Assembly: GCA_017508195.1 (NCBI GenBank)
Contig: JAFVZL010000032.1
Location: forward strand, 1 to 62,154
Direction of reading: 5' to 3'
Source: Clostridia bacterium
GTDB lineage: Bacteria > Bacillota > Clostridia > Oscillospirales > CAG-272
Length of the DNA stretch: 62,154 nucleotides
The translations under genes were made by a program, and so were the position numbers. This document shows, piece after piece, positions 1-62,154 of this stretch; position 1 is the first letter of the stretch; the number at the start of each line of letters is the position of its first letter. Under the pieces are notes generated by a model that was not told the DNA's origin, made no database searches, and saw only the letters and a program-made list of their open reading frames with translations.

Positions 1-83
1 GGAAGATCTCCCGTCGATACGGTTATTACGTCGGTGGAGTTGAGCTCTGTTAACTCGAGCACGGGTGCTTCATAAGCTTTCAT
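1..83 (-). CDS. small hypothetical protein, N-terminus only (runs off window)
   Basis: Partial gene: the start codon is the ATG at 83 and the reading frame stays open to base 1. An AGGAGG ribosome binding site lies at 91-96, inside the end of the upstream gene's stop region. The visible start reads MKAYEAPVLELTEL, followed by NSTDVITVSTGDLP. Short proteins opening with MKxYExPxLE and a DVIT segment are common and uncharacterised in Clostridia (recollection of the pattern, not a search). It sits 16 bp downstream of the giant secreted protein gene and is probably co-transcribed with it. No function can be assigned. Confidence 0.6.
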   Translation of the reverse strand, partial: MKAYEAPVLELTELNSTDVITVSTGDL

Positions 84-99
84 TGCTGTTCCTCCTTTA

Positions 100-3000
100 T
101 TATGCATTGTATGCTACCGCTGCGGTAGCGAGATCGTAGATTGCCTCTACTGCTGCGATTACCTTCGCCTCAGCTCCCATCTCTACAAGCTTTCCGTAGT
201 AGCCCTGGATGTTGATCTCCGCACCGTTCACGGTGATGGCTGAGAGCATATCCATAGTGCTTACGTTTACGTATGCTACTCCGTCAGCATCTGCAGTCAC
301 GGTTCTCTCAACGAGCTGACCTGCTAAGTAGTACTGTACGTCATAGCTTGCGTTCGCTGCTCCTGTGATTACCCAGTTAAGAGTAGTTCCGCAGTTGATA
401 GCGATGGTAGTATCTGCAAGAGTGCCAAGCTTAGCTTCGCCCGAGATTGCCGCTGCGGTATAATCGTCGGGAAGAAGTGCGTCGATGTCTTCATCGACTG
501 CGCCGTTGTTAAGCACGTACATTGCGTTAAGGTAATTGAGAAGTGCGTAGATTACTGCATCGTCCTCGGTCGTTGCGTTGCCTAGGACCTTGCCCGCATA
601 CTCTGCGACAGTGAAGCCCTTGGATGAGTTGTAGGTGTCACCGTACGCACCGTTTACAGTAGTCTTAACGAAGATTACTTCCTTCTCTGCATCGGTAGGT
701 GCGAGGCTCTTGATCTGATACTTATATGCGTCGAGAGACTCAACGTATACGCCCTCTACCAAAGCACCGTCAGCATCTACAACCGAAACGTAGTCGGAAA
801 GACCTTCTACGATGCTCTTGGGAACATAGAGGTTGAAGTAAAGGTCGGACCAAAGAGTGAGGTTAGCCTGTGCGGAAAGACCGAAGTCCTTATCAAGAAC
901 GGTGGTGAATGCATTACCGTCCTGTGCCCAAGAGTACTTGTATACGCCTTCCTCACTTGCAAGGGTGACAACCTTGTTGATATCAACCTCATCGGTGCCC
1001 TCTGCGGGTACGTTCCAGTAGAAGTCTACGGGAGCCTGTGTACCAAGCTGGTAGGTATAGGGTGCGTAGGAAGAGGTAACGATGAAGTTGTAGCCCTCGT
1101 AGTTAGAGGTGTATGCGATCTTAGAGGTTGTATATCCGTATCTTACCGTATCAAAATCGGGAGTTGAACCCTCATTCCAAACGAGCTTATCAGAATTAAG
1201 CTTTACACCGTTTGCGAGGAAGAGTGAGAGATTTGCGTCAGCATTGGTTGCAGCTGCGCTGTATATACCCGCGGGAGCTTTGCCCTCGAGAAGGGTAAGC
1301 TCACAGCCTTCGCTGACACCAACCTCGATATTCACTGCAGCCTGTTTTTCCTCTGTGATTGCACAGCTCGTTCCGAGAAGATTGTTTGCCTTGAGCGTCG
1401 AGCCTGCAACGTTCAGATCGACGGTAAGCTTTATCATCTCGTGAAGCTCCGCATAAGAGGAAATGCTTGCACTAAGAAGATCTCCCGAAGCGTTAGAGGT
1501 GTAAAGCTCGCAGCCCGAGAAGGATATCTTCGCATAGTTGTCATTCTTCGCCTGATTCTCAGGAGGAGAAGCAGCGGTCTCTGCATATGCGTTCAGGGTG
1601 AGGAAATGAGATTTTACATTAATAGCCGAGTCGCGCGCGATAACGTTAAGATTGAAGGAGCCGTACTTGTTGGATACGTTTCTCATTTGGGTGAGCGACT
1701 TACAGTTGATAACAGAGTTATCAATAATCAACTCAGCCTCTGCCGAATTCTGAGACTTCAGCGAAGTGATCGCGTCATGTGCATTAACCGTACAGTTAAG
1801 GTAGCTTACCGTTCCGACTCTCTGGTCGATGAAGGTGCCGCTGTAGGTATTTACCGTAAGATTCTTGAAGGTAAGCTTGCATCTGTTAACACTGTTTGCC
1901 GTGCTGTAACCCATCATGAGGAGATTTCCGCCGTTGGTAAGCGTCTCATCCACATCCTCCGTGGTGGGATCGTCGAGCCTACCAAAGTTAAGCGTTCCGT
2001 TCTTGAAGGTTATTTGTGGGTTTGTAGCAACACCTGCGTTGATCCAGTGCTTGTTTCCGATGGTTGCTACCGTGAGGGTGTGACCGTTAAGGTCGATGGT
2101 AACTCCGTACTTTGCACCGTTAGCACTTGTTCTCGTGGAGCCCGAAGGACCTGCACCGAAACTAAGGATATCCGAGAACAGATAAAGTTCGTTTCCACGG
2201 GATGCATGGATACTGTCATAGAAGGGATCTATAAGTGCTCCGGTATCCTTTTTATAAACATCCGATGCCTTACCCTCTGCGTAAATGGAGCTGTTATTTA
2301 TCGTTACCCAGTCGGAATCTGCGTTTGCAGTATAGATCGTGGGAATGGAATAAAGGGGCTTAGGATCGTTCTCGGTGAGAGTGAGATCCGTGCCGTTACC
2401 GTCAAACCAAGTGATATTAGTCTCACCTCTTACTACAACGTAGCTTTCGGGAGCCTTATAAAGGTACACCTTATCACCGTCGATAAGGTCTGCACTGAGA
2501 TCATCCCAGCTATAGCAGGGGAACGTCTGCTCAGTACCGTCAACCGTACGGACGATATCAGCGATCTTAAGACCGGTGTAGCCCGTGGGGTTCTTAGGAA
2601 GATTTGCCTGGGTGTATGCAAGATCGGCTATGTTATCAAGACGAATGTCGGCGTTGCCGAGAACTCCTTCCTCGGTAAGAGGACCGTTATAGCCTACGGG
2701 GAACTTCGAAATAGTGTAGTTAGCTAAATTAGTGGTTGCGCCATTCTTAAACGCCTCGGTCGACATACGGATCGTCTCAAAGCGCTTAGCATATTTAAGG
2801 CTAGTAGAGGTAGCTGACGTATTCCTGTACCAATTAGCGCCTATGTTACCCATAAACTCACCGTCTATGTAAACGTATCCGACGTAAGGGTTGAAGGAGG
2901 TCACGGTACCCGCTTCCAAGCCCTCTGCATCCATAACGGCACTGACATCATAAATGATGGTTACGTTAACCCACTTTTTACCGCTATCGGCAGTAGTATC

Positions 3001-3606
3001 GTCGAAACCGCTGAATTTAACGGTATCTGTGTAGCCTGTGCCCTTGTTGAGAATAGGATATGTAGCGCTGTTCTGCACGATCTGATTAAGAGTAACGCTG
3101 TCATGATCCGCTCTGAATCTCATGTGGAGGAGCAGACCGGGGATATAATAAGAGTCGGTAGAGCAGTCAAAGTCTATGACAAAATAGTCGGTATTCTTCG
3201 CGTATTTGACATCGTATTTACCGTCGCCGTCCTTGTCAACGGGCGTTGTGACACCGTCAACCTTCTCGGTAGCGTGCATATCCTGAAGGATTATAGAGCT
3301 CGAACTCGAGACGCCGGGCAACGAAACGGTCCAGAACTCCTGGGCATCGGCATCAACGTCATGCTTCTGCTGCCAATAGCTCTGACCGTACTCATCGGTG
3401 AGCTTCACAAGAGAGTCTCCGTTCTGAGCGTCTGCGCTCAGTGCGATGGATTCGAGTGAATCCATATCATAAGAAACAACTCTTCCATCAGGGGGAGTAA
3501 TAGCTTCCGCTGCGGCTTCCTCTGCAAAGATGCTGAAGACGGCAAACGTCGAAAGCACCAATGAGAGCACCATAACGAGTGAAAGAATCTTCGCTAAACG
3601 TTTCAT
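100..3606 (-). CDS. giant secreted beta-rich protein (jelly-roll-like plus beta-helix-like)
   Basis: 1168 residues. Residues 1-29 form a Sec signal peptide (MKRLAK start, hydrophobic core, cleavage near FSIFA/EEA). Residues about 40-330 alternate beta-prone stretches and include a segment ending DIRLDNI, reminiscent of a LamG/concanavalin-type jelly roll. Residues about 480-790 contain repeated short rungs rich in N, T, S and V (for example KNGTLNFG, KNLTVNTYSG, LNCTVNAH, IDNSVINC), which suggests a right-handed beta-helix. No lipobox, LPxTG motif, SLH or dockerin module was seen, so the mode of surface attachment is unknown. An AAGGAG site lies just upstream and a strong sigma-A promoter at 3645-3673. 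A surface adhesin or glycan-binding role is inference; the gene is not recognised. Confidence 0.8.
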   Translation of the reverse strand: MKRLAKILSLVMVLSLVLSTFAVFSIFAEEAAAEAITPPDGRVVSYDMDSLESIALSADAQNGDSLVKLTDEYGQSYWQQKHDVDADAQEFWTVSLPGVSSSSSIILQDMHATEKVDGVTTPVDKDGDGKYDVKYAKNTDYFVIDFDCSTDSYYIPGLLLHMRFRADHDSVTLNQIVQNSATYPILNKGTGYTDTVKFSGFDDTTADSGKKWVNVTIIYDVSAVMDAEGLEAGTVTSFNPYVGYVYIDGEFMGNIGANWYRNTSATSTSLKYAKRFETIRMSTEAFKNGATTNLANYTISKFPVGYNGPLTEEGVLGNADIRLDNIADLAYTQANLPKNPTGYTGLKIADIVRTVDGTEQTFPCYSWDDLSADLIDGDKVYLYKAPESYVVVRGETNITWFDGNGTDLTLTENDPKPLYSIPTIYTANADSDWVTINNSSIYAEGKASDVYKKDTGALIDPFYDSIHASRGNELYLFSDILSFGAGPSGSTRTSANGAKYGVTIDLNGHTLTVATIGNKHWINAGVATNPQITFKNGTLNFGRLDDPTTEDVDETLTNGGNLLMMGYSTANSVNRCKLTFKNLTVNTYSGTFIDQRVGTVSYLNCTVNAHDAITSLKSQNSAEAELIIDNSVINCKSLTQMRNVSNKYGSFNLNVIARDSAINVKSHFLTLNAYAETAASPPENQAKNDNYAKISFSGCELYTSNASGDLLSASISSYAELHEMIKLTVDLNVAGSTLKANNLLGTSCAITEEKQAAVNIEVGVSEGCELTLLEGKAPAGIYSAAATNADANLSLFLANGVKLNSDKLVWNEGSTPDFDTVRYGYTTSKIAYTSNYEGYNFIVTSSYAPYTYQLGTQAPVDFYWNVPAEGTDEVDINKVVTLASEEGVYKYSWAQDGNAFTTVLDKDFGLSAQANLTLWSDLYFNLYVPKSIVEGLSDYVSVVDADGALVEGVYVESLDAYKYQIKSLAPTDAEKEVIFVKTTVNGAYGDTYNSSKGFTVAEYAGKVLGNATTEDDAVIYALLNYLNAMYVLNNGAVDEDIDALLPDDYTAAAISGEAKLGTLADTTIAINCGTTLNWVITGAANASYDVQYYLAGQLVERTVTADADGVAYVNVSTMDMLSAITVNGAEINIQGYYGKLVEMGAEAKVIAAVEAIYDLATAAVAYNA

Positions 3607-3644
3607 AGGTAAAAAACTCCTTAAAAATATTTTAAGATGGATTA

Positions 3645-3673
3645 ATTATAGCACTTAACATAACTAGAGTCAA
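3645..3673 (-). promoter_or_regulatory. sigma-A promoter of the secreted-protein gene
   Basis: On the minus strand TTGACT (3668-3673) and a perfect TATAAT (3645-3650) are separated by 17 bp. The start codon at 3606 follows after about 30 nt of leader. Confidence 0.8.
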
Positions 3674-3955
3674 TATCGTTGAACATAATTTGTAGCTTTT
3701 GCCAAAAGCAGGTTTTAAATTTGGTTAATATGTACAGTGCGCTTTTTTCCCCTTTTAAGCGATATAAGACGAGCAAAAAGCCCACGGTTCTCATTTTTTC
3801 TATATCAAAAATCTAAGGCTGCGGTCCGTGTTCAACCGCAAAAGGACAATTACATACGCGATAATCACTTATAATGAAAATAACTGTTTGCAAAACTTGC
3901 CGTTTGTCGCCTCTGAGATCGATGCTTTGCGTTGTTGTTGCTTGGCTGTATAAAG
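3674..3955. other. intergenic stretch, nothing recognised
   Basis: AT-rich spacer between the promoter of the secreted-protein gene and the arginine operon terminator. No ORF with a ribosome binding site, tRNA or clear structured RNA was seen on either strand. Confidence 0.5.
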
Positions 3956-3995
3956 AAAACACCGAGACGCTTTCGAGACGGCATCCCGGTGTTTT
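3956..3995 (-). terminator. terminator of the arginine operon
   Basis: Stem AAAACACCG (3956-3964) pairs with CGGTGTTTT (3987-3995), with T-rich tracts on both sides. It lies 16 bp beyond the argF stop. On the plus strand it is followed by an even better T run, so it could act in both directions. Confidence 0.75.
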
Positions 3996-4010
3996 TTTGT
4001 GTTTATTCCA

Positions 4011-4997
4011 TTAAGAGAGTGTCGCAAGCATCACCGCTTTGATGGTGTGCATTCTGTTCTCAGCCTCGTCAAAGACGATGGATCTGTCGCTCTCGAACAC
4101 CTCGTCGGTGACCTCCATACAGTCGATGCCGAACTTATCGTGGATCTCCTTACCGACCTTCGTGCCGAGATCGTGGAATGCGGGAAGGCAGTGCATAAAC
4201 TTGCAATTATCCCCCGCCGCGTTCATAAGCTCTGCGGTCACACGGTAGGGTGTGAGGTCGGCAATTCTCTTTTCCCATACATCAGCCGGCTCACCCATCG
4301 ATACCCAGACGTCGGTGTAGATAACGTCGGCTCCCACTACCGCCTCGGCAGGCTTCTCGATAAATTCGAGAGTCGCGCCCGTATCCTTTGCTATATTTTC
4401 ACACGCGGTAATCAATTCGGGGCTCGGGAAGTATTCTCTCGGTGCGCACGCAACGAAGTGCATGCCCATCTTTGCACATCCTACCATAAGCGAGTTACCC
4501 ATATTGTAACGGGCATCTCCCATATATACGAGCCTTTTTCCTTTAAGTTCACCGAGGTGCTCCTTTATAGTCATGAAGTCGGCAAGTATCTGAGTGGGGT
4601 GGTACTCGTTGGTAAGACCGTTCCATACGGGGACTCCCGCGTACTTAGCAAGGCTCTCTACTATCTCCTGACCGAAGCCGCGGTACTCAATACCGTCAAA
4701 CATTCTGCCGAGCACTCTCGCGGTGTCGGGAATACTCTCCTTCTTGCCTATCTGCGATGCCTCGGGAGAAAGATAGGTCGCGTTCATGCCAAGATCGTAC
4801 GCCGCTACCTCAAAGGCGCAGCGTGTACGCGTGCTTGTTTTCTCAAATATAAGCGCGATATTCTTACCCGTAAGATGCTTATGGGGTATACCCGCCTTTT
4901 TCTCCGCCTTAAGCTTTATTGCAAGGTCGATAAGACCCGCTATCTCCTCGGTCGAAAAATCGAGAAGCTTCAGAAAATTCTTTCCCGAAAGATTCAT
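4011..4997 (-). CDS. argF: ornithine carbamoyltransferase
   Basis: 328 residues, the usual family length. It converts L-ornithine and carbamoyl phosphate to citrulline in the cytosol. Carbamoyl-phosphate-binding motif STRTR is at residues 55-59, HPTQ at 133-136, the ornithine-loop motif SMGE at 233-236 and the catalytic HCLP at 269-272; together these mark an OTCase and not an aspartate carbamoyltransferase. AGGAGG lies 7 nt before the ATG. It is the third gene of argG-argH-argF, 24 bp after argH. The biosynthetic neighbours argue for an anabolic enzyme, not the arginine-deiminase-pathway type. Expression should follow the ArgR-like operator at 7743-7778. Confidence 0.96.
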
Positions 4998-5021
4998 TCT
5001 TCCTCCTGTATGCCTTATGCT

Positions 5022-6395
5022 TTACTTCAACTGCTCCCTGACGTAGGCTATCTGCTTCTCAACCGAAGCAACCGAGGTTCCGCCCTCGGATATCCTCTTC
5101 TCGACGCAAGTCTTAAGCGATATTGCCTCGTATACGTCATCCTCGATAAGCTCTGATGCAGCCTTATATTTCTCTAAGGGATAATTATCAAGAACGCATC
5201 CCGATCTAATACAGTCAGCGACTATACCGCCCGAGATCTTATATGCCGAGCGGAAAGGAAGTCCGCGCTTTACAAGATAATCGGCAAGGTCTGTCGCGTT
5301 GATGAATCCGCCCTTTGCGGCGGCGAGCATATTCTCCTCGTTTGCCTTCATAGAGGATATCATCCGGGCGAATATATCGATGCAGGCTATAACGGTATCA
5401 ATGGCATCAAAGACGCTCTCCTTATCCTCCTGCATATCCTTGTTGTACGCAAGCGGCAGTGACTTCAGCGTGGTGAACAGAGCTATCATATCACCGTATA
5501 CCCTGCCCGTCTTACCGCGCACGAGCTCCGCCATATCGGGGTTCTTCTTCTGCGGCATTATCGATGAGCCCGTGGTGAATGCATCCGAGAGCTCAACAAA
5601 CTTGAACTCCCAGCTCGACCAAAGGATGATCTCCTCGGAGAAGCGAGAAAGGTGCATCATAAGAATGGATATATCGCTCATAAGCTCGAGCGCGAAGTCT
5701 CTGTCGGATACTCCGTCAAGAGAGTTCATGCATATTCCGTCAAATCCGAGCTTCTCCGCCTCAAAACGGCGGTCGGTATCATAGGTCGTGCCCGCGAGAG
5801 CGCAGCAGCCGATAGGAGAATAGTTCATTCTCGCGCGGCAGTCCGAAAGCCTGTCAATGTCGCGCAGTAGCATCATGGCATAAGCCATAAGATGATGGCC
5901 GAAGGTGATGGGCTGCGCTCTCTGGAGATGGGTATAGCCCGGCATTATCGTGGCTTTATACTCCTCTGCCTTATCTGCGAGTGCAGATATGAGCGCCTTA
6001 AGCTTCGGGGTGATAGTATCTATCTCCGAGCGAAGATAGATACGAATATCGAGTGCGACCTGATCGTTTCTGCTCCTTGCAGTGTGGAGCTTCTTTCCGA
6101 CCTCGCCGACTCTCGCAGTCAGCACCTCCTCGACGAACATATGAATATCCTCGCTATCAGGGTCGAAGTCGAGCTTGCCCGATTCGATATCCGCGAGTAT
6201 TCCGTCAAGGCCGTCTATAAGGATATCTGCCTCGGCATCGGTTATGATGCCCTGCTTCGCAAGCATTGCGGCGTGCGCCATGCTGCCGGTGATATCCTCC
6301 TTATACATTCTTTTATCAAAGTGGATAGACGAGTTGAAATCGTCTGCCATCTTGCTTGTGTTGCCGTCGGTGCGGCCTGCCCACATCTTTGCCAT
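5022..6395 (-). CDS. argH: argininosuccinate lyase
   Basis: 457 residues from the chosen start. It splits argininosuccinate into arginine and fumarate, the last step of arginine synthesis. The family signature GSSIMPQKKNP is at residues 276-286 and SRNDQ at about 108-112; HTARSRNDQ and the GYTHLQRAQP segment are typical of the aspartase/fumarase superfamily active site. An upstream in-frame ATG at 6407 lacks a ribosome binding site. The ATG at 6395 has GGAG seven nt ahead, carried inside the first codons of the longer form, so the shorter start is preferred. Second gene of the arginine operon. Confidence 0.95.
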   Translation of the reverse strand: MAKMWAGRTDGNTSKMADDFNSSIHFDKRMYKEDITGSMAHAAMLAKQGIITDAEADILIDGLDGILADIESGKLDFDPDSEDIHMFVEEVLTARVGEVGKKLHTARSRNDQVALDIRIYLRSEIDTITPKLKALISALADKAEEYKATIMPGYTHLQRAQPITFGHHLMAYAMMLLRDIDRLSDCRARMNYSPIGCCALAGTTYDTDRRFEAEKLGFDGICMNSLDGVSDRDFALELMSDISILMMHLSRFSEEIILWSSWEFKFVELSDAFTTGSSIMPQKKNPDMAELVRGKTGRVYGDMIALFTTLKSLPLAYNKDMQEDKESVFDAIDTVIACIDIFARMISSMKANEENMLAAAKGGFINATDLADYLVKRGLPFRSAYKISGGIVADCIRSGCVLDNYPLEKYKAASELIEDDVYEAISLKTCVEKRISEGGTSVASVEKQIAYVREQLK

Positions 6396-6417
6396 TGTTT
6401 TCTCCATTTATTAAAGT

Positions 6418-6446
6418 GGTGCCTCAAATGCAAGATTTGAGACACC
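6418..6446 (-). other. 12-bp hairpin in the argG-argH gap
   Basis: Stem arms 6418-6429 and 6435-6446 pair over 12 bp with one G-U, around a 5-nt loop. On the minus strand no T tract follows, so it is a poor intrinsic terminator; an mRNA-stabilising or processing element is more likely. It ends about 22 nt before the argH start codon. Confidence 0.55.
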
Positions 6447-6507
6447 CCGAAAATTTTAGAGGGGATAGTTAGATTTAAGGAAAAACTAAATATGACAGCC
6501 CAACAGT

Positions 6508-7725
6508 TTATTTTTTGCCGTCAACCATCGCCTGTACCTTGATAGGAAGACCCCAAAGGTTGATGAAGCCCTCTGCATCCTTCTGGTTGTAGTCGGACTC
6601 ACCGAAGGTGGCGATCTCCTCACTGTAGAGCGAGTAGGGGCTCCATACGCCCGCGTTGATCATATTGCCCTTATAGAGCTTAAGCTTTACCTTACCCGTA
6701 ACCTTCTCCTGAGTCTTGTCAACGAATGCAGAAAGAGCCTCTCTTAAAGGTGTGAACCACTGACCGTTATATACAAGCTCTGCGAAGGTGATGGAGAGCT
6801 TCTGCTTCTCGTGCAGAGTAAGCTTATCAAGGCAGATGCTCTCGAGCACCGAGTGTGCCTTATAGAGAATAGTTCCGCCGGGAGTCTCGTATACACCGCG
6901 GCACTTCATGCCGACAAGACGGTTCTCTACGATGTCGATGATACCGATACCGTTCTTTCCGCCAAGCTCGTTGAGCTTAAGGATGATATTCTTAGCACTC
7001 ATTTTCTCACCGTCGAGAGCTACGGGCTTGCCTTCTACGAAGTCAATCGTAACGTAGGTGGGAGTATCGGGAGCCTGAAGGGGAGATACCGACATCTCGA
7101 GGAAGCCGGGCTTCTCATACATGGGCTCGTTTCCCGTATCCTCGAGGTCAAGACCCTCGTGAGAGAGATGCCAGAGGTTCTTATCCTTGGAATAGTTGGT
7201 TTCACGGTTTATCTTAAGGGGGATATCGTGTGCCTCGGCATAGTCGATCTCCTCCTCACGGGACTTGATATCCCACTCACGCCAGGGAGCGATGATGGGC
7301 ATCGAGGGAGCGAAGTGCTTGATAGCAAGCTCGAAGCGGACCTGGTCGTTACCCTTACCGGTACAACCGTGGCAGATCGCGTCTGCGCCCTCCTTTATAG
7401 CGATATCTACAAGACCCTTAGCGATGCAGGGGCGTGCGTGGCTGGTGCCGAGGAGATAGTCCTCGTAGATTGCGCCCGCCTTCATCGTGGGAATGATATA
7501 TTCGTCAACGTACTCATCGGTGAGATCGAGAACGTAGAGCTTGCTGGCACCCGTCTTAAGCGCCTTTTCCTCAAGACCATCGAGCTCGTCTGCCTGACCG
7601 ACGTTACCCGATACCGCGATGACCTCGCAGTTGTTGTAGTTTTCCTTTAACCACGGAATGATGATAGAGGTATCAAGACCTCCCGAATATGCCAGAACGA
7701 CCTTTTTGATATTTTCCTTGTTCAT
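6508..7725 (-). CDS. argG: argininosuccinate synthase
   Basis: 405 residues, matching the family's usual 400 or so. It joins citrulline and aspartate with ATP to give argininosuccinate. The N-type ATP pyrophosphatase P-loop AYSGGLDTS is at residues 12-20, and [10 protein letters not shown] (the citrulline/aspartate site region) lies further on. The frame is open far upstream to 7980, but the ATG at 7725 is preceded by CGGAGG with 9-nt spacing and gives the family's N-terminus; the upstream extension would also cross the promoter. First gene of the argGHF operon. Confidence 0.96.
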
Positions 7726-7742
7726 CTGTGTGAACCTCCGAT

Positions 7743-7788
7743 TGAATAAATATGCATCAATTCTAGCATATAAATTCATGATTGTCAA
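7743..7788 (-). promoter_or_regulatory. argG promoter with two overlapping ARG boxes
   Basis: Minus-strand -35 TTGACA (7783-7788) and -10 TAGAAT (7760-7765) are 17 bp apart. One ARG-box match (TGAAT-WWWW-ATKCA type) occupies 7743-7756 and is perfect: TGAATAAATATGCA on the plus strand. A second with one mismatch, AGCATATAAATTCA, occupies 7765-7778, between -35 and -10. Their centres are 22 bp apart, two helical turns. This is the classic arrangement for an arginine repressor (ArgR/AhrC) hexamer and predicts arginine-dependent repression of argGHF. The repressor gene is not in the window. Confidence 0.85.
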
Positions 7789-7954
7789 CCCCTTTCGCGA
7801 AAATAATTTAAAATCGCGGAATTTCTGTGCAGCCTGTATATTATTTTGTACAAATTTGAACCAAAGTTGTATATTTTTGCTGCTTAAAGCTTTGAAAATC
7901 TCGCGTGCCCGCGCACGAGGGAGCCCATCTTCCCTCTCGCACAGCATCCGTTTA

Positions 7955-7981
7955 TGCATGAAAATATGCACTTTATGCATA
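7955..7981. other. cluster of ATGCA-type inverted repeats
   Basis: TGCATGAAAATATGCA (7955-7970) is an inverted repeat, followed by TATGCATA at 7974-7981. The half-sites resemble ARG-box halves, but the spacing is 2 bp too long. It lies between the argG promoter and the yajC promoter. It may be an auxiliary operator; low confidence. Confidence 0.3.
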
Positions 7982-8052
7982 AAAATGTGATTATCCGTTA
8001 TTGAACGCTGTGTGAAGAATGTTTCTAAATTCTAAAATTATTCCGTTACTTC

Positions 8053-8081
8053 TTGATTTTTCGGGCAAGCTATTGTATAAT
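8053..8081 (+). promoter_or_regulatory. sigma-A promoter of yajC
   Basis: TTGATT (8053-8058) and TATAAT (8076-8081) with a 17-bp spacer, about 30 bp upstream of the yajC start. Confidence 0.75.
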
Positions 8082-8114
8082 AATGGAGAAATAAACCAAC
8101 GAAAGGGACAAATG

Positions 8115-8495
8115 ATGAGCTTTTTACTTGAGACTGCAGCTGACCCCTGGTCGAGCATAATTTCTATCGGTAGTATCGTTCTTCTTATCGTTTTCTTCTA
8201 CTTCTTTATGATTCGTCCTCAGAAGAAGAAGGAGAAGGAGGATCAGGAGATGCGCGACGCACTCTCCGTGGGCGATGAGGTTACCACCATAGGCGGTATC
8301 ATCGGCAAGGTAATTTCTATTAAAGAGGATACCTTCGTGCTCGAGACCACCAAGGCTAAGACCCGTATCCGTTTCCTTAAGGGTGCTATCAGAAGCGTTG
8401 ACGTCAGAATCGCTGATACCATCGCTCCTAAGGTAGAGGAGACCGAGACTGCTCCCACAGAGCCTGTCGAGACTGCAGAGGGTCAGGATAAGTAA
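8115..8495 (+). CDS. yajC: preprotein translocase subunit YajC
   Basis: 126 residues. It is the small accessory membrane protein of the Sec-SecDF holotranslocon. One transmembrane helix at residues about 16-36 ends in the family's MIRPQKKKEKE motif, followed by a cytoplasmic domain with VGDEVTTIGGIIGKV and RFLKGAIRSV. Two adjacent ATG codons (8112 and 8115) are possible; AAAGGG lies about 7 nt before the second. The tail is acidic and rich in E, T and P. In many Clostridia yajC is followed, as here, by a small TIGR04086-type membrane gene. A terminator hairpin separates the two. Confidence 0.93.
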   Translation: MSFLLETAADPWSSIISIGSIVLLIVFFYFFMIRPQKKKEKEDQEMRDALSVGDEVTTIGGIIGKVISIKEDTFVLETTKAKTRIRFLKGAIRSVDVRIADTIAPKVEETETAPTEPVETAEGQDK

Positions 8496-8520
8496 AACCG
8501 ATATTAAAATGTCATAATGT

Positions 8521-8569
8521 AAAGGGCTGTCGAATAGACTTTATCAGAAGGTCGGTCGGCAGCTCTTTT
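8521..8569 (+). terminator. terminator after yajC
   Basis: Arms 8521-8532 and 8557-8568 pair over 12 bp (two G-U), followed by TTCATTT. Partial read-through into the next gene is likely because that gene has no obvious promoter of its own. Confidence 0.6.
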
Positions 8570-8594
8570 CATTTGCCGATCAATGGAGGTAAAG

Positions 8595-8996
8595 GTGAGA
8601 AGATCTAAGCTTTCTTTCGGTGATATGAACGTTTTTGTAAGGGTGCTTATAGCGTCGGCTGTGATGCTCGTTACGGTGGCACTCTCTTCGCTGCCCGTCG
8701 GGCTCGTTATAGGTATGTGCGACGATCCGCTCTCGCTCATCGACATAGGCTCGCTTATCACGCTGCTCATCGGCGGTGCGATAGCATCCTTGATTATCGC
8801 AAAGATATCTCCCGATAAAAAGTTTCTGACTGTGTCGCTTTCAGCGCTTCTCTTCTCTCTTATCATGACGCTCGTCGGGCTTGTTGCCACGGGCGGTGAG
8901 GTAGGCGTGCGAGTCTTTTTAAACTATTTATGCTATATCGGCGTGTCGCTCTTGTTCGGCAGAATAGGTATGCTCGAGCCGAAAAGAAGGAGATAA
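8595..8996 (+). CDS. TIGR04086-like small membrane protein
   Basis: 133 residues from a GTG start at 8595, chosen because GGAGG (8585-8589) sits 5 nt before it; the in-frame ATG at 8583 overlaps that ribosome binding site. Four hydrophobic segments of about 20 residues are visible (near residues 13-37, 45-63, 72-93 and 99-121), with short charged links and a basic KRRR end. Length, topology and position downstream of yajC fit the TIGR04086 family of clostridial membrane proteins. Its function is unknown; a link to Sec translocation is only suggested by location. Confidence 0.7.
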   Translation: MRRSKLSFGDMNVFVRVLIASAVMLVTVALSSLPVGLVIGMCDDPLSLIDIGSLITLLIGGAIASLIIAKISPDKKFLTVSLSALLFSLIMTLVGLVATGGEVGVRVFLNYLCYIGVSLLFGRIGMLEPKRRR

Positions 8997-9021
8997 AGTA
9001 AAATAGCACGATAGTAAAGCA

Positions 9022-9047
9022 AGAGGACTGCCGTGTGGCAGTCCTCT
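9022..9047. terminator. hairpin between convergent genes
   Basis: Perfect 11-bp stem (9022-9032 with 9037-9047) and a GTGT loop, between a plus-strand gene ending at 8996 and a minus-strand gene ending at 9080. The T tracts are weak on both sides; it probably serves both genes. Confidence 0.6.
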
Positions 9048-9079
9048 GTCATTGATATGGCGATACGCACCAAGAAATA

Positions 9080-9910
9080 TTACTTGTTGAGAAGCTCGAT
9101 ATAGTAAGGAAGTGCTTCCTCGAAGTTTACACCGTAGAAGCGATGCTCGGGGTCCTCCATAGTCTTTTCCATTGAGCGAAGCGTGAAGTCGACGGCAATA
9201 GCGAGCGACTCTTCGGTAGAGAAGCCGCGCATCATTGCGCCTACTACTGCGGAAGCGTAAACGTCACCGGTGCCGTGGTAGGTCAGCGGAAGCTTTGTAT
9301 TAGCGTAATACGAGTAGGTGTCGGTGCTTGCCTTATAGGAGTAAACTCCTATTTTATCAGCCTCGAAGCTGATGCCCGTGAGCGCGACCTCGTCTGCGCC
9401 GAGTGCCGCGAGCTTCTTAAGCAGCTCTTTGATATAGTCCTCGTCATAGTCGGGATTGTAGGGGATATCGAGCATAAAGGATGCCTCGGTAAGGTTCGGG
9501 ATAATGAGATCCGCCTTACCGCAGAGCTTAGCCATAGCCCTCGCAAACTCGGGGGTGAAACCCTTATAAAGCACACCGTTATCAGCCATTACGGGGTCGA
9601 TAACGACCTTTGCCTTCCCGCCGAAGCGGTCGATAAAGTCAGAGACGAGACCAAGCTGCTCGAAGGAGCCGAGGTAGCCCGTGTAGATAGCATCAAAATC
9701 AATATCAAGATCCCTGAAGGTGTCGGATATGGGTTGAATTTCGGACGTAAGATCGCAGAAGGTGAACTTATCGAACTGTGTATGAGTCGAAAGAACGGCG
9801 GTAGGAAGAACGCCTGCCTCCACGCCCGCGGCAGATATTATGGGAAGTGCTACCGTAAGCGAGCACTTTCCAACGCAGGATATGTCCTGTATCGTCATTA
9901 TTCTTTTCAT
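9080..9910 (-). CDS. pyridoxamine/pyridoxal kinase (PfkB/ribokinase-like)
   Basis: 276 residues. Predicted to phosphorylate vitamin B6 vitamers in the PLP salvage route. It has the N-terminal QDISCVGKCSL segment, DPVMADNGVLY (substrate-loop region), NLTEASFML and the C-terminal GTGDVYASAVVGAMM, where the aspartate of GTGD is the catalytic base of ribokinase-type kinases. Annotation as pyridoxamine kinase (PdxY/PdxK-like) rests on the overall pattern; a ThiD-like hydroxymethylpyrimidine kinase is the alternative. Start chosen at 9910 because GGGAGG precedes it by 7 nt; a longer in-frame start at 9982 would overlap the promoter. Monocistronic. Confidence 0.87.
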   Translation of the reverse strand: MKRIMTIQDISCVGKCSLTVALPIISAAGVEAGVLPTAVLSTHTQFDKFTFCDLTSEIQPISDTFRDLDIDFDAIYTGYLGSFEQLGLVSDFIDRFGGKAKVVIDPVMADNGVLYKGFTPEFARAMAKLCGKADLIIPNLTEASFMLDIPYNPDYDEDYIKELLKKLAALGADEVALTGISFEADKIGVYSYKASTDTYSYYANTKLPLTYHGTGDVYASAVVGAMMRGFSTEESLAIAVDFTLRSMEKTMEDPEHRFYGVNFEEALPYYIELLNK

Positions 9911-9954
9911 AGCTTTTCCTCCCAAGAAATGCGAAAATAAAATATCATGAATAT

Positions 9955-9982
9955 ATTTTACACTATTTTTCGCGTTTGTCAA
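9955..9982 (-). promoter_or_regulatory. sigma-A promoter of the pyridoxamine kinase gene
   Basis: TTGACA (9977-9982) and TAAAAT (9955-9960) on the minus strand with a 16-bp spacer. Confidence 0.7.
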
Positions 9983-10002
9983 TAGTGAGAATATATTTTT
10001 TT

Positions 10003-11226
10003 CTAATTGTCAACATATTCTATTTCCGCACCGAGTTGCCCGAGCTTACCTACGGGGTCGTCGTACCCTCGCAGAATCACCTCAGCCCCATCAATCACGC
10101 TTTGTCCCTCCGCGCTGAGTGCGCTCATAAGAAGTGCCATTCCGCCGCGCAGATCGGGGGCGGTGGCGTTGCCCGACTTAAGCTCTGAGGGAAATATCTC
10201 GGCTACGCCCCGAACGATGCGCGAGGAGATGCCGAGCCTCGATAGCTCGGACAGATAGCCGAAGCGCCCCTCCCACACCGTATCCCTGATGCTGCCGCCC
10301 GAGAGCGCGAGAACGGGTGCAATTATCGGTTGGAGATCGGTAGGAAACTCCGGGTAAGGACCCGTAACGATGCGGACAGGCTTACGGGGGCGGGAACAGA
10401 GTCTTATGCCGACGTCACGGGATATCTCCGCCCCCGACTCTAATAGCGGCTCGAGAAACGAGGATAGCTCGCTCTCCTCAGCACCGATAACGGTAATGCC
10501 GCCGCCCGTGAGAAGCGATAGAGCAAGATAGCTCCCCGCCTCGATCATGTCGGGACCTATCCTGACTTTTCCGCCATGGAGCTCCCCGCCCCTGACCCGT
10601 GCGGTATCACCCTCGAGGCTTATATCTGCGCCCATGGAACGAAGAAATTCTATAAGGGTGAGGATATGGGGCTCGAGCGCGCAACCCTCGATAACGCTCT
10701 CTCCCGAGGCTCCCGCGGCAAGTATAAGAGCGTTTACGCTTGCTCCTACGGAGCGCTTTTTAAAGCTGATGACAGACGGGACGAGCCTTTTTACGGTGAT
10801 ATCACCGTTATCCGAGAGCACAGCACCGTGCGATAACAGGGCATCGAGATGCATATCTATCGGCCTCGGTGAGAAGGCACAGCCGCCGAACGGAGATAGC
10901 CTCGCCCTGCCAAATCGGACCGCAGAAGCCCCGAGGAGATAGGTCGAGGCTCTTATTTTGCACACAAGCTCGGCATCGGGCTCGGTATAGCGGAGCTTTT
11001 CTGTATTTATGTAGGTCGTATTGCCTTTTTTTGAGATGCTTGCGCCGTAGCGCTTTATTATTTCGAGAGCGACCCTTACGTCACCGATATCCGGAAGATT
11101 ATCGATCTCTGACGTTCCCCTCGCTATCAGCGAGGCAAAGATAACGGGCAGCGATGCATTCTTCGACCCGCTTATTCTGCACTTCCCCGACAGTCTTGCA
11201 CCGCCGTTTACCACGAATTTAGCCAT
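10003..11226 (-). CDS. murA: UDP-N-acetylglucosamine 1-carboxyvinyltransferase
   Basis: 407 residues. It transfers enolpyruvate from PEP to UDP-GlcNAc, the first committed step of peptidoglycan synthesis. The substrate-binding K22-N23 pair is in GSKNASLP, R92 in IRAST, and the catalytic, fosfomycin-reactive Cys is at residue 116 in FGGCAFSPRPID. The typical motif reads GGCAxGxRPID, so the FSPR variant at the loop is slightly unusual but keeps the cysteine and arginine. CGGAGGGG precedes the ATG. It could be one of two MurA paralogues, as is usual in Bacillota (MurAA/MurAB). Immediate neighbours are not cell-wall genes. Confidence 0.92.
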   Translation of the reverse strand: MAKFVVNGGARLSGKCRISGSKNASLPVIFASLIARGTSEIDNLPDIGDVRVALEIIKRYGASISKKGNTTYINTEKLRYTEPDAELVCKIRASTYLLGASAVRFGRARLSPFGGCAFSPRPIDMHLDALLSHGAVLSDNGDITVKRLVPSVISFKKRSVGASVNALILAAGASGESVIEGCALEPHILTLIEFLRSMGADISLEGDTARVRGGELHGGKVRIGPDMIEAGSYLALSLLTGGGITVIGAEESELSSFLEPLLESGAEISRDVGIRLCSRPRKPVRIVTGPYPEFPTDLQPIIAPVLALSGGSIRDTVWEGRFGYLSELSRLGISSRIVRGVAEIFPSELKSGNATAPDLRGGMALLMSALSAEGQSVIDGAEVILRGYDDPVGKLGQLGAEIEYVDN

Positions 11227-11309
11227 AACCCCTCCGATGATAAAATCATAATATCATCTTATTCGTATGGGAAAATCGGGTGACATATGGTATAGTAAGG
11301 TAATAGAAT

Positions 11310-11334
11310 AGCCGCCGCGAAATTCGCGGCGGCT
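11310..11334. terminator. GC-rich hairpin after the RDD gene
   Basis: Perfect 12-bp GC-rich stem (11310-11321 with 11323-11334) around a single base, 22 bp beyond the stop of the RDD-protein gene and upstream of murA. No good T tract; probably a terminator or insulating hairpin for the minus-strand transcript coming from the right. Confidence 0.55.
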
Positions 11335-11355
11335 CGGGGTTGATTATTGGGCTAA

Positions 11356-11853
11356 TTAATCTAGTGGCTGGCTTTTCAGATAATCATTATAAAGGACATC
11401 CATATTCTTTGCGAAATCACCGTGCATTCCTTTTGCTTTTTCAACCAATTCCTTATATACCGACACTTCAACCACACGGGTACGGAACAATTCCCATTCC
11501 TTATCTAAGAGGGCGGTTGCATCGCCATCACGGAAATGGTATTTTGCTTCTAAAGGTAGAGCGAAGAGCAGCATAAAAGCCCCTCTTATTATCAGTTTAG
11601 TGAATTTGGGCGGCTTCCAATACTCATCGTATACCCTGACACCCACAATGAGCTTGCCTACACTAGCGTTTCTGAATACTATATCCCTAAGGGATAAAGG
11701 TATCAACACACACAAGAAACTAGTAATTCCATTAGTAATTCCTATATCTATTCCATGTTTTTTAAAGATAACATCAATCAGGGCCATAGGTACTATTAAA
11801 AATAACCCGTCAAGAAATATTGAAGTTATAATTTTTCTTGGTATTTTTACCAT
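11356..11853 (-). CDS. RDD-family-like membrane protein
   Basis: 165 residues. Hydrophobic segments at about residues 8-28, 38-56 and 83-100, and a central SVGKLIVGVRVYD that matches the conserved GKxxxGLxVVD stretch of RDD-domain proteins, with a SLRDIVFR segment just before it. The C-terminal 60 residues are charged, helical and probably cytoplasmic. The function of RDD proteins is largely unknown (some relate to Na+/H+ exchange). It overlaps the upstream broken ORF by 7 bp. Codon use is more AT-rich than its neighbours, as is the next ORF, which hints at a separately acquired pair. Confidence 0.6.
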   Translation of the reverse strand: MVKIPRKIITSIFLDGLFLIVPMALIDVIFKKHGIDIGITNGITSFLCVLIPLSLRDIVFRNASVGKLIVGVRVYDEYWKPPKFTKLIIRGAFMLLFALPLEAKYHFRDGDATALLDKEWELFRTRVVEVSVYKELVEKAKGMHGDFAKNMDVLYNDYLKSQPLD

Positions 11854-12206
11854 TCCATCAACCTCTCAAAGTATTCCGACATATTTAGTGCTATAGATGC
11901 ATGACCGCCAAGTATAAAATGGGCGCTAACAGATCCCGTAATGAGGAAATCTCCCTCATTATTTACAGCAAATATAAAGAATGCCCATTCGTACCCGTGC
12001 TTCACATCATCATAAAATATCATGTCAAACGGTCCGTCATTAGGACTTCCCGATGATGACACTCTTTGGCCGCCCTTCTCCACTAAATGATTATATGTGT
12101 CACCTATAGAAAACAAATCAAAGAATGAAAGTTCAGCGGTTAAAACATTACCGGTTACAAATTCAAGATTATCAACTCAAAAAAATAAATCGCGACTTAT
12201 TTCCAT
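11847..12206 (-). pseudogene. small hypothetical ORF interrupted by an in-frame TGA
   Basis: Read from the ATG at 12206 the frame gives nine residues (MEISRDLFF), then TGA at 12177-12179, then continues without a break for about 110 residues to a stop at 11847 (VDNLEFVTGNVLTAEL onward, ending ERLMEW). The stretch after the TGA looks coding well before the first possible restart, a TTG at 12116, which lacks a clear ribosome binding site. The simplest reading is a nonsense-mutated gene; translation from TTG at 12116 (89 residues) is the alternative. TGA is clearly a stop elsewhere in the window. The protein resembles small single-domain immunity or SMI-like proteins only in size and composition; no family is recognised. 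Confidence 0.5.
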
Positions 12207-12224
12207 AATATCAGTATATAACCG

Positions 12225-13310
12225 TCATTTTGTAAGATACGCGACTGCGAGCCTTACAACGTAGCCGTAGGTGACTACGCCCTCGGTACCGTTTACCTTA
12301 AGGTAGGCATCGTTCACGTCGTGCATCAGCTTATAAAGCGGGCTGTCACGGTGCTCTCGCACAACTGCGTTCATCGCGGCTATATCTGCCCTCGCATCAC
12401 TGTCAAGGCTCTCGGAGACGGTCGCGTAGAGCGACTTGTCGGTAGAATAAAGTGCCGAGGATAGATACTCGTAGATATTCAGATATGCACTGTACTGTAA
12501 GAAGGTATCCTCGGATCTCGACAGAACGAGGAACGCCATGAAGTTAGCCTCGTTCTCACGGTTGATGCCGCGCTGGTGCGCGAACTCGTGCGCTACGGTA
12601 AATACGAAGGAGTAGTCGGGGAACGAGGTGTTGACGTTAGCCTCTCCCGTGAAGTAGGTGTAGATACCCGATATGCCCATGTCGCTCATGATGCCGGATG
12701 CCATAACGGGCTTCAGTCTTGTTGTAAAGTTCACGAAGAAGGGGTACTCTGCCCTGACCTTCTCATAAGCCTCGACTATAAGATCGCTGAGCTCCTCGTC
12801 GGTATATTCGGTGTAGCTTACACCATCCCTTCGCCCGACCTTGTCGGCAAGCTCATTTACCTTTTCCGTTACGGTGGTTATTGCCTCGTAAAGCTCGTTT
12901 TTGGGAATATCCTCACGCGCGTTGATGCCGAGGTGCTCGTCAAGAGTAGTGGTATTGTAGGGTATACCCATTACGGCAACATATCCCGAATAGAGCAGGA
13001 GAATGACACCGACTATCGAAAAGAGATGACGCACCTTGTTGTCGATATAGCTCGTATCGAGGAATGCGAGAACGACGGCAACGAGCACCGAGGGGATAAG
13101 GAGTATCAGTATAATCTCAAATACCGATACAGGTATATAGTAGGTGGAAAACGCCATAATGAACCTTATCGGAGTCGCGACGTAGGTGTTCACTACGTCG
13201 GCAAGAGGCGTGAAGAACCTTGCTACCACTCCGAGGATCGCAAATATTAAAGCGACCACCATCGTGACGGTGACCCATCCGGGTACGAACCTTTTAAAGA
13301 AACTTCTCAT
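12225..13310 (-). CDS. DUF3810 membrane metalloprotease-like protein
   Basis: 361 residues. Three N-terminal transmembrane helices (about residues 15-34, 45-85 in two parts, 93-115) are followed by a soluble domain with HEFAHQRG at 241-248 and ENEANF shortly after, giving a zinc-peptidase-like HExxH plus downstream glutamates. This layout is characteristic of DUF3810 proteins, whose substrate is unknown. It starts 15 bp after the ABC permease gene and is probably in the same operon. A role in processing exported or membrane proteins is inference from the motif and from the adjacent exporter. Confidence 0.8.
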   Translation of the reverse strand: MRSFFKRFVPGWVTVTMVVALIFAILGVVARFFTPLADVVNTYVATPIRFIMAFSTYYIPVSVFEIILILLIPSVLVAVVLAFLDTSYIDNKVRHLFSIVGVILLLYSGYVAVMGIPYNTTTLDEHLGINAREDIPKNELYEAITTVTEKVNELADKVGRRDGVSYTEYTDEELSDLIVEAYEKVRAEYPFFVNFTTRLKPVMASGIMSDMGISGIYTYFTGEANVNTSFPDYSFVFTVAHEFAHQRGINRENEANFMAFLVLSRSEDTFLQYSAYLNIYEYLSSALYSTDKSLYATVSESLDSDARADIAAMNAVVREHRDSPLYKLMHDVNDAYLKVNGTEGVVTYGYVVRLAVAYLTK

Positions 13311-13325
13311 GAATTAAAACCTCAC

Positions 13326-14921
13326 TTAAAGCTCGGACAGGCGTCTAAGAGACGGTCCTGTGAGTATAAGATACATAACGAGGAACAAAAGCACGGTTAT
13401 AGCGGCAAACATAAGCGCCGTGACCAGAGAGCCGAGAGTAAAGCAACAGAAGAAAACGAGTCCCGATATTCCCATAAGGAAGATAAGTCCTCCCATAGTA
13501 AGGATGAACACGGGCATCGACGATTTGACTACCTCGGCAGAATTCGTAAAGACGAACTTCGGCATCGCGATATTCAGTATAAGTCCAAGCATAGCGAATA
13601 TCATGCATCCGATAATAGGAACAAATATAACGAGCGGCCAATATACAAGCTCGACTCCAAGACCGATAAGGAGTATAAGAGAGCTGATAAGCGACACGGG
13701 TACCGTGACAACGACGTGCGGAACGAGCTTCGCCATTATGAGAGTCATGGGCGGGATAGGTGCCGTCTTTAAGATCCAGAAGTTCTTTCCCTCAAGAGAA
13801 ATCGCGGATGCAGAGACCGTGGTCATGGATGCAAAGCCGAATAAAAGTGCGCTCAGAAGCACGGGCACGAATCCCGTATCCGATGCAAAGCCGAGCATAC
13901 CGAGAAGCTCGTAGAGCATATCACGGGATGAAACGGCGAATATCGCGGCAATTACCGAAAACAGTGAGCCTATGGCACCGTTCAAGATATAGGTCGCGTT
14001 CGTCAAGAACATAGCGAGCTCTTTTTTGGAAAGAGCGATAAACGCGGAGCTGCGCTCGAGCTTCTCCTTCACGTACTTTTTCTTCGCGCCCTCACTCTTT
14101 GTCGAGATAATGGAGATATAGTTTTTCGATATGATAAGCCACGCAAGAAGCGTAATACCCACCGAAATGACAACAAATGTTATGAAAAAGAGGGGGTCGG
14201 GCAGCGATATTCTGCCGAGGAAGCCGATCGCGCCAAAGGTGCTGTTGAGCACGTCTGCGCTCATCTCACTATCGCCCTCGAGCATAAAGAGGCTATCCAG
14301 CATAGCGTTATAGCCGAAGATATACAGAACGATAAACGCGATGCTGAGAAGCACGGGAACGAGAGTATTATTCTTGAATTTCTGCGCTATGATCGCAACG
14401 ATATATCCGACACCCGAGGAGAGTGCAGTCGCGACCATTGCAAGAAGAATAGCTGTAATAATTACGGTAGGAATGACCCAGGGGCTGCCGCCGTAGACTA
14501 CGAAAACGACAAGTGCCGGGAGCGCAACGACCATCGCCTCACCTATGTTGAGAAGAAGCACCGAGAGCGAGCGAGAGAGAACGATGTAGCTCGGCGGGAT
14601 GGGCATCGAGAGCAAGAGCTCATTGTCCTTGCACTCGAAGAGCTCACTCTTTGTCTCGAATATCGAGAGCACGAATATCATTCCAAAGGTGAGTATGTTG
14701 AAAATAGCAAAATAAGGTGCGTCAAGCCTTTTCGGTACGAATACCTCGGCTAAGGTCGCGGCAATTGAGGTGAAGAAAAGAAGCATCGTAAGGATGACAA
14801 AGGTAATTATAGCAACAGCTCCGATGCGTTTACCTATTCCCTGCTTCTTATTATTCCCGTTTGCCCCTCTCCCGCCAAAAAACATTGCATTAAAGCGGAT
14901 GGCAATAAGGGACTTAAGCAT
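13326..14921 (-). CDS. ABC exporter permease
   Basis: 531 residues with about 12 hydrophobic helices in two halves separated by a long charged segment (EGAKKKYVKEKLERSS region). The pattern fits the large ABC-2-like permeases paired with EcsA/BcrA-type ATPases. ATG at 14921 is chosen because GGAGG sits 9 nt upstream; it overlaps the end of the ATPase gene by 8 bp, which implies translational coupling. A longer in-frame start at 14978 lies well inside the ATPase gene. The cargo is unknown; ABC-2 exporters of this kind move lipids, peptides or drugs. Confidence 0.82.
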   Translation of the reverse strand: MLKSLIAIRFNAMFFGGRGANGNNKKQGIGKRIGAVAIITFVILTMLLFFTSIAATLAEVFVPKRLDAPYFAIFNILTFGMIFVLSIFETKSELFECKDNELLLSMPIPPSYIVLSRSLSVLLLNIGEAMVVALPALVVFVVYGGSPWVIPTVIITAILLAMVATALSSGVGYIVAIIAQKFKNNTLVPVLLSIAFIVLYIFGYNAMLDSLFMLEGDSEMSADVLNSTFGAIGFLGRISLPDPLFFITFVVISVGITLLAWLIISKNYISIISTKSEGAKKKYVKEKLERSSAFIALSKKELAMFLTNATYILNGAIGSLFSVIAAIFAVSSRDMLYELLGMLGFASDTGFVPVLLSALLFGFASMTTVSASAISLEGKNFWILKTAPIPPMTLIMAKLVPHVVVTVPVSLISSLILLIGLGVELVYWPLVIFVPIIGCMIFAMLGLILNIAMPKFVFTNSAEVVKSSMPVFILTMGGLIFLMGISGLVFFCCFTLGSLVTALMFAAITVLLFLVMYLILTGPSLRRLSEL

Positions 14922-15651
14922 CTTCCTTAACCTCCGTATCAGCGAGCTCGAGGAATACGTCCTCAAGGGATGCGTCACCGCGCACGTCCTCCATAGAGCC
15001 CGATCTTATGAGCTTACCGCCCTTAATGATCGCGACTCTGTCGCATAGCTTCTCGGCAACGTCAAGAACGTGGGTCGAGAAGAAGATGGAGCCGCCTGCC
15101 TCGCAGTGCTCGCGCATCATGAGCTTGAGGGTGTGAGAGGCTATGGGGTCAAGACCCACGAACGGCTCATCCATCATAATAAGCTTCGGAGAGTGAATAA
15201 ACGCCGCAATTATAGCAAGCTTCTGCTTCATTCCGTGAGAATAACCCGAAATGCGCGTTGCAAGCGCGTCGGTCAGACCGAACTTATCCGCAAGGGTGTT
15301 TATTCTCTCATTTCTTACCTCGGACGATACTCCGTAAACGTCTGCTATGAAGTTCAGATATTTGATACCCGTCAGAAATTCGTAAAGATCGGGGTTGTCG
15401 GGGATATACGCACCCCTTTTCTTCGCCTCCATCGGGTCGGCGGTAATGGATACACCGTCAATATAGATATCGCCCTCATCGGGCTTGAGTATACCGATGG
15501 CAGCCTTTAGCGTCGTGGTCTTTCCGGCACCGTTGTGACCTATAAAGGCGCATATCTCTCCCGCCTCGATCTCGAGCGAGAGGTTATCGACGGCAACGAA
15601 ATCGCCGTACTTTTTAGTAAAGCTTTCAATTTTAAGAACCGAATCTGTCAT
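14914..15651 (-). CDS. ABC transporter ATP-binding protein (BcrA/EcsA type)
   Basis: 245 residues. Walker A GHNGAGKTT at residues 38-46, ABC signature region ISGYSHGMKQK at about 134-144, and Walker B LIMMDE at 157-162. It energises the overlapping permease gene downstream. GGAG lies 8 nt before the ATG. The gene is divergent from the DUF5662 gene, with a short shared upstream region. The following DUF3810 gene suggests an exporter-protease unit. Confidence 0.9.
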   Translation of the reverse strand: MTDSVLKIESFTKKYGDFVAVDNLSLEIEAGEICAFIGHNGAGKTTTLKAAIGILKPDEGDIYIDGVSITADPMEAKKRGAYIPDNPDLYEFLTGIKYLNFIADVYGVSSEVRNERINTLADKFGLTDALATRISGYSHGMKQKLAIIAAFIHSPKLIMMDEPFVGLDPIASHTLKLMMREHCEAGGSIFFSTHVLDVAEKLCDRVAIIKGGKLIRSGSMEDVRGDASLEDVFLELADTEVKEDA

Positions 15652-15665
15652 AACTGTGCTCCTTC

Positions 15666-15694
15666 TTGACTTTTAACCTTACGGGTGATATAAT
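15666..15694 (+). promoter_or_regulatory. sigma-A promoter of the DUF5662 gene
   Basis: TTGACT (15666-15671) and TATAAT (15689-15694) with a 17-bp spacer; the ATG at 15740 follows about 45 bp later. Confidence 0.75.
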
Positions 15695-15739
15695 GTATAG
15701 ACTGAGTTGATTTGCCGAATTGCGGCTATGGGAGGGACT

Positions 15740-16300
15740 ATGGGTATCGGAAACTTCTTCCGACATATTGCGCTTGTTATCAGGCACAAGAATAAAGTGT
15801 TCTGGCACTGCCTGAAGTGCGGTATAGTATGGCGCGGCATCGTACACGACCTGTCGAAGTTCTCTCCGACCGAGCTCTTCGAAAGTGCGAAGTACTTTAC
15901 AGGCTACCGCTCACCTATCGGTGTCTGCCGCGAGAAAAACGGTGTGAGCCATGCGTGGCTTCACCACAAGGGCAGAAATAAGCACCATATCGAGTATTGG
16001 CTCGACGGAGATTGTGACGTAACTCCTCTTATGCCCTACGTTTACGCGGTCGAGTGTGTATGTGACAAGCTCGCTGCGACGAAGACCTACGCGGGTAAGA
16101 ATTACACCGAGGACCTCGCTCTTAAGCATTGGCTGAAGCATGGCAACAAGGTCGACGGAAATCCGAAGACGATGCTATTTATCGAGACGGTATTCCGTGA
16201 TCTTGAGGCACACGGTGAGAAATACATACTCAACAAAAAGTATATGAGAGCGACCTACGACAGGATCTGCCTCGGGAAGGTCGAGGACAGCGAGGAGTAA
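15740..16300 (+). CDS. DUF5662 family protein
   Basis: 186 residues. The N-terminal RHIALVIRHKNKVFWHCLKCG and the middle HDLSKFSPTELFES, with the HHxGRNKHHIEYW segment, are characteristic of DUF5662, a histidine-rich family in Bacillota and phages with possible metal ligands (HD, HH, H). No function is established; an HD-phosphohydrolase-like fold is a guess from the histidine pattern. ATG 15740 is preceded by GGGAGGG at 6-nt spacing; upstream in-frame starts lie in the promoter region. It is transcribed alone from its own promoter. Confidence 0.8.
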   Translation: MGIGNFFRHIALVIRHKNKVFWHCLKCGIVWRGIVHDLSKFSPTELFESAKYFTGYRSPIGVCREKNGVSHAWLHHKGRNKHHIEYWLDGDCDVTPLMPYVYAVECVCDKLAATKTYAGKNYTEDLALKHWLKHGNKVDGNPKTMLFIETVFRDLEAHGEKYILNKKYMRATYDRICLGKVEDSEE

Positions 16301-16414
16301 GCGGCATACGCTGTCATGCGCTGTAAAAATTATATATTTCGGGGGACGATGAAGGGTAAAACCTTTGTTTTCTCCCTTTTTCGCACCGTTTTTACAGTTT
16401 TCGAGCGAGGTCGC

Positions 16415-17671
16415 TTATTTTACAAGCTTACGCTCAGATGAATAGAATGCACGTACAAGTGCGGTCATCGCGTCAATATCCGATACCGCACAGCACTCCT
16501 TTAAGGAATGCATTGCGAGCTGAGGAATACCGATATCGACGGTCAGAACGGGGATCCTCGTTGTCGCGATAGATCCAAGGGTAGAGCCACCCGGAAGGTC
16601 TGCTCTGTTAGAGTATTTCTGGAGTGTAAGACCGTTCTTCCCTGCCACCTCGCGAAGAAGTGCATCTGAGATAGCATCGGTCGCGTATCTGCGGTTCGCA
16701 TTGTATTTTACGGCAACACCGCCGCCGAGGATCGGATGACACTCAGGATCGGAGAGCTCCGGATGATTCGGGTGAAGCGCGTGTGCACCGTCAGACGAGA
16801 GCATAAGAGATGCCGCAACCGCACTGCGGTATATATTGCGATCAGCGCATATTCTAAGGACGGTGTCCTGAAGGAAGTCGGATGCCGCACCCTCGGCAGT
16901 CGAAGAGCCTACCTCCTCGTTATCGAAGAGCGCAAGAAGTGGGATATCTGCGGTAGCATCAGCTGCGAGAAATGCCTCGAGTGCTGTATATACCGATGCA
17001 AGATCATCTATCCTCGATGAGAGAAGGAGCTCGTTATCCTTGCCGAAGGTAACACCGCGCTCCCCGTCATGGAGATATAGATCGTGCGAAAGAATATCAC
17101 CCGCCTCGATATCAAGTGCCTCTGCCACCTTGTCGAGCACCGAGCCATCGCCCGAGAGCGAATAGATGGGAAGAAGATCCACCGCGGGATTCGGCGCGAA
17201 GCCCGAATTTACCGTTCTGTTAAGATGCGGCGCAACGCTGGGTATAACAACCTTAAGATGTGGGACCGTAACGAGTCTGATCTCGGCACCTGTGTCGGTT
17301 CTGACCGCTACTCTGCCCGCTATGGAGAGAGGACGGTCAAACCATGTATAATGAATGGCACCGCCGTAGCACTCAACGCCTATCTTCGCATATTTTCCCT
17401 TTACATCGGGGACTGCCTTCAGCTTGAGCGCGGGTGTGTCTGTATGTGCGGAAACGATGCTGAACGCGCGCACGGGAGTTCTGTACACGAAAGCAATAAG
17501 AGATCCGTGACGAACGGTGTAGTATTTTCCACCGTCCTTAAGCTCCCACGCAGCCTCTCCGTCAAGCTCGGTAAATCCCTGCTCGGAAAGACGTGATGCA
17601 ACGGTGTCAGCAGTGTGATACGAGGTGGGGCATTTCTCTATAAAATCAAAAAGCTTATTTGCTGTATCCAT
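16415..17671 (-). CDS. apeB: M18 family aminopeptidase
   Basis: 418 residues. Cytosolic zinc aminopeptidase of the aspartyl aminopeptidase family, which removes N-terminal acidic residues. AHTDTPALKLK (first metal ligand H-x-D), LFDNEEVGSSTAEGA (bridging and catalytic Glu pair), SSDGAHALHPNHP and a C-terminal MHSLKECC (last His ligand) match M18. GGAG lies 9 nt before the ATG. It faces the divergent M29 aminopeptidase gene; the two probably serve the same peptide-recycling role. The symbol is used for the family and not proven. Confidence 0.92.
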   Translation of the reverse strand: MDTANKLFDFIEKCPTSYHTADTVASRLSEQGFTELDGEAAWELKDGGKYYTVRHGSLIAFVYRTPVRAFSIVSAHTDTPALKLKAVPDVKGKYAKIGVECYGGAIHYTWFDRPLSIAGRVAVRTDTGAEIRLVTVPHLKVVIPSVAPHLNRTVNSGFAPNPAVDLLPIYSLSGDGSVLDKVAEALDIEAGDILSHDLYLHDGERGVTFGKDNELLLSSRIDDLASVYTALEAFLAADATADIPLLALFDNEEVGSSTAEGAASDFLQDTVLRICADRNIYRSAVAASLMLSSDGAHALHPNHPELSDPECHPILGGGVAVKYNANRRYATDAISDALLREVAGKNGLTLQKYSNRADLPGGSTLGSIATTRIPVLTVDIGIPQLAMHSLKECCAVSDIDAMTALVRAFYSSERKLVK

Positions 17672-17703
17672 TATTTTGCTCCAAAATATTTATTATCATA
17701 TAT

Positions 17704-17732
17704 ATTTTACAGTTATACGCGAAAAAAGTCAA
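17704..17732 (-). promoter_or_regulatory. sigma-A promoter of the M18 aminopeptidase gene
   Basis: TTGACT (17727-17732) and TAAAAT (17704-17709) on the minus strand, 17-bp spacer. On the plus strand a TATAAT at 17789-17794 may be the -10 for the divergent M29 gene, but no matching -35 was found. Confidence 0.7.
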
Positions 17733-17811
17733 CTTATTACTTGAAAATATTCGGGCGTTGGTGTAAAATAATATAGTCAGGCAAGTATTATAATACCGAT
17801 TGGAGAAATAT

Positions 17812-19038
17812 ATGAAAAAAACAAGACTCAGAAAATATGCCGAGCTTATCGCAAAGGTAGGCGTCAACGTAAAGAAGGGACAGGAGGTTATCGTTCAGGC
17901 AGAGCTTGATCAGCCGGAATTCGTAAAGATGGTCGTCGACGAGTGCTACAAGCTCGGTGCAAAGAAGGTTTCGGTCGATTGGAGCTATCAGCCCCTTACC
18001 CGCTCTCACGTTAGATATTGCTCGGCCGAAGTTCTCGGCTCGCTCGAGGATTGGCAGCTAGCAAAATGGGAAAGACAGACCGAGGTCATCCCCTGCAAAA
18101 TATATCTTATGTCCGAGGATCCCGACGGTCTTGACGGTATAAATATGAAAAAATATGCTACCGCTATGGCTAAGCGCGGTAAGCTCATCAAGCCCATCAG
18201 ACAGAAGATGGAAAACAAGTATCAGTGGTGTATCGCAGCAGTTCCCGGTGCCGCATGGGCAAAGAAGGTATTCCCCGAGCTCCGCGTCAATCAGGCTATC
18301 GAGAAGCTCTGGGAGGCTATTCTCGACACCTCCCGCGTTAATGACGATCCCATCGGAGCATGGGACGAGCATAACAAGGACCTCGCAAAGAGATGCGAAT
18401 ATCTCAACTCGCTCGGTCTTACCAAGCTCGTATACAAGGCGTCAAACGGAACGGATCTCACAGTAGGCCTCTCACCCGAGATCATCTTTGCCGGCGGCGG
18501 TGAGAACGCGCTCGGATCGGGAATTTACTTCAACCCGAATATCCCCTCCGAGGAAATATTCACCTCCCCCATCAAGGGTGAGGCTGAGGGTATAGTTTAC
18601 TCCTCAAAGCCACTCGCATATAACGGTGCACTTATCGAAAACTTCTCTATGAGATTCGAGGGCGGTAAGGTCGTAGAGGTCAAGGCGGAAAAGAACGAGG
18701 ATGTCCTGCGCGAGCTCATCGCAATGGACGAGGGCGCGCCTTATCTCGGTGAATGTGCATTCGTACCCTACACCTCTCCTATCAGGGAGTCGGGCATACT
18801 CTTCTACAATACTCTCTTTGACGAGAACGCATCCTGCCACCTTGCTATCGGACGCGGCTTCACTAATCTCTATCGCGGATACGAGGATATGACCGAGGAG
18901 GAGATACACGCGAAGGGCATCAACGACTCTATCGTGCACGAGGACTTCATGATCGGCACTGCTGATATGTCCATCACCGGTATCACAGCTGATGGAAAAG
19001 AGTTCAAGATCTTCGAGCGCGGAGAGTGGGCTTTCTAA
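17812..19038 (+). CDS. M29 family aminopeptidase
   Basis: 408 residues. Metal-dependent aminopeptidase of the thermophilic aminopeptidase (AmpS/PepS) family. The N-terminus LRKYAELIAKVGVNVKKGQEV is typical. Conserved C-terminal features include GECAFVPYTSPI, LFYNTLFDENASCHLAIG and HEDFMIGTADM, which carry the Glu, His and Asp metal ligands. ATG 17812 is preceded by GGAG; a TTG at 17800 overlaps that site and is rejected. A strong terminator follows directly. Expected in cytosolic peptide degradation. Confidence 0.92.
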   Translation: MKKTRLRKYAELIAKVGVNVKKGQEVIVQAELDQPEFVKMVVDECYKLGAKKVSVDWSYQPLTRSHVRYCSAEVLGSLEDWQLAKWERQTEVIPCKIYLMSEDPDGLDGINMKKYATAMAKRGKLIKPIRQKMENKYQWCIAAVPGAAWAKKVFPELRVNQAIEKLWEAILDTSRVNDDPIGAWDEHNKDLAKRCEYLNSLGLTKLVYKASNGTDLTVGLSPEIIFAGGGENALGSGIYFNPNIPSEEIFTSPIKGEAEGIVYSSKPLAYNGALIENFSMRFEGGKVVEVKAEKNEDVLRELIAMDEGAPYLGECAFVPYTSPIRESGILFYNTLFDENASCHLAIGRGFTNLYRGYEDMTEEEIHAKGINDSIVHEDFMIGTADMSITGITADGKEFKIFERGEWAF

Positions 19039-19085
19039 TAAAAAAGTAGGTTAAACACCGCGTTTTGACAATAGTTGTTTACTAT

Positions 19086-19118
19086 AAAAGGAGCTTCGGT
19101 TATCGAAGCTCCTTTTTT
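19086..19118 (+). terminator. terminator of the M29 gene
   Basis: Arms 19086-19098 and 19104-19116, a 13-bp stem with GTTAT loop, ending in a T run. An IS200-like element begins a few tens of bases after it. Confidence 0.9.
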
Positions 19119-19162
19119 CTTATTGTAATAGCCATCCGAATCAAAGAGGAGGATGGCGTGAA

Positions 19163-19185
19163 AACCACCAGTCCGGCTGGTGGTT
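19163..19185 (+). repeat. left-end hairpin of the IS200 element
   Basis: Nine-bp perfect stem, loop TCCGG. Expected recognition structure for the Y1 transposase on single-stranded DNA. Confidence 0.8.
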
Positions 19186-19217
19186 CTAAAAAGCTTTAGC
19201 TATGCGTAGAAAAAGAA

Positions 19218-19277
19218 CCTCCCTTGGTGTATAATAGAGTCGGTCTGCCAACCAACAAAATTAAAAACCAAGGGAGG
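19218..19277 (+). promoter_or_regulatory. inverted repeat hiding the tnpA ribosome binding site
   Basis: CCTCCCTTGGT (19218-19228) is the exact complement of ACCAAGGGAGG (19267-19277), which contains the tnpA ribosome binding site. Pairing of the leader would block translation, as is known for IS200 tnpA in enterobacteria. A TATAAT-like motif (19230-19235) lies in the loop; if transcription starts there, the hairpin would not form, so it may act only on read-through transcripts. Confidence 0.7.
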
Positions 19278-19285
19278 ATCAAGTC

Positions 19286-19759
19286 GTGAAACTTGACACA
19301 GATAGTTTAGCACATACGCAATGGAATTGCAAGTACCATATAGTATTTGCCCCAAAATACAGGCGGCAAGTGATATATGGTAAAATCAAAGCAGATATAG
19401 GAAAGATGTTACGAAAGCTCTGCGAATATAAAGGGATAGAAATTATAGAAGCAGAGGCGTGCTCCGACCATATACATATGCTAATTTCAGTTCCACCGAA
19501 GTATAGTATATCACAGATAATGGGATATCTCAAGGGGAAAAGCAGCCTAATGATCTTTGAAAAGTATGCCAATTTAAAATACAAATACGGAAATAGGCAC
19601 TTTTGGTGTAGAGGGTTTTACGTAGATACGGTAGGACGAAACAAAAAGGCAATACAACAGTACATAAGGAAGCAATTACAAGAAGATCACGAAGAAGAAC
19701 AATTGAGCATCAAAGAGTTTGTTGACCCGTTTACGGGTCTGCCAGTGAAAGAAGGCTAA
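19286..19759 (+). CDS. tnpA: IS200/IS605-type Y1 transposase
   Basis: 157 residues from a GTG start at 19286, with GGGAGG at 19272-19277. It is a single-strand DNA transposase of the HUH superfamily: the HUH motif is H62-I63-H64 in DHIHML and the nucleophilic tyrosine is Y126 in IQQYIRKQ. Length matches the usual 130-160. FWCRGFYVDTVG is a family hallmark. The frame is intact, so the element may be active. Translation is probably repressed by the leader inverted repeat. Confidence 0.96.
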   Translation: MKLDTDSLAHTQWNCKYHIVFAPKYRRQVIYGKIKADIGKMLRKLCEYKGIEIIEAEACSDHIHMLISVPPKYSISQIMGYLKGKSSLMIFEKYANLKYKYGNRHFWCRGFYVDTVGRNKKAIQQYIRKQLQEDHEEEQLSIKEFVDPFTGLPVKEG

Positions 19760-19765
19760 GGTAAA

Positions 19766-19857
19766 AGCCCCTTTAGGGGCTCGCCGGTGATTGTCATGCG
19801 GTTGGCAGACTTTTCGATGAGCCTTTAGGCTCGGCCGGTGAAATGCCCTAAGGGGGC
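19766..19857 (+). ncRNA. possible structured RNA region at the IS right end
   Basis: Between the tnpA stop and the right-end hairpin lie three short hairpins: AGCCCC-TTTA-GGGGCT (19766-19781), GAGCC-TTTA-GGCTC (19819-19832) and GCCCT-AA-GGGGGC (19845-19857). The first two are each followed by a similar GCCGGTGA stretch. Such a series of hairpins just before the right end resembles the guide-RNA scaffold of TnpB-bearing relatives, but no tnpB exists here. It could be a remnant, a transposition-control RNA or simple DNA structure. Tentative. Confidence 0.35.
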
Positions 19858-19864
19858 TTGTGCA

Positions 19865-19887
19865 AACCACCAGCACGGCTGGTGGTT
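19865..19887 (+). repeat. right-end hairpin of the IS200 element
   Basis: Same 9-bp stem as the left-end hairpin, loop CACGG. It ends 19 bp before the stop codon of the convergent FAD-dehydrogenase gene. Confidence 0.8.
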
Positions 19888-19905
19888 ATGATTGATCAAT
19901 CGCAC

Positions 19906-21489
19906 TTATTTTCCAAACATTTCTATCAGCTTGGCTGCCTGTCTGAGGCCGTCTGTAGCCGAGGATACTATTCCTCCGGCATAGCCCGCGCCCTCCCCTG
20001 TCGGGTATATGCCATTGTGACCAAGCGCGACACCTTGCTCGTCTCTCTCCATTCTGAGGGGCGAGGTCGTTCTTGTTTCGGGGCCTGTTAGGACAGCATC
20101 GGAATAGTTGAAGCCCGGCATCCACAGATCAAAATCCACCATTCCCAAGCGGAGCGAATCTTCGATATAGTCAGGAAGATATTCCGAAACTCCTAGCTGC
20201 TCAACACCTCTTGGATAGGTTGGACACACATCACCGAATGTTGTACTTTTATCAGCCGTCATAAGCGAAGAAAGCGTTGATGCGGGGGCTTTATATCTGT
20301 TTGTTTTCGAGAACGCCAACCTCTCTATTCTCTCTTGATATTCTATTCCTGCGAGCGGATGCTCTGAGCCGAAGTCGGCGGGTGTTACGCTGACGAGCAT
20401 TGCGCTATTTGAGTTATCCCCCATCCTTGCGTGCTCACTCATACCGTTAGTTACTATTGCACCTTCGCTGCTGGTAGCGGCTACAACCGTACCGCCCGGA
20501 CACATACAGAAGCTATATACGCTTCTCCCCGAGGGCAGATGAGTAACAAGATGATAGGATGCGCTCTCGGATATGATATTACTCGCTTCCCGATATACAA
20601 GCTTATTGATATACTCGCGCTTATGCTCTATGCGTACACCGATACCGAAGCCTTTCGGTGTCATTTGGATGCCTTTGTCATATAGCATCCTCACTGTATC
20701 CCTTGCACTGTGACCGATAGCTATAATGGCGGCAGCGGTGTCTATTCTATACTCTTCGCCATTCTTTTGGTATATTACTGCGGTAAGCTCTCCGTCTATA
20801 AGTTCAAGCTCTGTCAGCTTTGCAGAGAATATGAACTCTCCACCGAGCGACTCGATTTTTTCCCTGATTGCCGTCAGTATGCGCGGCAGCTTATCCGTTC
20901 CGAGGTGTGCGGTTGAGGAAAAAGCAATATCATCAGTTGCTCCCGAAGCTATAAACTCAAAAAGAACTCTTCTTTTATACGGGTCCTTAGAGCCTACCTT
21001 AAGCTTTCCGTCGGAAAAAGTACCTGCTCCGCCCTCACCGAACTGCACGTTGCACTCGGTGTCGAGTATGCCGAGTCTGTTAAAAAGGGCAACCTTTTCA
21101 GCCCTCTTGGCGACGGGTAATCCGCGCTCGAGAACTATGGGTCTTGCACCCGATTCGGCAAGTGCAAGTGCGGCAAATAACCCCGCAGGTCCTGCACCTA
21201 CGACTACCGGGCGGAAATCAAAGCTGTGACTTTCTATATAGAAGATCTCTTCCTCGTGCGGCTTAACGCGATTCCTTATTTTAAGGAGTCCGCGCTCACG
21301 CTCATCGCTCGTTCTGAATGCAACCGTGCATTTATACGAGGGTGATGCAGTATCAGATAAATCGAGAGTACGCTGCAACAGATGCTCTTCCCTTATCTCA
21401 TCTCTTTCTATCGGCAATGACGCGCATATAGCATCGATAATGTCGGAGGACGAGTATCCAAGCTTAAGTCTTATATCAATTTTTATCAT
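19906..21489 (-). CDS. FAD-dependent dehydrogenase (COG2509 type)
   Basis: 527 residues. An N-terminal domain of about 90 residues precedes a Rossmann FAD-binding motif, VVVGAGPAGLFAALALAESG, with GAGPAG at residues 98-103. Further on are FGEGGAGTFSDGKLK, a second nucleotide-contact region AIGHSARDT, and the C-terminal GEGAGYAGGIVSSATDG. These are typical of the uncharacterised NAD(P)/FAD-dependent dehydrogenases of COG2509. The physiological substrate is unknown. GGAGG precedes the ATG, and a TATAAT (21516-21521) lies upstream. Confidence 0.85.
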   Translation of the reverse strand: MIKIDIRLKLGYSSSDIIDAICASLPIERDEIREEHLLQRTLDLSDTASPSYKCTVAFRTSDERERGLLKIRNRVKPHEEEIFYIESHSFDFRPVVVGAGPAGLFAALALAESGARPIVLERGLPVAKRAEKVALFNRLGILDTECNVQFGEGGAGTFSDGKLKVGSKDPYKRRVLFEFIASGATDDIAFSSTAHLGTDKLPRILTAIREKIESLGGEFIFSAKLTELELIDGELTAVIYQKNGEEYRIDTAAAIIAIGHSARDTVRMLYDKGIQMTPKGFGIGVRIEHKREYINKLVYREASNIISESASYHLVTHLPSGRSVYSFCMCPGGTVVAATSSEGAIVTNGMSEHARMGDNSNSAMLVSVTPADFGSEHPLAGIEYQERIERLAFSKTNRYKAPASTLSSLMTADKSTTFGDVCPTYPRGVEQLGVSEYLPDYIEDSLRLGMVDFDLWMPGFNYSDAVLTGPETRTTSPLRMERDEQGVALGHNGIYPTGEGAGYAGGIVSSATDGLRQAAKLIEMFGK

Positions 21490-21585
21490 ACCTTGTCCTC
21501 CATTCCTTTTTTCTCTATTATAGCATAAATTACGTTAACATTAAAGTCTTTTTTTATTTTAGTGAACTCTTTTTACAAAAAAGCT

Positions 21586-21618
21586 GAGCGAAGATATCCT
21601 CTTGGGATATCTTCGCTC
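21586..21618 (-). terminator. terminator of the carbohydrate transport operon
   Basis: Perfect 14-bp stem (21586-21599 with 21605-21618). On the minus strand it is followed by AGCTTTTTTG, on the plus strand by TTTGTTT. It lies 78 bp past the last permease stop. Confidence 0.85.
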
Positions 21619-21695
21619 TTTGTTTACCCTCACGGGTAGCGATGTATACTATTTTTCTGTCGAAAAATGGTACAATTCAAAGACAAATCCTTGAA

Positions 21696-22769
21696 TTAGC
21701 CTACAATACCCGAACGCTCAATACCCTCAACCAGATATCTCTGACAGAAGAGGTACATGATAATAAGCGGAGCAATTATAAGCATACCTGCCGTGTTCTG
21801 AACGATGTTATAATACAGAGTCTTTGCTCCGTATCCGTTCGGAGGAATGAGTGAGGGAGGCATCTGAGTGTACATATCGGGCATAAGAATGACCTTAAAC
21901 TGAGGGTCATCCGTGTAGAAGAAGAGACTGTGATAGAACTCATCGGTCCACTGCCACGAGAAGGAGAAGAGGAAGATCGTGATCATCATCGGCACCGCAA
22001 GGGGCAGGATGATCTGGAAGAAGGTACGGAAAACGCCCGAACCGTCAACGTATGCAGACTCCTCAAGCTCATCGGGAACTCCCTTAAAGAACTGTCGCAT
22101 CAGGTAGATGTAAAGACCGTTCTTGAAAGCAAGACCGCCGATAGAAAGAATAAACAGAGGCCAGAAGGTGAACGTCAGGTCAAGCGCATCGCCGGTAACA
22201 AGCTCAATGATACCGGGATACTGCCAGGAAAGCACGGTTGCAAGGTCGAAGGATGCAAAGTGCTTCATGATCGACGTCTGAAGTGCGCTGTGCGGGATAA
22301 CCATCGTTACGATAACTGCGATCATTACGATAGAGTTGCCCTTGAACTTGAACTTAGCAAGTCCGTATCCGACAAGACAGGATACCATCATCTGAATTAC
22401 AGCACACATAAGTGATAGCAAGAGGGTGTTGATAAAGCCCTCAAAGTAGTTGTTCTCGAATATGATAGCCTGATAGATCTCGAGAGTCGGATTCTTCGGA
22501 ACAAGAGATACCGTCGCGTCAAGAACGTCAGCCTGAGTCATAAAGGAGTTAGCAATTCTTGCAAGGAAGGGATACAGAATTACGAAGGATACGCCAAGCA
22601 TAAGGATAAACTTAAGTACGTTTACACCCGCGGTGATCCACGTATTTGCTTCCTTAAGCTTCTGTATAAGCCTTTCCTTAAAGGTAAGCTTACCCTCGAA
22701 ATCTACCGAGATGCTATTCTTGGTTTCTCTTCTTACTACGGGAGTAGATTCTTCATTCATTGAAGCCAT
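21696..22769 (-). CDS. carbohydrate ABC permease, MalG/LplC type (pair 2)
   Basis: 357 residues. Inner-membrane subunit of a CUT1-type sugar importer. After a 45-residue cytoplasmic N-terminus with many charged residues come six hydrophobic helices. The EAA loop that contacts the ATPase is visible as ELEESAYVDGSGVFRTFFQIILPLA. GGAGG precedes the ATG. Last gene of the operon, 13 bp after its partner permease. The operon has no ATPase, so a shared MsmK/UgpC-type ATPase encoded elsewhere must be used (inference from CUT1 systems). Confidence 0.9.
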   Translation of the reverse strand: MASMNEESTPVVRRETKNSISVDFEGKLTFKERLIQKLKEANTWITAGVNVLKFILMLGVSFVILYPFLARIANSFMTQADVLDATVSLVPKNPTLEIYQAIIFENNYFEGFINTLLLSLMCAVIQMMVSCLVGYGLAKFKFKGNSIVMIAVIVTMVIPHSALQTSIMKHFASFDLATVLSWQYPGIIELVTGDALDLTFTFWPLFILSIGGLAFKNGLYIYLMRQFFKGVPDELEESAYVDGSGVFRTFFQIILPLAVPMMITIFLFSFSWQWTDEFYHSLFFYTDDPQFKVILMPDMYTQMPPSLIPPNGYGAKTLYYNIVQNTAGMLIIAPLIIMYLFCQRYLVEGIERSGIVG

Positions 22770-22781
22770 TTTCGCACCTCC

Positions 22782-23813
22782 TTAATCCTTTCTTTGGTAG
22801 AATACCATCGTCGAGGCAATTGCCGCGACAACGCCGATGATCAATAGAACGACCACGAAGTAGATCCAATACATCGCGATAGCGTAGTGAGGATCGACCG
22901 TTGTCTGTCCGTTGATGAATACCATCATCGGGTTTGACGAACGTGTGAACGAGTCAATAACCGTATAGATAGCATTTACAAGAATCATCGGTGAGATCAT
23001 CGGGAACGTAACCTTCCAGAAGGTCTCCCAGCCCGTCGCACCGTCGATACGGCACGCCTCGTAAATCGAGGGCGAGATCGACTGAAGACCTGCAAGGAAG
23101 ATAAGCATCTGAACACCCGAATAGTTGATAATATTGTAGATATTGTTAACAAGACCTACAACGTAAGTAACCAGCTCTCCGCCTATCGCCATGGATTGGA
23201 ATATATACTGTACGTCAAGCATATTGATAATTCCTGCTCCGGCTGAGGCTCCCGTACCGTCGTCTATACCCGCCTGGGTCTGACCCGTCGCTATATCTGC
23301 GCCATTGATCGAGTCCATAAGACCGGTTGCGATAATAACGGGAACGAAGAAGATCGCTCTGAAGGCTGCTCTACCGAGCATCTTCTGGTTAAGAACGACT
23401 GCGATAAAGAGTGCGAAGATGATGATGGCAGGCACCTCGAAGAGAAGCTGCTGTATCGACGACAGAAGCGTCGTTACGAAGCTCGGCGACTCAACGAAGG
23501 CATTAATGTAAAAGTTGAAGTAGTTGGGGGTGTAAACCTCGGTCATTACTCCGTCTACCGGAACGTAGGATCTGATGAAGAAGCTCCACCAGATCGAGTC
23601 GATCAGGATAGGCAGATATACGAGAAGAACACCGAGAATAAAGGGGAGAACAAACACGTAGCCTGCCATAGCACGCTTCTTCTCGAGCGATGCCGAGCGA
23701 CGACGGCGTTGAGGCTTTTCTTCTACCTTAGGCTCGTCGTTTTCGACTACCTCGGCAGCATTTTCTGTTATCTGCTCAGCAACTGTGGTTTCCTGAGAAA
23801 TAGTTTCTTCCAT
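22782..23813 (-). CDS. carbohydrate ABC permease, MalF/LplB type (pair 2)
   Basis: 343 residues. A charged cytoplasmic N-terminus of about 45 residues (EE/KVEEKPQRRRR) leads into six or seven helices, with a glycine-rich extracytoplasmic insert (about residues 170-200, GADIATGQTQAG). The EAA loop is IYEACRIDGATGWETFWKVTFPMI. It forms a heterodimer with the following gene product. AGGAGG lies ahead of the ATG. This second permease pair follows the DUF5696 gene, whereas pair 1 follows the binding-protein gene. Confidence 0.9.
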   Translation of the reverse strand: MEETISQETTVAEQITENAAEVVENDEPKVEEKPQRRRRSASLEKKRAMAGYVFVLPFILGVLLVYLPILIDSIWWSFFIRSYVPVDGVMTEVYTPNYFNFYINAFVESPSFVTTLLSSIQQLLFEVPAIIIFALFIAVVLNQKMLGRAAFRAIFFVPVIIATGLMDSINGADIATGQTQAGIDDGTGASAGAGIINMLDVQYIFQSMAIGGELVTYVVGLVNNIYNIINYSGVQMLIFLAGLQSISPSIYEACRIDGATGWETFWKVTFPMISPMILVNAIYTVIDSFTRSSNPMMVFINGQTTVDPHYAIAMYWIYFVVVLLIIGVVAAIASTMVFYQRKD

Positions 23814-23827
23814 TTGCCGTCTCCTCC

Positions 23828-26800
23828 TTATCCTTCAATTTTGTAAAAGCCGTATTTTTCAACGGTTTTAACGGTGTTTGCGTCAAGTCTTACAGTAACA
23901 CTGTAAACGTTGTAGTTAAGTATGAATCTGACAGTGTGACCCGTCTTCTGATTCTTATAGGTTACCATAGCAACGCGGTCATTGTCCGCAGTGTATCTGG
24001 TATAGTCATAGCTATCCTCATCGTCATTCATGGTCGAGTCGGTAACTATGTCATATGCAGTCTTCTCTGCATAGTTGCTGACAACGTCAACCGATACTGC
24101 GTATCCGCCATCGGTGCTGTAATCAGCGGTAAGTTTTGCAACTACTGCGAGAAGCTTCTCGTAGAAGGTGTCGACAGTCTCATTGTCCGTAACAGCCTTG
24201 AGCTCCTCTACGCTTATATTCATAAGCTCAGATGCCTGTGCTACGAGCTTATCGGTGTCAACGCTAAGCTTAATACCTGTACCTACGGGGACACCGTTAT
24301 CTCTCATTGCATCAAAGGCAACTCTGATAGCCTCGAGAATCTCCGCCTCAACCAGCTTAACGAACTCATCCTTGACAAGCTCTCTGTTCTCTGCCATCTC
24401 CTTTTCGTCGATAACACGCTCGGTGAGGATCATCTTGTGATCAACGATCTCGTAGTCCTGATATTTTCCGATAGCAGCGTTAAGAACGTTGTACTGCTGA
24501 ACGAGATCGTCGTACCAGTTCTGGTAGTCGATACCGTAGTAATCGTTAAGTACCTCATCCTCCTTCATAAACTCCGTATTGTCGTAGCAGAGTATGTAGT
24601 AAAGAGATGCACCGTTCTCAATAGCACGAAGGATCTCGTAGTCGGGCGAGCCCGCATAGTTGATCGGAGAGCCTGCGTAATTAACGTATCCGTGAAGCAC
24701 CATACCAATGAAGGGGACGGTGTAGGATGAGTAGGTGAAGTGGCTGGAGTCAGTAGAGATATCAAGAATATGATCAGCATATCCGAGCACGTAGGAGTTA
24801 CCCTGCGAGATCATTACGTCATAGCCATCTGTGTTTGCCATTCTGTCAAGAAGAGCGGCAATGTTTGCACTCGATTCATCACGGTTGATGGGATTCTCTT
24901 TATCGAAGTTGGAGTTAAGATCCGAACCTAAGGTAGATACAGAGATGTACTTGTGATTGTATGACGAGTAGCTGTTATTAAACTTGGTGTAAAGTCTGTC
25001 AAGTGCGTCACTCGAGATAACCATCGAGTAGAAGGACTCGTAGAATCCGAGCACCGAGTTGTAGACCTGCTTTGAAGCATAACGGTTATCAACCATTCGC
25101 GAAAGGTCTGTACCCTCGTCGACTCCGTCAAGCCATGCACTGTTGGACATGTAAGAGAAATCGAACTCGGGATATACACCGAAGCTTGCACCGTTCTTAC
25201 TGATAGCCTTAGCCTGATTGATAAGGTTTACAAAGCCGTTGCTGCCGCCGCATGCACCCTCCCAGTTAACTGCCGTGGGATAAGTGAAGTACATACCTCC
25301 GTTCGCAAAGCCGGTGAGCTTAAAGTTGATGTTGCTGATGCTCTTCATAGAGTCAACAAGCTTATCGTACTCGTCTGCTCTCTTTGCGTACTTCTCGCGA
25401 AGAGTCTTATTATCGACCTCCGCCTCGGATCTCGTTCTGTACTCCTTTGCCTTTGCCTTGAACTTTGTGGTTACATCCGCAAGCTCCTTATACATCGTAA
25501 CGATATCGTCAAATGTAGTAAGAGGCTTGGATACAGTTACGGGGAAGGTAAGGAACTTCTCCATTACCGTCATGGAACCGAGAGCTTCAATGTAAAGGGG
25601 AAGATCTTCGCCGACATTCTCAAGTGCGGTAAGATCGCCAAGAGACTTAAGATAGTCGCGGTAATAGTTTGCCATACCGACGTAGCTTGCGGGAGTCTTT
25701 GCACCGGCAAGCGTAGGATCGTCAAGCATTACGTATCTCGTAATATACGAGCCTGTGTACTTGGAATCAGATACGATCTTGTAGGTAGAGCCCGAACCTC
25801 CCGTAGAGCTGTCAAGCTTATACTCATCGGAGGGATAAGGTGAATAGGATGCGTATACGGAAGAATACTGGTGAGTGTTACCTCCGAACGATACGTACAT
25901 GGTAGCAAGTGATGCGCCTTCCTCAAGGATCGCAAAGAAGCCACCCTTGTGATCGGTATAGTCTGCAGTGCTGCCGGTGCCGTATCTTGCGGTAGTGGTA
26001 ATACCGTAAACAGGCATGGTAACGATCTCCTTGTGCTTACCTGAGGGGTTAGCATAAGCAAAGTCATCACCGTAAACCGAAAGAATCAAAGATACGTTCT
26101 GCTTTTCCTTATCATCGTAAAAGTCAGAGTACTCGATAACAGATCCGGAGCCGTCGGGAATAAATACGTATCCGTCCTTTGTGAGATCACCCGAGCCGAA
26201 ATACTGAAGAGGCGTGATCGAATCAAGGTTGTAAAGAGCCTCGTCGAAGCTGATCGAGTTAACGGGAAGTCTTACCGAAAGAGATCCGTCAGAATTGAAG
26301 CTGTATTCGAGAGAGCATCTGAATACCGGGTGCTCGATCAACTTGTGTACGTATTTGCACTCCGCCTCATGCTCAGTGAGCATATCAATGGTGTATGCGG
26401 AGTATCTGGTAAGCCATCTCTCAAGTCTCTTGAGCTTGTTGTTCGTATCAGCCGAACAAACGTAGATAGCAACGCCCTCTCCGAGAAGAGGCTTATCCTC
26501 AGGAGCTGTCTCGGGAGTAAGTCCGTCAGGCTTAAAGAGTGTGAAGGACGAACGGAGTGTCGCAAGAGCCTGCTTTACGCCCTTAAACTCGTTGTAGATA
26601 TCCTTATCCTTAACGGGATCAAGATACTTCTTGTATACCGTCTCACTCACCTCGGCGTATCTGAATACCGCACCGAGGTCAACTCTGCCGTCACGGTCAT
26701 ATACCGAGGTCGATCCCCACTTCTCTCTTGCGTAGAAGTTATAATCGGATTCCAGAAGGCCGTAAGTCTCAACGAGATGAGACTCGAAGAGTGAGTGATA

Positions 26801-27412
26801 GTAGTCGAGCATAGGATCGAGCACGAACTCAATGTATGCCTCCTCGGTAATCTGCATCGGAACGTTGTAGCGCGTCGTAGTATCACCTATGGTGTAGTTG
26901 ACTCGAATACCGTTTGCGATGAAGGTCGTTGTGATCTGTGCGCGGTCCGCGGAATCGGTAGCGCTTGTGAGCACACCGTTGTTAGCAGCGGCCTCGCCCG
27001 AATCGTGAGAATACCTGATAGTTATCTGGTTCATCAGGTCCTTTTTGGTCAGATCGGATGCATATGCGCCGGGGTTATAAGGATTCGAGCAAAGGATCTG
27101 ACCCGTACGGTTATTCTTGTAATACATAACTCCGTTGTATCTGTTTACGTATATGGTGTAAGCATTACCGGTGGAATTGATATAATCAAGGTAACCGTTT
27201 GCAAGATCGCTTTCCAGCATCTCTTCATAGCTCGAGAAATTATTCTTATAAGACTCCTTAACGATGCTTATGATCTGTGATGCGGTAAGTGTCTGCTTAC
27301 CTACAGAGGCGGATGAGTGTGCTGCGCTCACCGATACGGGAATAAGTCCCGCTACGGATACGAACAGAAGCACTACCACAAGAGCAGACGATAATATTTT
27401 TTTCATATTCAT
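23828..27412 (-). CDS. secreted DUF5696 protein (predicted glycan-active)
   Basis: 1194 residues. Signal peptide at 1-31 (MNMKK start, cleavage near VSVSAA). The long body includes SITPLQYFGSGDLTKDGYVFIPDGSGSVIEYSDF and YAYPEFDFSYM-like strands suggestive of a (beta/alpha)8 barrel after a beta-rich N-terminal part; this ordering, and its setting beside sugar permeases and a Yip1 protein, match DUF5696 proteins as I know them from Paenibacillus and Clostridia. No lipobox, cell-wall anchor or C-terminal helix was seen. Activity is unknown; a glycoside hydrolase-like role is inference. AGGAGG lies 8 nt before the ATG. Central gene of the operon. Confidence 0.75.
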   Translation of the reverse strand: MNMKKILSSALVVVLLFVSVAGLIPVSVSAAHSSASVGKQTLTASQIISIVKESYKNNFSSYEEMLESDLANGYLDYINSTGNAYTIYVNRYNGVMYYKNNRTGQILCSNPYNPGAYASDLTKKDLMNQITIRYSHDSGEAAANNGVLTSATDSADRAQITTTFIANGIRVNYTIGDTTTRYNVPMQITEEAYIEFVLDPMLDYYHSLFESHLVETYGLLESDYNFYAREKWGSTSVYDRDGRVDLGAVFRYAEVSETVYKKYLDPVKDKDIYNEFKGVKQALATLRSSFTLFKPDGLTPETAPEDKPLLGEGVAIYVCSADTNNKLKRLERWLTRYSAYTIDMLTEHEAECKYVHKLIEHPVFRCSLEYSFNSDGSLSVRLPVNSISFDEALYNLDSITPLQYFGSGDLTKDGYVFIPDGSGSVIEYSDFYDDKEKQNVSLILSVYGDDFAYANPSGKHKEIVTMPVYGITTTARYGTGSTADYTDHKGGFFAILEEGASLATMYVSFGGNTHQYSSVYASYSPYPSDEYKLDSSTGGSGSTYKIVSDSKYTGSYITRYVMLDDPTLAGAKTPASYVGMANYYRDYLKSLGDLTALENVGEDLPLYIEALGSMTVMEKFLTFPVTVSKPLTTFDDIVTMYKELADVTTKFKAKAKEYRTRSEAEVDNKTLREKYAKRADEYDKLVDSMKSISNINFKLTGFANGGMYFTYPTAVNWEGACGGSNGFVNLINQAKAISKNGASFGVYPEFDFSYMSNSAWLDGVDEGTDLSRMVDNRYASKQVYNSVLGFYESFYSMVISSDALDRLYTKFNNSYSSYNHKYISVSTLGSDLNSNFDKENPINRDESSANIAALLDRMANTDGYDVMISQGNSYVLGYADHILDISTDSSHFTYSSYTVPFIGMVLHGYVNYAGSPINYAGSPDYEILRAIENGASLYYILCYDNTEFMKEDEVLNDYYGIDYQNWYDDLVQQYNVLNAAIGKYQDYEIVDHKMILTERVIDEKEMAENRELVKDEFVKLVEAEILEAIRVAFDAMRDNGVPVGTGIKLSVDTDKLVAQASELMNISVEELKAVTDNETVDTFYEKLLAVVAKLTADYSTDGGYAVSVDVVSNYAEKTAYDIVTDSTMNDDEDSYDYTRYTADNDRVAMVTYKNQKTGHTVRFILNYNVYSVTVRLDANTVKTVEKYGFYKIEG

Positions 27413-27432
27413 TTGTATTACCTCCTGCTTTC

Positions 27433-29610
27433 CTATACTCTGTTGCCGATCTCGGCAAATATGGAAACTACAAACTGAACCATCTTCACAACAAGGCTCG
27501 AGAAGAGAATCGCGATGAACATGATGATAACCATCGCAACTATCGTACCGAGAATGGTGACGAAGTTCTTTCCAAGTGAGTAGTCATGTGTAACAAGTGT
27601 TCCGAAGAACAGAAGAATTCCAACCCATACAAGACCTATAGTGGTAATAAGGGTGACCATAGTACCCTCGCTCGTGGTCATGATGTTAGAAAGAAGTGTA
27701 GATACGAATATAAACAGCGGCAACGGTGCTAACGAATAGCAGGTCGCTATGTAAATATCCTTTAAGCTACCCTCACCATCAAAGAGTGTGGTAAGGCACC
27801 AGTTGCCTATTACCCAAAGCATTACGGGTACAACGACCGAGATGATCGTCATAAAGATGTTTGCGTAGGAGCCTCTGGTATTGAAGAGATATCCCTGACC
27901 TACGGAGTTATAGAAGAATGCTATAACAGTCAGTGCAAGGAATGTTGTAGCAGCTCTTACAGATCCTCGCTTCTCGTGCTTAAGATCCCAGAAGCCGTCG
28001 AAGGGATGGAATACAAGGTGACATGCGTACACGAGCTCCTCCCAATAGGTCTTCTGACCGACCTTCAGTGTCGTTATCTTGTTCTTCTTCTTTGCGTATC
28101 CGAGGAACTTGAAGAAGAGAACGAGAACAACGATAAGCGCTACTACGATGAGAAGGATCCAGTTCTCAACAACTTCCTTTCTCATCTCAGAGAAAGCATC
28201 CGACGCATAAGTTGTATCATACGCCTTCTGGAGCATGTTGTAAGCCTCAGCGTACTCGCCCTGGCTGTAAAGAGCCTTACCTATACCGATATATGCAAGG
28301 TCAAAGTTGTTGTTCTTCGTGAGCAGGTCGCGCCAATAATCGATAGAGGCGTCGTAGTTATGCTCATTCTGATTGCGGAGCGCTGCAATGATCGTATCGC
28401 AGTAATCCGTAGGAGTATAGACGGTGATCTTGTAACCGTCCATCTTATTGTTATCAAGCACGCAAAGTCTGTATACGCCGTCAACCACCTGATAGGTTGC
28501 TGCAACGATAGCCTCTGCGTTACCGAGCTGAGTACCCGTATCACCGAATGCGAAGAGAAGGTTGCCCTCTTCATCGTAGGTGAAGAGCCTCGAACGGCTC
28601 GAATCGAGAATCGTCCATGATCCCTCAGGACCAAGGGTGATATCCGTGATCTTGGATACTCTCATCTGGTTGAAGGAGTCGACGACCTCACCTGCGGGGT
28701 CGAAGAAGCCGTTACGCTTCATGATCTCAACACCCGTAGAATTGAGTTTCTTTACGGGAGAGTAGGTCGAAGCCTTGCTCCTGAGCGCATTATACTGCTG
28801 AACGGGATCGATCTTGCTGTTGGTAACGTAGATGAAGCCGTTAGAGTCAACCGCGATGTTGTTGTAGGAAACCGAAACGTTCTTTACGCTCGCTGCCCTC
28901 TGCTCCTCGGTCTGGAAGTTACGCCAGATCTGATCGAGGATGGAGTAGGAAACCTTCTGAGCACCGATAAATCCGGTAAAGTCTCCCTCGCTTGAAAGAA
29001 CTACTACTCCCTGATAGATCTTTTCGGAGATAACGAATACTCTTCCGTATTTATCTACCGCAACGGAGATGGGTCTGAACTCACCGTCCTTGATAAGAGG
29101 GGTCGAGGGCTGCTCGATCGTTCTCTCGTACTCGAAGGAGCGTGTGAATACAACGATTCTCTCGTTGTTCGTATCACATACGTATACGCGGCTCTCCTGA
29201 TCGGGGTCCTCTGCGATATCGCAGGTAAGATCTCTCGCGCTGACGAATACCGCCTTGGGAGCGTCGAAGGTCTGCTTGTTGCCGTACTCATCGATGTAAG
29301 AATCGATAATGTCGGTTGCCTCGTAATACTTGTTGATTACTACAATCCTGTTATTCTTGGTGTCGGTAATATAAAGATTACCGTCATCGTCTGCGGAGAG
29401 GTCGGATGCCTCGCTGAGCTTGGTCGAAAGTCCGAGATCAGAATAGTTGAAGGAATCGTCCGCAGAATACGCCATAGGCGAGAGAAGCGGAAGGCCGTCA
29501 ATCGAGTAGGTGTAGGTCTCGTAAGACTCGTATGCAAAGCTGCCGATGCTGCCGAAGAGGAGTACGAACGCAAGTGCAAGGACTACTATTTTAATTAATT
29601 TATTCTTCAT
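27433..29610 (-). CDS. beta-propeller/TPR/Yip1 membrane protein
   Basis: 725 residues in three parts. Residues 1-27 are a signal anchor. Residues about 55-400 carry NHL-like repeats of the type DDDGNLYITDTKNNRIVVIN, SRVYVCDTNNERIVVF, DKYGRVFVISE, DSNGFIYVTNS, predicting an extracytoplasmic six-bladed propeller. Residues about 415-465 form TPR-like helices (YIGIGKALYSQGEYAEAYNMLQKAY). A helix at about 480-500 and then a Yip1 domain with five helices end the protein. GGAGG precedes the ATG. Propeller-plus-Yip1 proteins are known beside DUF5696 genes, but their function is not. It may be a scaffold or sensor of the transport complex. Confidence 0.78.
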   Translation of the reverse strand: MKNKLIKIVVLALAFVLLFGSIGSFAYESYETYTYSIDGLPLLSPMAYSADDSFNYSDLGLSTKLSEASDLSADDDGNLYITDTKNNRIVVINKYYEATDIIDSYIDEYGNKQTFDAPKAVFVSARDLTCDIAEDPDQESRVYVCDTNNERIVVFTRSFEYERTIEQPSTPLIKDGEFRPISVAVDKYGRVFVISEKIYQGVVVLSSEGDFTGFIGAQKVSYSILDQIWRNFQTEEQRAASVKNVSVSYNNIAVDSNGFIYVTNSKIDPVQQYNALRSKASTYSPVKKLNSTGVEIMKRNGFFDPAGEVVDSFNQMRVSKITDITLGPEGSWTILDSSRSRLFTYDEEGNLLFAFGDTGTQLGNAEAIVAATYQVVDGVYRLCVLDNNKMDGYKITVYTPTDYCDTIIAALRNQNEHNYDASIDYWRDLLTKNNNFDLAYIGIGKALYSQGEYAEAYNMLQKAYDTTYASDAFSEMRKEVVENWILLIVVALIVVLVLFFKFLGYAKKKNKITTLKVGQKTYWEELVYACHLVFHPFDGFWDLKHEKRGSVRAATTFLALTVIAFFYNSVGQGYLFNTRGSYANIFMTIISVVVPVMLWVIGNWCLTTLFDGEGSLKDIYIATCYSLAPLPLFIFVSTLLSNIMTTSEGTMVTLITTIGLVWVGILLFFGTLVTHDYSLGKNFVTILGTIVAMVIIMFIAILFSSLVVKMVQFVVSIFAEIGNRV

Positions 29611-29619
29611 AGCCCCTCC

Positions 29620-30495
29620 TTAATCCTTCATACCCGAGGAGCCCATCGTCTCAACGATCTGGCTCTGGTTGAATACGAATACAAGTATAGGAACCATCAT
29701 CATAAGAACCGTAGATGCAGCGCCCGCGCCCGAACGCGCAATACCACCCGAGAGGATCTGACCTATCGCGTAGTTGAAGGTCTTGAGCTCCTCGGAGTGA
29801 ATGTATACCGAGGCACCCTCGTTCCAGAGGTTCTTAAAGCACTCAACCATAAGGGTCAGCCACGCGGGCTTAACCATAGGCATCGCGATAGTAAGATAGG
29901 TTCTGAACTCACTCGCACCGTCAAGTCGCGCGGACTCGAGAACCGTGTTCGGAACCGAGGACTCCATGAACTGCTTCATGAGGTAAAGACCCATCGTTGA
30001 AGCAAGTGAGGGAATGATAATGGACAAATAGGTATCAATCCATCCAAAGGATGAAAGAATGATAAAGTGTGTAACCTGGTTAACCGTGGAGTGGAACATA
30101 AGAGACATTACTATGACCTGGAATATCAGCTTACGGCCGGGGAAACGGAGCTTCGCAAGCGAGTAAGCCGCCATAGAAGCAAATATAAGGTTACCGAGAG
30201 TACCGCAAATGGTGATAAATACAGTGTTGAATATGTATCTCGAGAAGGGTACCCACGAGTCACCCATAAGGGTGAAGAGGTCTACGAAGTTGTCTATCGT
30301 GGGATTGACAACGTAGAAACGAGGGGGGAACATGAAGAGCTCATCCAGGGGCTTGAACGCCTGTATTACGACGTAGTACATAGGAATGAACATGAACAAG
30401 CCGAGGAGAGTGAGCATGATGGTGATACCGAGGTCACCGCCCTTTGATCTGTTGAGGACGACCTTGTGTCCTCTTGTTCTGAGCTTCTGTGCCAT
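29620..30495 (-). CDS. carbohydrate ABC permease, MalG/LplC type (pair 1)
   Basis: 291 residues from the ATG at 30495, chosen because the alternative GTG at 30504 overlaps the preceding stop and lacks a ribosome binding site; AGGTGAG sits just ahead of the ATG. Six helices; EAA loop VLESARLDGASEFRTYLTIAMPMV. It is one base after its partner gene, so the two are translationally coupled. Inner-membrane component of a CUT1-type importer. Confidence 0.9.
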   Translation of the reverse strand: MAQKLRTRGHKVVLNRSKGGDLGITIMLTLLGLFMFIPMYYVVIQAFKPLDELFMFPPRFYVVNPTIDNFVDLFTLMGDSWVPFSRYIFNTVFITICGTLGNLIFASMAAYSLAKLRFPGRKLIFQVIVMSLMFHSTVNQVTHFIILSSFGWIDTYLSIIIPSLASTMGLYLMKQFMESSVPNTVLESARLDGASEFRTYLTIAMPMVKPAWLTLMVECFKNLWNEGASVYIHSEELKTFNYAIGQILSGGIARSGAGAASTVLMMMVPILVFVFNQSQIVETMGSSGMKD

Positions 30496-30496
30496 C

Positions 30497-31444
30497 TTAC
30501 TCACCTACCTTTGAAAGAGCCTTCTTGATCACGATGTTCGATGCGAACATTATGACGAAGAGTATCACGGCTATTGCAGAGGAGTAACCTATCTCATAAC
30601 GTGATCCACCGTAGTCACTAAGATGGTGCATGATAGTATGCGCCGCGTAGTCTACCGAGGGGAATCCGCAAAGAGCGGTAACGACACCGCCGAAGCCGAA
30701 GGAGTTGGTGATAGCAAGCACCGCACCGAACATAAGCTGAGGACGCATTGTCGGAAGGGTGATGTACCAAAGCTCCTGCCAACGGTTCTTGATACCGTCA
30801 ACCGCAGCTGCCTCATACATGGAGCGGTCGATAGTCTGAAGACCTGCAATAAACGAAAGGAACGCGGTACCGAGAGATGTCCAAAGAGCAACCACGATAC
30901 AAAGTCCCATAACGTACTGAGCGTCGGAGAACCATAGTATTGGTGAATTGATAAAGCCGTATTTCATAAGCACCGCGTTCGCCCAACCGTAGGAGTCGGA
31001 TGCGAAGAGCGTCTTCCATACGAGGTATGCACTACCCGAGATGGAGGGTGCGTAGAATACAAGGGTTACAACCGCACGGATCTTAGGAGGAAGCTCATTG
31101 ATGAACCACGCAACAAGAAGTGCTAAGATGTAGGAAACAGGACCCGTGACAGACGCGAATATAAGAGTATTCTGGCAAGCAAGAATAAATATCTCGTCAT
31201 CCATGAACAGTCTCATATAGTTGTCAATGCCTACAAAGTTCGGGAACTGAAGCATGTTAAAGTCGGTAAGGCTGAGGATTATCGAAAGGAATACCGGGAG
31301 GACTGTGAAGATGATGAACAGAAGCAAGAACGGTGCTACCATGAAGTAGGCTGTCTTGTTATTCTTCATCTCTTCCCATGTCCATCTCAGCTTCGACACC
31401 TCAGAACGCTTGACCGGTCCTTGTGTCTTATTTGTCTGTGACAT
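30497..31444 (-). CDS. carbohydrate ABC permease, MalF/LplB type (pair 1)
   Basis: 315 residues. N-terminal helix at about 33-55, then the periplasmic-facing loops and five further helices; EAA loop MYEAAAVDGIKNRWQELWYITLPTM. AAAGGAG lies 7 nt before the ATG. It follows the solute-binding-protein gene by 12 bp, so it is probably the cognate permease for it. Together with the next gene it makes one of two permease pairs in this operon, which is unusual. Confidence 0.9.
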   Translation of the reverse strand: MSQTNKTQGPVKRSEVSKLRWTWEEMKNNKTAYFMVAPFLLLFIIFTVLPVFLSIILSLTDFNMLQFPNFVGIDNYMRLFMDDEIFILACQNTLIFASVTGPVSYILALLVAWFINELPPKIRAVVTLVFYAPSISGSAYLVWKTLFASDSYGWANAVLMKYGFINSPILWFSDAQYVMGLCIVVALWTSLGTAFLSFIAGLQTIDRSMYEAAAVDGIKNRWQELWYITLPTMRPQLMFGAVLAITNSFGFGGVVTALCGFPSVDYAAHTIMHHLSDYGGSRYEIGYSSAIAVILFVIMFASNIVIKKALSKVGE

Positions 31445-31456
31445 TGTGATTCTCCT

Positions 31457-34400
31457 TTACTGCTCGGGAGGCTGGTAAGTGCTCTTTTCGGGAGGTATGG
31501 GCTCATCCTCTGTGGGAACCCAAAGTCCGAACTCCTTGCGCTTACGCTCGATCTCACTGTTGATGGCTCCAATGTAGGATCTCATAGAATCGATCGCATT
31601 GGCGTCGTTGTTTACTGCATCGAGGAATGCGAATGAAACGTATCTCGCAATGATATAAGATCCGGGATAGTTAACGATGGAGGACATGTGATCCATCTGG
31701 TTCATGATCGCTTCCTTCTCGCTGGAGGTCCAGGAGAGATCCTGAATTGACTTCAGGTTAGCGGTCTCATACTTAGCCGACGGACCCATGATAGCAACTA
31801 TTCTGTTACCGTAGTCGGCAGACTGCTTTGCTGCGGTCTCCCACTGGGTGAACTGCCATGCGGGAAGAAGGTTACCTCTCTGATCGCATCCATTGAGGAT
31901 AATGGTCGCGGTTACCTGTGCGAGCGAGTCATAGTTGAGCTCACCGTTTTCTCTGTAAGAGCCGGGGAGCGAGCAGAACTCCCAGAGTCCTGCAATCTCA
32001 GTCGCGTAAACGACGAGCTGGTTATAAAGGTCTGCGTAGCTACCGATAAGAATGGGCATCTCACCCGTTCTGAAACGGTTAGCCGCATCGTAGGATACGG
32101 GGAACGAGTAGTCACTGTAAAGACGGCAGGTAAAGTCGAATGCGCTGAGTGCAACCTCAGAATCAAGGTCAATAGCAGCGCCTGCATACGCCTCGTCATA
32201 CCTTTCGTTGTCAGTGTACTTCCACATGTTACCGCCCTCTTGATAGATCATGAAATCAAGAGCAGCAACGTAGCTGACACCTATCTGCATGTTGTTTGCC
32301 TGAAGCACGGGAAGTATGGAAAGAAGATCATCCCATGTCTCGGGTACCTCCTGCTTGAGATCGGCCAGAACATCCATACGGTAGAACATCATGGAGAACT
32401 GCATCGTTCTCGGGATACCGTAGCACACAGCAGGAAGAGCGGTAAAGCTTCCATCCTCGAGGTACTCTCTGCCGGGAGAGATCATAACGGTATCAAGAGC
32501 AGCCTTAGCAAAGTTAGCTTCACCGTTTTCATCAACGATAACGTCGCCAAAGGTGTTGGTCGTAAAGCTTGCCTCAACGCCATCTCTCTTAGTGGTAGTT
32601 GTCTCGTAGGAGCCGTCCTCGGCTTTGTATGTATAACGTGTGGTGGTGAAGATCGCGTTCTGCTCTGCGGAAAGTCTCGGATCAAAACCGTTTACGCCTA
32701 AAACCGCATCACGGATCGCATAGTTGATAACCTCAGCCGAGCCGAGTCCGAGATAAACATCCGGACCCTTTCTCGAAAGGATCGAGGGCAGAAGAGTTCC
32801 GCCCGTAACGAGCTTAAGTGCAACCGATACACCGGTCTTGTCGGTAAAGCCGCCCTGTGCATCGATCATGGTACGCCAGATATTAGCCTGGTCACGACCG
32901 GCTGCGATCCATACATCGATGTGCTCTGCCTTTTCTTCCGTCTTCGCGGTAACGCCCATCTGGTCGTAGTCGATGAAGAAGGAGGCGAAGAACGCCTGGA
33001 TCTCGAACCAGATACCCTCGAAGAAGTTTGCATCCTGTCTTCTGAGAGCCGAGCTGTCACTGACAAGCTGACCGTCCTTCTCAATCATGGGAGCAATAAC
33101 GATAGAGTCAAGCATGACCGTGCTCGCCTTGGAATCGTTGATCCATGTACCGAGAGTACCGAGATAAGACTTAAAGGTTGAGAGGTTGGCAGCGATATTA
33201 TCACCGTTGTCCGAGCCTACCTTATTAAATAATGTATATATAGTTTGCAGTGTTGCAATATGCGCACCGTTTGTACCGCATATTTCCATCAGTTCCTTAT
33301 GCGTGTTCTCAAGCGCCTTTGCGTGGGTGAGGATCGCGATAAGAACGTCAGGCATTACATCCATGAAGTTGTAGGTATCACTGTACTCATCGGGATCGGT
33401 ACCCGTGAGCTGAAGGATACGCAGATATGCTGCGTTAAGCTCGGTAAGAGCCTTTTCAGCTGTCTGAATATACTCCTTCAAGGAACCGAGCGAGCACTCA
33501 AGGTACAGAGTATATTCCTTTCCCTCCTCAAAATAGAGGTTGAAGGTCTGCTGACCGTCTGTGATAAACTTACTCTGCCATCCGTCGACATAGTCGAACT
33601 TCAGGTTATAAGCCTCTTCAAAAGGAACTGTAGGAGTTCCGTCAGGCAATCCGTAATCGCCGCCCGCGAGCTTCAGAGTACGGCAGACAAACATACCCTG
33701 AAGGGTATTCTGCTTATAGCGCATTCCGAAATTATAGAATCCCGACTTGCTGACCGTAAACTTGTAAGAAGCCCATTGTCCGATCGTGCTGTAGCCGGTC
33801 TCGCCTATAACGTTGTAAAGCTGTGTACCGGACTTGATGGGGAACGTTGCGGGAGATGTGTTATCGTTAGAGGGAGAAACAGATGCATCCGATACCGCAT
33901 CGGGGAACTCAGCCTCGATGATGATAGGATCGGTGTCTGCGACCTTATCGGTCTTACCCTCGTACTTCTTGATGTACTCCTCGTAAGTGATAGTGTCTAT
34001 GGCATCCACTGCAGGAACGAGCTCTATCGACTTAAGGATAACGGGATCGCGCTCAGCCTTAAGAGAGATCTTGTGATCGCCCTCAACGAGGTTGAATACA
34101 AAGTATCCCGAATGATAGCCCGCACCGTCCTGAAGATAGTAGGTAGTCCAGCTGGGAGTAGCAACCGCACTGGGGGACATCGAGTTACCGATGAGATCCT
34201 GAGAGATCGTGTAGGTGGTGACGGTCTTCTTACCGTCCTTGACCTCTGTAACGATCTTCTTATACGCTTTTACATCGTCGCCCCAGACGTAATCTACGTC
34301 GTAGCTGTCAGCGGCACCGGGAGCATCCGTTGTCTCGGAATCGAAGTAATCGAACGTCCAGTTCTTATCGAGAATTATGCTCGCAACCTCAGAGAAAGGA

Positions 34401-34933
34401 ATTCTGCCGTCGATCGTAAATCCACGCTCGATAGCGGATACGCTGCTCTCATCGGTGATACAGCTGAAGTATTCGAACTTAATGTAGTAAAGACCAGCCT
34501 GCTCGGGCGTGACCACCAGATCAAAGGTGATCGTACCCATCGAGGGAAGGTACACGCTCTTGTCCGCGTTCTCGTCGTAACCGAAATTCTTCCAGTTATC
34601 GGGAGCCTCGGTCATAGCGTTCTTGACGATATCGCTATCCTTGACGATCTGTATCTTTCCGTCATCACCGGACGTAAGGAACTTAGTCACGTCAATGGGG
34701 TCGATACCCGAACCTGCGGGTATGTTCTGCTCCAGGATGTTTGCGATGTACTCACCGTAGGGCAACGTTCCGACAAGTGACTGCATTTCCTCAAGCGTCG
34801 TCGGCTTGTAAGGATTCTTCTCAGTCGGGTCATGCTTCTGAGAAGCTGCAGAAACTGTGAAGCCCATGGAAGTGAGCAGCACTGTTACAGAGAGAATCAA
34901 GCATAAAACTCTCTGAAACCATTTTTTCTTCAT
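31457..34933 (-). CDS. giant extracellular solute-binding protein with CBM-like N-terminus
   Basis: 1158 residues, against about 400-550 for a usual sugar-binding protein. ATG 34933 is preceded by GGAGG; an in-frame ATG 33 bp upstream lacks one. Residues 1-31 form a signal peptide ending SMGFTVSAASQ, with no lipobox cysteine. Residues about 110-330 and 350-520 look like two CBM6/35-like beta-sandwich modules (IIIEAEFPD start of the second). After a helical linker, residues about 680-1130 carry a family-1 binding-protein fold: DVWIAAGRDQANIWRTMI, GPDVYLGLGSAEVINYA, LKQEVPETWDDLL, FRTGEMPILIGSYADLY. How it stays near the permeases without a lipid anchor is unclear; the N-terminal modules may hold polysaccharide or wall. 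Confidence 0.85.
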   Translation of the reverse strand: MKKKWFQRVLCLILSVTVLLTSMGFTVSAASQKHDPTEKNPYKPTTLEEMQSLVGTLPYGEYIANILEQNIPAGSGIDPIDVTKFLTSGDDGKIQIVKDSDIVKNAMTEAPDNWKNFGYDENADKSVYLPSMGTITFDLVVTPEQAGLYYIKFEYFSCITDESSVSAIERGFTIDGRIPFSEVASIILDKNWTFDYFDSETTDAPGAADSYDVDYVWGDDVKAYKKIVTEVKDGKKTVTTYTISQDLIGNSMSPSAVATPSWTTYYLQDGAGYHSGYFVFNLVEGDHKISLKAERDPVILKSIELVPAVDAIDTITYEEYIKKYEGKTDKVADTDPIIIEAEFPDAVSDASVSPSNDNTSPATFPIKSGTQLYNVIGETGYSTIGQWASYKFTVSKSGFYNFGMRYKQNTLQGMFVCRTLKLAGGDYGLPDGTPTVPFEEAYNLKFDYVDGWQSKFITDGQQTFNLYFEEGKEYTLYLECSLGSLKEYIQTAEKALTELNAAYLRILQLTGTDPDEYSDTYNFMDVMPDVLIAILTHAKALENTHKELMEICGTNGAHIATLQTIYTLFNKVGSDNGDNIAANLSTFKSYLGTLGTWINDSKASTVMLDSIVIAPMIEKDGQLVSDSSALRRQDANFFEGIWFEIQAFFASFFIDYDQMGVTAKTEEKAEHIDVWIAAGRDQANIWRTMIDAQGGFTDKTGVSVALKLVTGGTLLPSILSRKGPDVYLGLGSAEVINYAIRDAVLGVNGFDPRLSAEQNAIFTTTRYTYKAEDGSYETTTTKRDGVEASFTTNTFGDVIVDENGEANFAKAALDTVMISPGREYLEDGSFTALPAVCYGIPRTMQFSMMFYRMDVLADLKQEVPETWDDLLSILPVLQANNMQIGVSYVAALDFMIYQEGGNMWKYTDNERYDEAYAGAAIDLDSEVALSAFDFTCRLYSDYSFPVSYDAANRFRTGEMPILIGSYADLYNQLVVYATEIAGLWEFCSLPGSYRENGELNYDSLAQVTATIILNGCDQRGNLLPAWQFTQWETAAKQSADYGNRIVAIMGPSAKYETANLKSIQDLSWTSSEKEAIMNQMDHMSSIVNYPGSYIIARYVSFAFLDAVNNDANAIDSMRSYIGAINSEIERKRKEFGLWVPTEDEPIPPEKSTYQPPEQ

Positions 34934-35068
34934 TTCTGAAATCCTCCGTTCAAATTTGCGGTACATAAGGCCGATCTGCTTGCGGTAGCATCACCGTGGA
35001 GTCTGTGCTCGTTATGAGGCGCCAAGGTGATGGCATCGCAGGCGCAAGTAGACCTATATGCATAAAAA

Positions 35069-35098
35069 ATTATAACATATATGGGCGCGAAAAGTCAA
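35069..35098 (-). promoter_or_regulatory. sigma-A promoter of the carbohydrate operon
   Basis: Minus-strand TTGACT (35093-35098) and TATAAT (35069-35074) with an 18-bp spacer. The leader to the ATG at 34933 is about 125 nt and contains a GCATCACC/GGTGATGG inverted repeat that could fold. No other promoter of this quality was found inside the next 13 kb, so the seven genes are probably one transcript. Confidence 0.75.
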
Positions 35099-35548
35099 TA
35101 GAGAAAAATTCTGCCATATGCGCCCCGAGCGCGAAAATCGGGGGCAGAAAATCGGAGCAAAAAATACTACGCAAACAATAGTTGACTGCTTCAAAAAGCT
35201 AAAATGCGAAAAAATGTCAAAAAGTAAGCTACATTTACATAAGTAATAACGATTTTTCAAGGCAATTCGCTCACACTAGGAAAAGCATGTGTAAATCTGA
35301 TTTAACAGTTTTCAAGCGAAGTTATATTTATCATTAACAAGAAATAATGGGATGTTTTTGTCTATTTTGCATAAATTCCGACTGTTTTTTTCTATACGGC
35401 TGAAAAGCTACACAACCCCGAAATGACGACTTTCGCAGTGCCTTTTCGGGGTGTTTAAAGGTATCACGGAGATGAAAAAGAGCACCCACAGACTATCGTG
35501 CGAGTGCTCTTCCATAATCAACAGAAATTTGATTTGTTTACAAATTGT
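35099..35548. other. long intergenic region upstream of the carbohydrate operon
   Basis: About 450 bp without a gene. It holds the mnmA terminator (35478-35511), a second stem ACCCCGAAA (35415-35423) with TTTCGGGGT (35444-35452), and an AT-rich stretch 35160-35400 with no recognised operator. The length suggests room for an activator site for the sugar operon, but none is identified. Confidence 0.45.
35478..35511 (-). terminator. terminator of mnmA
   Basis: AAGAGCAC (35478-35485) pairs with GTGCTCTT (35504-35511). On the minus strand the stem is followed by TTTCATC, part of a T-rich run. Confidence 0.7.
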
Positions 35549-36601
35549 TTACAACTCCGAAGCCAAGCTTGCAGAGGCTATTATGCCGCCACCCAGAACG
35601 GTGTCGCCATCGTATATTACACAGGACTGTCCCGGAGTAACCGATCTCTCGGGGGAAGGTAGGTAAACGGTAACACCCCCGTCTTCATTAATATTGATTC
35701 GCGCGTGCGTAGGACGCGATGCATATCTTACCTTGACAAGCACTTCCCTGTTTATAAGTTTATCCTGTTCCGGTGCGGTAAAAAACACATTATCAAGTAA
35801 AATCGTATCCGACATCGGCGGCTCATCTCCGAGTGTAACCGTATTGGCTATCGGGTCTATTCCCGAAACGAACGCACGCGCACCAAGAGATATACCAAGT
35901 CCCTTACGCTGGCCTATCGTATATCTGATAATACCCTGATGCTCGCCCAGAACTTTGCCGCTTTTATCAATAAAGCTTCCGTGGGGAACGCAACCTCTTT
36001 CCTTTTCTATATAAGAAGCATAATCGCCATCAGGGATAAAGCATATCTCCTGGCTATCCTTTTTATCGAGCTCACGGTATTCCGAGCTCTGAAGCTCGCG
36101 TCTTATTTCAAACTTGATCTCCTCCCCCATAGGGAGAAGAAGAATATCAGTTATCTCGCGTGGAAGCCTATAAAGCATATAGCTCTGATCCTTGGATCTG
36201 TCGCGCGCCATAGCAATATGCTTGATCCTACCGCCGGGATACTGCCTTTCTGTTATCCTTGCGTAGTGACCGGTGGCTATTTTATCAAATCCGTTAGCTA
36301 AAGCATACTCAAACAGCTTTAAAAACTTAACACGGGGGTTACATATAACGCATGGATTCGGAGTTCTTGCCTTAAGATATTCCGAGATAAAATTTTCTCT
36401 TACCTCCCTGTCAAACTCCTCCCGACAGTCAATAACGTATAAAGGGATACCGAGCTTTTCTGCTGCCTCTTTGGCAGAATCAACATCAGTATGCTCGTGC
36501 ATGACGAGTACGGCGCCGTGTACCTCGTGCCCCTCGTCTATAAGGCGCATAGCGGTATAGGTCGAATCAACTCCGCCACTCATACCAACAAGTATTCTCA
36601 T
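35549..36601 (-). CDS. mnmA: tRNA-specific 2-thiouridylase
   Basis: 350 residues. It thiolates U34 in the wobble position of Lys, Glu and Gln tRNAs, using sulfur delivered from a cysteine desulfurase. PP-loop GMSGGVDST at residues 6-14, the catalytic first cysteine in TPNPCVICN, and the second in SQEICFIPDGDY. GRCGGAG-like GGGGGAG precedes the ATG. It follows nifS-nifU, the likely sulfur source, with a hairpin between them. Clostridial genomes often place it exactly here. Confidence 0.95.
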   Translation of the reverse strand: MRILVGMSGGVDSTYTAMRLIDEGHEVHGAVLVMHEHTDVDSAKEAAEKLGIPLYVIDCREEFDREVRENFISEYLKARTPNPCVICNPRVKFLKLFEYALANGFDKIATGHYARITERQYPGGRIKHIAMARDRSKDQSYMLYRLPREITDILLLPMGEEIKFEIRRELQSSEYRELDKKDSQEICFIPDGDYASYIEKERGCVPHGSFIDKSGKVLGEHQGIIRYTIGQRKGLGISLGARAFVSGIDPIANTVTLGDEPPMSDTILLDNVFFTAPEQDKLINREVLVKVRYASRPTHARININEDGGVTVYLPSPERSVTPGQSCVIYDGDTVLGGGIIASASLASEL

Positions 36602-36728
36602 AGCTCCCCCTTTCCGTCTTCTAGAGAATTTTCCCTAAAAACACCTCACCCGTGTCAATTTTTCGCACGTTTTAGGTATTCTTGTGCCACATCATCCCAC
36701 AGGTTCTTTTACCGCTACATATTTGAGA

Positions 36729-36754
36729 GATAGGCTGCCCGACGGCAGCCTATC
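36729..36754 (-). terminator. hairpin after nifU
   Basis: Perfect 11-bp stem GATAGGCTGCC/GGCAGCCTATC (36729-36739 with 36744-36754), 10 bp beyond the nifU stop. The T tract is weak on the minus strand, so read-through into mnmA is possible. Confidence 0.65.
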
Positions 36755-36763
36755 CTTTATTAA

Positions 36764-37186
36764 TCAGTCCTCGTCCTCGTGTTCGTCGGACTCGATCTCG
36801 AAGTCTATGGGTCTGCCGATCTTCTTATAATAATCGGCAATAGCGCTCTTAACCGCTTCCTCAGCAAGCACCGAGCAGTGCACCTTTACGGGAGGAAGTC
36901 CCTCAAGAGCCTCTACAACGACACTGTTCGTGAGCTCGAGAGCCTCCTTGATGCTCTTACCCTTTATGAGCTCGGTAGCCATAGACGATGTCGCTATAGC
37001 CGCACCGCAGCCGAACGTCTTGAACTTGCAGTCGGTGATGATATCGTTCTCGTCTATATTGAGATATATCTTCATTATGTCACCGCATTTTGCGTTACCC
37101 ACAACTCCGACACCGCTTGCGTCCTCTATTTCACCGACGTTTCTCGGGTTTGTAAAATGATCCATTACCTTTTCGCTGTACTGCAT
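36764..37186 (-). CDS. nifU: Fe-S cluster scaffold protein, NifU/IscU type
   Basis: 140 residues, single IscU-like domain. It assembles Fe-S clusters on three cysteines: C34 (NAKCGD), C60 (TFGCGAA) and C104 (KVHCSVLAEEA). The ending is acidic (ESDEHEDED). It begins 12 bp after nifS and takes sulfur from it. AAGGAA lies before the ATG. The name iscU would serve equally well; the clostridial two-gene nifS-nifU pair without iscA or hscAB is the simple form of the system. Confidence 0.93.
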   Translation of the reverse strand: MQYSEKVMDHFTNPRNVGEIEDASGVGVVGNAKCGDIMKIYLNIDENDIITDCKFKTFGCGAAIATSSMATELIKGKSIKEALELTNSVVVEALEGLPPVKVHCSVLAEEAVKSAIADYYKKIGRPIDFEIESDEHEDED

Positions 37187-37197
37187 AATATTTTTCC

Positions 37198-38385
37198 TTA
37201 CTTAGTGAGTTGTTCTCTTTTTTCAATCTCCTCCCAAAGCGGGCTCATCTTACGAAGCCTCTCAACGATGGGTGGGAGAGTTTCAAGTATATAGTCTACG
37301 TCGTCCTCGGTATTTTCGTGCGAGAGCGAGAGTCTTATCGAGCCGTGCGCCTTCTCGTGAGGAACACCGATAGCGAGAAGGACGTGGGATGGATCGAGTG
37401 AAGCCGACGAGCAGGCAGAACCCGTCGAGGCACATATACCCGCCATATCGAGCCACATAAGGATGCTCTCACCCTCGATGCACTCAAATCCTACGTTTAC
37501 GTTACCGGCAAGACGCTCGGTCGGATGACCGTTCAGCTTTGAATAGGGGATCTTGGTCAGCCCTTCAATAAGTCTGTCACGCATAGCGCGTACCCTGTCG
37601 AGCTCGGGGATGCGCTCGGTAGCGATCTCAAGCGCCGTTGCCAAAGCAACGATATAGGGCAGATTCTCTGTTCCGCCTCTTTTCCTGCGCTCCTGACCAC
37701 CGCCGTCAATCAGGTTAACTATCGAAAGACCGCGCCTGATATAAAGCAGACCTATTCCCTTTGGAGCGTGTATCTTGTGTCCTGAGAGCGAGAGCATATC
37801 AACTCCAAGCTCCTTAAGGTTTATATCAACGTTTCCAACCGCCTGGACCGCATCGGTGAACATAAGCGCCCCCTTTGCGTGTGCCATCTCGGTTATCTCC
37901 TTGATAGGCTGGATCGTACCGATCTCATTATTCGCGTACATGACAGCGACAACTCCGGTCTTATCGGTGATGGCATCCTCGAGCTCGTCGAGAAGCACCC
38001 TACCGTAAGAGTCGGTACCGACGTAGGTAACCTCGAAGCCCTCATCCTCAAGAGCCGCGCAGGTATTGAGAACTGCGTGATGCTCAATCTTGGTCGTGAC
38101 GATGTGGCATCTTCCCTTTTTCTTCATTCTGTAAGCCGCGCCCTTGATAGCCCAGTTATCAGACTCCGTGCCGCACGATGTAAAATATATTTCGTTTGCA
38201 CAGCATCCGAGCACCTTAGCGATCCTTTCTCTCGACTCATCGAGCAGAGCCTTAGCCTCATAGCCCTTGCTATGCTGGCTCGAAGGGTTGCCCCATGTGT
38301 TCTCAAGGCACTCGGTCATAGCCGATATGACCTCGGGAAGAGGTGCTGTGGTTGCTGCATTATCCGCATATACGAATCTTGCCAT
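37198..38385 (-). CDS. nifS: cysteine desulfurase, NifS type
   Basis: 395 residues. PLP enzyme that converts cysteine to alanine and a persulfide for Fe-S clusters and tRNA thiolation. YADNAATT at the start, PLP-binding lysine K204 in SGHKIHAPKG, and the persulfide cysteine C325 in CASTGSACSS. The compact CSS loop next to GSAC places it in group I (NifS/IscS). First gene of nifS-nifU(-mnmA), with its own promoter. Confidence 0.95.
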   Translation of the reverse strand: MARFVYADNAATTAPLPEVISAMTECLENTWGNPSSQHSKGYEAKALLDESRERIAKVLGCCANEIYFTSCGTESDNWAIKGAAYRMKKKGRCHIVTTKIEHHAVLNTCAALEDEGFEVTYVGTDSYGRVLLDELEDAITDKTGVVAVMYANNEIGTIQPIKEITEMAHAKGALMFTDAVQAVGNVDINLKELGVDMLSLSGHKIHAPKGIGLLYIRRGLSIVNLIDGGGQERRKRGGTENLPYIVALATALEIATERIPELDRVRAMRDRLIEGLTKIPYSKLNGHPTERLAGNVNVGFECIEGESILMWLDMAGICASTGSACSSASLDPSHVLLAIGVPHEKAHGSIRLSLSHENTEDDVDYILETLPPIVERLRKMSPLWEEIEKREQLTK

Positions 38386-38430
38386 ATAATTGTTTTTCCT
38401 TCATTTTTTTCAACACAGTACCGTAGGTAC

Positions 38431-38475
38431 TATCTTGTCCTTAGATATTGTATACTAAAAAGGTACAGATTTCAA
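38431..38475 (-). promoter_or_regulatory. nifS promoter with an inverted repeat over the start site
   Basis: Minus-strand TTGAAA (38470-38475) and TACAAT (38447-38452), 17-bp spacer. Immediately downstream, overlapping the expected +1, is TATCT-N7-AGATA (38431-38447). An Rrf2/IscR-type repressor commonly controls nifS operons in this group; the repeat is a candidate operator (inference). No iscR gene is in the window. Confidence 0.5.
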
Positions 38476-38602
38476 TAGAATTCTTTCAATATTCGACCCG
38501 ATAATTGTTAATTTATTATGAACACAAGCGCTTTTCCTGCTATGCATACGCTCGGATCTATAAAAAAATCATTTTTTAATACCAAAGTGCAGTATTTTAA
38601 TA

Positions 38603-38632
38603 TTGACAAGCTACGAGAGCAAGCATTATAAT
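38603..38632 (+). promoter_or_regulatory. sigma-A promoter of the glucokinase gene
   Basis: TTGACA (38603-38608) and TATAAT (38627-38632), 18-bp spacer; the ATG at 38668 follows after AAAGGG. Confidence 0.8.
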
Positions 38633-38667
38633 TAATATATCGTAATTACCATCGAAAGGGATAATTA

Positions 38668-39618
38668 ATGTATACCATAGGAATCGATCTCGGCGGTACG
38701 AACATTGCCGTCGGACTTTGTGACGATAAGCTGAACATGATAGATAAGGAGAGCGTCAAAACGCATGCCGAGAGAACAGCCGATGAAATAGTCGCGGATA
38801 TGGCATCCGTATCGAAGCTGCTGATAGACAGAAACAATTTGAATCTCTCTGATATCGAATACGTTGGAATTCTCGTTCCCGGAACGGTCAGAGCAGCCGA
38901 AGGTGTCGTAGAATGTACACCAAACCTTCCATTTTCGGGCTTAAAGCTGCGCGAAACCTTCAAGAACCATCTTCCTGTAGAGAGGGTTTATATCGAAAAC
39001 GACGCAAACGCAGCAGCGCTTGCAGAGGCTCTTGTGGGTGCGGGAAAGGGTGCCGGCTCGCTCGTTATGATTACACTCGGAACGGGTGTAGGAGGCGGAA
39101 TAGTTTTAGACGGAAAAATCTTCCGCGGAGGGCTTAACGACTTCGGTGCCGAGCTCGGACATACCGTTATCGTAGCGGGCGGTGTTCCCTGCGGATGCGG
39201 AAGACGCGGCTGCTGGGAATCATACTCCTCTGCAACGGCTCTGAAAAGAATGACCGCAGAACGCGTGGATGAGCTTCGCAAGTGCGGAAAAGCAAGCCTT
39301 ATGCTCTCAGAGCCCAAAATAAGCGCGCGCACCGCATTCAACTGTGCGAAGGCGGGTGATACCGAAGCTAAGCACGTCGTTGACGAATATATCTTCTATC
39401 TGGCTACGGGAATTGCTAACGTTATAAACGTCTTCCAGCCCGAGATCGTTCTCATAGGCGGCGGAGTGTGCGGAGAGGGTGAATACTTGACACGCCCCCT
39501 TACCGAGCTTGTAAATTCCGAGCAATACACGCGCGATCAGAGGGTAAAAACAAAGATACTTACTGCGAGTCTTGGAAACGATGCCGGTATAATCGGAGCT
39601 GCCGCACTCGGCAGATAA
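38668..39618 (+). CDS. glk: ROK family glucokinase
   Basis: 316 residues. Predicted to phosphorylate glucose or a related hexose with ATP in the cytosol. DLGGTN (7-12) is the phosphate-binding motif; IENDANAAALAEA and ITLGTGVGGGIV follow; the zinc-binding GHTVIVAGGVPCGCGRRGCWES defines ROK sugar kinases. No N-terminal DNA-binding domain, so it is a kinase and not a ROK repressor. The exact sugar (glucose, N-acetylglucosamine or N-acetylmannosamine) cannot be read from the sequence. Transcribed alone. Confidence 0.92.
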   Translation: MYTIGIDLGGTNIAVGLCDDKLNMIDKESVKTHAERTADEIVADMASVSKLLIDRNNLNLSDIEYVGILVPGTVRAAEGVVECTPNLPFSGLKLRETFKNHLPVERVYIENDANAAALAEALVGAGKGAGSLVMITLGTGVGGGIVLDGKIFRGGLNDFGAELGHTVIVAGGVPCGCGRRGCWESYSSATALKRMTAERVDELRKCGKASLMLSEPKISARTAFNCAKAGDTEAKHVVDEYIFYLATGIANVINVFQPEIVLIGGGVCGEGEYLTRPLTELVNSEQYTRDQRVKTKILTASLGNDAGIIGAAALGR

Positions 39619-39687
39619 TCAGCCTGTTATCACACAGCGTATAGAAATCCTAAACCTTATTGATAGCTTTCGATTGTCTTTTGAGAG

Positions 39688-39724
39688 GCGATCTTGATGT
39701 TGTATGCATCGGGATCGCTTTTTC
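39688..39724 (+). terminator. terminator of the glucokinase gene
   Basis: GCGATC (39688-39693) and GATG pair with CATC and GATCGC (39707-39718), followed by TTTTTCTTTTTT. Confidence 0.8.
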
Positions 39725-39797
39725 TTTTTTTATTTTGATTGGATAGCTATTTCTTATTGCTTTACAATTTATTTACAGAATATTTATTTCAGGTTTG

Positions 39798-39826
39798 TTG
39801 ATGAAGACTCGAAAATATTTTAAAAT
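39798..39826 (+). promoter_or_regulatory. probable promoter of the M3 peptidase gene
   Basis: TTGATG (39798-39803) and TAAAAT (39821-39826) with 17 bp between. Weak -10 but correct placement for the TTG start at 39868. Confidence 0.5.
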
Positions 39827-39867
39827 AAAGGTAAAGAATTGCGATTTTATTTGTCAGGGAGGTCAAT

Positions 39868-41760
39868 TTGAAAAGATTTATATCACTATTACTCTCTTTA
39901 CTTCTGATATTCTCTTCCCTTACGGTGCTCTTTTCCTGCGCGCCTGTCGATCCCGGCTTAATACCATCGCCCCCCGATAGCGGAAGCGGTGATCCCGAAG
40001 CACCCGGTAGCGATCCCGACGATGAGGACTCGATTTACGATAAAAACGGCATCATAAAGGTCCCTACTAAAGATTACGGAAGAGACACTAAAGACTTTGA
40101 CGTTTACGCAAACGATTATCAGAGACCCGACGTAGATTCTATCCTCGAGGCTTTTAAGGAGTGCTCGGCACTTATCCGAGATAATCAGGTCAGCTACGAC
40201 GATCAGCTTGCCGCGATACTTGCGCTGGAAGACGGATACGTCAGCTTTAACAGTTCCCTCGTTCTTGCAGAAATATGTAATAACAAGGATCTCACGAATC
40301 AGAAGTGGAAGGATGAGTACGAATATCTTTCCACCTCACGCGCTGCTTTTACCCAAAGCGTTGAGGATCTGTTCGTTGCTTGTGCACAATCACCGCACGT
40401 TGAGAGCTTCGAGAATGATTACTTCGGTGAGGACATCGAAGAGGAGTACAAGAATGGCGGTAAATATACCGACGAGGCAGTCAAGCTACTTGAGGAGGAG
40501 ACGGCACTTACAAACGAGTATAAGAACCCCGATCTCTCCTCCGTTCCCGTAACCTACGGAACTCTCAGCGGAACATACGACGAGGTAATAGAAAGGCTCA
40601 AGGAGCTTTACGGTAATAACTCGTTATGGTATTCAAGTGCCGCAAACTCGGTGTATCAGCAGGCATATAATACCGCAATAACCGATATTTACGTTGAGCT
40701 GGTCCTGGTTCGTACAAGACTTGCATCGGCTATGGGATACGATAGTTATCTCGAGCTTGCTTACGATGAGATGGGGTATGAATATACTCCGGACGATATG
40801 ACGAAGCTTCTTAATGACATAGGAGAATTCGTCGTACCGATGTACAATAATCTCGTCCCCTACTTTAACAGCTATTTTATAAGCGGAGCGGGTTCTTTCG
40901 CACCTAAGCGCGACTTTGCATATACGGTAAACACCGCATACAGCATTATGTGCAAATTAGACTCGGGATTTGCCGATATATACTCCTATATGCTCCAGCA
41001 TAAGCTATACGATGTAGGAGTTCTTACGGACAAGAGATTCGATGCATCCTTTACTACTTATATAGAAGATAATTTTTCGCCTTATCTCTTTGTTACAACG
41101 ACGAATTCGGTATCCGATCTTGCGACATTGACACATGAATTCGGCCATTTTATCGATGCATATGTAAACAATGGTATGCATTCAACCATTGAACTTGCAG
41201 AAGTATGTAGCCAGGGACTCGAGATGCTTGCTCTTGTCGAGCTTAGCAGTATGCTTGATTCCCCAACCTATATGTACTATGAATACACTGCTATCCGCGA
41301 TGCGTTTGAGGTTGTTATTTATCAGGGCTTCTACGCCGCTTTCGAGCACCTTGTATATTCGCTCGACGAATCCGAGGTGACAAAGGCTAAGCTCAACGAG
41401 CTTGTTTCTGTGGCCGAGATGCAGGTTCTCGGCAGCACAAGCGGCTACGATCTGCGCGCCGTCATGATACCCCACGTATTCATCGCACCAATGTACGTTC
41501 AGTCTTACTTCACCTCGCTTATTCCCGCGCTCGAGATATACACTCTCGAGATCGCGAACGAGGGTGACGGTCTTTCGGCATACAAGGCTATCATATACCG
41601 CCCCGAGAGTGACTCGGGCTTCCTCGATACAGTTTCGTCAGCCGGTCTTTCCTCACCCTTCGAGTCGGGTGTCATCGCCGACGTGATGAACGAGCTTTAC
41701 TTCGCTATAACCGGAATCCATTATATTACAAGCCCCGGAGACCTTTCAAACGCAGCATAA
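39868..41760 (+). CDS. M3 family (oligoendopeptidase-like) lipoprotein
   Basis: 630 residues from a TTG start with GGGAGG just before it. A lipoprotein signal peptide ends with LTVLFSC, so the mature protein begins with a lipidated Cys at about residue 25, followed by a P, D, G and S-rich linker. The body is helical and ends with the M3 zinc site HEFGH at residues 423-427 and the downstream ligand in EVCSQGLEML. Intracellular oligoendopeptidase F is the closest familiar relative; surface-exposed lipoprotein versions are less common. It likely trims peptides outside the membrane. Own promoter and terminator. Confidence 0.88.
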   Translation: MKRFISLLLSLLLIFSSLTVLFSCAPVDPGLIPSPPDSGSGDPEAPGSDPDDEDSIYDKNGIIKVPTKDYGRDTKDFDVYANDYQRPDVDSILEAFKECSALIRDNQVSYDDQLAAILALEDGYVSFNSSLVLAEICNNKDLTNQKWKDEYEYLSTSRAAFTQSVEDLFVACAQSPHVESFENDYFGEDIEEEYKNGGKYTDEAVKLLEEETALTNEYKNPDLSSVPVTYGTLSGTYDEVIERLKELYGNNSLWYSSAANSVYQQAYNTAITDIYVELVLVRTRLASAMGYDSYLELAYDEMGYEYTPDDMTKLLNDIGEFVVPMYNNLVPYFNSYFISGAGSFAPKRDFAYTVNTAYSIMCKLDSGFADIYSYMLQHKLYDVGVLTDKRFDASFTTYIEDNFSPYLFVTTTNSVSDLATLTHEFGHFIDAYVNNGMHSTIELAEVCSQGLEMLALVELSSMLDSPTYMYYEYTAIRDAFEVVIYQGFYAAFEHLVYSLDESEVTKAKLNELVSVAEMQVLGSTSGYDLRAVMIPHVFIAPMYVQSYFTSLIPALEIYTLEIANEGDGLSAYKAIIYRPESDSGFLDTVSSAGLSSPFESGVIADVMNELYFAITGIHYITSPGDLSNAA

Positions 41761-41788
41761 AGTAAAATATCACTGCTCGGGAATATTA

Positions 41789-41826
41789 AAGAGGCTGCCT
41801 CAAATTTTTATTTGAGGCAGCCTCTT
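41789..41826. terminator. terminator between convergent genes
   Basis: Perfect 16-bp stem (41789-41804 with 41811-41826) with a short AT loop; T-rich on both sides. Serves the M3 peptidase gene and probably the ABC exporter gene. Confidence 0.85.
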
Positions 41827-41889
41827 ATTTTGTGATAGTCAGATTCGGGTGGACAGCCAAACGTAACATCACCTTATGTGTTGGTACAA

Positions 41890-43812
41890 TTAAATTTCTT
41901 CTGCTATATATCTCTGTGCCTGCACGGTAAAGAGCTCGTGATACCTTCCGCCCTTTGCCATCAGCTCCTCATGAGTGCCTATCTCGGCAACCGTACCGCC
42001 GTCAAGCACTACGATCTTGCTCGCATCGACTGCACTCGAGAGGCGGTGGGAAACGAACACTGTTATCTTCCCCTCCGAGAGCTCGCGGAACTGATCGAAT
42101 ACTTCCTTCTCTGCAAGCGGATCGAGAGATGCTGTGGGCTCGTCAAGTATAAGAATATCAGATTCCTTATAGAACGCACGCGCAACGGATATCTTCTGCC
42201 ACTGTCCGCCGGAAAGCTCTATGCCGTCCTCCTCAAATATCCTTGTAAGAGGCGTTTCATAGCCGTGGGGGAGCTCGGTTATGAATCCGTCTGCGTTGCC
42301 CTCGACTGCGGCTCTCACGATATCCTCGTCGGTATATTCGCGATCTACGTCACCGAAGCGGATATTCTCTCCTACTGTCTCGGCATACCTTCCGTAGTCC
42401 TGGAAGATTATTCCGAACATAGCATAGAGCGACTTGGGATCGTATTCCTTAAGATCGTTGCCGTCGAGGAGTATTCTTCCCTCGGTTGGATCGTACAGTC
42501 TTGTAAGAAGCTTGATAAGCGTTGTCTTACCTGCTCCGTTAAGTCCTACAAGCACTACCGAATCGGTGGGCTCGAATCTCAGGTTTATATCCTTAAGTAC
42601 GTATTTATCTGTACCCGGATATTTGAACGAGACGTTTTCAAATACGATCGTGTGCTTCGCACCGCGCTCAGGGAGTCTCGGCTCATCGGGTGCGGTTATC
42701 TCTATCTTTTCCTTCATGAAGGTCATGATATTATCGATAAAGAGGGTGCCCTCGTATATGGTTGCAGTAGCGGTGAGAAGTGTGGTAACATATCCGCTTA
42801 TCGACGTCAGTGCGCCCGAGTAGAGCGAGTAGTCACCGACAAGACCGTTCATAAATACAACGTTGTAAGCGATATAGAGGAAAAGACCGCAGTTTACAAG
42901 AGTCGAGATAAGACCTATGCATATCTGCCATATGCCCTCACTGAGAATAAGTCCCTTAAGGCCCTTGTAATAGCACTTGAACACCCTGCTGTATCTCTCG
43001 ATAAAGGTGTCGGCAAGTCCAAGGATCCTTATCTCCTTTGCTCTGTCCTTGTCGACCATGAGCTGGGAGTAGTAGTTCATCTCTCGCCTTTCCTTCGAGT
43101 GGCGTCTTATGTAGTGGAAATTACGGTTTCTGTAATAGAAATTGACTATGGCACCGGGTACCGCAGCGGCAACTATAATAAGCGGTGCAAACGGGCTGAG
43201 TCCGACGAGCACGACAACGAATGATACGGCACTTATCAGAGCACTGACAACGTTAAATGTCGCGCTTAATATATGTAAGGGGCGCATCGACGCCTCTCTG
43301 TTTGCATTCTCAAGCTTTTCGTAAAACTCCGGGCGGTCAAAGGAGCGCATATCGACAACCTTCGATTTCTCGAGTATCATCATTTTTATATGATTTACCA
43401 CGAGCTCACCGGAGATACCCGTCACCATGGAATTCAGACGGGTGAGTATCTTTTTAGCGAAAAGATATATAAAGTTAAGTATAAACAAGAAGATTATCGG
43501 TGATAACACCTCGAAAACATCACTGCCAAGCCCGCCATCAGAGCGAAGCATTACAAGATCGGCAATAGCGTTAAGAAGGTCGCGGGATATATAAGCGCCG
43601 AGAACGGGCAGGACACCGTCGAGAATGCAGAGTGCAACCATGAAAACGAGCATAAGAGGTGCTGCACGCCAGACGAGCCCGATTATATAAAGCAAGCGCG
43701 AGAAAAAGCCCTTAGCACGAAGGAGCCAATAACGCGGATAATCACGGAGCCGCGTTGGCTTTTCTATGCCGTCATCAGGCTTTTTGAATTTTGGTGGCAT
43801 ATGAATACTCAT
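41890..43812 (-). CDS. ABC exporter, fused permease and ATPase
   Basis: 640 residues from the ATG at 43812 (AAAGG 8 nt upstream). A cytoplasmic N-terminus of about 40 residues is followed by a six-helix type I exporter domain (about residues 45-350). The nucleotide-binding domain has Walker A GLNGAGKTT, the signature LSGGQWQK and Walker B ILILDEPTASLDP. Half-size exporters of this type move lipids, peptides or drugs as homodimers or heterodimers; no partner half-transporter gene is adjacent, so a homodimer is likely. Substrate unknown. It is divergent from the three-gene small-protein cassette. Confidence 0.92.
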   Translation of the reverse strand: MSIHMPPKFKKPDDGIEKPTRLRDYPRYWLLRAKGFFSRLLYIIGLVWRAAPLMLVFMVALCILDGVLPVLGAYISRDLLNAIADLVMLRSDGGLGSDVFEVLSPIIFLFILNFIYLFAKKILTRLNSMVTGISGELVVNHIKMMILEKSKVVDMRSFDRPEFYEKLENANREASMRPLHILSATFNVVSALISAVSFVVVLVGLSPFAPLIIVAAAVPGAIVNFYYRNRNFHYIRRHSKERREMNYYSQLMVDKDRAKEIRILGLADTFIERYSRVFKCYYKGLKGLILSEGIWQICIGLISTLVNCGLFLYIAYNVVFMNGLVGDYSLYSGALTSISGYVTTLLTATATIYEGTLFIDNIMTFMKEKIEITAPDEPRLPERGAKHTIVFENVSFKYPGTDKYVLKDINLRFEPTDSVVLVGLNGAGKTTLIKLLTRLYDPTEGRILLDGNDLKEYDPKSLYAMFGIIFQDYGRYAETVGENIRFGDVDREYTDEDIVRAAVEGNADGFITELPHGYETPLTRIFEEDGIELSGGQWQKISVARAFYKESDILILDEPTASLDPLAEKEVFDQFRELSEGKITVFVSHRLSSAVDASKIVVLDGGTVAEIGTHEELMAKGGRYHELFTVQAQRYIAEEI

Positions 43813-43876
43813 AATATGAACCTTTCTTCCCTCCCCCTCATAATATAGAAGCAGAAACCAAAAAGGAGAGAAAGCA

Positions 43877-44101
43877 ATGAAGATCAACAAGGAAATGCTC
43901 GATAGCCTCGCATCAATGGGTGATACCGAGCTGTGGGGACAAATACGGGCAATAGCAGCCTCACACGGGTTGCGTATACCTGAGGGCGTGCCAAGTCACG
44001 CGGAGATGGAAAAGCTTCGTTCAATGATGCGTGGAGAAACGAAAATGAGCCTTAGCGAGGCGGTGAAGATCATAAATAACAAGAAACGGGAGACAAAATG
44101 A
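43877..44101 (+). CDS. small hypothetical protein, cassette gene 1
   Basis: 74 residues; AAGGAG lies 11 nt before the ATG. Charged, predicted helical protein with no signal peptide: MKINKEMLDSLASMGDTELW at the start, basic KKRETK end. The stop TGA overlaps the next start (ATGA). Not recognised. Coding is supported by the ribosome binding site and tight coupling. Confidence 0.72.
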   Translation: MKINKEMLDSLASMGDTELWGQIRAIAASHGLRIPEGVPSHAEMEKLRSMMRGETKMSLSEAVKIINNKKRETK

Positions 44102-44403
44102 TGAGTGATACGCCCGACATTTCGAAAATAGTAAGCATGATAATGGAAAAGCCCGAGCTTATAGCCGAGATATCGGGGATGTTAAAATCAAGCGACACCG
44201 AAAGTGAAAAAGCGGATAGCACACCGACTGCCGACGTGGCAGTAAAGGTCGATACCGAGATGCCGCGCGAGGACTCCAAGCGCGTACATAGAATGAAGCT
44301 GGCGCAGGCAATGAAGCCCTATCTCTCGAGCGAAAGAGCGCACGCAATAGATGCGATGATGTCAATAGTGGATATCCTCGAGCTGACGTGGGGGAGGCGC
44401 TGA
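44098..44403 (+). CDS. small hypothetical protein, cassette gene 2
   Basis: 101 residues (or 100 from the second ATG). GGGAG lies 5-8 nt ahead. An acidic N-terminal helix (ISKIVSMIMEKPELIAEISG), a low-complexity T, D and E-rich middle, and a C-terminal MKPYLSSERAHAIDAMMSIVDILEL. That last segment resembles a motif I recall from short uncharacterised clostridial proteins (KPYLxxxRxxxIDxxxxxxxI); not verified. The stop overlaps the next start by one base. Confidence 0.72.
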   Translation: MMSDTPDISKIVSMIMEKPELIAEISGMLKSSDTESEKADSTPTADVAVKVDTEMPREDSKRVHRMKLAQAMKPYLSSERAHAIDAMMSIVDILELTWGRR

Positions 44404-44738
44404 TGTATACCAGAAGCTATAACGAGGACGGAATACGCACTATCCCCGAGGGGTATAGCGGAACGATGCTCGACGATACGGAGCACATTCCCGAGGTCGA
44501 CAAGGAGATCCGCGAGCAACACGAAGCCCATGGTAAGGAAGAGTCAGCACCGGCAATGAGTTGGCTCGGAAAGCTTGGCGGAGGCTTCTCCTCACTCTTT
44601 GATATACCGCTCTTTAAGAACATGAAAATAGGCACGGAGGAGCTGCTTATCGGAGCTACAGCGCTGTTCCTTCTGTTCTCGAAAAACGGTGACAAGGAGT
44701 GCGCGATAATGCTTCTTTTGCTGCTTTTCATCACTTGA
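44403..44738 (+). CDS. small membrane-associated hypothetical protein, cassette gene 3
   Basis: 111 residues from the ATG at 44403; GGGGGAGG (44390-44397) precedes it. A hydrophilic, acidic N-terminal half (TEHIPEVDKEIREQHEAHG) is followed by a C-terminal hydrophobic hairpin (EELLIGATALFLLF, NGDKECA, IMLLLLLFIT) that would form two short membrane segments around an acidic turn. Function unknown. The trio is read as one mRNA ended by a terminator. Confidence 0.72.
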   Translation: MYTRSYNEDGIRTIPEGYSGTMLDDTEHIPEVDKEIREQHEAHGKEESAPAMSWLGKLGGGFSSLFDIPLFKNMKIGTEELLIGATALFLLFSKNGDKECAIMLLLLLFIT

Positions 44739-44774
44739 TTCCAACAATTATTTACAATAAGCGTCTTTTATCTT

Positions 44775-44803
44775 AACGGTTGCCCCAAATTGAGGCAACC
44801 GTT
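44775..44803 (+). terminator. terminator of the small-protein cassette
   Basis: AACGGTTGCC (44775-44784) pairs with GGCAACCGTT (44794-44803), followed by ATTTGTG. Confidence 0.75.
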
Positions 44804-44814
44804 ATTTGTGTAGT

Positions 44815-45148
44815 GCGGGAGTGAACGATGCTAGAAGACACTTAACGTGTGGCTTCGGTCTTGCAAAATTCTGTCGCCTGCAGATGGCGTTCAGATTTTT
44901 AGATAGAAGCGGTGTTCTCTCGCGCGTAGGCGTACGAGGGTACGTCAGCGGGAGTGAACGATGCTAGAAGACACTTAACGTGCGGCTTCGGTCTTGCAAA
45001 ATTCTGTCGCCTGCAGATGGCGTTCAGATTTTTTAGATAGAAGCGGTGTTCTCTCGCGCGTAGGCGTACGAGGGTACGTCAGCGGGAGAGAACGACGGTA
45101 GAAGTCGCACACCGTGCGGCTTCGGTCTTTCAAAAATATGTCGCCAGC
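44815..45148. repeat. 133-bp tandem repeat, two full copies plus a partial third
   Basis: Copy 1 is 44815-44947, copy 2 is 44948-45081 and a diverged partial copy 3 is 45082-45148. Copies 1 and 2 differ only by one T-to-C change and one added T, so the duplication is recent. Each full unit can form three hairpins: GAAG..CTTC with paired CAC/GTG inside; CGCC/GGCG; and a CTCTCGC/GCGGGAG stem enclosing GCGTAC/GTACGT, which spans the junction with the next copy. In copy 3 the first hairpin has changed sequence but pairs even better (GAAGTCGCAC with GTGCGGCTTC). No ORF or promoter was found in it. It lies between convergent genes. Confidence 0.85.
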
Positions 45149-48100
45149 TTAGAAGAAGGAGAGTTGGTTTGTTTCACTCAGCTTATCGAGAACGTGATTT
45201 CTACGGAGTATTTCAACTACCTTGTTGTTAAGGCTGGCTTTAAGGCGAAGCTCTTCTATCGAGGTGATGTTGAAGCTATCTCTTGCCTCGACTATCTTCT
45301 CTGCTGCAGTGTCACCGAGCTCGGGAAGCGAGTTGAATGGCATTCTTATCTTTCCGTTCTCGGGAAGGAATGCGCTTGCATCAGACTTTTCAAGATCCAC
45401 ACCGAGGAACTGCACGCCTCTTGCCATCGCCTCTCTGACGAGGTAGAAGGTCGATAGCTGAGCATTATCCTTTGCGGTTGCCTCGTTGCCCTTTGCCTCG
45501 AGCTCCTTGATAGCATCGTCTACTCCCTTGTATCCGCGCGCGGCTATCTCACCGTCAAATCCTCCGGGGGCAACGGTAAGGAATGCGGCGTAGAACTCCA
45601 TCGGGTAGTATATCTTATACCACACAAGACGGATAGCCGACATGACGTACGCGGCAGCGTGTGCCTTCGGGAACATGTACTTTATCTTCTTACAGGATGC
45701 GATATACCACTCGGGCACGTTGTGTGCAAGCATCGTCTCCTGCCACTCCGGGGTAAGTCCCTTTCCTTTTCTTACGCTCTCCATGATCTTGAAGGCGGTG
45801 GAGTTATCGAGTCCGTAACGGATAAGCGCGTTCATAATATCGTCACGGCATCCGATAACCGTGGATATCGTACAGGTCTTATCCCGAATCAGCTCATCGG
45901 CATTTCCGAGCCAGCAGCCCGTGCCGTGAGTAAGTCCCGATATCTGAAGAAGGTCGGCAAAGGTCTTAGGCTGTGCGTCAAGAAGCACCTGCTGCAAAAA
46001 GCGCGTACCGAACTCGGGAATACCGAAGGTAGCGAGCTTTGCACCGCCGATGTCCTCGGGCGTTATGCCTAAAGGCTTCGTCGAGGTAAATATCTCGTAT
46101 ATCGTCTTATCATTCATCTTGACGTCGAGCACCGAGGTGTTCGTGTACTTCTCGAGCATCTTGTACTTGGTCGGAATATCGTGTCCGAGCTCGTCGAGCT
46201 TCAGTATCGTATCGTGCAGATATGAGAACTGGAAGTGCGTTGTAACGGTATCCGCCTTCGGGTCGTCAGCGGGATGCTGAACGGGTGTAAAGTCGTAGAT
46301 ATCGTACTCCTTTGGCACAACTATAATACCGCCCGGGTGCTGACCCGTGGTCTTCTTGATACCCATTATTTTGGTTACCATATAGCCTATCTGTGCTTTC
46401 GGGATAGTGATGCGCCTCTCCTCGAGATACTTGTTTATGTATCCCCATGCGGTCTTATCGGCAAGACCCGTGGTAGTTCCCGCACGGAACACCTGTCCCT
46501 TACCGAAGAGCTCCTCGGTGTACTTATGCACCTTGCCCTGAACGTCGCCTGAGAAGTTAAGGTCGATATCGGGAGACTTATCACCGTAGAAGCCGAGGAA
46601 GGTCTCGAAGGGTATATCGTGTCCGTCCTGATAGAGCATCTCACCGCAGACGGGGCATTTTTTATCGGGCAGATCAAAGCCCGATCCAACGGAGCCGTCT
46701 GTTATAAACTCGCTGTATCTGCACTTAAGACAGCGGTAATGCGGCGGAAGAGGGTTAACCTCGGATATACCCGACATCGTGGCAACGAAGGATGAGCCGA
46801 CAGAGCCACGCGAGCCTACCTGATATCCGAGGCTCTCGGAGTATGCGACGAGCTTAACTGCGATCATATAAAGAACGGCAAAACCGTTTTTGATAATAGA
46901 GCTCAGCTCCTTATCAAGCCTTTTCTCTACTATCTCGGGAAGCTCATCACCGTACCATTCGTGTGCTCTTTTCCAACAGGATTCCGTGAGCTCCTCCTTA
47001 GCACCTGGCAGATCGGGGTCATATCTTCCCTCGGGGATAGGTCTTATGCGCTCGCACATATCGGCTATCTTATTCGGGTTCTCGATAACGACCTCGCGCG
47101 CGATATCCTCACCGAGGTAAGCAAATTCCGCGAGCATCTCATCGGTGTTACGGAGCCAGATGGGCGTGGGCTTGTCCGCATCCTTGAACTTCATACCCGC
47201 AAGGAGAATGCGGCGGTAGACCTCGTCCTCCTCGTTGACAAAGTGCGCGTCACAGGTAGCGCATACGGGCTTACCAAGCTTTTTGCCGAGCTCGTATATG
47301 CGCTTATTCAGTGCTATAAGATCATCGTCTGATCTGACGTTTTCGACCTTCGGGTCATCTATTAAGAATCTGTTATTACCGAGAGGCTGTATCTCAAGAT
47401 AGTCATAGAACTCGGCTATCTCCTCTATTTCCTGCGTGCTTCTGCCGCCGAGGATAGCAGAATAAAGCTCGCCCGCCTCACAGGCAGAGCCGATTATCAA
47501 TCCCTCTCGGTACTCCTCTAGTACCGTCTTTGGTATTCTCGGGAATCTGTGATAATACTTTAGGTAGCTCTCCGAAATGAGCTTATAGAGGTTTTTCAGA
47601 CCGACCTTATCCTTGGCAAAGATTATCATGTGATAGGGTCTGAGCTTCAGGGGATCGGTATTCTCACTCATCGTGTCGATCATCGCAGGGAAGGTCGTTA
47701 CACCCTCTGAGCGAAGTCTGTCGAGCATCACGAAGAATATGCGTGCCAGCACCTCTGCGTCATCATCGGCTCTGTGGTGGTGCTCCTGCTTTATACCGTA
47801 AAGATCGGCTATGAGATTGAGCTTATGCTTATTAAGCTCGGGATTGACATATCTCGAGAGACCGAGAGTGTCAAGATATGTATTCGTAAACGGCACGCCC
47901 TGCCTCTCCGCGGCTACTCTGATGAAGCCGATATCAAAGCTCGCATTGTGCGCGATAAGCATCTTATCCCCGACAAAGTCGAAGAATATCTTAAGTGCCT
48001 CGGGCTCCTTCGGTGCTCCCTTTACCATCTCGTCGGTAATAGATGTCAGCTCCGTTATCTCAGACGGTATCGGACACTCGGGATCAACGAAGATATCCAT

Positions 48101-49573
48101 TCTGTCGGTGACCTCGCCCGCCTTTATCTTGACTGCACCGATCTCGATTATCTTCGAGGTTACGTTGGACAGACCCGTAGTTTCAATATCGAAAACGACC
48201 ATCTCGTCATCAAATGCGGGAAACCTGCTTCCGAAAATACACTTCGCCGTATCGTTGACAAAGTAAGCCTCCATACCGTAAAGTATCTTAAGGGGACCCT
48301 TTCCGGCCTTCTCCGCCTTCTCGACGGCAAGCATGACCTCGGGGAAGGACTGCACGTTGCCGTGATCGGTGACGGCAATAGCCTTATGACCCCATCGGAT
48401 GGCTGTATCTACAAGCTCGCCCGGGGTGATAATAGCATCCATCTGGGACATATTCGTATGCAGATGAAGCTCTACCCTCTTCTCCTCGGCATCGTCGCGC
48501 CTCTCGAGCTTCTTTATCTTTTTCATAGCTCTCAGATCCAAGAGAAGCTCGTTGTCGAATTTGTCGCGTCTCGTTCTGCCAAGAACCGCAACGTGTGCGC
48601 CAGGCTTCAGCCCCTTTATCCAATCAAGGTCCTCGGGCTTCTCCATCCTGCGAAGATATACTCCGCAGGCTCCGTCGGATATACCGACGGTGCAGTTAAA
48701 TTTATCACCCGAGCGAGTCTCCTTCATCTCGACCGAAAATACAGTGCCGAGAAATACGCTCGTTCCCGAGCATTTTTCGATATCCGACAGAGGCGTCGGC
48801 TCTATAATGTCAAAATCCTGTCCCAGTATGCTTTCTGCGTCCTTGACGTCATAGGTGGATGCGCCCATTTTAAGGATATGCTCCGAGATGACCTCGTTCT
48901 TTCCCGAAAGGGGAGAAATGCCCGCCTTCTGCTCGAAGCCGTAGTGCGGATCCTGCTCGGCTACCGCCTGTGCTCTTGCGGCGGCCTCGGCACGCGCTCT
49001 TCTCGCGCTCTCTATTCCCTCGCGCTCCGCATCAGCGAGCACGTTCGTGCGCCAGGCATCCATCGATGCCTTGAACTGCTCTGCTCCCGCGGACTCGCAT
49101 ATTCTGACCTTGCGCTCAATGCCGTATCTTGCGCGCAGTATATTTGAAAGTATCTTCTCGGTGCCGGCATTTTTAACAAACCCGATGCCGAGATCCTCAA
49201 AGGGGATAGCTATCTCAATACATTCACCGTCGTCGATGTACTGTGCGTTATTGAAAAATCCCTGAGTTATTGCACCGCACTGAGTTGCCTCGTAGGTAAC
49301 CTCGGCAAAGCGGGAGATATTGAATTCTCTTTCGGGAAAGTGAGGTATGATCTTAAAGGTGGCGGCACCGTAAAGCGCACGGCACTCGTCCTCTATCTCA
49401 TAAAGAAGCTCTGCATCCTCGTGGAAGGGGAAATAAAGCTCGACCTCAACCTGCATAACAGGTTCTTTTTTATATCTGAATCTTGCATCCTCTGCCCGAA
49501 GAAGCAACGACCTCTTTTCCTCGGACGGCTTATACCTTGTAAAGACGTCAAAGAAGGTCTTTTTATCTGCCAT
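45149..49573 (-). CDS. polC: DNA polymerase III PolC-type alpha subunit
   Basis: 1474 residues. Gram-positive replicative polymerase with built-in 3'-5' exonuclease. Domain order: N-terminal domain about 1-230, OB fold about 240-340, PHP domain (VELHLHTNMSQMD about 370), DEDD exonuclease with DIETTG from about residue 462, rest of PHP, then the polymerase domain with a zinc-binding CLKCRYSEF/CPVCGE motif and GSRGSVGSSFVATM. ATG 49573 is chosen for its GAGG site; a TTG two codons upstream is possible. Last gene of the ten-gene operon, with no good intrinsic terminator after it. Confidence 0.96.
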   Translation of the reverse strand: MADKKTFFDVFTRYKPSEEKRSLLLRAEDARFRYKKEPVMQVEVELYFPFHEDAELLYEIEDECRALYGAATFKIIPHFPEREFNISRFAEVTYEATQCGAITQGFFNNAQYIDDGECIEIAIPFEDLGIGFVKNAGTEKILSNILRARYGIERKVRICESAGAEQFKASMDAWRTNVLADAEREGIESARRARAEAAARAQAVAEQDPHYGFEQKAGISPLSGKNEVISEHILKMGASTYDVKDAESILGQDFDIIEPTPLSDIEKCSGTSVFLGTVFSVEMKETRSGDKFNCTVGISDGACGVYLRRMEKPEDLDWIKGLKPGAHVAVLGRTRRDKFDNELLLDLRAMKKIKKLERRDDAEEKRVELHLHTNMSQMDAIITPGELVDTAIRWGHKAIAVTDHGNVQSFPEVMLAVEKAEKAGKGPLKILYGMEAYFVNDTAKCIFGSRFPAFDDEMVVFDIETTGLSNVTSKIIEIGAVKIKAGEVTDRMDIFVDPECPIPSEITELTSITDEMVKGAPKEPEALKIFFDFVGDKMLIAHNASFDIGFIRVAAERQGVPFTNTYLDTLGLSRYVNPELNKHKLNLIADLYGIKQEHHHRADDDAEVLARIFFVMLDRLRSEGVTTFPAMIDTMSENTDPLKLRPYHMIIFAKDKVGLKNLYKLISESYLKYYHRFPRIPKTVLEEYREGLIIGSACEAGELYSAILGGRSTQEIEEIAEFYDYLEIQPLGNNRFLIDDPKVENVRSDDDLIALNKRIYELGKKLGKPVCATCDAHFVNEEDEVYRRILLAGMKFKDADKPTPIWLRNTDEMLAEFAYLGEDIAREVVIENPNKIADMCERIRPIPEGRYDPDLPGAKEELTESCWKRAHEWYGDELPEIVEKRLDKELSSIIKNGFAVLYMIAVKLVAYSESLGYQVGSRGSVGSSFVATMSGISEVNPLPPHYRCLKCRYSEFITDGSVGSGFDLPDKKCPVCGEMLYQDGHDIPFETFLGFYGDKSPDIDLNFSGDVQGKVHKYTEELFGKGQVFRAGTTTGLADKTAWGYINKYLEERRITIPKAQIGYMVTKIMGIKKTTGQHPGGIIVVPKEYDIYDFTPVQHPADDPKADTVTTHFQFSYLHDTILKLDELGHDIPTKYKMLEKYTNTSVLDVKMNDKTIYEIFTSTKPLGITPEDIGGAKLATFGIPEFGTRFLQQVLLDAQPKTFADLLQISGLTHGTGCWLGNADELIRDKTCTISTVIGCRDDIMNALIRYGLDNSTAFKIMESVRKGKGLTPEWQETMLAHNVPEWYIASCKKIKYMFPKAHAAAYVMSAIRLVWYKIYYPMEFYAAFLTVAPGGFDGEIAARGYKGVDDAIKELEAKGNEATAKDNAQLSTFYLVREAMARGVQFLGVDLEKSDASAFLPENGKIRMPFNSLPELGDTAAEKIVEARDSFNITSIEELRLKASLNNKVVEILRRNHVLDKLSETNQLSFF

Positions 49574-49594
49574 TATCAAAACCTCTTTCGGTAA

Positions 49595-50677
49595 TTAATG
49601 AGAGCTGTCCTTCATAAAAATCAGCTCGTCTATAAGAGCGTCAACGAGCTTGTCCTCGCTGACCTTTTTTATTATTTCTCCCTTACGGAAAAGCAGTCCC
49701 TCGCCCGAGCCGCCTGCGATACCTATATCACACTCGCGCGCTTCACCGGGACCGTTAACAACACAGCCCATCAGAGCCACTCTTACGGGCATGTCCATAA
49801 GCCCGAGCGCATCCGCACGCGACTTAAAATCGGCAAGAAGCGAAATAAGGTCTATCTTCGTTCTTCCGCAGGTCGGGCAGGACACGATATCCATATGGGG
49901 TCGGCGGTCGAGCCTCAGTGCTCCGAGTATCTCTCGTGCAGCTGCGACCTCGGCTACGGGGTCGTCTGTCAGCGACACTCTTACTGTGTCGCCTATCCCC
50001 TCGGAAAGGAGCGCGCCGATGCCTATGCTTGACTTCACAACGGCGGTAGTGCCTCCGCCCGCCTCTGTCACACCTAAGTGTATCGGATAATCGGTTTTAT
50101 TTGCAAGTATTCTGTTTGCCTCTATCATCTCGGGCACGCTCGATGCCTTTACCGAGAGAACGATGTCACGGAAGTCGCACTCCTCAAGCAGTGACGCGTG
50201 ATAAAGCGCGCTCTCAACGAGCGCCATGGGTGTAGGTGAGCCGTGCTTTTCGAGAAGATGCTTCTCGACCGAGCCCGAATTAACACCTATGCGTATCGGT
50301 ATGCCCGCGCGTTTTGATGCCTCGGCTACAAGCCTCACCTTTTCGATATCCCCGATATTCCCGGGGTTTATCCTTATCTTATCGACTCCGCACTCTGTGA
50401 GCGCAAGAGCGATCTTATAGTTAAAATGAACGTCGGCAACGAGCGGCACGGTGACCCCTCGCGCCTTTAATATATCAAAGGTCTTTACCGACTCGATGTC
50501 GGGTGCGGTTATCCTCACGATATCGCATCCCGCCTGAGATAGGCGCATGACCTGGGCGTAGGTCGCCTCTATATCGTGGGTATCCGTATTCGTCATCGAC
50601 TGTATGCTTATCGGTGCTCCGGAGCCTATATTGATACCGCCTACCTTAACGGTACGTGTCCTTCGTCTTTCGCTCAC
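49595..50677 (-). CDS. ispG: 4-hydroxy-3-methylbut-2-enyl diphosphate synthase
   Basis: 360 residues, GTG start. [4Fe-4S] enzyme of the MEP isoprenoid pathway converting MEcPP to HMBPP. SIQSMTNTDTHD near the start, and three C-terminal cluster ligands in SCPTCGRTK and MGCVVNGPGEARECDIGIAGG. It lies between rseP and polC where Bacillus has proS. Two MEP genes (dxr and ispG) share this operon. Codon use matches neighbours. Confidence 0.95.
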   Translation of the reverse strand: MSERRRTRTVKVGGINIGSGAPISIQSMTNTDTHDIEATYAQVMRLSQAGCDIVRITAPDIESVKTFDILKARGVTVPLVADVHFNYKIALALTECGVDKIRINPGNIGDIEKVRLVAEASKRAGIPIRIGVNSGSVEKHLLEKHGSPTPMALVESALYHASLLEECDFRDIVLSVKASSVPEMIEANRILANKTDYPIHLGVTEAGGGTTAVVKSSIGIGALLSEGIGDTVRVSLTDDPVAEVAAAREILGALRLDRRPHMDIVSCPTCGRTKIDLISLLADFKSRADALGLMDMPVRVALMGCVVNGPGEARECDIGIAGGSGEGLLFRKGEIIKKVSEDKLVDALIDELIFMKDSSH

Positions 50678-50757
50678 TGCGACCCCCCTTCCCCGTCGGC
50701 TTCAACCGACGTTATTGTTATTTTGACAACAAATGTTTGCTTTTTTGATATTTTCAA

Positions 50758-51825
50758 TTAAAACAGAGCGAATATATCCTTCACCATTATCAGAACGGAA
50801 AGCAACAGTAAAACCGTTAAGCCCACCGCGTTTATCATAGCCTCAACCTTCGCGGGGAGTCGCTTTTTCGTTATCATCTCAATAAAGAGAACGAGCAATC
50901 TTCCGCCGTCTAGTGCGGGTATCGGCAACAGGTTCATAAAGCCGAGGTTGATGCTGATTATTACAACGATGTTGAGCACCGATACGAAGCCCATGGATAC
51001 CGCATCGCCTATTGCGGATGATATTCCTACGGGACCCGACACTGCGGCAACCGAGTATCTGCCCGTTATAAGGTCAAATATTGATTCGTAGCACATACGG
51101 AGAACAAGCCCCGTCTTACGGAATGCTATGGAGAAGAAGCTGCCGAAGTCCTTCTTTGCCTCATAGACCTTGAAGTCCATGACACCGAAGGTCTGCTCCT
51201 GCTCGACCGTCTTTGGGAACACGACGTCTTTAATCTCCATCTCTACACCGTCGCGGATCACAACAAGATCGACGGGCTCGTTGCCGTATCTCATTATATG
51301 GTACGAGAGCTCATCGGCTATAACGACTCTGTTGCCCTCTACCGATATTATCGTGTCGCCCTCTTTTAAGAACTTATCCGAACGGTTCTCGGTCTCGACC
51401 GTCTCACCGTAATACTTCTCAAGCTCCTCGTTGGTATCGAAGGCTCCTATCGTCGTACCTCCGATCTTGATAAGACCAACGATAAGGAACATAGCGAGGA
51501 AGCCGAAAACGATGTTTACGACAGCACCCGCAGCGGTGATAATAAATCTCTGCCACGCGGGCTTCTTATTAAAGGCGTTCGGGTCATCCGACTCCTCGTC
51601 CTCACCCACCATGGCAACGAAGCCGCCTATCGGCAGCATCGCGAGGCTGTATCTGGTTCCGCTCTTCTTAGAATCGTACCACATAAGCTTAGGTCCCATA
51701 CCGATCGAAAACTCGGTGACGGTGACCTTAAACAGTCTTGCACAAAGGAAATGTCCGAACTCGTGAATGAAGATCAAAAAGCCGAAAACAAGTAGTGCTA
51801 TCAGCACCGTAAATAATGTACCCAA
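50758..51825 (-). CDS. rseP: RIP metalloprotease RseP (site-2 protease)
   Basis: 355 residues from a TTG start with GGAG about 10 nt upstream. Intramembrane zinc protease: HEFGH at residues 21-25 in the first helix, one PDZ domain (about 125-205), and the C-terminal NLLPIPALDGGR whose Asp completes the zinc site. It releases anti-sigma factors or clears signal-peptide remnants. 80 bp lie between it and ispG and 14 bp between it and dxr. Typical neighbour of dxr and cdsA in Bacillota. Confidence 0.94.
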   Translation of the reverse strand: MGTLFTVLIALLVFGFLIFIHEFGHFLCARLFKVTVTEFSIGMGPKLMWYDSKKSGTRYSLAMLPIGGFVAMVGEDEESDDPNAFNKKPAWQRFIITAAGAVVNIVFGFLAMFLIVGLIKIGGTTIGAFDTNEELEKYYGETVETENRSDKFLKEGDTIISVEGNRVVIADELSYHIMRYGNEPVDLVVIRDGVEMEIKDVVFPKTVEQEQTFGVMDFKVYEAKKDFGSFFSIAFRKTGLVLRMCYESIFDLITGRYSVAAVSGPVGISSAIGDAVSMGFVSVLNIVVIISINLGFMNLLPIPALDGGRLLVLFIEMITKKRLPAKVEAMINAVGLTVLLLLSVLIMVKDIFALF

Positions 51826-51839
51826 TTAAAAAATCTCCG

Positions 51840-53003
51840 TTAACTTGTATATACTTTTATTATTTCGTCGGTCAGCTTGCGTGCCTCGGCATCCGCGTTT
51901 ACGATACCGTCAAGCTCGCGCACGCCTCTCATATTCGACAGTCTGTCGTAGCACTTTAACACAACTCGCGCAATATCCGAGAAGCGTATCCTTCTCTCGA
52001 GGAATGCGCCGACCGCTACCTCGTCGGATGCATTAAGCACCGCAGGCATAGCACCGCCGTCTGCTATCGCACGCTCGGCTAATCCGAGAAGCGGAAAGGC
52101 ATCGTACCTCGGTCTCTCGAAGCTGAGTCTGCCGATGGCGGCAAGGTCGAGAGGCGGAGATGCGCTCACCCTGCGGTCAGGATAATCCACCGCGTACTGC
52201 ACGCACATTCTCATATCCGGCACAGACATCTCACCTATGATGCTGTTATCAATGTATTCGACAGCAGAATGAAGTATGCTCTCGCGATGTACTACCACCT
52301 CGACCTTCGAGGGCGCGACACCGAAAAGATGCACCGCCTCGATAACCTCGAAGCCCTTATTCATCAGCGTTGCCGAATCCACCGTAATTTTCTTACCCAT
52401 CTTCCAGGTCGGATGCGCGAGAGTATCCTCGAGCGTAACTCGCTCGAGCTCTTCCTTGCTAAGATCGCGGAATGGCCCGCCCGATGCGGTCAGAATAATT
52501 CTCCTTACCTCGGATCGTCTGCCCGATTTCAGCGACTGGAATATTGCCGAGTGCTCACTGTCTACGGGAAGGATCTCGATATCCCTCTCTCTCGCGCGAC
52601 TCATAACTATCTCGCCCGCGACAACGAGCGATTCCTTATTTGCAAGAGCAAGCCTCTTGCCGGAGTCTATCGTAGCAAGGGTCGGCATAAGACCGGCAAA
52701 GCCCGAGACCGCGTTGATGACCGTTTCGGCATCAGTCGTATGAATAGCCTCGGTGAGACCATCCTCACCCGCCCTGACCCTGATATTCGTATCGGCAAGG
52801 CGCAGCTTCAGGTCCTCTGCCGCCCTCTCCGAACGCATGACGACCGTCTTAGGGTAGAACTTACGCGCAAGGAGCTCCATTCCGGAAGTGTCACTGTTTG
52901 CCGATAAGAGATCGACCGAGTAGCCTCGTGATCTCGCCACGTCGAGCGCCTGTGTGCCGACGGAGCCCGTTGCACCGAGTACCGCTATTACCTTTCTTTC
53001 CAT
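51840..53003 (-). CDS. dxr: 1-deoxy-D-xylulose 5-phosphate reductoisomerase
   Basis: 387 residues from the ATG at 53003, which has GGAG six nt ahead; a longer start at 53021 is less likely. NADPH enzyme making MEP from DXP. VLGATGSVGTQALDV is the Rossmann loop; LANKESLVVAG, PVDSEHSAIFQ (metal-binding D and E) and HPTWKMGKKITVDSATLMNKG are the substrate loops. It uses DXP, whose precursors come from the pentose phosphate and glycolytic pools that the transketolase encoded in the same operon balances. Confidence 0.96.
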   Translation of the reverse strand: MERKVIAVLGATGSVGTQALDVARSRGYSVDLLSANSDTSGMELLARKFYPKTVVMRSERAAEDLKLRLADTNIRVRAGEDGLTEAIHTTDAETVINAVSGFAGLMPTLATIDSGKRLALANKESLVVAGEIVMSRARERDIEILPVDSEHSAIFQSLKSGRRSEVRRIILTASGGPFRDLSKEELERVTLEDTLAHPTWKMGKKITVDSATLMNKGFEVIEAVHLFGVAPSKVEVVVHRESILHSAVEYIDNSIIGEMSVPDMRMCVQYAVDYPDRRVSASPPLDLAAIGRLSFERPRYDAFPLLGLAERAIADGGAMPAVLNASDEVAVGAFLERRIRFSDIARVVLKCYDRLSNMRGVRELDGIVNADAEARKLTDEIIKVYTS

Positions 53004-53091
53004 ATCGCTCTCCAAATCCACCCGTCCGACGGGTATGAAAACCGCCGCAGTTTATGCCGCGACGGTTTCGTCTAAAACTCTGATGATATCG

Positions 53092-53958
53092 TTAAACTGC
53101 CACAAAAGGTGGGAATATCCAGCACGCGAGAAGTAAAAGCGTGCAAACCGCGAGAACGGAATCGAATCTGTCTATTGCTCCGCCGTGTCCCGGGAAGAAG
53201 TTTCCGTAGTCCTTTACGCCGTACTGTCTTTTTATAATGGATGCCCAAAGGTCACCGAGCTGCGATACCGCAGAAAGCACGAAACCTATAAGGACAAGCG
53301 AGAGATAATTCACGCTCACACCCTTGTCTATAAGGCTGACAATAAATCCGAACAGCGCGGTAAGACCCGTAGCGATGATGACACCGCCGATAGAGCCCTC
53401 GACCGTCTTTTTCGGGCTGACCTCGGGTATAAGCTTATGCTTACCGAAGAGGGTGCCTACGAAATATGCGGATATATCGGTTCCCCACGGAATAAGCAGT
53501 CCTAAAATAAAGAGATAATGTCCGAAATCGAGGTAACGCAGAATAGCGTACGAGGAGTAGGAGGTGACGAGATAGACGACTACCATAAAGCCTATCGCGA
53601 TCTCCCTGACCTCGAGCTTTCCTCTGACGAACACCGCCGCAAACGCCATATACAGTAAGAAAATAAAGAAAACTATCGCCATAAGCGTTATGTAGGAGAG
53701 AGCGTAGCTGTCCCCGAACACGCCGACGTATATAAACGACAGATCCTTCGATGCAAGAATCGGGAGTGCTGCCGCAATAATGCACGACGGCACAGCAACA
53801 AGATATGACTTGTGTATTCCGCAGACGCGAAGCATCTCAACAACCGATAGCAGCGATAAGAACGCAAGAGCTAACGGGAATATAAAGTACTCCGAAAAGA
53901 TCATGATCGGAATACCTATCGCGGCAAACACTACCGCTGTGATGATTCTGGTTTTCAT
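53092..53958 (-). CDS. cdsA: phosphatidate cytidylyltransferase
   Basis: 288 residues. Integral membrane enzyme forming CDP-diacylglycerol, the branch point of phospholipid synthesis. Seven or eight helices; the family signature is at the C-terminus, FFPGHGGAIDRFDSVL, with KKTVEGSIGG before it. It sits between uppS and dxr as in most Bacillota. AAAGGG precedes the ATG. Confidence 0.95.
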   Translation of the reverse strand: MKTRIITAVVFAAIGIPIMIFSEYFIFPLALAFLSLLSVVEMLRVCGIHKSYLVAVPSCIIAAALPILASKDLSFIYVGVFGDSYALSYITLMAIVFFIFLLYMAFAAVFVRGKLEVREIAIGFMVVVYLVTSYSSYAILRYLDFGHYLFILGLLIPWGTDISAYFVGTLFGKHKLIPEVSPKKTVEGSIGGVIIATGLTALFGFIVSLIDKGVSVNYLSLVLIGFVLSAVSQLGDLWASIIKRQYGVKDYGNFFPGHGGAIDRFDSVLAVCTLLLLACWIFPPFVAV

Positions 53959-54015
53959 TTTTCCCTTTCGTAATACGGGCTGTGCCCGAATGGCGGCGGC
54001 TTTATTCTGTATAGA

Positions 54016-54741
54016 TCACTCTTCTATAACTCCGCCGTAGCGTCTTTGTCTTGAATAAAAATCCTCGACCGCACGGACGATGTCCTCTCTGCCGAAGTCC
54101 GGCCAGAGGGTATCGGTGACGTGCAGCTCGGAATATGCACCCTGCCAGAGAAGGAAATTCGATATTCTCATCTCTCCGCCCGTTCTGATAATGAGATCGG
54201 GGTCGGGCGAGTGCGAGGTATAGAGATGCCTCTCGAGATCCTCTTTCGTAATAGCACCGCCGCACTCGGCAAAGGCGGCATTTGCCGCGCTGATGATCTC
54301 ATCGCGGCCGCCGTAGTTGAGCGCGAGATTACAGACAAACTCGCGATCGGGTGCCATATTCTCTATCTCGATGCACTTATCTCTGAGCTTTTCGGGCAGG
54401 CGGGACTTATCACCGAGGAAGCGCATACAAAAGCTGCCGTCCTCGACGATCTTTTTCGCGACCACCTCGTCAAGATATTTGTAGATGAGCTTCATCAGCC
54501 CGTCTACCTCCGCCTTTGGTCTCGACCAATTCTCAGTAGAGAAGGCGTAGAGGGTCACGTGATGAATACCCATCTCGCGAAGATCGTTGAGCACGCCCTC
54601 AATTACCTTAGCACCTGCGAGGTGTCCCGCACTCCTCGGCAGAAGTCTTTTTTTAGCCCATCTGCCGTTTCCGTCCATAATAATTCCTATGGAATTAAGA
54701 CGTGAGTCTATCTTCGGAAGCTCTGTTTTTTTATTAGCCAC
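54016..54741 (-). CDS. uppS: undecaprenyl diphosphate synthase
   Basis: 241 residues from a GTG start with GGAG six nt upstream. Cis-prenyltransferase making the C55 carrier lipid precursor for wall synthesis. MDGNGRWAKKR at residues 22-32 carries the catalytic Asp; FSTENWSRP and RTGGEMRISNFLLWQ follow, all hallmarks. 12 bp after frr and 57 bp before cdsA. Confidence 0.96.
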   Translation of the reverse strand: MANKKTELPKIDSRLNSIGIIMDGNGRWAKKRLLPRSAGHLAGAKVIEGVLNDLREMGIHHVTLYAFSTENWSRPKAEVDGLMKLIYKYLDEVVAKKIVEDGSFCMRFLGDKSRLPEKLRDKCIEIENMAPDREFVCNLALNYGGRDEIISAANAAFAECGGAITKEDLERHLYTSHSPDPDLIIRTGGEMRISNFLLWQGAYSELHVTDTLWPDFGREDIVRAVEDFYSRQRRYGGVIEE

Positions 54742-54753
54742 GGAATTCTCCTT

Positions 54754-55308
54754 TTAGATCTCCATGATCTCCTTCGTTTTAGCTGCGGTAACGGCGTCGA
54801 TCTCCTTTACGTACTTATCGGTGAGATCCTGAACGCTCTTCTCGCTTGCCTTTGCCTCGTCCTCGGTCATCTCGGAATTCTTCTTCTGAGTCTTGATAGC
54901 ATCGGTAGCATCTCTTCTGATGTTACGGATAGCGACCTTAGCATCCTCGCCCATCTTGGAGATCTGCTTCGAGAGCTCACGACGGCGCTCCTCGGTCGTC
55001 GGGGGGAAGGAAAGACGGATAACCGAGCCGTCATTCTGCGGATTGATTCCGAGGTCGGAGGTGAGAATAGCCTTCTCGATGCCCTTCATAGCAGACTTAT
55101 CCCATGCGGTGATGGTGATGGTGCGCGCATCAACTACCTTGATCTCCGCGATAGAGGAAATAGCTGTGGGAGAGCCGTAATAATCAACGTTTATTCTCTT
55201 AAGAACGTCGGGATTTGCTCTGCCTGCTCTGATGGTGGAAAGGTTGTCGGTGTAAGACGCGATGGTCTTCTTCATTCTGGTTTCATAATCTCTGGTATCA
55301 AGCTTCAT
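54754..55308 (-). CDS. frr: ribosome recycling factor
   Basis: 184 residues, the standard length. It splits post-termination ribosomes with EF-G. RAGRANPDVL near the N-terminus, RLSFPPTTEERRRELSKQ and NIRRDATDAIK are conserved. GGAG precedes the ATG. Follows pyrH by 39 bp. Confidence 0.97.
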   Translation of the reverse strand: MKLDTRDYETRMKKTIASYTDNLSTIRAGRANPDVLKRINVDYYGSPTAISSIAEIKVVDARTITITAWDKSAMKGIEKAILTSDLGINPQNDGSVIRLSFPPTTEERRRELSKQISKMGEDAKVAIRNIRRDATDAIKTQKKNSEMTEDEAKASEKSVQDLTDKYVKEIDAVTAAKTKEIMEI

Positions 55309-55347
55309 AACTGATCTCCCTATTTAAGTATATGTATTTTTTATAAA

Positions 55348-56046
55348 TTATTCGGGTGTGACTACCGTTCCGAGAGTCTCTCCGCGAACGGCTTTAAGAA
55401 TATCCTCGGGGTCTTTGAGCCCGAAGACGCGTATCGGCATTCCCGTCGAGAGACAGAACGCAGTAGCGGTGGCATCGATAGCCTTTAAGTTAAGCGCAAG
55501 AACGGTCGATGCCGCTACCTCCTCGAGCTTCTCTGCCGTCGGATCTACTCTCGGATCTGCAGTGTAGATATAATCAATGTTTTTAGCCATGAGCATAGCA
55601 TCGCAGCCCATCTCGGCAGCTCTCACCGCACCCGTGGTGTCGGTCGAGAGGAAAGGAATACCGAGTCCCGCACCGAGGACGACTATTCTGCCGGCCTCAA
55701 GATGTGCCTTCGCAGCCTCTGCCGAATAGGGCTCTGCAAAGGGCGACATGGGCACTGCGGTCATGACCGCGGCTCCTACTCCCGCCCTGATTATTGCATC
55801 CTTCAAGCAAATTGCGTTGATAACGGTAGCGAGCATACCCATTCTGTCAGCATCGGTACGATCCATACCGCCGCCGGCTCTGCCGCGCCAGATATTACCT
55901 GCTCCGACAACTACCGCGAGCTGATAGCCCTCGCGTGTAGCCTCGCAAAGAGTCTTTGCAACCTCGTCAACGAAGGAATGATCGTAAAGCGAGCCCGAAC
56001 CGTTGGAAAGAGCCTCGCCCGAAAGCTTAAGAAGAATTCTTTTCAT
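55348..56046 (-). CDS. pyrH: uridylate kinase
   Basis: 232 residues. It phosphorylates UMP to UDP; hexameric, of the amino acid kinase fold and regulated by GTP/UTP in Bacillota. LKLSGEAL at the start, GAGNIWRGRAGGGMDRTDADRMGMLATVIN, and TDTTGAVRAAEMGCD. The rpsB-tsf genes that usually precede pyrH are absent; instead the C-terminal transketolase gene ends only 19 bp upstream, so transcription probably comes from the transketolase promoter. Confidence 0.96.
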   Translation of the reverse strand: MKRILLKLSGEALSNGSGSLYDHSFVDEVAKTLCEATREGYQLAVVVGAGNIWRGRAGGGMDRTDADRMGMLATVINAICLKDAIIRAGVGAAVMTAVPMSPFAEPYSAEAAKAHLEAGRIVVLGAGLGIPFLSTDTTGAVRAAEMGCDAMLMAKNIDYIYTADPRVDPTAEKLEEVAASTVLALNLKAIDATATAFCLSTGMPIRVFGLKDPEDILKAVRGETLGTVVTPE

Positions 56047-56065
56047 TTTAACGTCCTCGCTTCAT

Positions 56066-57016
56066 CTATGATTTTTTAAGTGCGACCGCCTCGCGGGCGC
56101 GTTTTGCGATATTCTCTGCCGTGAGACCGTAGATCTCGAGAAGCTCGGGTACCTGACCCGATCTGCCGAACTTATCCTCTACTCCGACACGGAGCATCGG
56201 TACGGGACAAGTGCGGAGCACTACCTCTGCCACCGCTGAGCCGAGTCCTCCTATAACCGTGTGCTCCTCGGCGGTGACGATAGCACCGGTAGCCCGTGCC
56301 GCCTCTGTTATCGCAGCCTCATCAATGGGCTTGACCGTGTGGATGTTAATAACTGCGGCATCAATGCCCTCTGCCTTAAGGATCTCACGAGCCTCGAGTG
56401 CAAGATGCACCATATATCCCGTTGCAAATATCGTAACATCCTTACCGTCAAAGTACTTGACAGCCTTTCCGAGCTCGAACTTATAGTCCGGGATAAGCTC
56501 GGGGGTGATATTGGGAACAGCATACCTGCCAAAGCGCATATAAACGGGGCCGTTTACGTTAAGAGCAGCCTCGACCGCCTGATAGCTCTCGGTAGCATCA
56601 GCAGGACAGATAACGGTCATACCCGGGATCGCACGCATAAGAGCCATATCCTCGATGCACTGATGGGTCGCACCGTCCTCACCGACGGTGATGCCTGCGT
56701 GAGTTGCGCCGATCTTGACGTTGAGGTGGGGATATCCTATGCAATTACGCACCTGTTCGTATGCTCTGCCCGATGCAAACATTGCAAAGCTCGATGCGAA
56801 CACGGGCTTACCCGTCGAAGCGACACCTGCCGCAACACACATCATGTTTCCCTCTGCAATACCGCAGTCAAAGAAGCGATCGGGAAACTTTTTCTTGAAC
56901 ATATTTGTCTTTGTTGCCGCCGCAAGGTCTGCGTCAAAGACGAGGAAGTCATATTTTTCGCCAAGGTCGGCAAGCGCCATACCGTAGCTTTCTCTGGTTG
57001 CCTTTTTCTCTGCCAT
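56066..57016 (-). CDS. transketolase, C-terminal subunit
   Basis: 316 residues from the ATG at 57016 with GAGG nearby. It carries the pyrimidine-binding and C-terminal domains of transketolase: GIAEGNMMCVAAGVASTG (cofactor-activating Glu) and TAEEHTVIGGLGSAVAE. With the preceding gene it forms a two-subunit transketolase, as in many Firmicutes and archaea. Ten bp separate the genes. It acts in the non-oxidative pentose phosphate pathway. Confidence 0.93.
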   Translation of the reverse strand: MAEKKATRESYGMALADLGEKYDFLVFDADLAAATKTNMFKKKFPDRFFDCGIAEGNMMCVAAGVASTGKPVFASSFAMFASGRAYEQVRNCIGYPHLNVKIGATHAGITVGEDGATHQCIEDMALMRAIPGMTVICPADATESYQAVEAALNVNGPVYMRFGRYAVPNITPELIPDYKFELGKAVKYFDGKDVTIFATGYMVHLALEAREILKAEGIDAAVINIHTVKPIDEAAITEAARATGAIVTAEEHTVIGGLGSAVAEVVLRTCPVPMLRVGVEDKFGRSGQVPELLEIYGLTAENIAKRAREAVALKKS

Positions 57017-57026
57017 TGTCCTCACC

Positions 57027-57866
57027 TCACTTAAGCTCCTCTGCGATCCTCATAAGATCGGCGATAGCCACCTTGTAAAGATCCTCCTTGGGAGCCTGAC
57101 CGTGCCACTCGCACGCATTTTCCATGTAGGATACGCCCTTGCCCTTGATCGACTTTGCAATTATGACTGTGGGCTTGCCCTTTACTTCCCTAGCCTCCGA
57201 AAACGCACTCTCGATCTCGGAAAAATCATGTGCATCGATCGTGATAACGTGCCAGCCAAAGGCTCGGAACTTATCATCGTGGGGCGTGGGATTCATGACC
57301 TCGGTGATGGCACCGTCGATCTGCAGGCCGTTGAGGTCAAGGATTGCGACAAGGTTATCGAGCTTGTAGTGTGCTGCGAACATCGCAGCCTCCCAGACCT
57401 GTCCCTCCTCACTCTCACCGTCGCCGAGAACGGCGTAGGTGCGATAGCTCTTTCCGTCAACCTTAGCCGCAAGTGCCATTCCGCACGCAGCCGAGAAGCC
57501 GAGACCGAGAGAGCCCGTAGACATATCTACTCCGGGAACGCACTTCATATCGGGGTGACCCTGTAGACGGGATGCTGTCTTTCTGAGCGTTTTAAGCTCT
57601 TCCTTATCAAAGAAGCCGCGCTCGGCAAGCGTTGCATAGAGCACGGGTGCCGTATGACCCTTCGAGAGAACGAATCTGTCACGATCCGACCAACCCGGCT
57701 CGTCCGGCTTAACATTCAGCTCTTCAAAATAAAGATAGGTCATAATGTCTGCCATCGAGAGCGAGCCGCCGGGATGACCGCAGGCTGCATTGTAAACGCC
57801 TTCGATAATGCCGATGCGAACGTTGTTAGCCAATTGCTTAAGCCTTAGTTCCTTTGTTAAATTCAT
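57027..57866 (-). CDS. transketolase, N-terminal subunit
   Basis: 279 residues. Thiamine-diphosphate-binding domain with GHPGGSLSMADI, LSKGHTAPVLYA and the TPP motif GDGESEEGQVWEAAMFA...NLVAILDLNGLQIDG. ATG 57866 is chosen because GGAGG is 5 nt ahead; a GTG at 57872 abuts that site. First gene of the ten-gene operon, preceded by a strong promoter. Confidence 0.93.
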   Translation of the reverse strand: MNLTKELRLKQLANNVRIGIIEGVYNAACGHPGGSLSMADIMTYLYFEELNVKPDEPGWSDRDRFVLSKGHTAPVLYATLAERGFFDKEELKTLRKTASRLQGHPDMKCVPGVDMSTGSLGLGFSAACGMALAAKVDGKSYRTYAVLGDGESEEGQVWEAAMFAAHYKLDNLVAILDLNGLQIDGAITEVMNPTPHDDKFRAFGWHVITIDAHDFSEIESAFSEAREVKGKPTVIIAKSIKGKGVSYMENACEWHGQAPKEDLYKVAIADLMRIAEELK

Positions 57867-57909
57867 GTTCACCTCCGCGTAATGTGCGCGACAAATTATT
57901 TCACATAAT

Positions 57910-57938
57910 ATTTTACTATATTAAATAGCGGATGTCAA
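57910..57938 (-). promoter_or_regulatory. sigma-A promoter of the transketolase-to-polC operon
   Basis: Minus-strand TTGACA (57933-57938) and TAAAAT (57910-57915), 17-bp spacer, about 45 bp upstream of the first start codon. Confidence 0.8.
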
Positions 57939-58053
57939 GGAAATAATGCAAGCTTCTTCACTTTTTTGGTAAAAGAGCCAAGCTCTTATGCTGTCAATCG
58001 GGCATTTGCATGATAAGAAAGCTTAAGCAGTCGATGAAAGGATGCGGCGGCAA

Positions 58054-58081
58054 TAAAAAAAGCGCCCCGCAATCGGAGCGC
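58054..58081 (-). terminator. terminator of the membrane-protein gene
   Basis: GCGCTCCG/CGGGGCGC stem (58074-58081 with 58062-58069) with an ATTG loop and a run of seven T on the minus strand. Confidence 0.85.
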
Positions 58082-58088
58082 AGAATTA

Positions 58089-58778
58089 TTAGTGTTTTTC
58101 ATTATTTAACTTGCGTGTTTTCACCTGCAAAACGAAGCCGATTATACCTAAAACGAGGGTAAAACTCACAACGGGTAGCCACTTAGCGAGTGAGAACACC
58201 TCGAGTGAGGTGTAGTCCCAGAGTATTTTCACCGACTCGGCAACTCCGTATGCACCGATGACGGCAGTCACAGGGCGCTCAGCCCATTCCCGGAATATAA
58301 ATAAGAGTATAACAAACGCAGCTCCGAGAGAAATACCAAGCAGATAATCGCCCGCAGTATCAGGTATGACGGAACCCGTAATCAGCGGTAAATATACGAG
58401 AAAACCGAACACGGGTATAAGGAAAGCGTAGTAAAGAAGCTTAGATATAAGTGCGGATACGATACCAAAGGAGATACCTGCAATGATGGGAGAGATTAGG
58501 ATCGGCTCGGATAACGAAAGGATCCACGCAGCGCCCGTAATATATCCCAGCACGAAAAACAAGACAAAATTAAAGAAGCCTATCATTCTCTGCCCGAAAA
58601 AGGTAAGCATAAGAAAGAATATTATAAGCAGAGTACCGAGTACTTTGGGATCAAGCATCCCGATAACGGGCTTTACCGCACTGCTTTCGCCAAACCAAGT
58701 GAAAAATAACGACAGACGTTCACCAAGCTCGCTGATGCTTACCTTGCCTGTAAGCAGCTCCAATAAGTCGAGCGTCAC
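58089..58778 (-). CDS. multi-pass membrane protein, unknown
   Basis: 229 residues from the GTG at 58778, which has GGAGG eight nt upstream; a GTG at 58787 overlaps that site. About seven hydrophobic helices (first at about residue 48, last near 205-225) with small polar links and a short basic tail (KTRKLNNEKH). Glycine-rich helices (IAGISFGIVSALISKLL) recall TMEM198/TM7SF3-like proteins, but this is not firm. Own terminator; no partner gene. Confidence 0.72.
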   Translation of the reverse strand: MTLDLLELLTGKVSISELGERLSLFFTWFGESSAVKPVIGMLDPKVLGTLLIIFFLMLTFFGQRMIGFFNFVLFFVLGYITGAAWILSLSEPILISPIIAGISFGIVSALISKLLYYAFLIPVFGFLVYLPLITGSVIPDTAGDYLLGISLGAAFVILLFIFREWAERPVTAVIGAYGVAESVKILWDYTSLEVFSLAKWLPVVSFTLVLGIIGFVLQVKTRKLNNEKH

Positions 58779-58935
58779 AGCGCTCACCTCCTTTTTATCT
58801 ACAAGTCGGATTTACGCCGCTATTATAGCATAAAAGGCTGATACAAGTCAACGAAAGCCGGCTTTTTCCGCGTCGTTTACTTATCTCATTTTTCGACACT
58901 CTAAATCGCGAACAGCGCACAAAACCCACAAAAAG

Positions 58936-58971
58936 CCCCATAAATGCAAATATTACTTAGCATTTATGGGG
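58936..58971 (-). terminator. terminator of the amino-acid ABC operon
   Basis: Perfect 12-bp stem CCCCATAAATGC/GCATTTATGGGG (58936-58947 with 58960-58971), followed on the minus strand by CTTTTTG. Confidence 0.85.
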
Positions 58972-58978
58972 TAGTTTG

Positions 58979-59764
58979 TTAATATCCCTTTGGGACGTTC
59001 AGGAATGCAATCGTTTTTTCGGATTTCGGATTAACGAGAACCTCATCGGGTGTTCCCATCTCGTCTATGACACCGTCAGCCATAAAGATTACCTTGTCGG
59101 ATACGGCTCTCGCAAACTCGAGCTCGTGGGTTACGACTACCATAGCCCGCTCGGGAGATTTCAGATCCTTTATTACCTTCAGCACCTCTCCCGTAAGCTC
59201 GGGGTCAAGCGATGAGGTAGGCTCATCGAAGCAAAGCACCTCGGGTGAAAGCATGAGCGCACGCGCTATCGCCACTCTCTGCTGCTGACCGCCCGAGAGG
59301 AAGCACGGGTACTTATCCGCCTTTTCGGATAGCCCCACCATCTCGAGCATCTCATCCGCCTGTTGCTCGATCTCGTCGTGTATTTCCTTTTTGTTTTGTC
59401 TGTATTTAGCTTTATCCGACTTTGCGTGGAGAATAGGCGCGAGTGTCAGATTTTCCTTAACGCTGTACTGGGGAAACAGATTAAACTGCTGGAAAACGAG
59501 TCCCATTATATTCTGCACTCCCGGCACGGTTACCGGCTTTCCCGTTTGCTCGTCTATATAAAAAACTCTCTCTCCGTTTACGAGTATCTCTCCCGAATCG
59601 GGTGTCTCAAGGAAGTTGAGGCAGCGAAGGAGCGTTGTCTTTCCGCCTCCCGATGCTCCTATAATACTGAGCACCTCTCCGCCCTCAAGTGTGAAGGATA
59701 CTCCCTTTAAAACCTCGGTCTCACCGAAGCTCTTTCTTAAATCTTTAACCTCTAAAAGTGGCAT
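58979..59764 (-). CDS. polar amino-acid ABC importer ATP-binding protein
   Basis: 261 residues. Walker A GASGGGKTT at 36-44, signature LSGGQQQRVAIARAL and Walker B VLCFDEPTSSLDP, all typical of the GlnQ/ArtP/HisP group. Insert HAKSDKAKYRQNKKEIHDEIEQQ is longer than usual. It powers the next two genes' products. GGAGG lies before the ATG. Last gene of the operon. Confidence 0.94.
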   Translation of the reverse strand: MPLLEVKDLRKSFGETEVLKGVSFTLEGGEVLSIIGASGGGKTTLLRCLNFLETPDSGEILVNGERVFYIDEQTGKPVTVPGVQNIMGLVFQQFNLFPQYSVKENLTLAPILHAKSDKAKYRQNKKEIHDEIEQQADEMLEMVGLSEKADKYPCFLSGGQQQRVAIARALMLSPEVLCFDEPTSSLDPELTGEVLKVIKDLKSPERAMVVVTHELEFARAVSDKVIFMADGVIDEMGTPDEVLVNPKSEKTIAFLNVPKGY

Positions 59765-59773
59765 TTTACCTCC

Positions 59774-60418
59774 TTACGCCTTGTAGTAATCGAGCTTCTT
59801 TTCAAGATAACCGAACAGAAGCGTAAGAATACCAACGAAGGCAAGATAGAATACCGCGGTGTAGAACAAGGGCCACATAAGACCGTACGCCGCAAAATTC
59901 TGTGCCGCCTGAATGATCTCTACTATCATAATTACGCGCGCGAGTGCCGTATCCTTTACGAGTGTGATGACCTCGTTGGACATAGGTGCCATTATTCTCT
60001 TTACTACCTGCATAAGTACTATCTTAAAGAATACCTGAGTGCGTGTGAGGCCGAGAACCTTGCCCGCCTCGTACTGTCCCTTAGGTATACTCTCGATGCC
60101 GCCTCGGTAGATCTCCGAGAAATAGCAAGCGTAATTGATGACGAACGCGACAACGACCGCGCTGAAGCGCGAGAGAATGGGTGTTCCGAACATCATTCCC
60201 GGAACGTAATATATTATGATAACCTGGAGCATCAGCGGTACTCCTCTGATGATCCATACGAATACCTTCACCAAATAGGCAAGCGGCTTAAACTTCGACA
60301 TAGAACCGAAGGATATCACTAAACCTAAAGGAAGCGCTAACACGAGTGTTAGCGCAAATAGAAGGCAGGTATTTCCAAGTCCCGCGATAAGGGACTGTGT
60401 GACTTCCCAAAAGCCCAT
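59774..60418 (-). CDS. polar amino-acid ABC importer permease
   Basis: 214 residues, HisM/GlnP type with about five helices. EAA-like loop QYEAGKVLGLTRTQVFFKIVLMQV and the upstream GVPLMLQVIIIYY motif are characteristic. It starts 22 bp after the binding-protein gene. Confidence 0.93.
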   Translation of the reverse strand: MGFWEVTQSLIAGLGNTCLLFALTLVLALPLGLVISFGSMSKFKPLAYLVKVFVWIIRGVPLMLQVIIIYYVPGMMFGTPILSRFSAVVVAFVINYACYFSEIYRGGIESIPKGQYEAGKVLGLTRTQVFFKIVLMQVVKRIMAPMSNEVITLVKDTALARVIMIVEIIQAAQNFAAYGLMWPLFYTAVFYLAFVGILTLLFGYLEKKLDYYKA

Positions 60419-60440
60419 ATTATTTTCCTTTATTTCTTAA

Positions 60441-61247
60441 TTAGTCGATGCTCTCCATGAGCTTAACAACGTTCTCGAAGCCGTACTCCTCTGCAAGCTC
60501 TGCAAGCTTACCGTTCTCGTTAAGAGTCTTCATAGCTGCGTTTACCTTAGCGGTGAGATCGCTACCGGTCTTGAAGCCTACTGCGTAGATCTCGGATGCG
60601 AGCTGGATATCCTCAACGATAACGAGGTCAGCATAGTCGCCCTGTCCGCAAATGTTCTGTGCAAGAACGATGTCAACTACCGCAAAATCAACGGCACCCG
60701 ACTTAACCTCTGCGAAAGTAGCCATCTGAGTGGTAGCGCCTACGATCTTATCCTCATCGGTAGCGGTCTGCGCATATGCGTCACCTGCACTGCCTGCCTC
60801 AACGCAAGCCTCTTTGCCTGCGAGAGCTGCCTCGTCAGCAAACTCAGCGAGTCTGTCAGCCTTAACTACTACGCACTGCTGGTTAAGCATATAGCCATAA
60901 GAGAAATCAACGAGATCTGCTCTTGCAGTTCCGTCCTTCTCGGAGGAGTTAGCGGTGAAGCCGTTCCAGATACAGTCGATAGCACCCGAGTTAACCTCGT
61001 TATACTTCTGTTCCCAGCTGATCTCAACAAACTTAACCTTCATACCAAGGATCTTTGCAACCTCGGTAGCGAAGTCGGACTCAAATCCGGTCCAGGTTCC
61101 GTCGGCATTCTTTTCGTTAAGGCCGGGGATAATGGTGACGCCGCATACGAGAGTGTCCTCGGGATTGGGGTTCTCGCAGGAAGCGAAGGTGAAGAGCGAT
61201 ACAACGAGCATCGCCATAACAAGTACAAGTGAGAGAATTTTTTTCAT
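60441..61247 (-). CDS. amino-acid-binding lipoprotein
   Basis: 268 residues. Lipoprotein signal peptide with lipobox FASC, mature Cys at residue 24. A family-3 solute-binding fold follows: GFESDFATEVAKILGMKVKFVEISWEQKYNEVNSGAIDCIWNGFT and VCVEAGSAGDAYA. EISW and DCIWNG suit a polar amino acid, perhaps cystine or an acidic or glutamine-type ligand; the ligand is not certain. First gene of the operon. Confidence 0.93.
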   Translation of the reverse strand: MKKILSLVLVMAMLVVSLFTFASCENPNPEDTLVCGVTIIPGLNEKNADGTWTGFESDFATEVAKILGMKVKFVEISWEQKYNEVNSGAIDCIWNGFTANSSEKDGTARADLVDFSYGYMLNQQCVVVKADRLAEFADEAALAGKEACVEAGSAGDAYAQTATDEDKIVGATTQMATFAEVKSGAVDFAVVDIVLAQNICGQGDYADLVIVEDIQLASEIYAVGFKTGSDLTAKVNAAMKTLNENGKLAELAEEYGFENVVKLMESID

Positions 61248-61289
61248 TTTTTTGTCCTTTCAAGGTGCCTTAGCATTTTATCGCTTTAG

Positions 61290-61343
61290 CACTTTAGTTT
61301 ATTAAAGTGTCTTTATTATACACCGTTATATATGGTTTGTCAA
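61290..61343 (-). promoter_or_regulatory. promoter and leader palindrome of the amino-acid ABC operon
   Basis: Minus-strand TTGACA (61338-61343) and TATAAT (61315-61320), 17-bp spacer, a consensus-strength promoter. Just downstream, CACTTTA (61290-61296) and TAAAGTG (61303-61309) form a perfect palindrome, and TTTAGC-type repeats continue to about 61270. It is a candidate repressor site overlapping the early leader. Confidence 0.7.
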
Positions 61344-61431
61344 TAGGTTTTTGAAAAAAATTTAAAAATATTTTTTTGCTAAGCCAAAAATCCGCCTCGC
61401 GCGCGAATATTTGCGCGCGTGCGCGACAAAA

Positions 61432-61477
61432 AAGTAAAGCAAGCATCGGGCAAAAGCTGCCTTATACTTGCTTACTT
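61432..61477 (-). terminator. terminator of the SLOG protein gene
   Basis: AAGTAAAGCAAG (61432-61443) pairs with CTTGCTTACTT (61467-61477) with one bulged A and an inner GGCA/TGCC stem. On the minus strand TTTTTTG follows. Confidence 0.75.
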
Positions 61478-61520
61478 ATAATTATTTAACTTTATAATAC
61501 AAGTTGATTATATATAAATA

Positions 61521-61991
61521 CTACTGCTTATCGAACAAATTATAAACCGTCTTTCCAAGCTCACGAGCCATTCTCACGGTCTGTGCGGCACCCGAGCGCG
61601 GTCTGCCGAGGTAGGCTATCATTATATCACCTCGCTCGGCAAGTAATCTGTTTCTCTCTCTCATGCATCCGTCAGTATATGCATCCGAAACGTAAGTGAC
61701 CGTATCCGCCTGTCCGAGGATATATCCGTACATCTCTCTTTGCGAATAGCTCCAGTTCTTTTCCTGGTCCTTACAGGGTAAGATCAGATGAAGCTCGGCA
61801 TCGGGATGCGTCATACGAAAGAGGATAACCTTCTGTGCCGCGATCGTATCGAAGCCCAGCGCACCCCCGAGGTAAAACCTACGGCAGCCTTTATTATAAG
61901 CGTACTCAATAGCGCGCACGACAAGCGGTCCGATGGTCTCTCTGTGACGGGACTCTATCTCTCTGTGACCCGTAAACGAGCAGCTTTCCAT
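61521..61991 (-). CDS. SLOG/YpsA-like (DUF1273) protein
   Basis: 156 residues. SFTGHRE at the start and GGALGFDTIAA in the Rossmann-like nucleotide-binding loop identify a SLOG-fold protein of the DUF1273/YpsA group; RERNRLLAERGDIMIAYLG continues the pattern. YpsA has been linked to cell-division control in Bacillus; the role here is unknown. GGAGG precedes the ATG and a promoter lies just upstream. Monocistronic. Confidence 0.85.
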   Translation of the reverse strand: MESCSFTGHREIESRHRETIGPLVVRAIEYAYNKGCRRFYLGGALGFDTIAAQKVILFRMTHPDAELHLILPCKDQEKNWSYSQREMYGYILGQADTVTYVSDAYTDGCMRERNRLLAERGDIMIAYLGRPRSGAAQTVRMARELGKTVYNLFDKQ

Positions 61992-62005
61992 AAGTTTTCC
62001 TCCTT

Positions 62006-62034
62006 ATTATATAATAATGATTATAGAATGTCGA
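62006..62034 (-). promoter_or_regulatory. sigma-A promoter of the SLOG gene
   Basis: Minus-strand TCGACA (62029-62034) and TATAAT (62006-62011), 17-bp spacer. Confidence 0.7.
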
Positions 62035-62075
62035 AAAGGCGAAAAAGCCTTTTCGCGGCTGAACCATCAGCCGAA

Positions 62076-62099
62076 CAAAAAGCCCAATGTGGCTTTTTG
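62076..62099. terminator. hairpin near window end, probable terminator of an outside gene
   Basis: CAAAAAGCC (62076-62084) pairs with GGCTTTTTG (62091-62099); T-rich on both strands. It probably ends a minus-strand gene beyond the window. Two smaller hairpins (62035-62054 and 62058-62073) precede it. Confidence 0.55.
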
Positions 62100-62154
62100 T
62101 ATCTATATCATTGAAACAGAAATCGACAAATTTCCATCGCGAAATTTGTTCGCA

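Follow-up and report, generated by a model that had tools for sequence, protein, structure and literature searches.

A conserved seven-gene operon in a Clostridia bacterium as a likely CUT1 glycan importer with two gates and a probable pseudo-glycosidase

Layout of the operon and its control sites

The window, that is, the whole 62,154-nucleotide stretch of Clostridia bacterium DNA that was analysed, carries on its minus strand seven tightly spaced ORFs which form one operon (21696-34966). Its features, in the order of transcription, are as follows.

35069-35098, minus strand: sigma-70-like promoter, TTGACT-18-TATAAT (11/12 matches, TG before the second hexamer)
31457-34933, minus strand (ORF as listed 31457-34966): giant CUT1 solute-binding protein, from profile, start-site and lipobox analyses
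31826-32497, minus strand: part of the giant binding protein that matches SBP_bac_1 (PF01547 genome search, 27.2 bits, cut-off 26)
30497-31444, minus strand: P1F, MalF/UgpA-like subunit of the first permease pair (BPD_transp_1; EAA loop EAAAVDG)
29620-30504, minus strand: P1G, MalG/UgpE-like subunit of the first pair (BPD_transp_1; EAA loop ESARLDG)
27433-29610, minus strand: propeller-TPR-Yip1 membrane protein (NHL and Yip1 matches, TPR profile, hydrophobic segments)
23828-27412, minus strand: secreted DUF5696 protein, GH129/GH101-like (Pfam DUF5696, E 4.9e-118; core 24428-26344)
22782-23813, minus strand: P2F, MalF-like subunit of the second pair (BPD_transp_1; EAA loop EACRIDG)
21696-22769, minus strand: P2G, MalG-like subunit of the second pair (BPD_transp_1; EAA loop ESAYVDG)
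21586-21618, minus strand: intrinsic-terminator-like hairpin (14 pairs on the operon strand)

By the ORF coordinates, neighbouring genes overlap by at most 8 nt or lie no more than 20 nt apart, and Pfam domains were matched for the two permease pairs, the DUF5696 protein and the Yip1/propeller protein. The original prediction of seven closely packed genes with this content was thus borne out by coordinates and domains, and promoter-like and terminator-like sites were found where it had placed them (35098-35069 and 21618-21586). Over 21400-35600, 15 promoter-like sites were counted, which is not above the shuffles (mean 18.9, sd 4.5), and 15 terminator-like sites against a shuffle mean of 10.3 (sd 3.4). 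A search of the whole window with Rfam at gathering thresholds gave no match. Spacing and conservation suggest that the seven genes are co-transcribed.

Transport components and conservation of their order

The start codon of the giant binding protein is probably the ATG at 34933, which has ggagg ahead of it; this corrects the end of the listed ORF (34966). In an hmmscan at E 0.01 the protein matched no Pfam family. A profile built from 60 homologues matched CUT1 binding proteins over its C-terminal half, the best being 5ysb Lin1841 (E 1.5e-28), and this profile and PF01547 both identify a family-1 extracellular binding protein. Its long N-terminal part is conserved, and one stretch of it resembles the cycloisomaltooligosaccharide glucanotransferase 5x7g, a CBM35. 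The N-terminus is hydrophobic without a lipobox, a motif present in only 4 of 129 giant binding proteins. The propeller-TPR-Yip1 protein also begins with a hydrophobic N-terminus, followed by NHL propeller repeats, a TPR stretch (residues 416-466) that matches consensus TPR chains (8bu0, E 7.2e-6), five further hydrophobic segments and the Yip1 domain (residues 532-700).

All four permeases of the window match BPD_transp_1 and keep the EAA loop, as is characteristic of CUT1 permeases. Among their relatives, a loose EAA pattern was found in 145/145 P1F, 144/146 P1G, 146/161 P2F and 149/158 P2G proteins. The original prediction had also remarked that the operon encodes no ATPase, which is ordinary for CUT1 importers with a shared ATPase, and a UgpC-type ATPase was indeed located elsewhere in the same genome (L228:3808-4941; UgpC 484.5 bits, cut-off 432). 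This unlinked MalK/UgpC/MsmX-type gene lies downstream of pgk and tpi (adjoining PGK and TIM matches), and two other MalK-like ATPases are present in the genome. The operon therefore shares with the shared-ATPase CUT1 importers (MsmX/MsmK/UgpC) a family-1 binding domain, MalF/MalG-type permeases with EAA loops and an unlinked UgpC-type ATPase, but differs from them in having two permease pairs, two accessory proteins and a giant binding protein without a lipobox.

The gene order was compared across DUF5696 loci of sampled Bacillota-type genomes. A first contig scan with a single window protein as query gave no relative. The order SBP-F-G-propeller/Yip1-DUF5696-F-G was observed in 114 of 123 testable, de-duplicated loci, a figure that shows how often DUF5696 loci have this order, not how often the order comes with DUF5696, as all loci were chosen for DUF5696. 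The material included 100 genome stretches chosen by hand among DUF5696 matches, and the relatives from one search were the best 80 of 215. The two permease pairs are thus co-conserved with DUF5696 and Yip1, and the suggestion that the cluster is conserved was upheld.

In trees, the P1 and P2 permeases formed separate clades, with a support of only 0.24 for the P1F clade; these trees were built before duplicates were removed (121/181 loci). In addition, six loci (L120, L121, L122, L127, L129 and L210) carry Yip1 protein-DUF5696-P2F-P2G with no P1 found upstream. Taken together, the clades and these loci favour two separable lanes over a hetero-assembled importer. The same two observations would also suit a pair of independent importers that are co-transcribed for one diet and form no joint complex, the propeller-Yip1 protein having some other membrane role. 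We regard this as possible but rather doubtful, as both accessory proteins are kept between the pairs in the 114 of 123 loci.

Comparison with the xylan degradation locus

The closest described counterpart is the xylan degradation locus (XDL) of Caldicellulosiruptor bescii, which, according to the available text of its description, is organised as xloEFG-X-GH129-axoFGE with two CUT1 transporters. These have no dedicated ATPase and use the unlinked shared ATPase MsmK, deletion of which impairs growth on oligo- and polysaccharides; the locus is induced on xylan under predicted XynR and AraR control (PMC8579813). The window order, SBP-F-G-X-GH129-like-F-G, is the same as the XDL order printed there. 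Going by gene order and not by the C. bescii (Athe) sequence, X and GH129 would correspond to the Yip1 and DUF5696 families. Calling the cluster functionally undescribed was therefore too broad, since a locus of the same printed order has been annotated and its regulon mapped (PMC8579813, available text). Literature searches on DUF5696, also combined with Yip1, NHL and ABC transporter, found no account of the roles of the DUF5696 and propeller/Yip1 proteins.

The window differs from the XDL in having no second binding protein near the operon. Searched as far as each locus reached, 0/58 loci of the window's family had a second binding protein nearby, and neither did any of the 41 loci formed by the window and the others of its genus (0/41). 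In most loci sampled from the phylum, by contrast, a classical binding protein stands near the operon, with 16 positive, of which 6 were bound to match, because seven of the eight proteins in the binding-protein profile came from six phylum loci. One relative, L130, has the order of the window and, beyond it, two binding proteins as well as a GH43 protein. The published XDL (XynR) operator was absent from the window and, allowing up to 3 mismatches, from L130. With a small matrix made from five published operator sites, the best score in L130 was 13.9, just upstream of the binding protein, against 20.2-22.0 for the known sites, which is too low to place L130 in Caldicellulosiruptor.

A further difference from the XDL lies in the genome, which is 87.9% complete and gave no match to GH10 or GH43; a scan of nine ORFs that flank the operon in the window gave no CAZyme. 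For these reasons the XDL substrate is not transferable to the window, and xylan was dropped as the substrate here on the missing GH10 and GH43 matches. The same two absences would be in keeping with a module that transports or senses non-dietary material, for example the cell's own envelope polymers. We consider this very unlikely, given that the domains are of the CUT1 type throughout and that plant-glycan enzymes adjoin distant copies of the operon: the flanks of 10 distant loci (20 proteins scanned) include GH26, GH10, GH43, GH3, GH31, GH35/42 and apiosidase-like proteins.

The DUF5696 protein and its aligned catalytic positions

Profile comparison identified DUF5696 as a distant relative of GH129 and GH101 (hhalign 97.5% and 99.9%, percentages of single comparisons and not of a database search). 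The kinship extends over the N-terminal region, the barrel and the C-terminal region. Two GH129 proteins matched PF18952 above its cut-off, and homology to GH129 at the profile level was thus obtained. The window DUF5696 protein gave no match to PF11308, and a GH129 search in a 299-genome sample of the phylum found none, nor did its controls.

As far as the available text of the GH129 study shows, the catalytic Asp is Asp435 in NagBb and Asp486 in ZGAL_3152, and the second catalytic residue differs between these two proteins (PMC5698469). The aligned GH129 Asp would be equivalent to NagBb Asp435. In the window protein, unlike in GH129 and GH101, this position is occupied by S826 in the alignment to a GH129 profile (four proteins) or by T827 in that to a profile of short relatives (four proteins, two nearly identical), and the Glu position by S869. 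Across three aligned sets of operon DUF5696 proteins, the strict Asp and Glu pair was found in 0/40, 0/61 and 1/26, whereas four short relatives of the same genus, one of them at L233:6034-7713, keep both residues (4/4). Scored leniently, both places were acidic in 4/40, 0/61 and 5/26 proteins, and one place alone was acidic in many; by these lenient counts some members may be active.

The window DUF5696 protein is thus probably a pseudo-glycosidase devoid of glycosidase activity. A dedicated extracellular processing protein, as originally proposed, is not supported, since this protein and almost every aligned member from the operons lack the GH129/GH101 pair. What appears to be new here is the kinship of DUF5696 to GH129/GH101 together with the loss of the aligned pair. 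Against this we weighed the view that the protein is an active glycosidase whose active site differs or has shifted, so that the operon would couple extracellular trimming to import. In addition to the homology and the 4/40 proteins with both places acidic, such activity would be in line with the conservation of D420, D450 and E932 (36/40, 40/40 and 38/40), with the variation of the second catalytic residue among GH129 enzymes themselves (PMC5698469, available text) and with the label GH129 that the C. bescii authors give to the gene at the matching position (PMC8579813, available text). The near absence of the strict pair, set against the short same-genus relatives, makes an active enzyme unlikely in our view.

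From sequence evidence, we consider it likely that the operon encodes a CUT1 importer of the XDL type for oligosaccharides, with two gates, to which a probable pseudo-glycosidase and a membrane scaffold belong. The reading as a two-pair CUT1 importer stood, on the domains and the 114/123 order; the processing role attached to it was not supported, the catalytic pair being missing. In such an importer the giant binding protein, by its domains and position, would feed the first permease pair, and the second pair would be a separate, old lane. All four permeases, with their EAA loops, would couple to the unlinked UgpC/MsmX-type ATPase. The DUF5696 protein would probably hold or position the glycan at the second gate, and the secreted parts, which carry no lipid, would probably be tethered to the membrane by the propeller-TPR-Yip1 protein. 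So stable a seven-gene module, with two proteins whose roles the literature searches did not find described, points to a general mode of glycan capture on the surface of Gram-positive cells. Should DUF5696 be a dead glycosidase serving capture or docking, GH129 labels mislead, and an enzyme fold would act as receptor in a class of importers.

In a bolder form, for the gut lineage, the DUF5696 pseudo-glycosidase would replace the classical binding protein, holding the glycan and docking on the longer outer loops of P2F and P2G with the help of the propeller-Yip1 tether; the second CUT1 gate would then depend on a dead glycosidase. The outer loop before the EAA helix is longer in P2F than in P1F and in P2G than in P1G, length differences that are confounded with phylogeny. 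The idea that the P2 outer loops are enlarged in loci lacking a second binding protein was rejected, the difference being mostly N-terminal tail. We hold the receptor role to be quite unlikely, also because the lineage-specific extra length of P2 lies mostly in these tails. The question of a pseudo-glycosidase is directly testable, since relatives from the same genus in which the catalytic pair is intact provide the comparison.

Gene order and its conservation

By the open reading frames of the window, the operon consisted of seven minus-strand genes, running from 34966 to 21696, in which neighbours overlapped by at most 8 nt or lay at most 20 nt apart; the probable start of the first gene was 34933, compared with 34966 as listed. 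In order, they encoded a giant binding protein (a long CUT1 solute-binding protein), a first MalF/MalG-type permease pair (P1F, P1G), an NHL-propeller/TPR/Yip1 membrane protein (the Yip1 protein), DUF5696 and a second MalF/MalG-type pair (P2F, P2G). The operon was flanked by two sites:

35098-35069, minus strand: promoter-like site
21618-21586, minus strand: terminator-like hairpin

The original prediction of this gene content, its tight packing and its promoter-like and terminator-like sites was borne out by open reading frames, domains and site positions. Eight flanking open reading frames (16415-21489 and 35549-39618) were matched to families:

FAD-dependent protein
IS200-like transposase (19286-19759; Y1_Tnp, E 3.3e-41), one gene off the downstream end of the operon
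M29 peptidase
M18 peptidase
tRNA methyl transferase
NifU
class V aminotransferase
ROK-family protein, a sugar kinase or regulator (38668-39618), on the opposite strand, 3.7 kb from the operon start

An M3 peptidase was matched separately, and none of these nine flanking proteins was a CAZyme. A 1168-aa frame at 100-3606 (minus strand) had no Pfam match at E 0.001.

In profile searches DUF5696 was detected in 46 of 398 genomes sampled from the phylum (39 above cut-off) and in 108 of 147 relatives (106 above cut-off), both counts taking in some weak or short GH-like relatives. One hundred stretches chosen among the DUF5696 matches were combined with the best 80 of 215 relatives, which included gut Clostridia, Paenibacillus, Cohnella and Herbinix; with the window this gave 181 loci, and removal of 21 duplicates and 37 loci that were too short left 123 testable ones. 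The exact order, binding protein-P1F-P1G-Yip1 protein (one or two genes)-DUF5696-P2F-P2G on a single strand, was found in 114 of the 123, so the suspected co-occurrence of DUF5696, Yip1 and two permease pairs held in the neighbourhood check on DUF5696 loci. The breadth over which the seven-gene order is kept is new here. The propeller and Yip1 parts were encoded by separate genes in a number of distant loci, some of them from Paenibacillus, and by a single gene in others.

Six of the nine exceptions (L120, L121, L122, L127, L129 and L210) contained Yip1 protein-DUF5696-P2F-P2G with P1 not found upstream; in L127 and L129 it lay downstream instead. Because these variants keep the two accessory proteins together with P2, the Yip1 protein and DUF5696 are suggested to belong with the second pair. 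The other exceptions were a Yip1 protein in three pieces (L093), a P2F that was not found (L132) and doubled frames (L203). Two single genomes held six (G495) and three (G335) DUF5696 matches, a sign that parallel forms of the module may serve different glycans.

DUF5696 as a relative of GH129 and GH101

A profile of 61 DUF5696 proteins was searched against PDB sequences, and five matches were obtained at E up to 1 (range 0.013-0.031):

5wzn and 5wzq, named alpha-N-acetylgalactosaminidase in the PDB, which we take to be NagBb
8rzg and 8rzk, named only "conserved hypothetical periplasmic protein", with alignments nearly repeating that of 5opq
5opq, the GH129-like ZGAL_3152 (PMC5698469)

The next eight matches (E 1.6-2.7) were all 4F2 heavy chain. 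Two GH129 proteins matched the DUF5696 model above its cut-off of 25.6 (26.5 and 37.1 bits), and profile comparison related DUF5696 to four GH129 proteins (97.5%, E 6.3e-12) and to four short DUF5696-like proteins of 559-578 aa from the window's genus (99.86%, E 5.8e-31):

L233:6034-7713
L234:6360-8075
L235:309-2045
L236:4717-6432

Among the three of these scanned, two matched GH101 (25.0 and 22.4 bits; cut-off 25) and the third weakly matched DUF6259. All four kept an Asp, within Y-I/V-D, and a Glu, within S-E; from the alignment and by comparison with GH101 we infer that they would form the catalytic pair. The four proteins lie outside the operon and are probably working glycosidases, as yet uncharacterised.

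In three overlapping alignments of operon DUF5696 proteins, the strict Asp and Glu occurred at the aligned catalytic places in 0/40, 0/61 and 1/26; the window protein has S826/T827 and S869 there. Under lenient scoring both places were acidic in 4/40, 0/61 and 5/26, the first place alone in 10, 10 and 4, and the second alone in 11, 32 and 6. The catalytic Asp corresponds between NagBb (Asp435) and ZGAL_3152 (Asp486), and the second catalytic residue is described as not common to them (PMC5698469), so loss of the Glu counts less than loss of the Asp. As judged from sequence, DUF5696 is a probable dead glycosidase, a reading new here; its conserved D450 (40/40), D420 (36/40) and E932 (38/40) would be compatible with a site for binding, or with an active site not described so far.

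Permeases, ATPase and binding proteins

The window's genome encoded a 377-aa ATPase of UgpC type (484.5 bits against a cut-off of 432), its gene lying downstream of those for PGK and TIM; none of the four operon permease profiles matched within the 16 kb examined around it. Two further MalK-like ATPases of this genome fell below the cut-off (412.4 and 343.0 bits), both sharing contig stretches with other permeases. A 518-aa UgpC/MalK-like ATPase (L229:2082-3638) had a family match that fell into two parts, as would be seen with an insertion of well over 100 residues ahead of the signature region. By a loose pattern the EAA loop was kept in P1F (145/145), P1G (144/146), P2F (146/161) and P2G (149/158). 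P1 and P2 formed separate clades (support 0.999 for P2F, 0.995 for P2G, 0.888 for P1G and 0.24 for P1F, with outgroups of only three proteins each), and on these clades they are taken to be old pairs, not a recent duplication.

The N-terminus was hydrophobic in 114 of 129 giant binding proteins. A simple pattern detected a lipobox in 4/129 of them, in 19/153 DUF5696 proteins and in 4/8 classical (second) binding proteins, one of the eight being truncated at its start. Hydropathy gave a C-terminal membrane segment in no giant binding or DUF5696 protein and in 138 of 140 Yip1-type proteins, that of the window having five hydrophobic segments C-terminal of the propeller; from this difference and the lipobox and N-terminus counts, we infer a tethering role for the Yip1 protein.

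A classical binding protein near the operon was found in 0/41 own-genus, 0/17 other own-family, 2/23 own-order and 17/59 best-relatives loci, and in 16/20 phylum-sample loci, six of these 16 having supplied proteins to the profile itself. A gut lineage without a second binding protein at the locus is new here. Among 104 complete loci, medians without (80) versus with (24) the classical protein were 329 versus 300 aa for P2F, 353 versus 336 for P2G, 1137 versus 864 for DUF5696 and 1096 versus 980 for the giant binding protein, with no length difference in P1F (316, 318) or P1G (292, 293 aa). Most of the P2 excess was N-terminal tail (P2F 34 versus 16, P2G 62 versus 51 residues); in the stretch leading up to the EAA helix the difference was about 5 (P2F) and 8 (P2G) residues. 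In both locus groups this stretch was longer in P2 than in P1 (F, 86 or 81 versus 70; G, 61 or 53 versus 34), the anchors matching to within a few residues. Larger outer loops at the second gate (P2) are thus family-wide, and the lineage effect is small. A special partner would suit such loops; that DUF5696 serves the second gate is motivated, not proven, by them.

Caldicellulosiruptor counterpart and substrate context

The xylan degradation locus (XDL) of Caldicellulosiruptor bescii is described as xloEFG-X-GH129-axoFGE-xynF-xynE-xynD-xyn10A-xynX-xynB. It encodes two CUT1 transporters, its predicted regulators are XynR and AraR, and xylan induces its proximal genes about 10- to 100-fold; MsmK is the shared ATPase, and its deletion hampers growth on oligo- and polysaccharides (PMC8579813). 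The initial seven positions of this locus have the order of the window operon, from which X and GH129 would be the Yip1 and DUF5696 families. As a CUT1 importer that would share its ATPase, the operon is of an ordinary kind, already glimpsed in C. bescii. In L130, a locus of 35% GC, the window-type order was present; next came two SBP_bac_1 proteins and then a GH43 protein carrying CBM_4_9, which runs off the locus end and resembles XynF as tabulated in PMC5658599; the XDL operator as published in PMC12285236 was not found in L130.

GH10 and GH43 had no match in the window's genome. Scanning of 20 flanking proteins from ten distant loci returned GH26, GH10, GH43, GH3, GH31, GH35/42-like and apiosidase-like proteins, at least six single SBP_bac_1 proteins and some proteins without any family. 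Because the flanking enzymes vary between loci, the seven-gene module appears to be a plant-glycan chassis.
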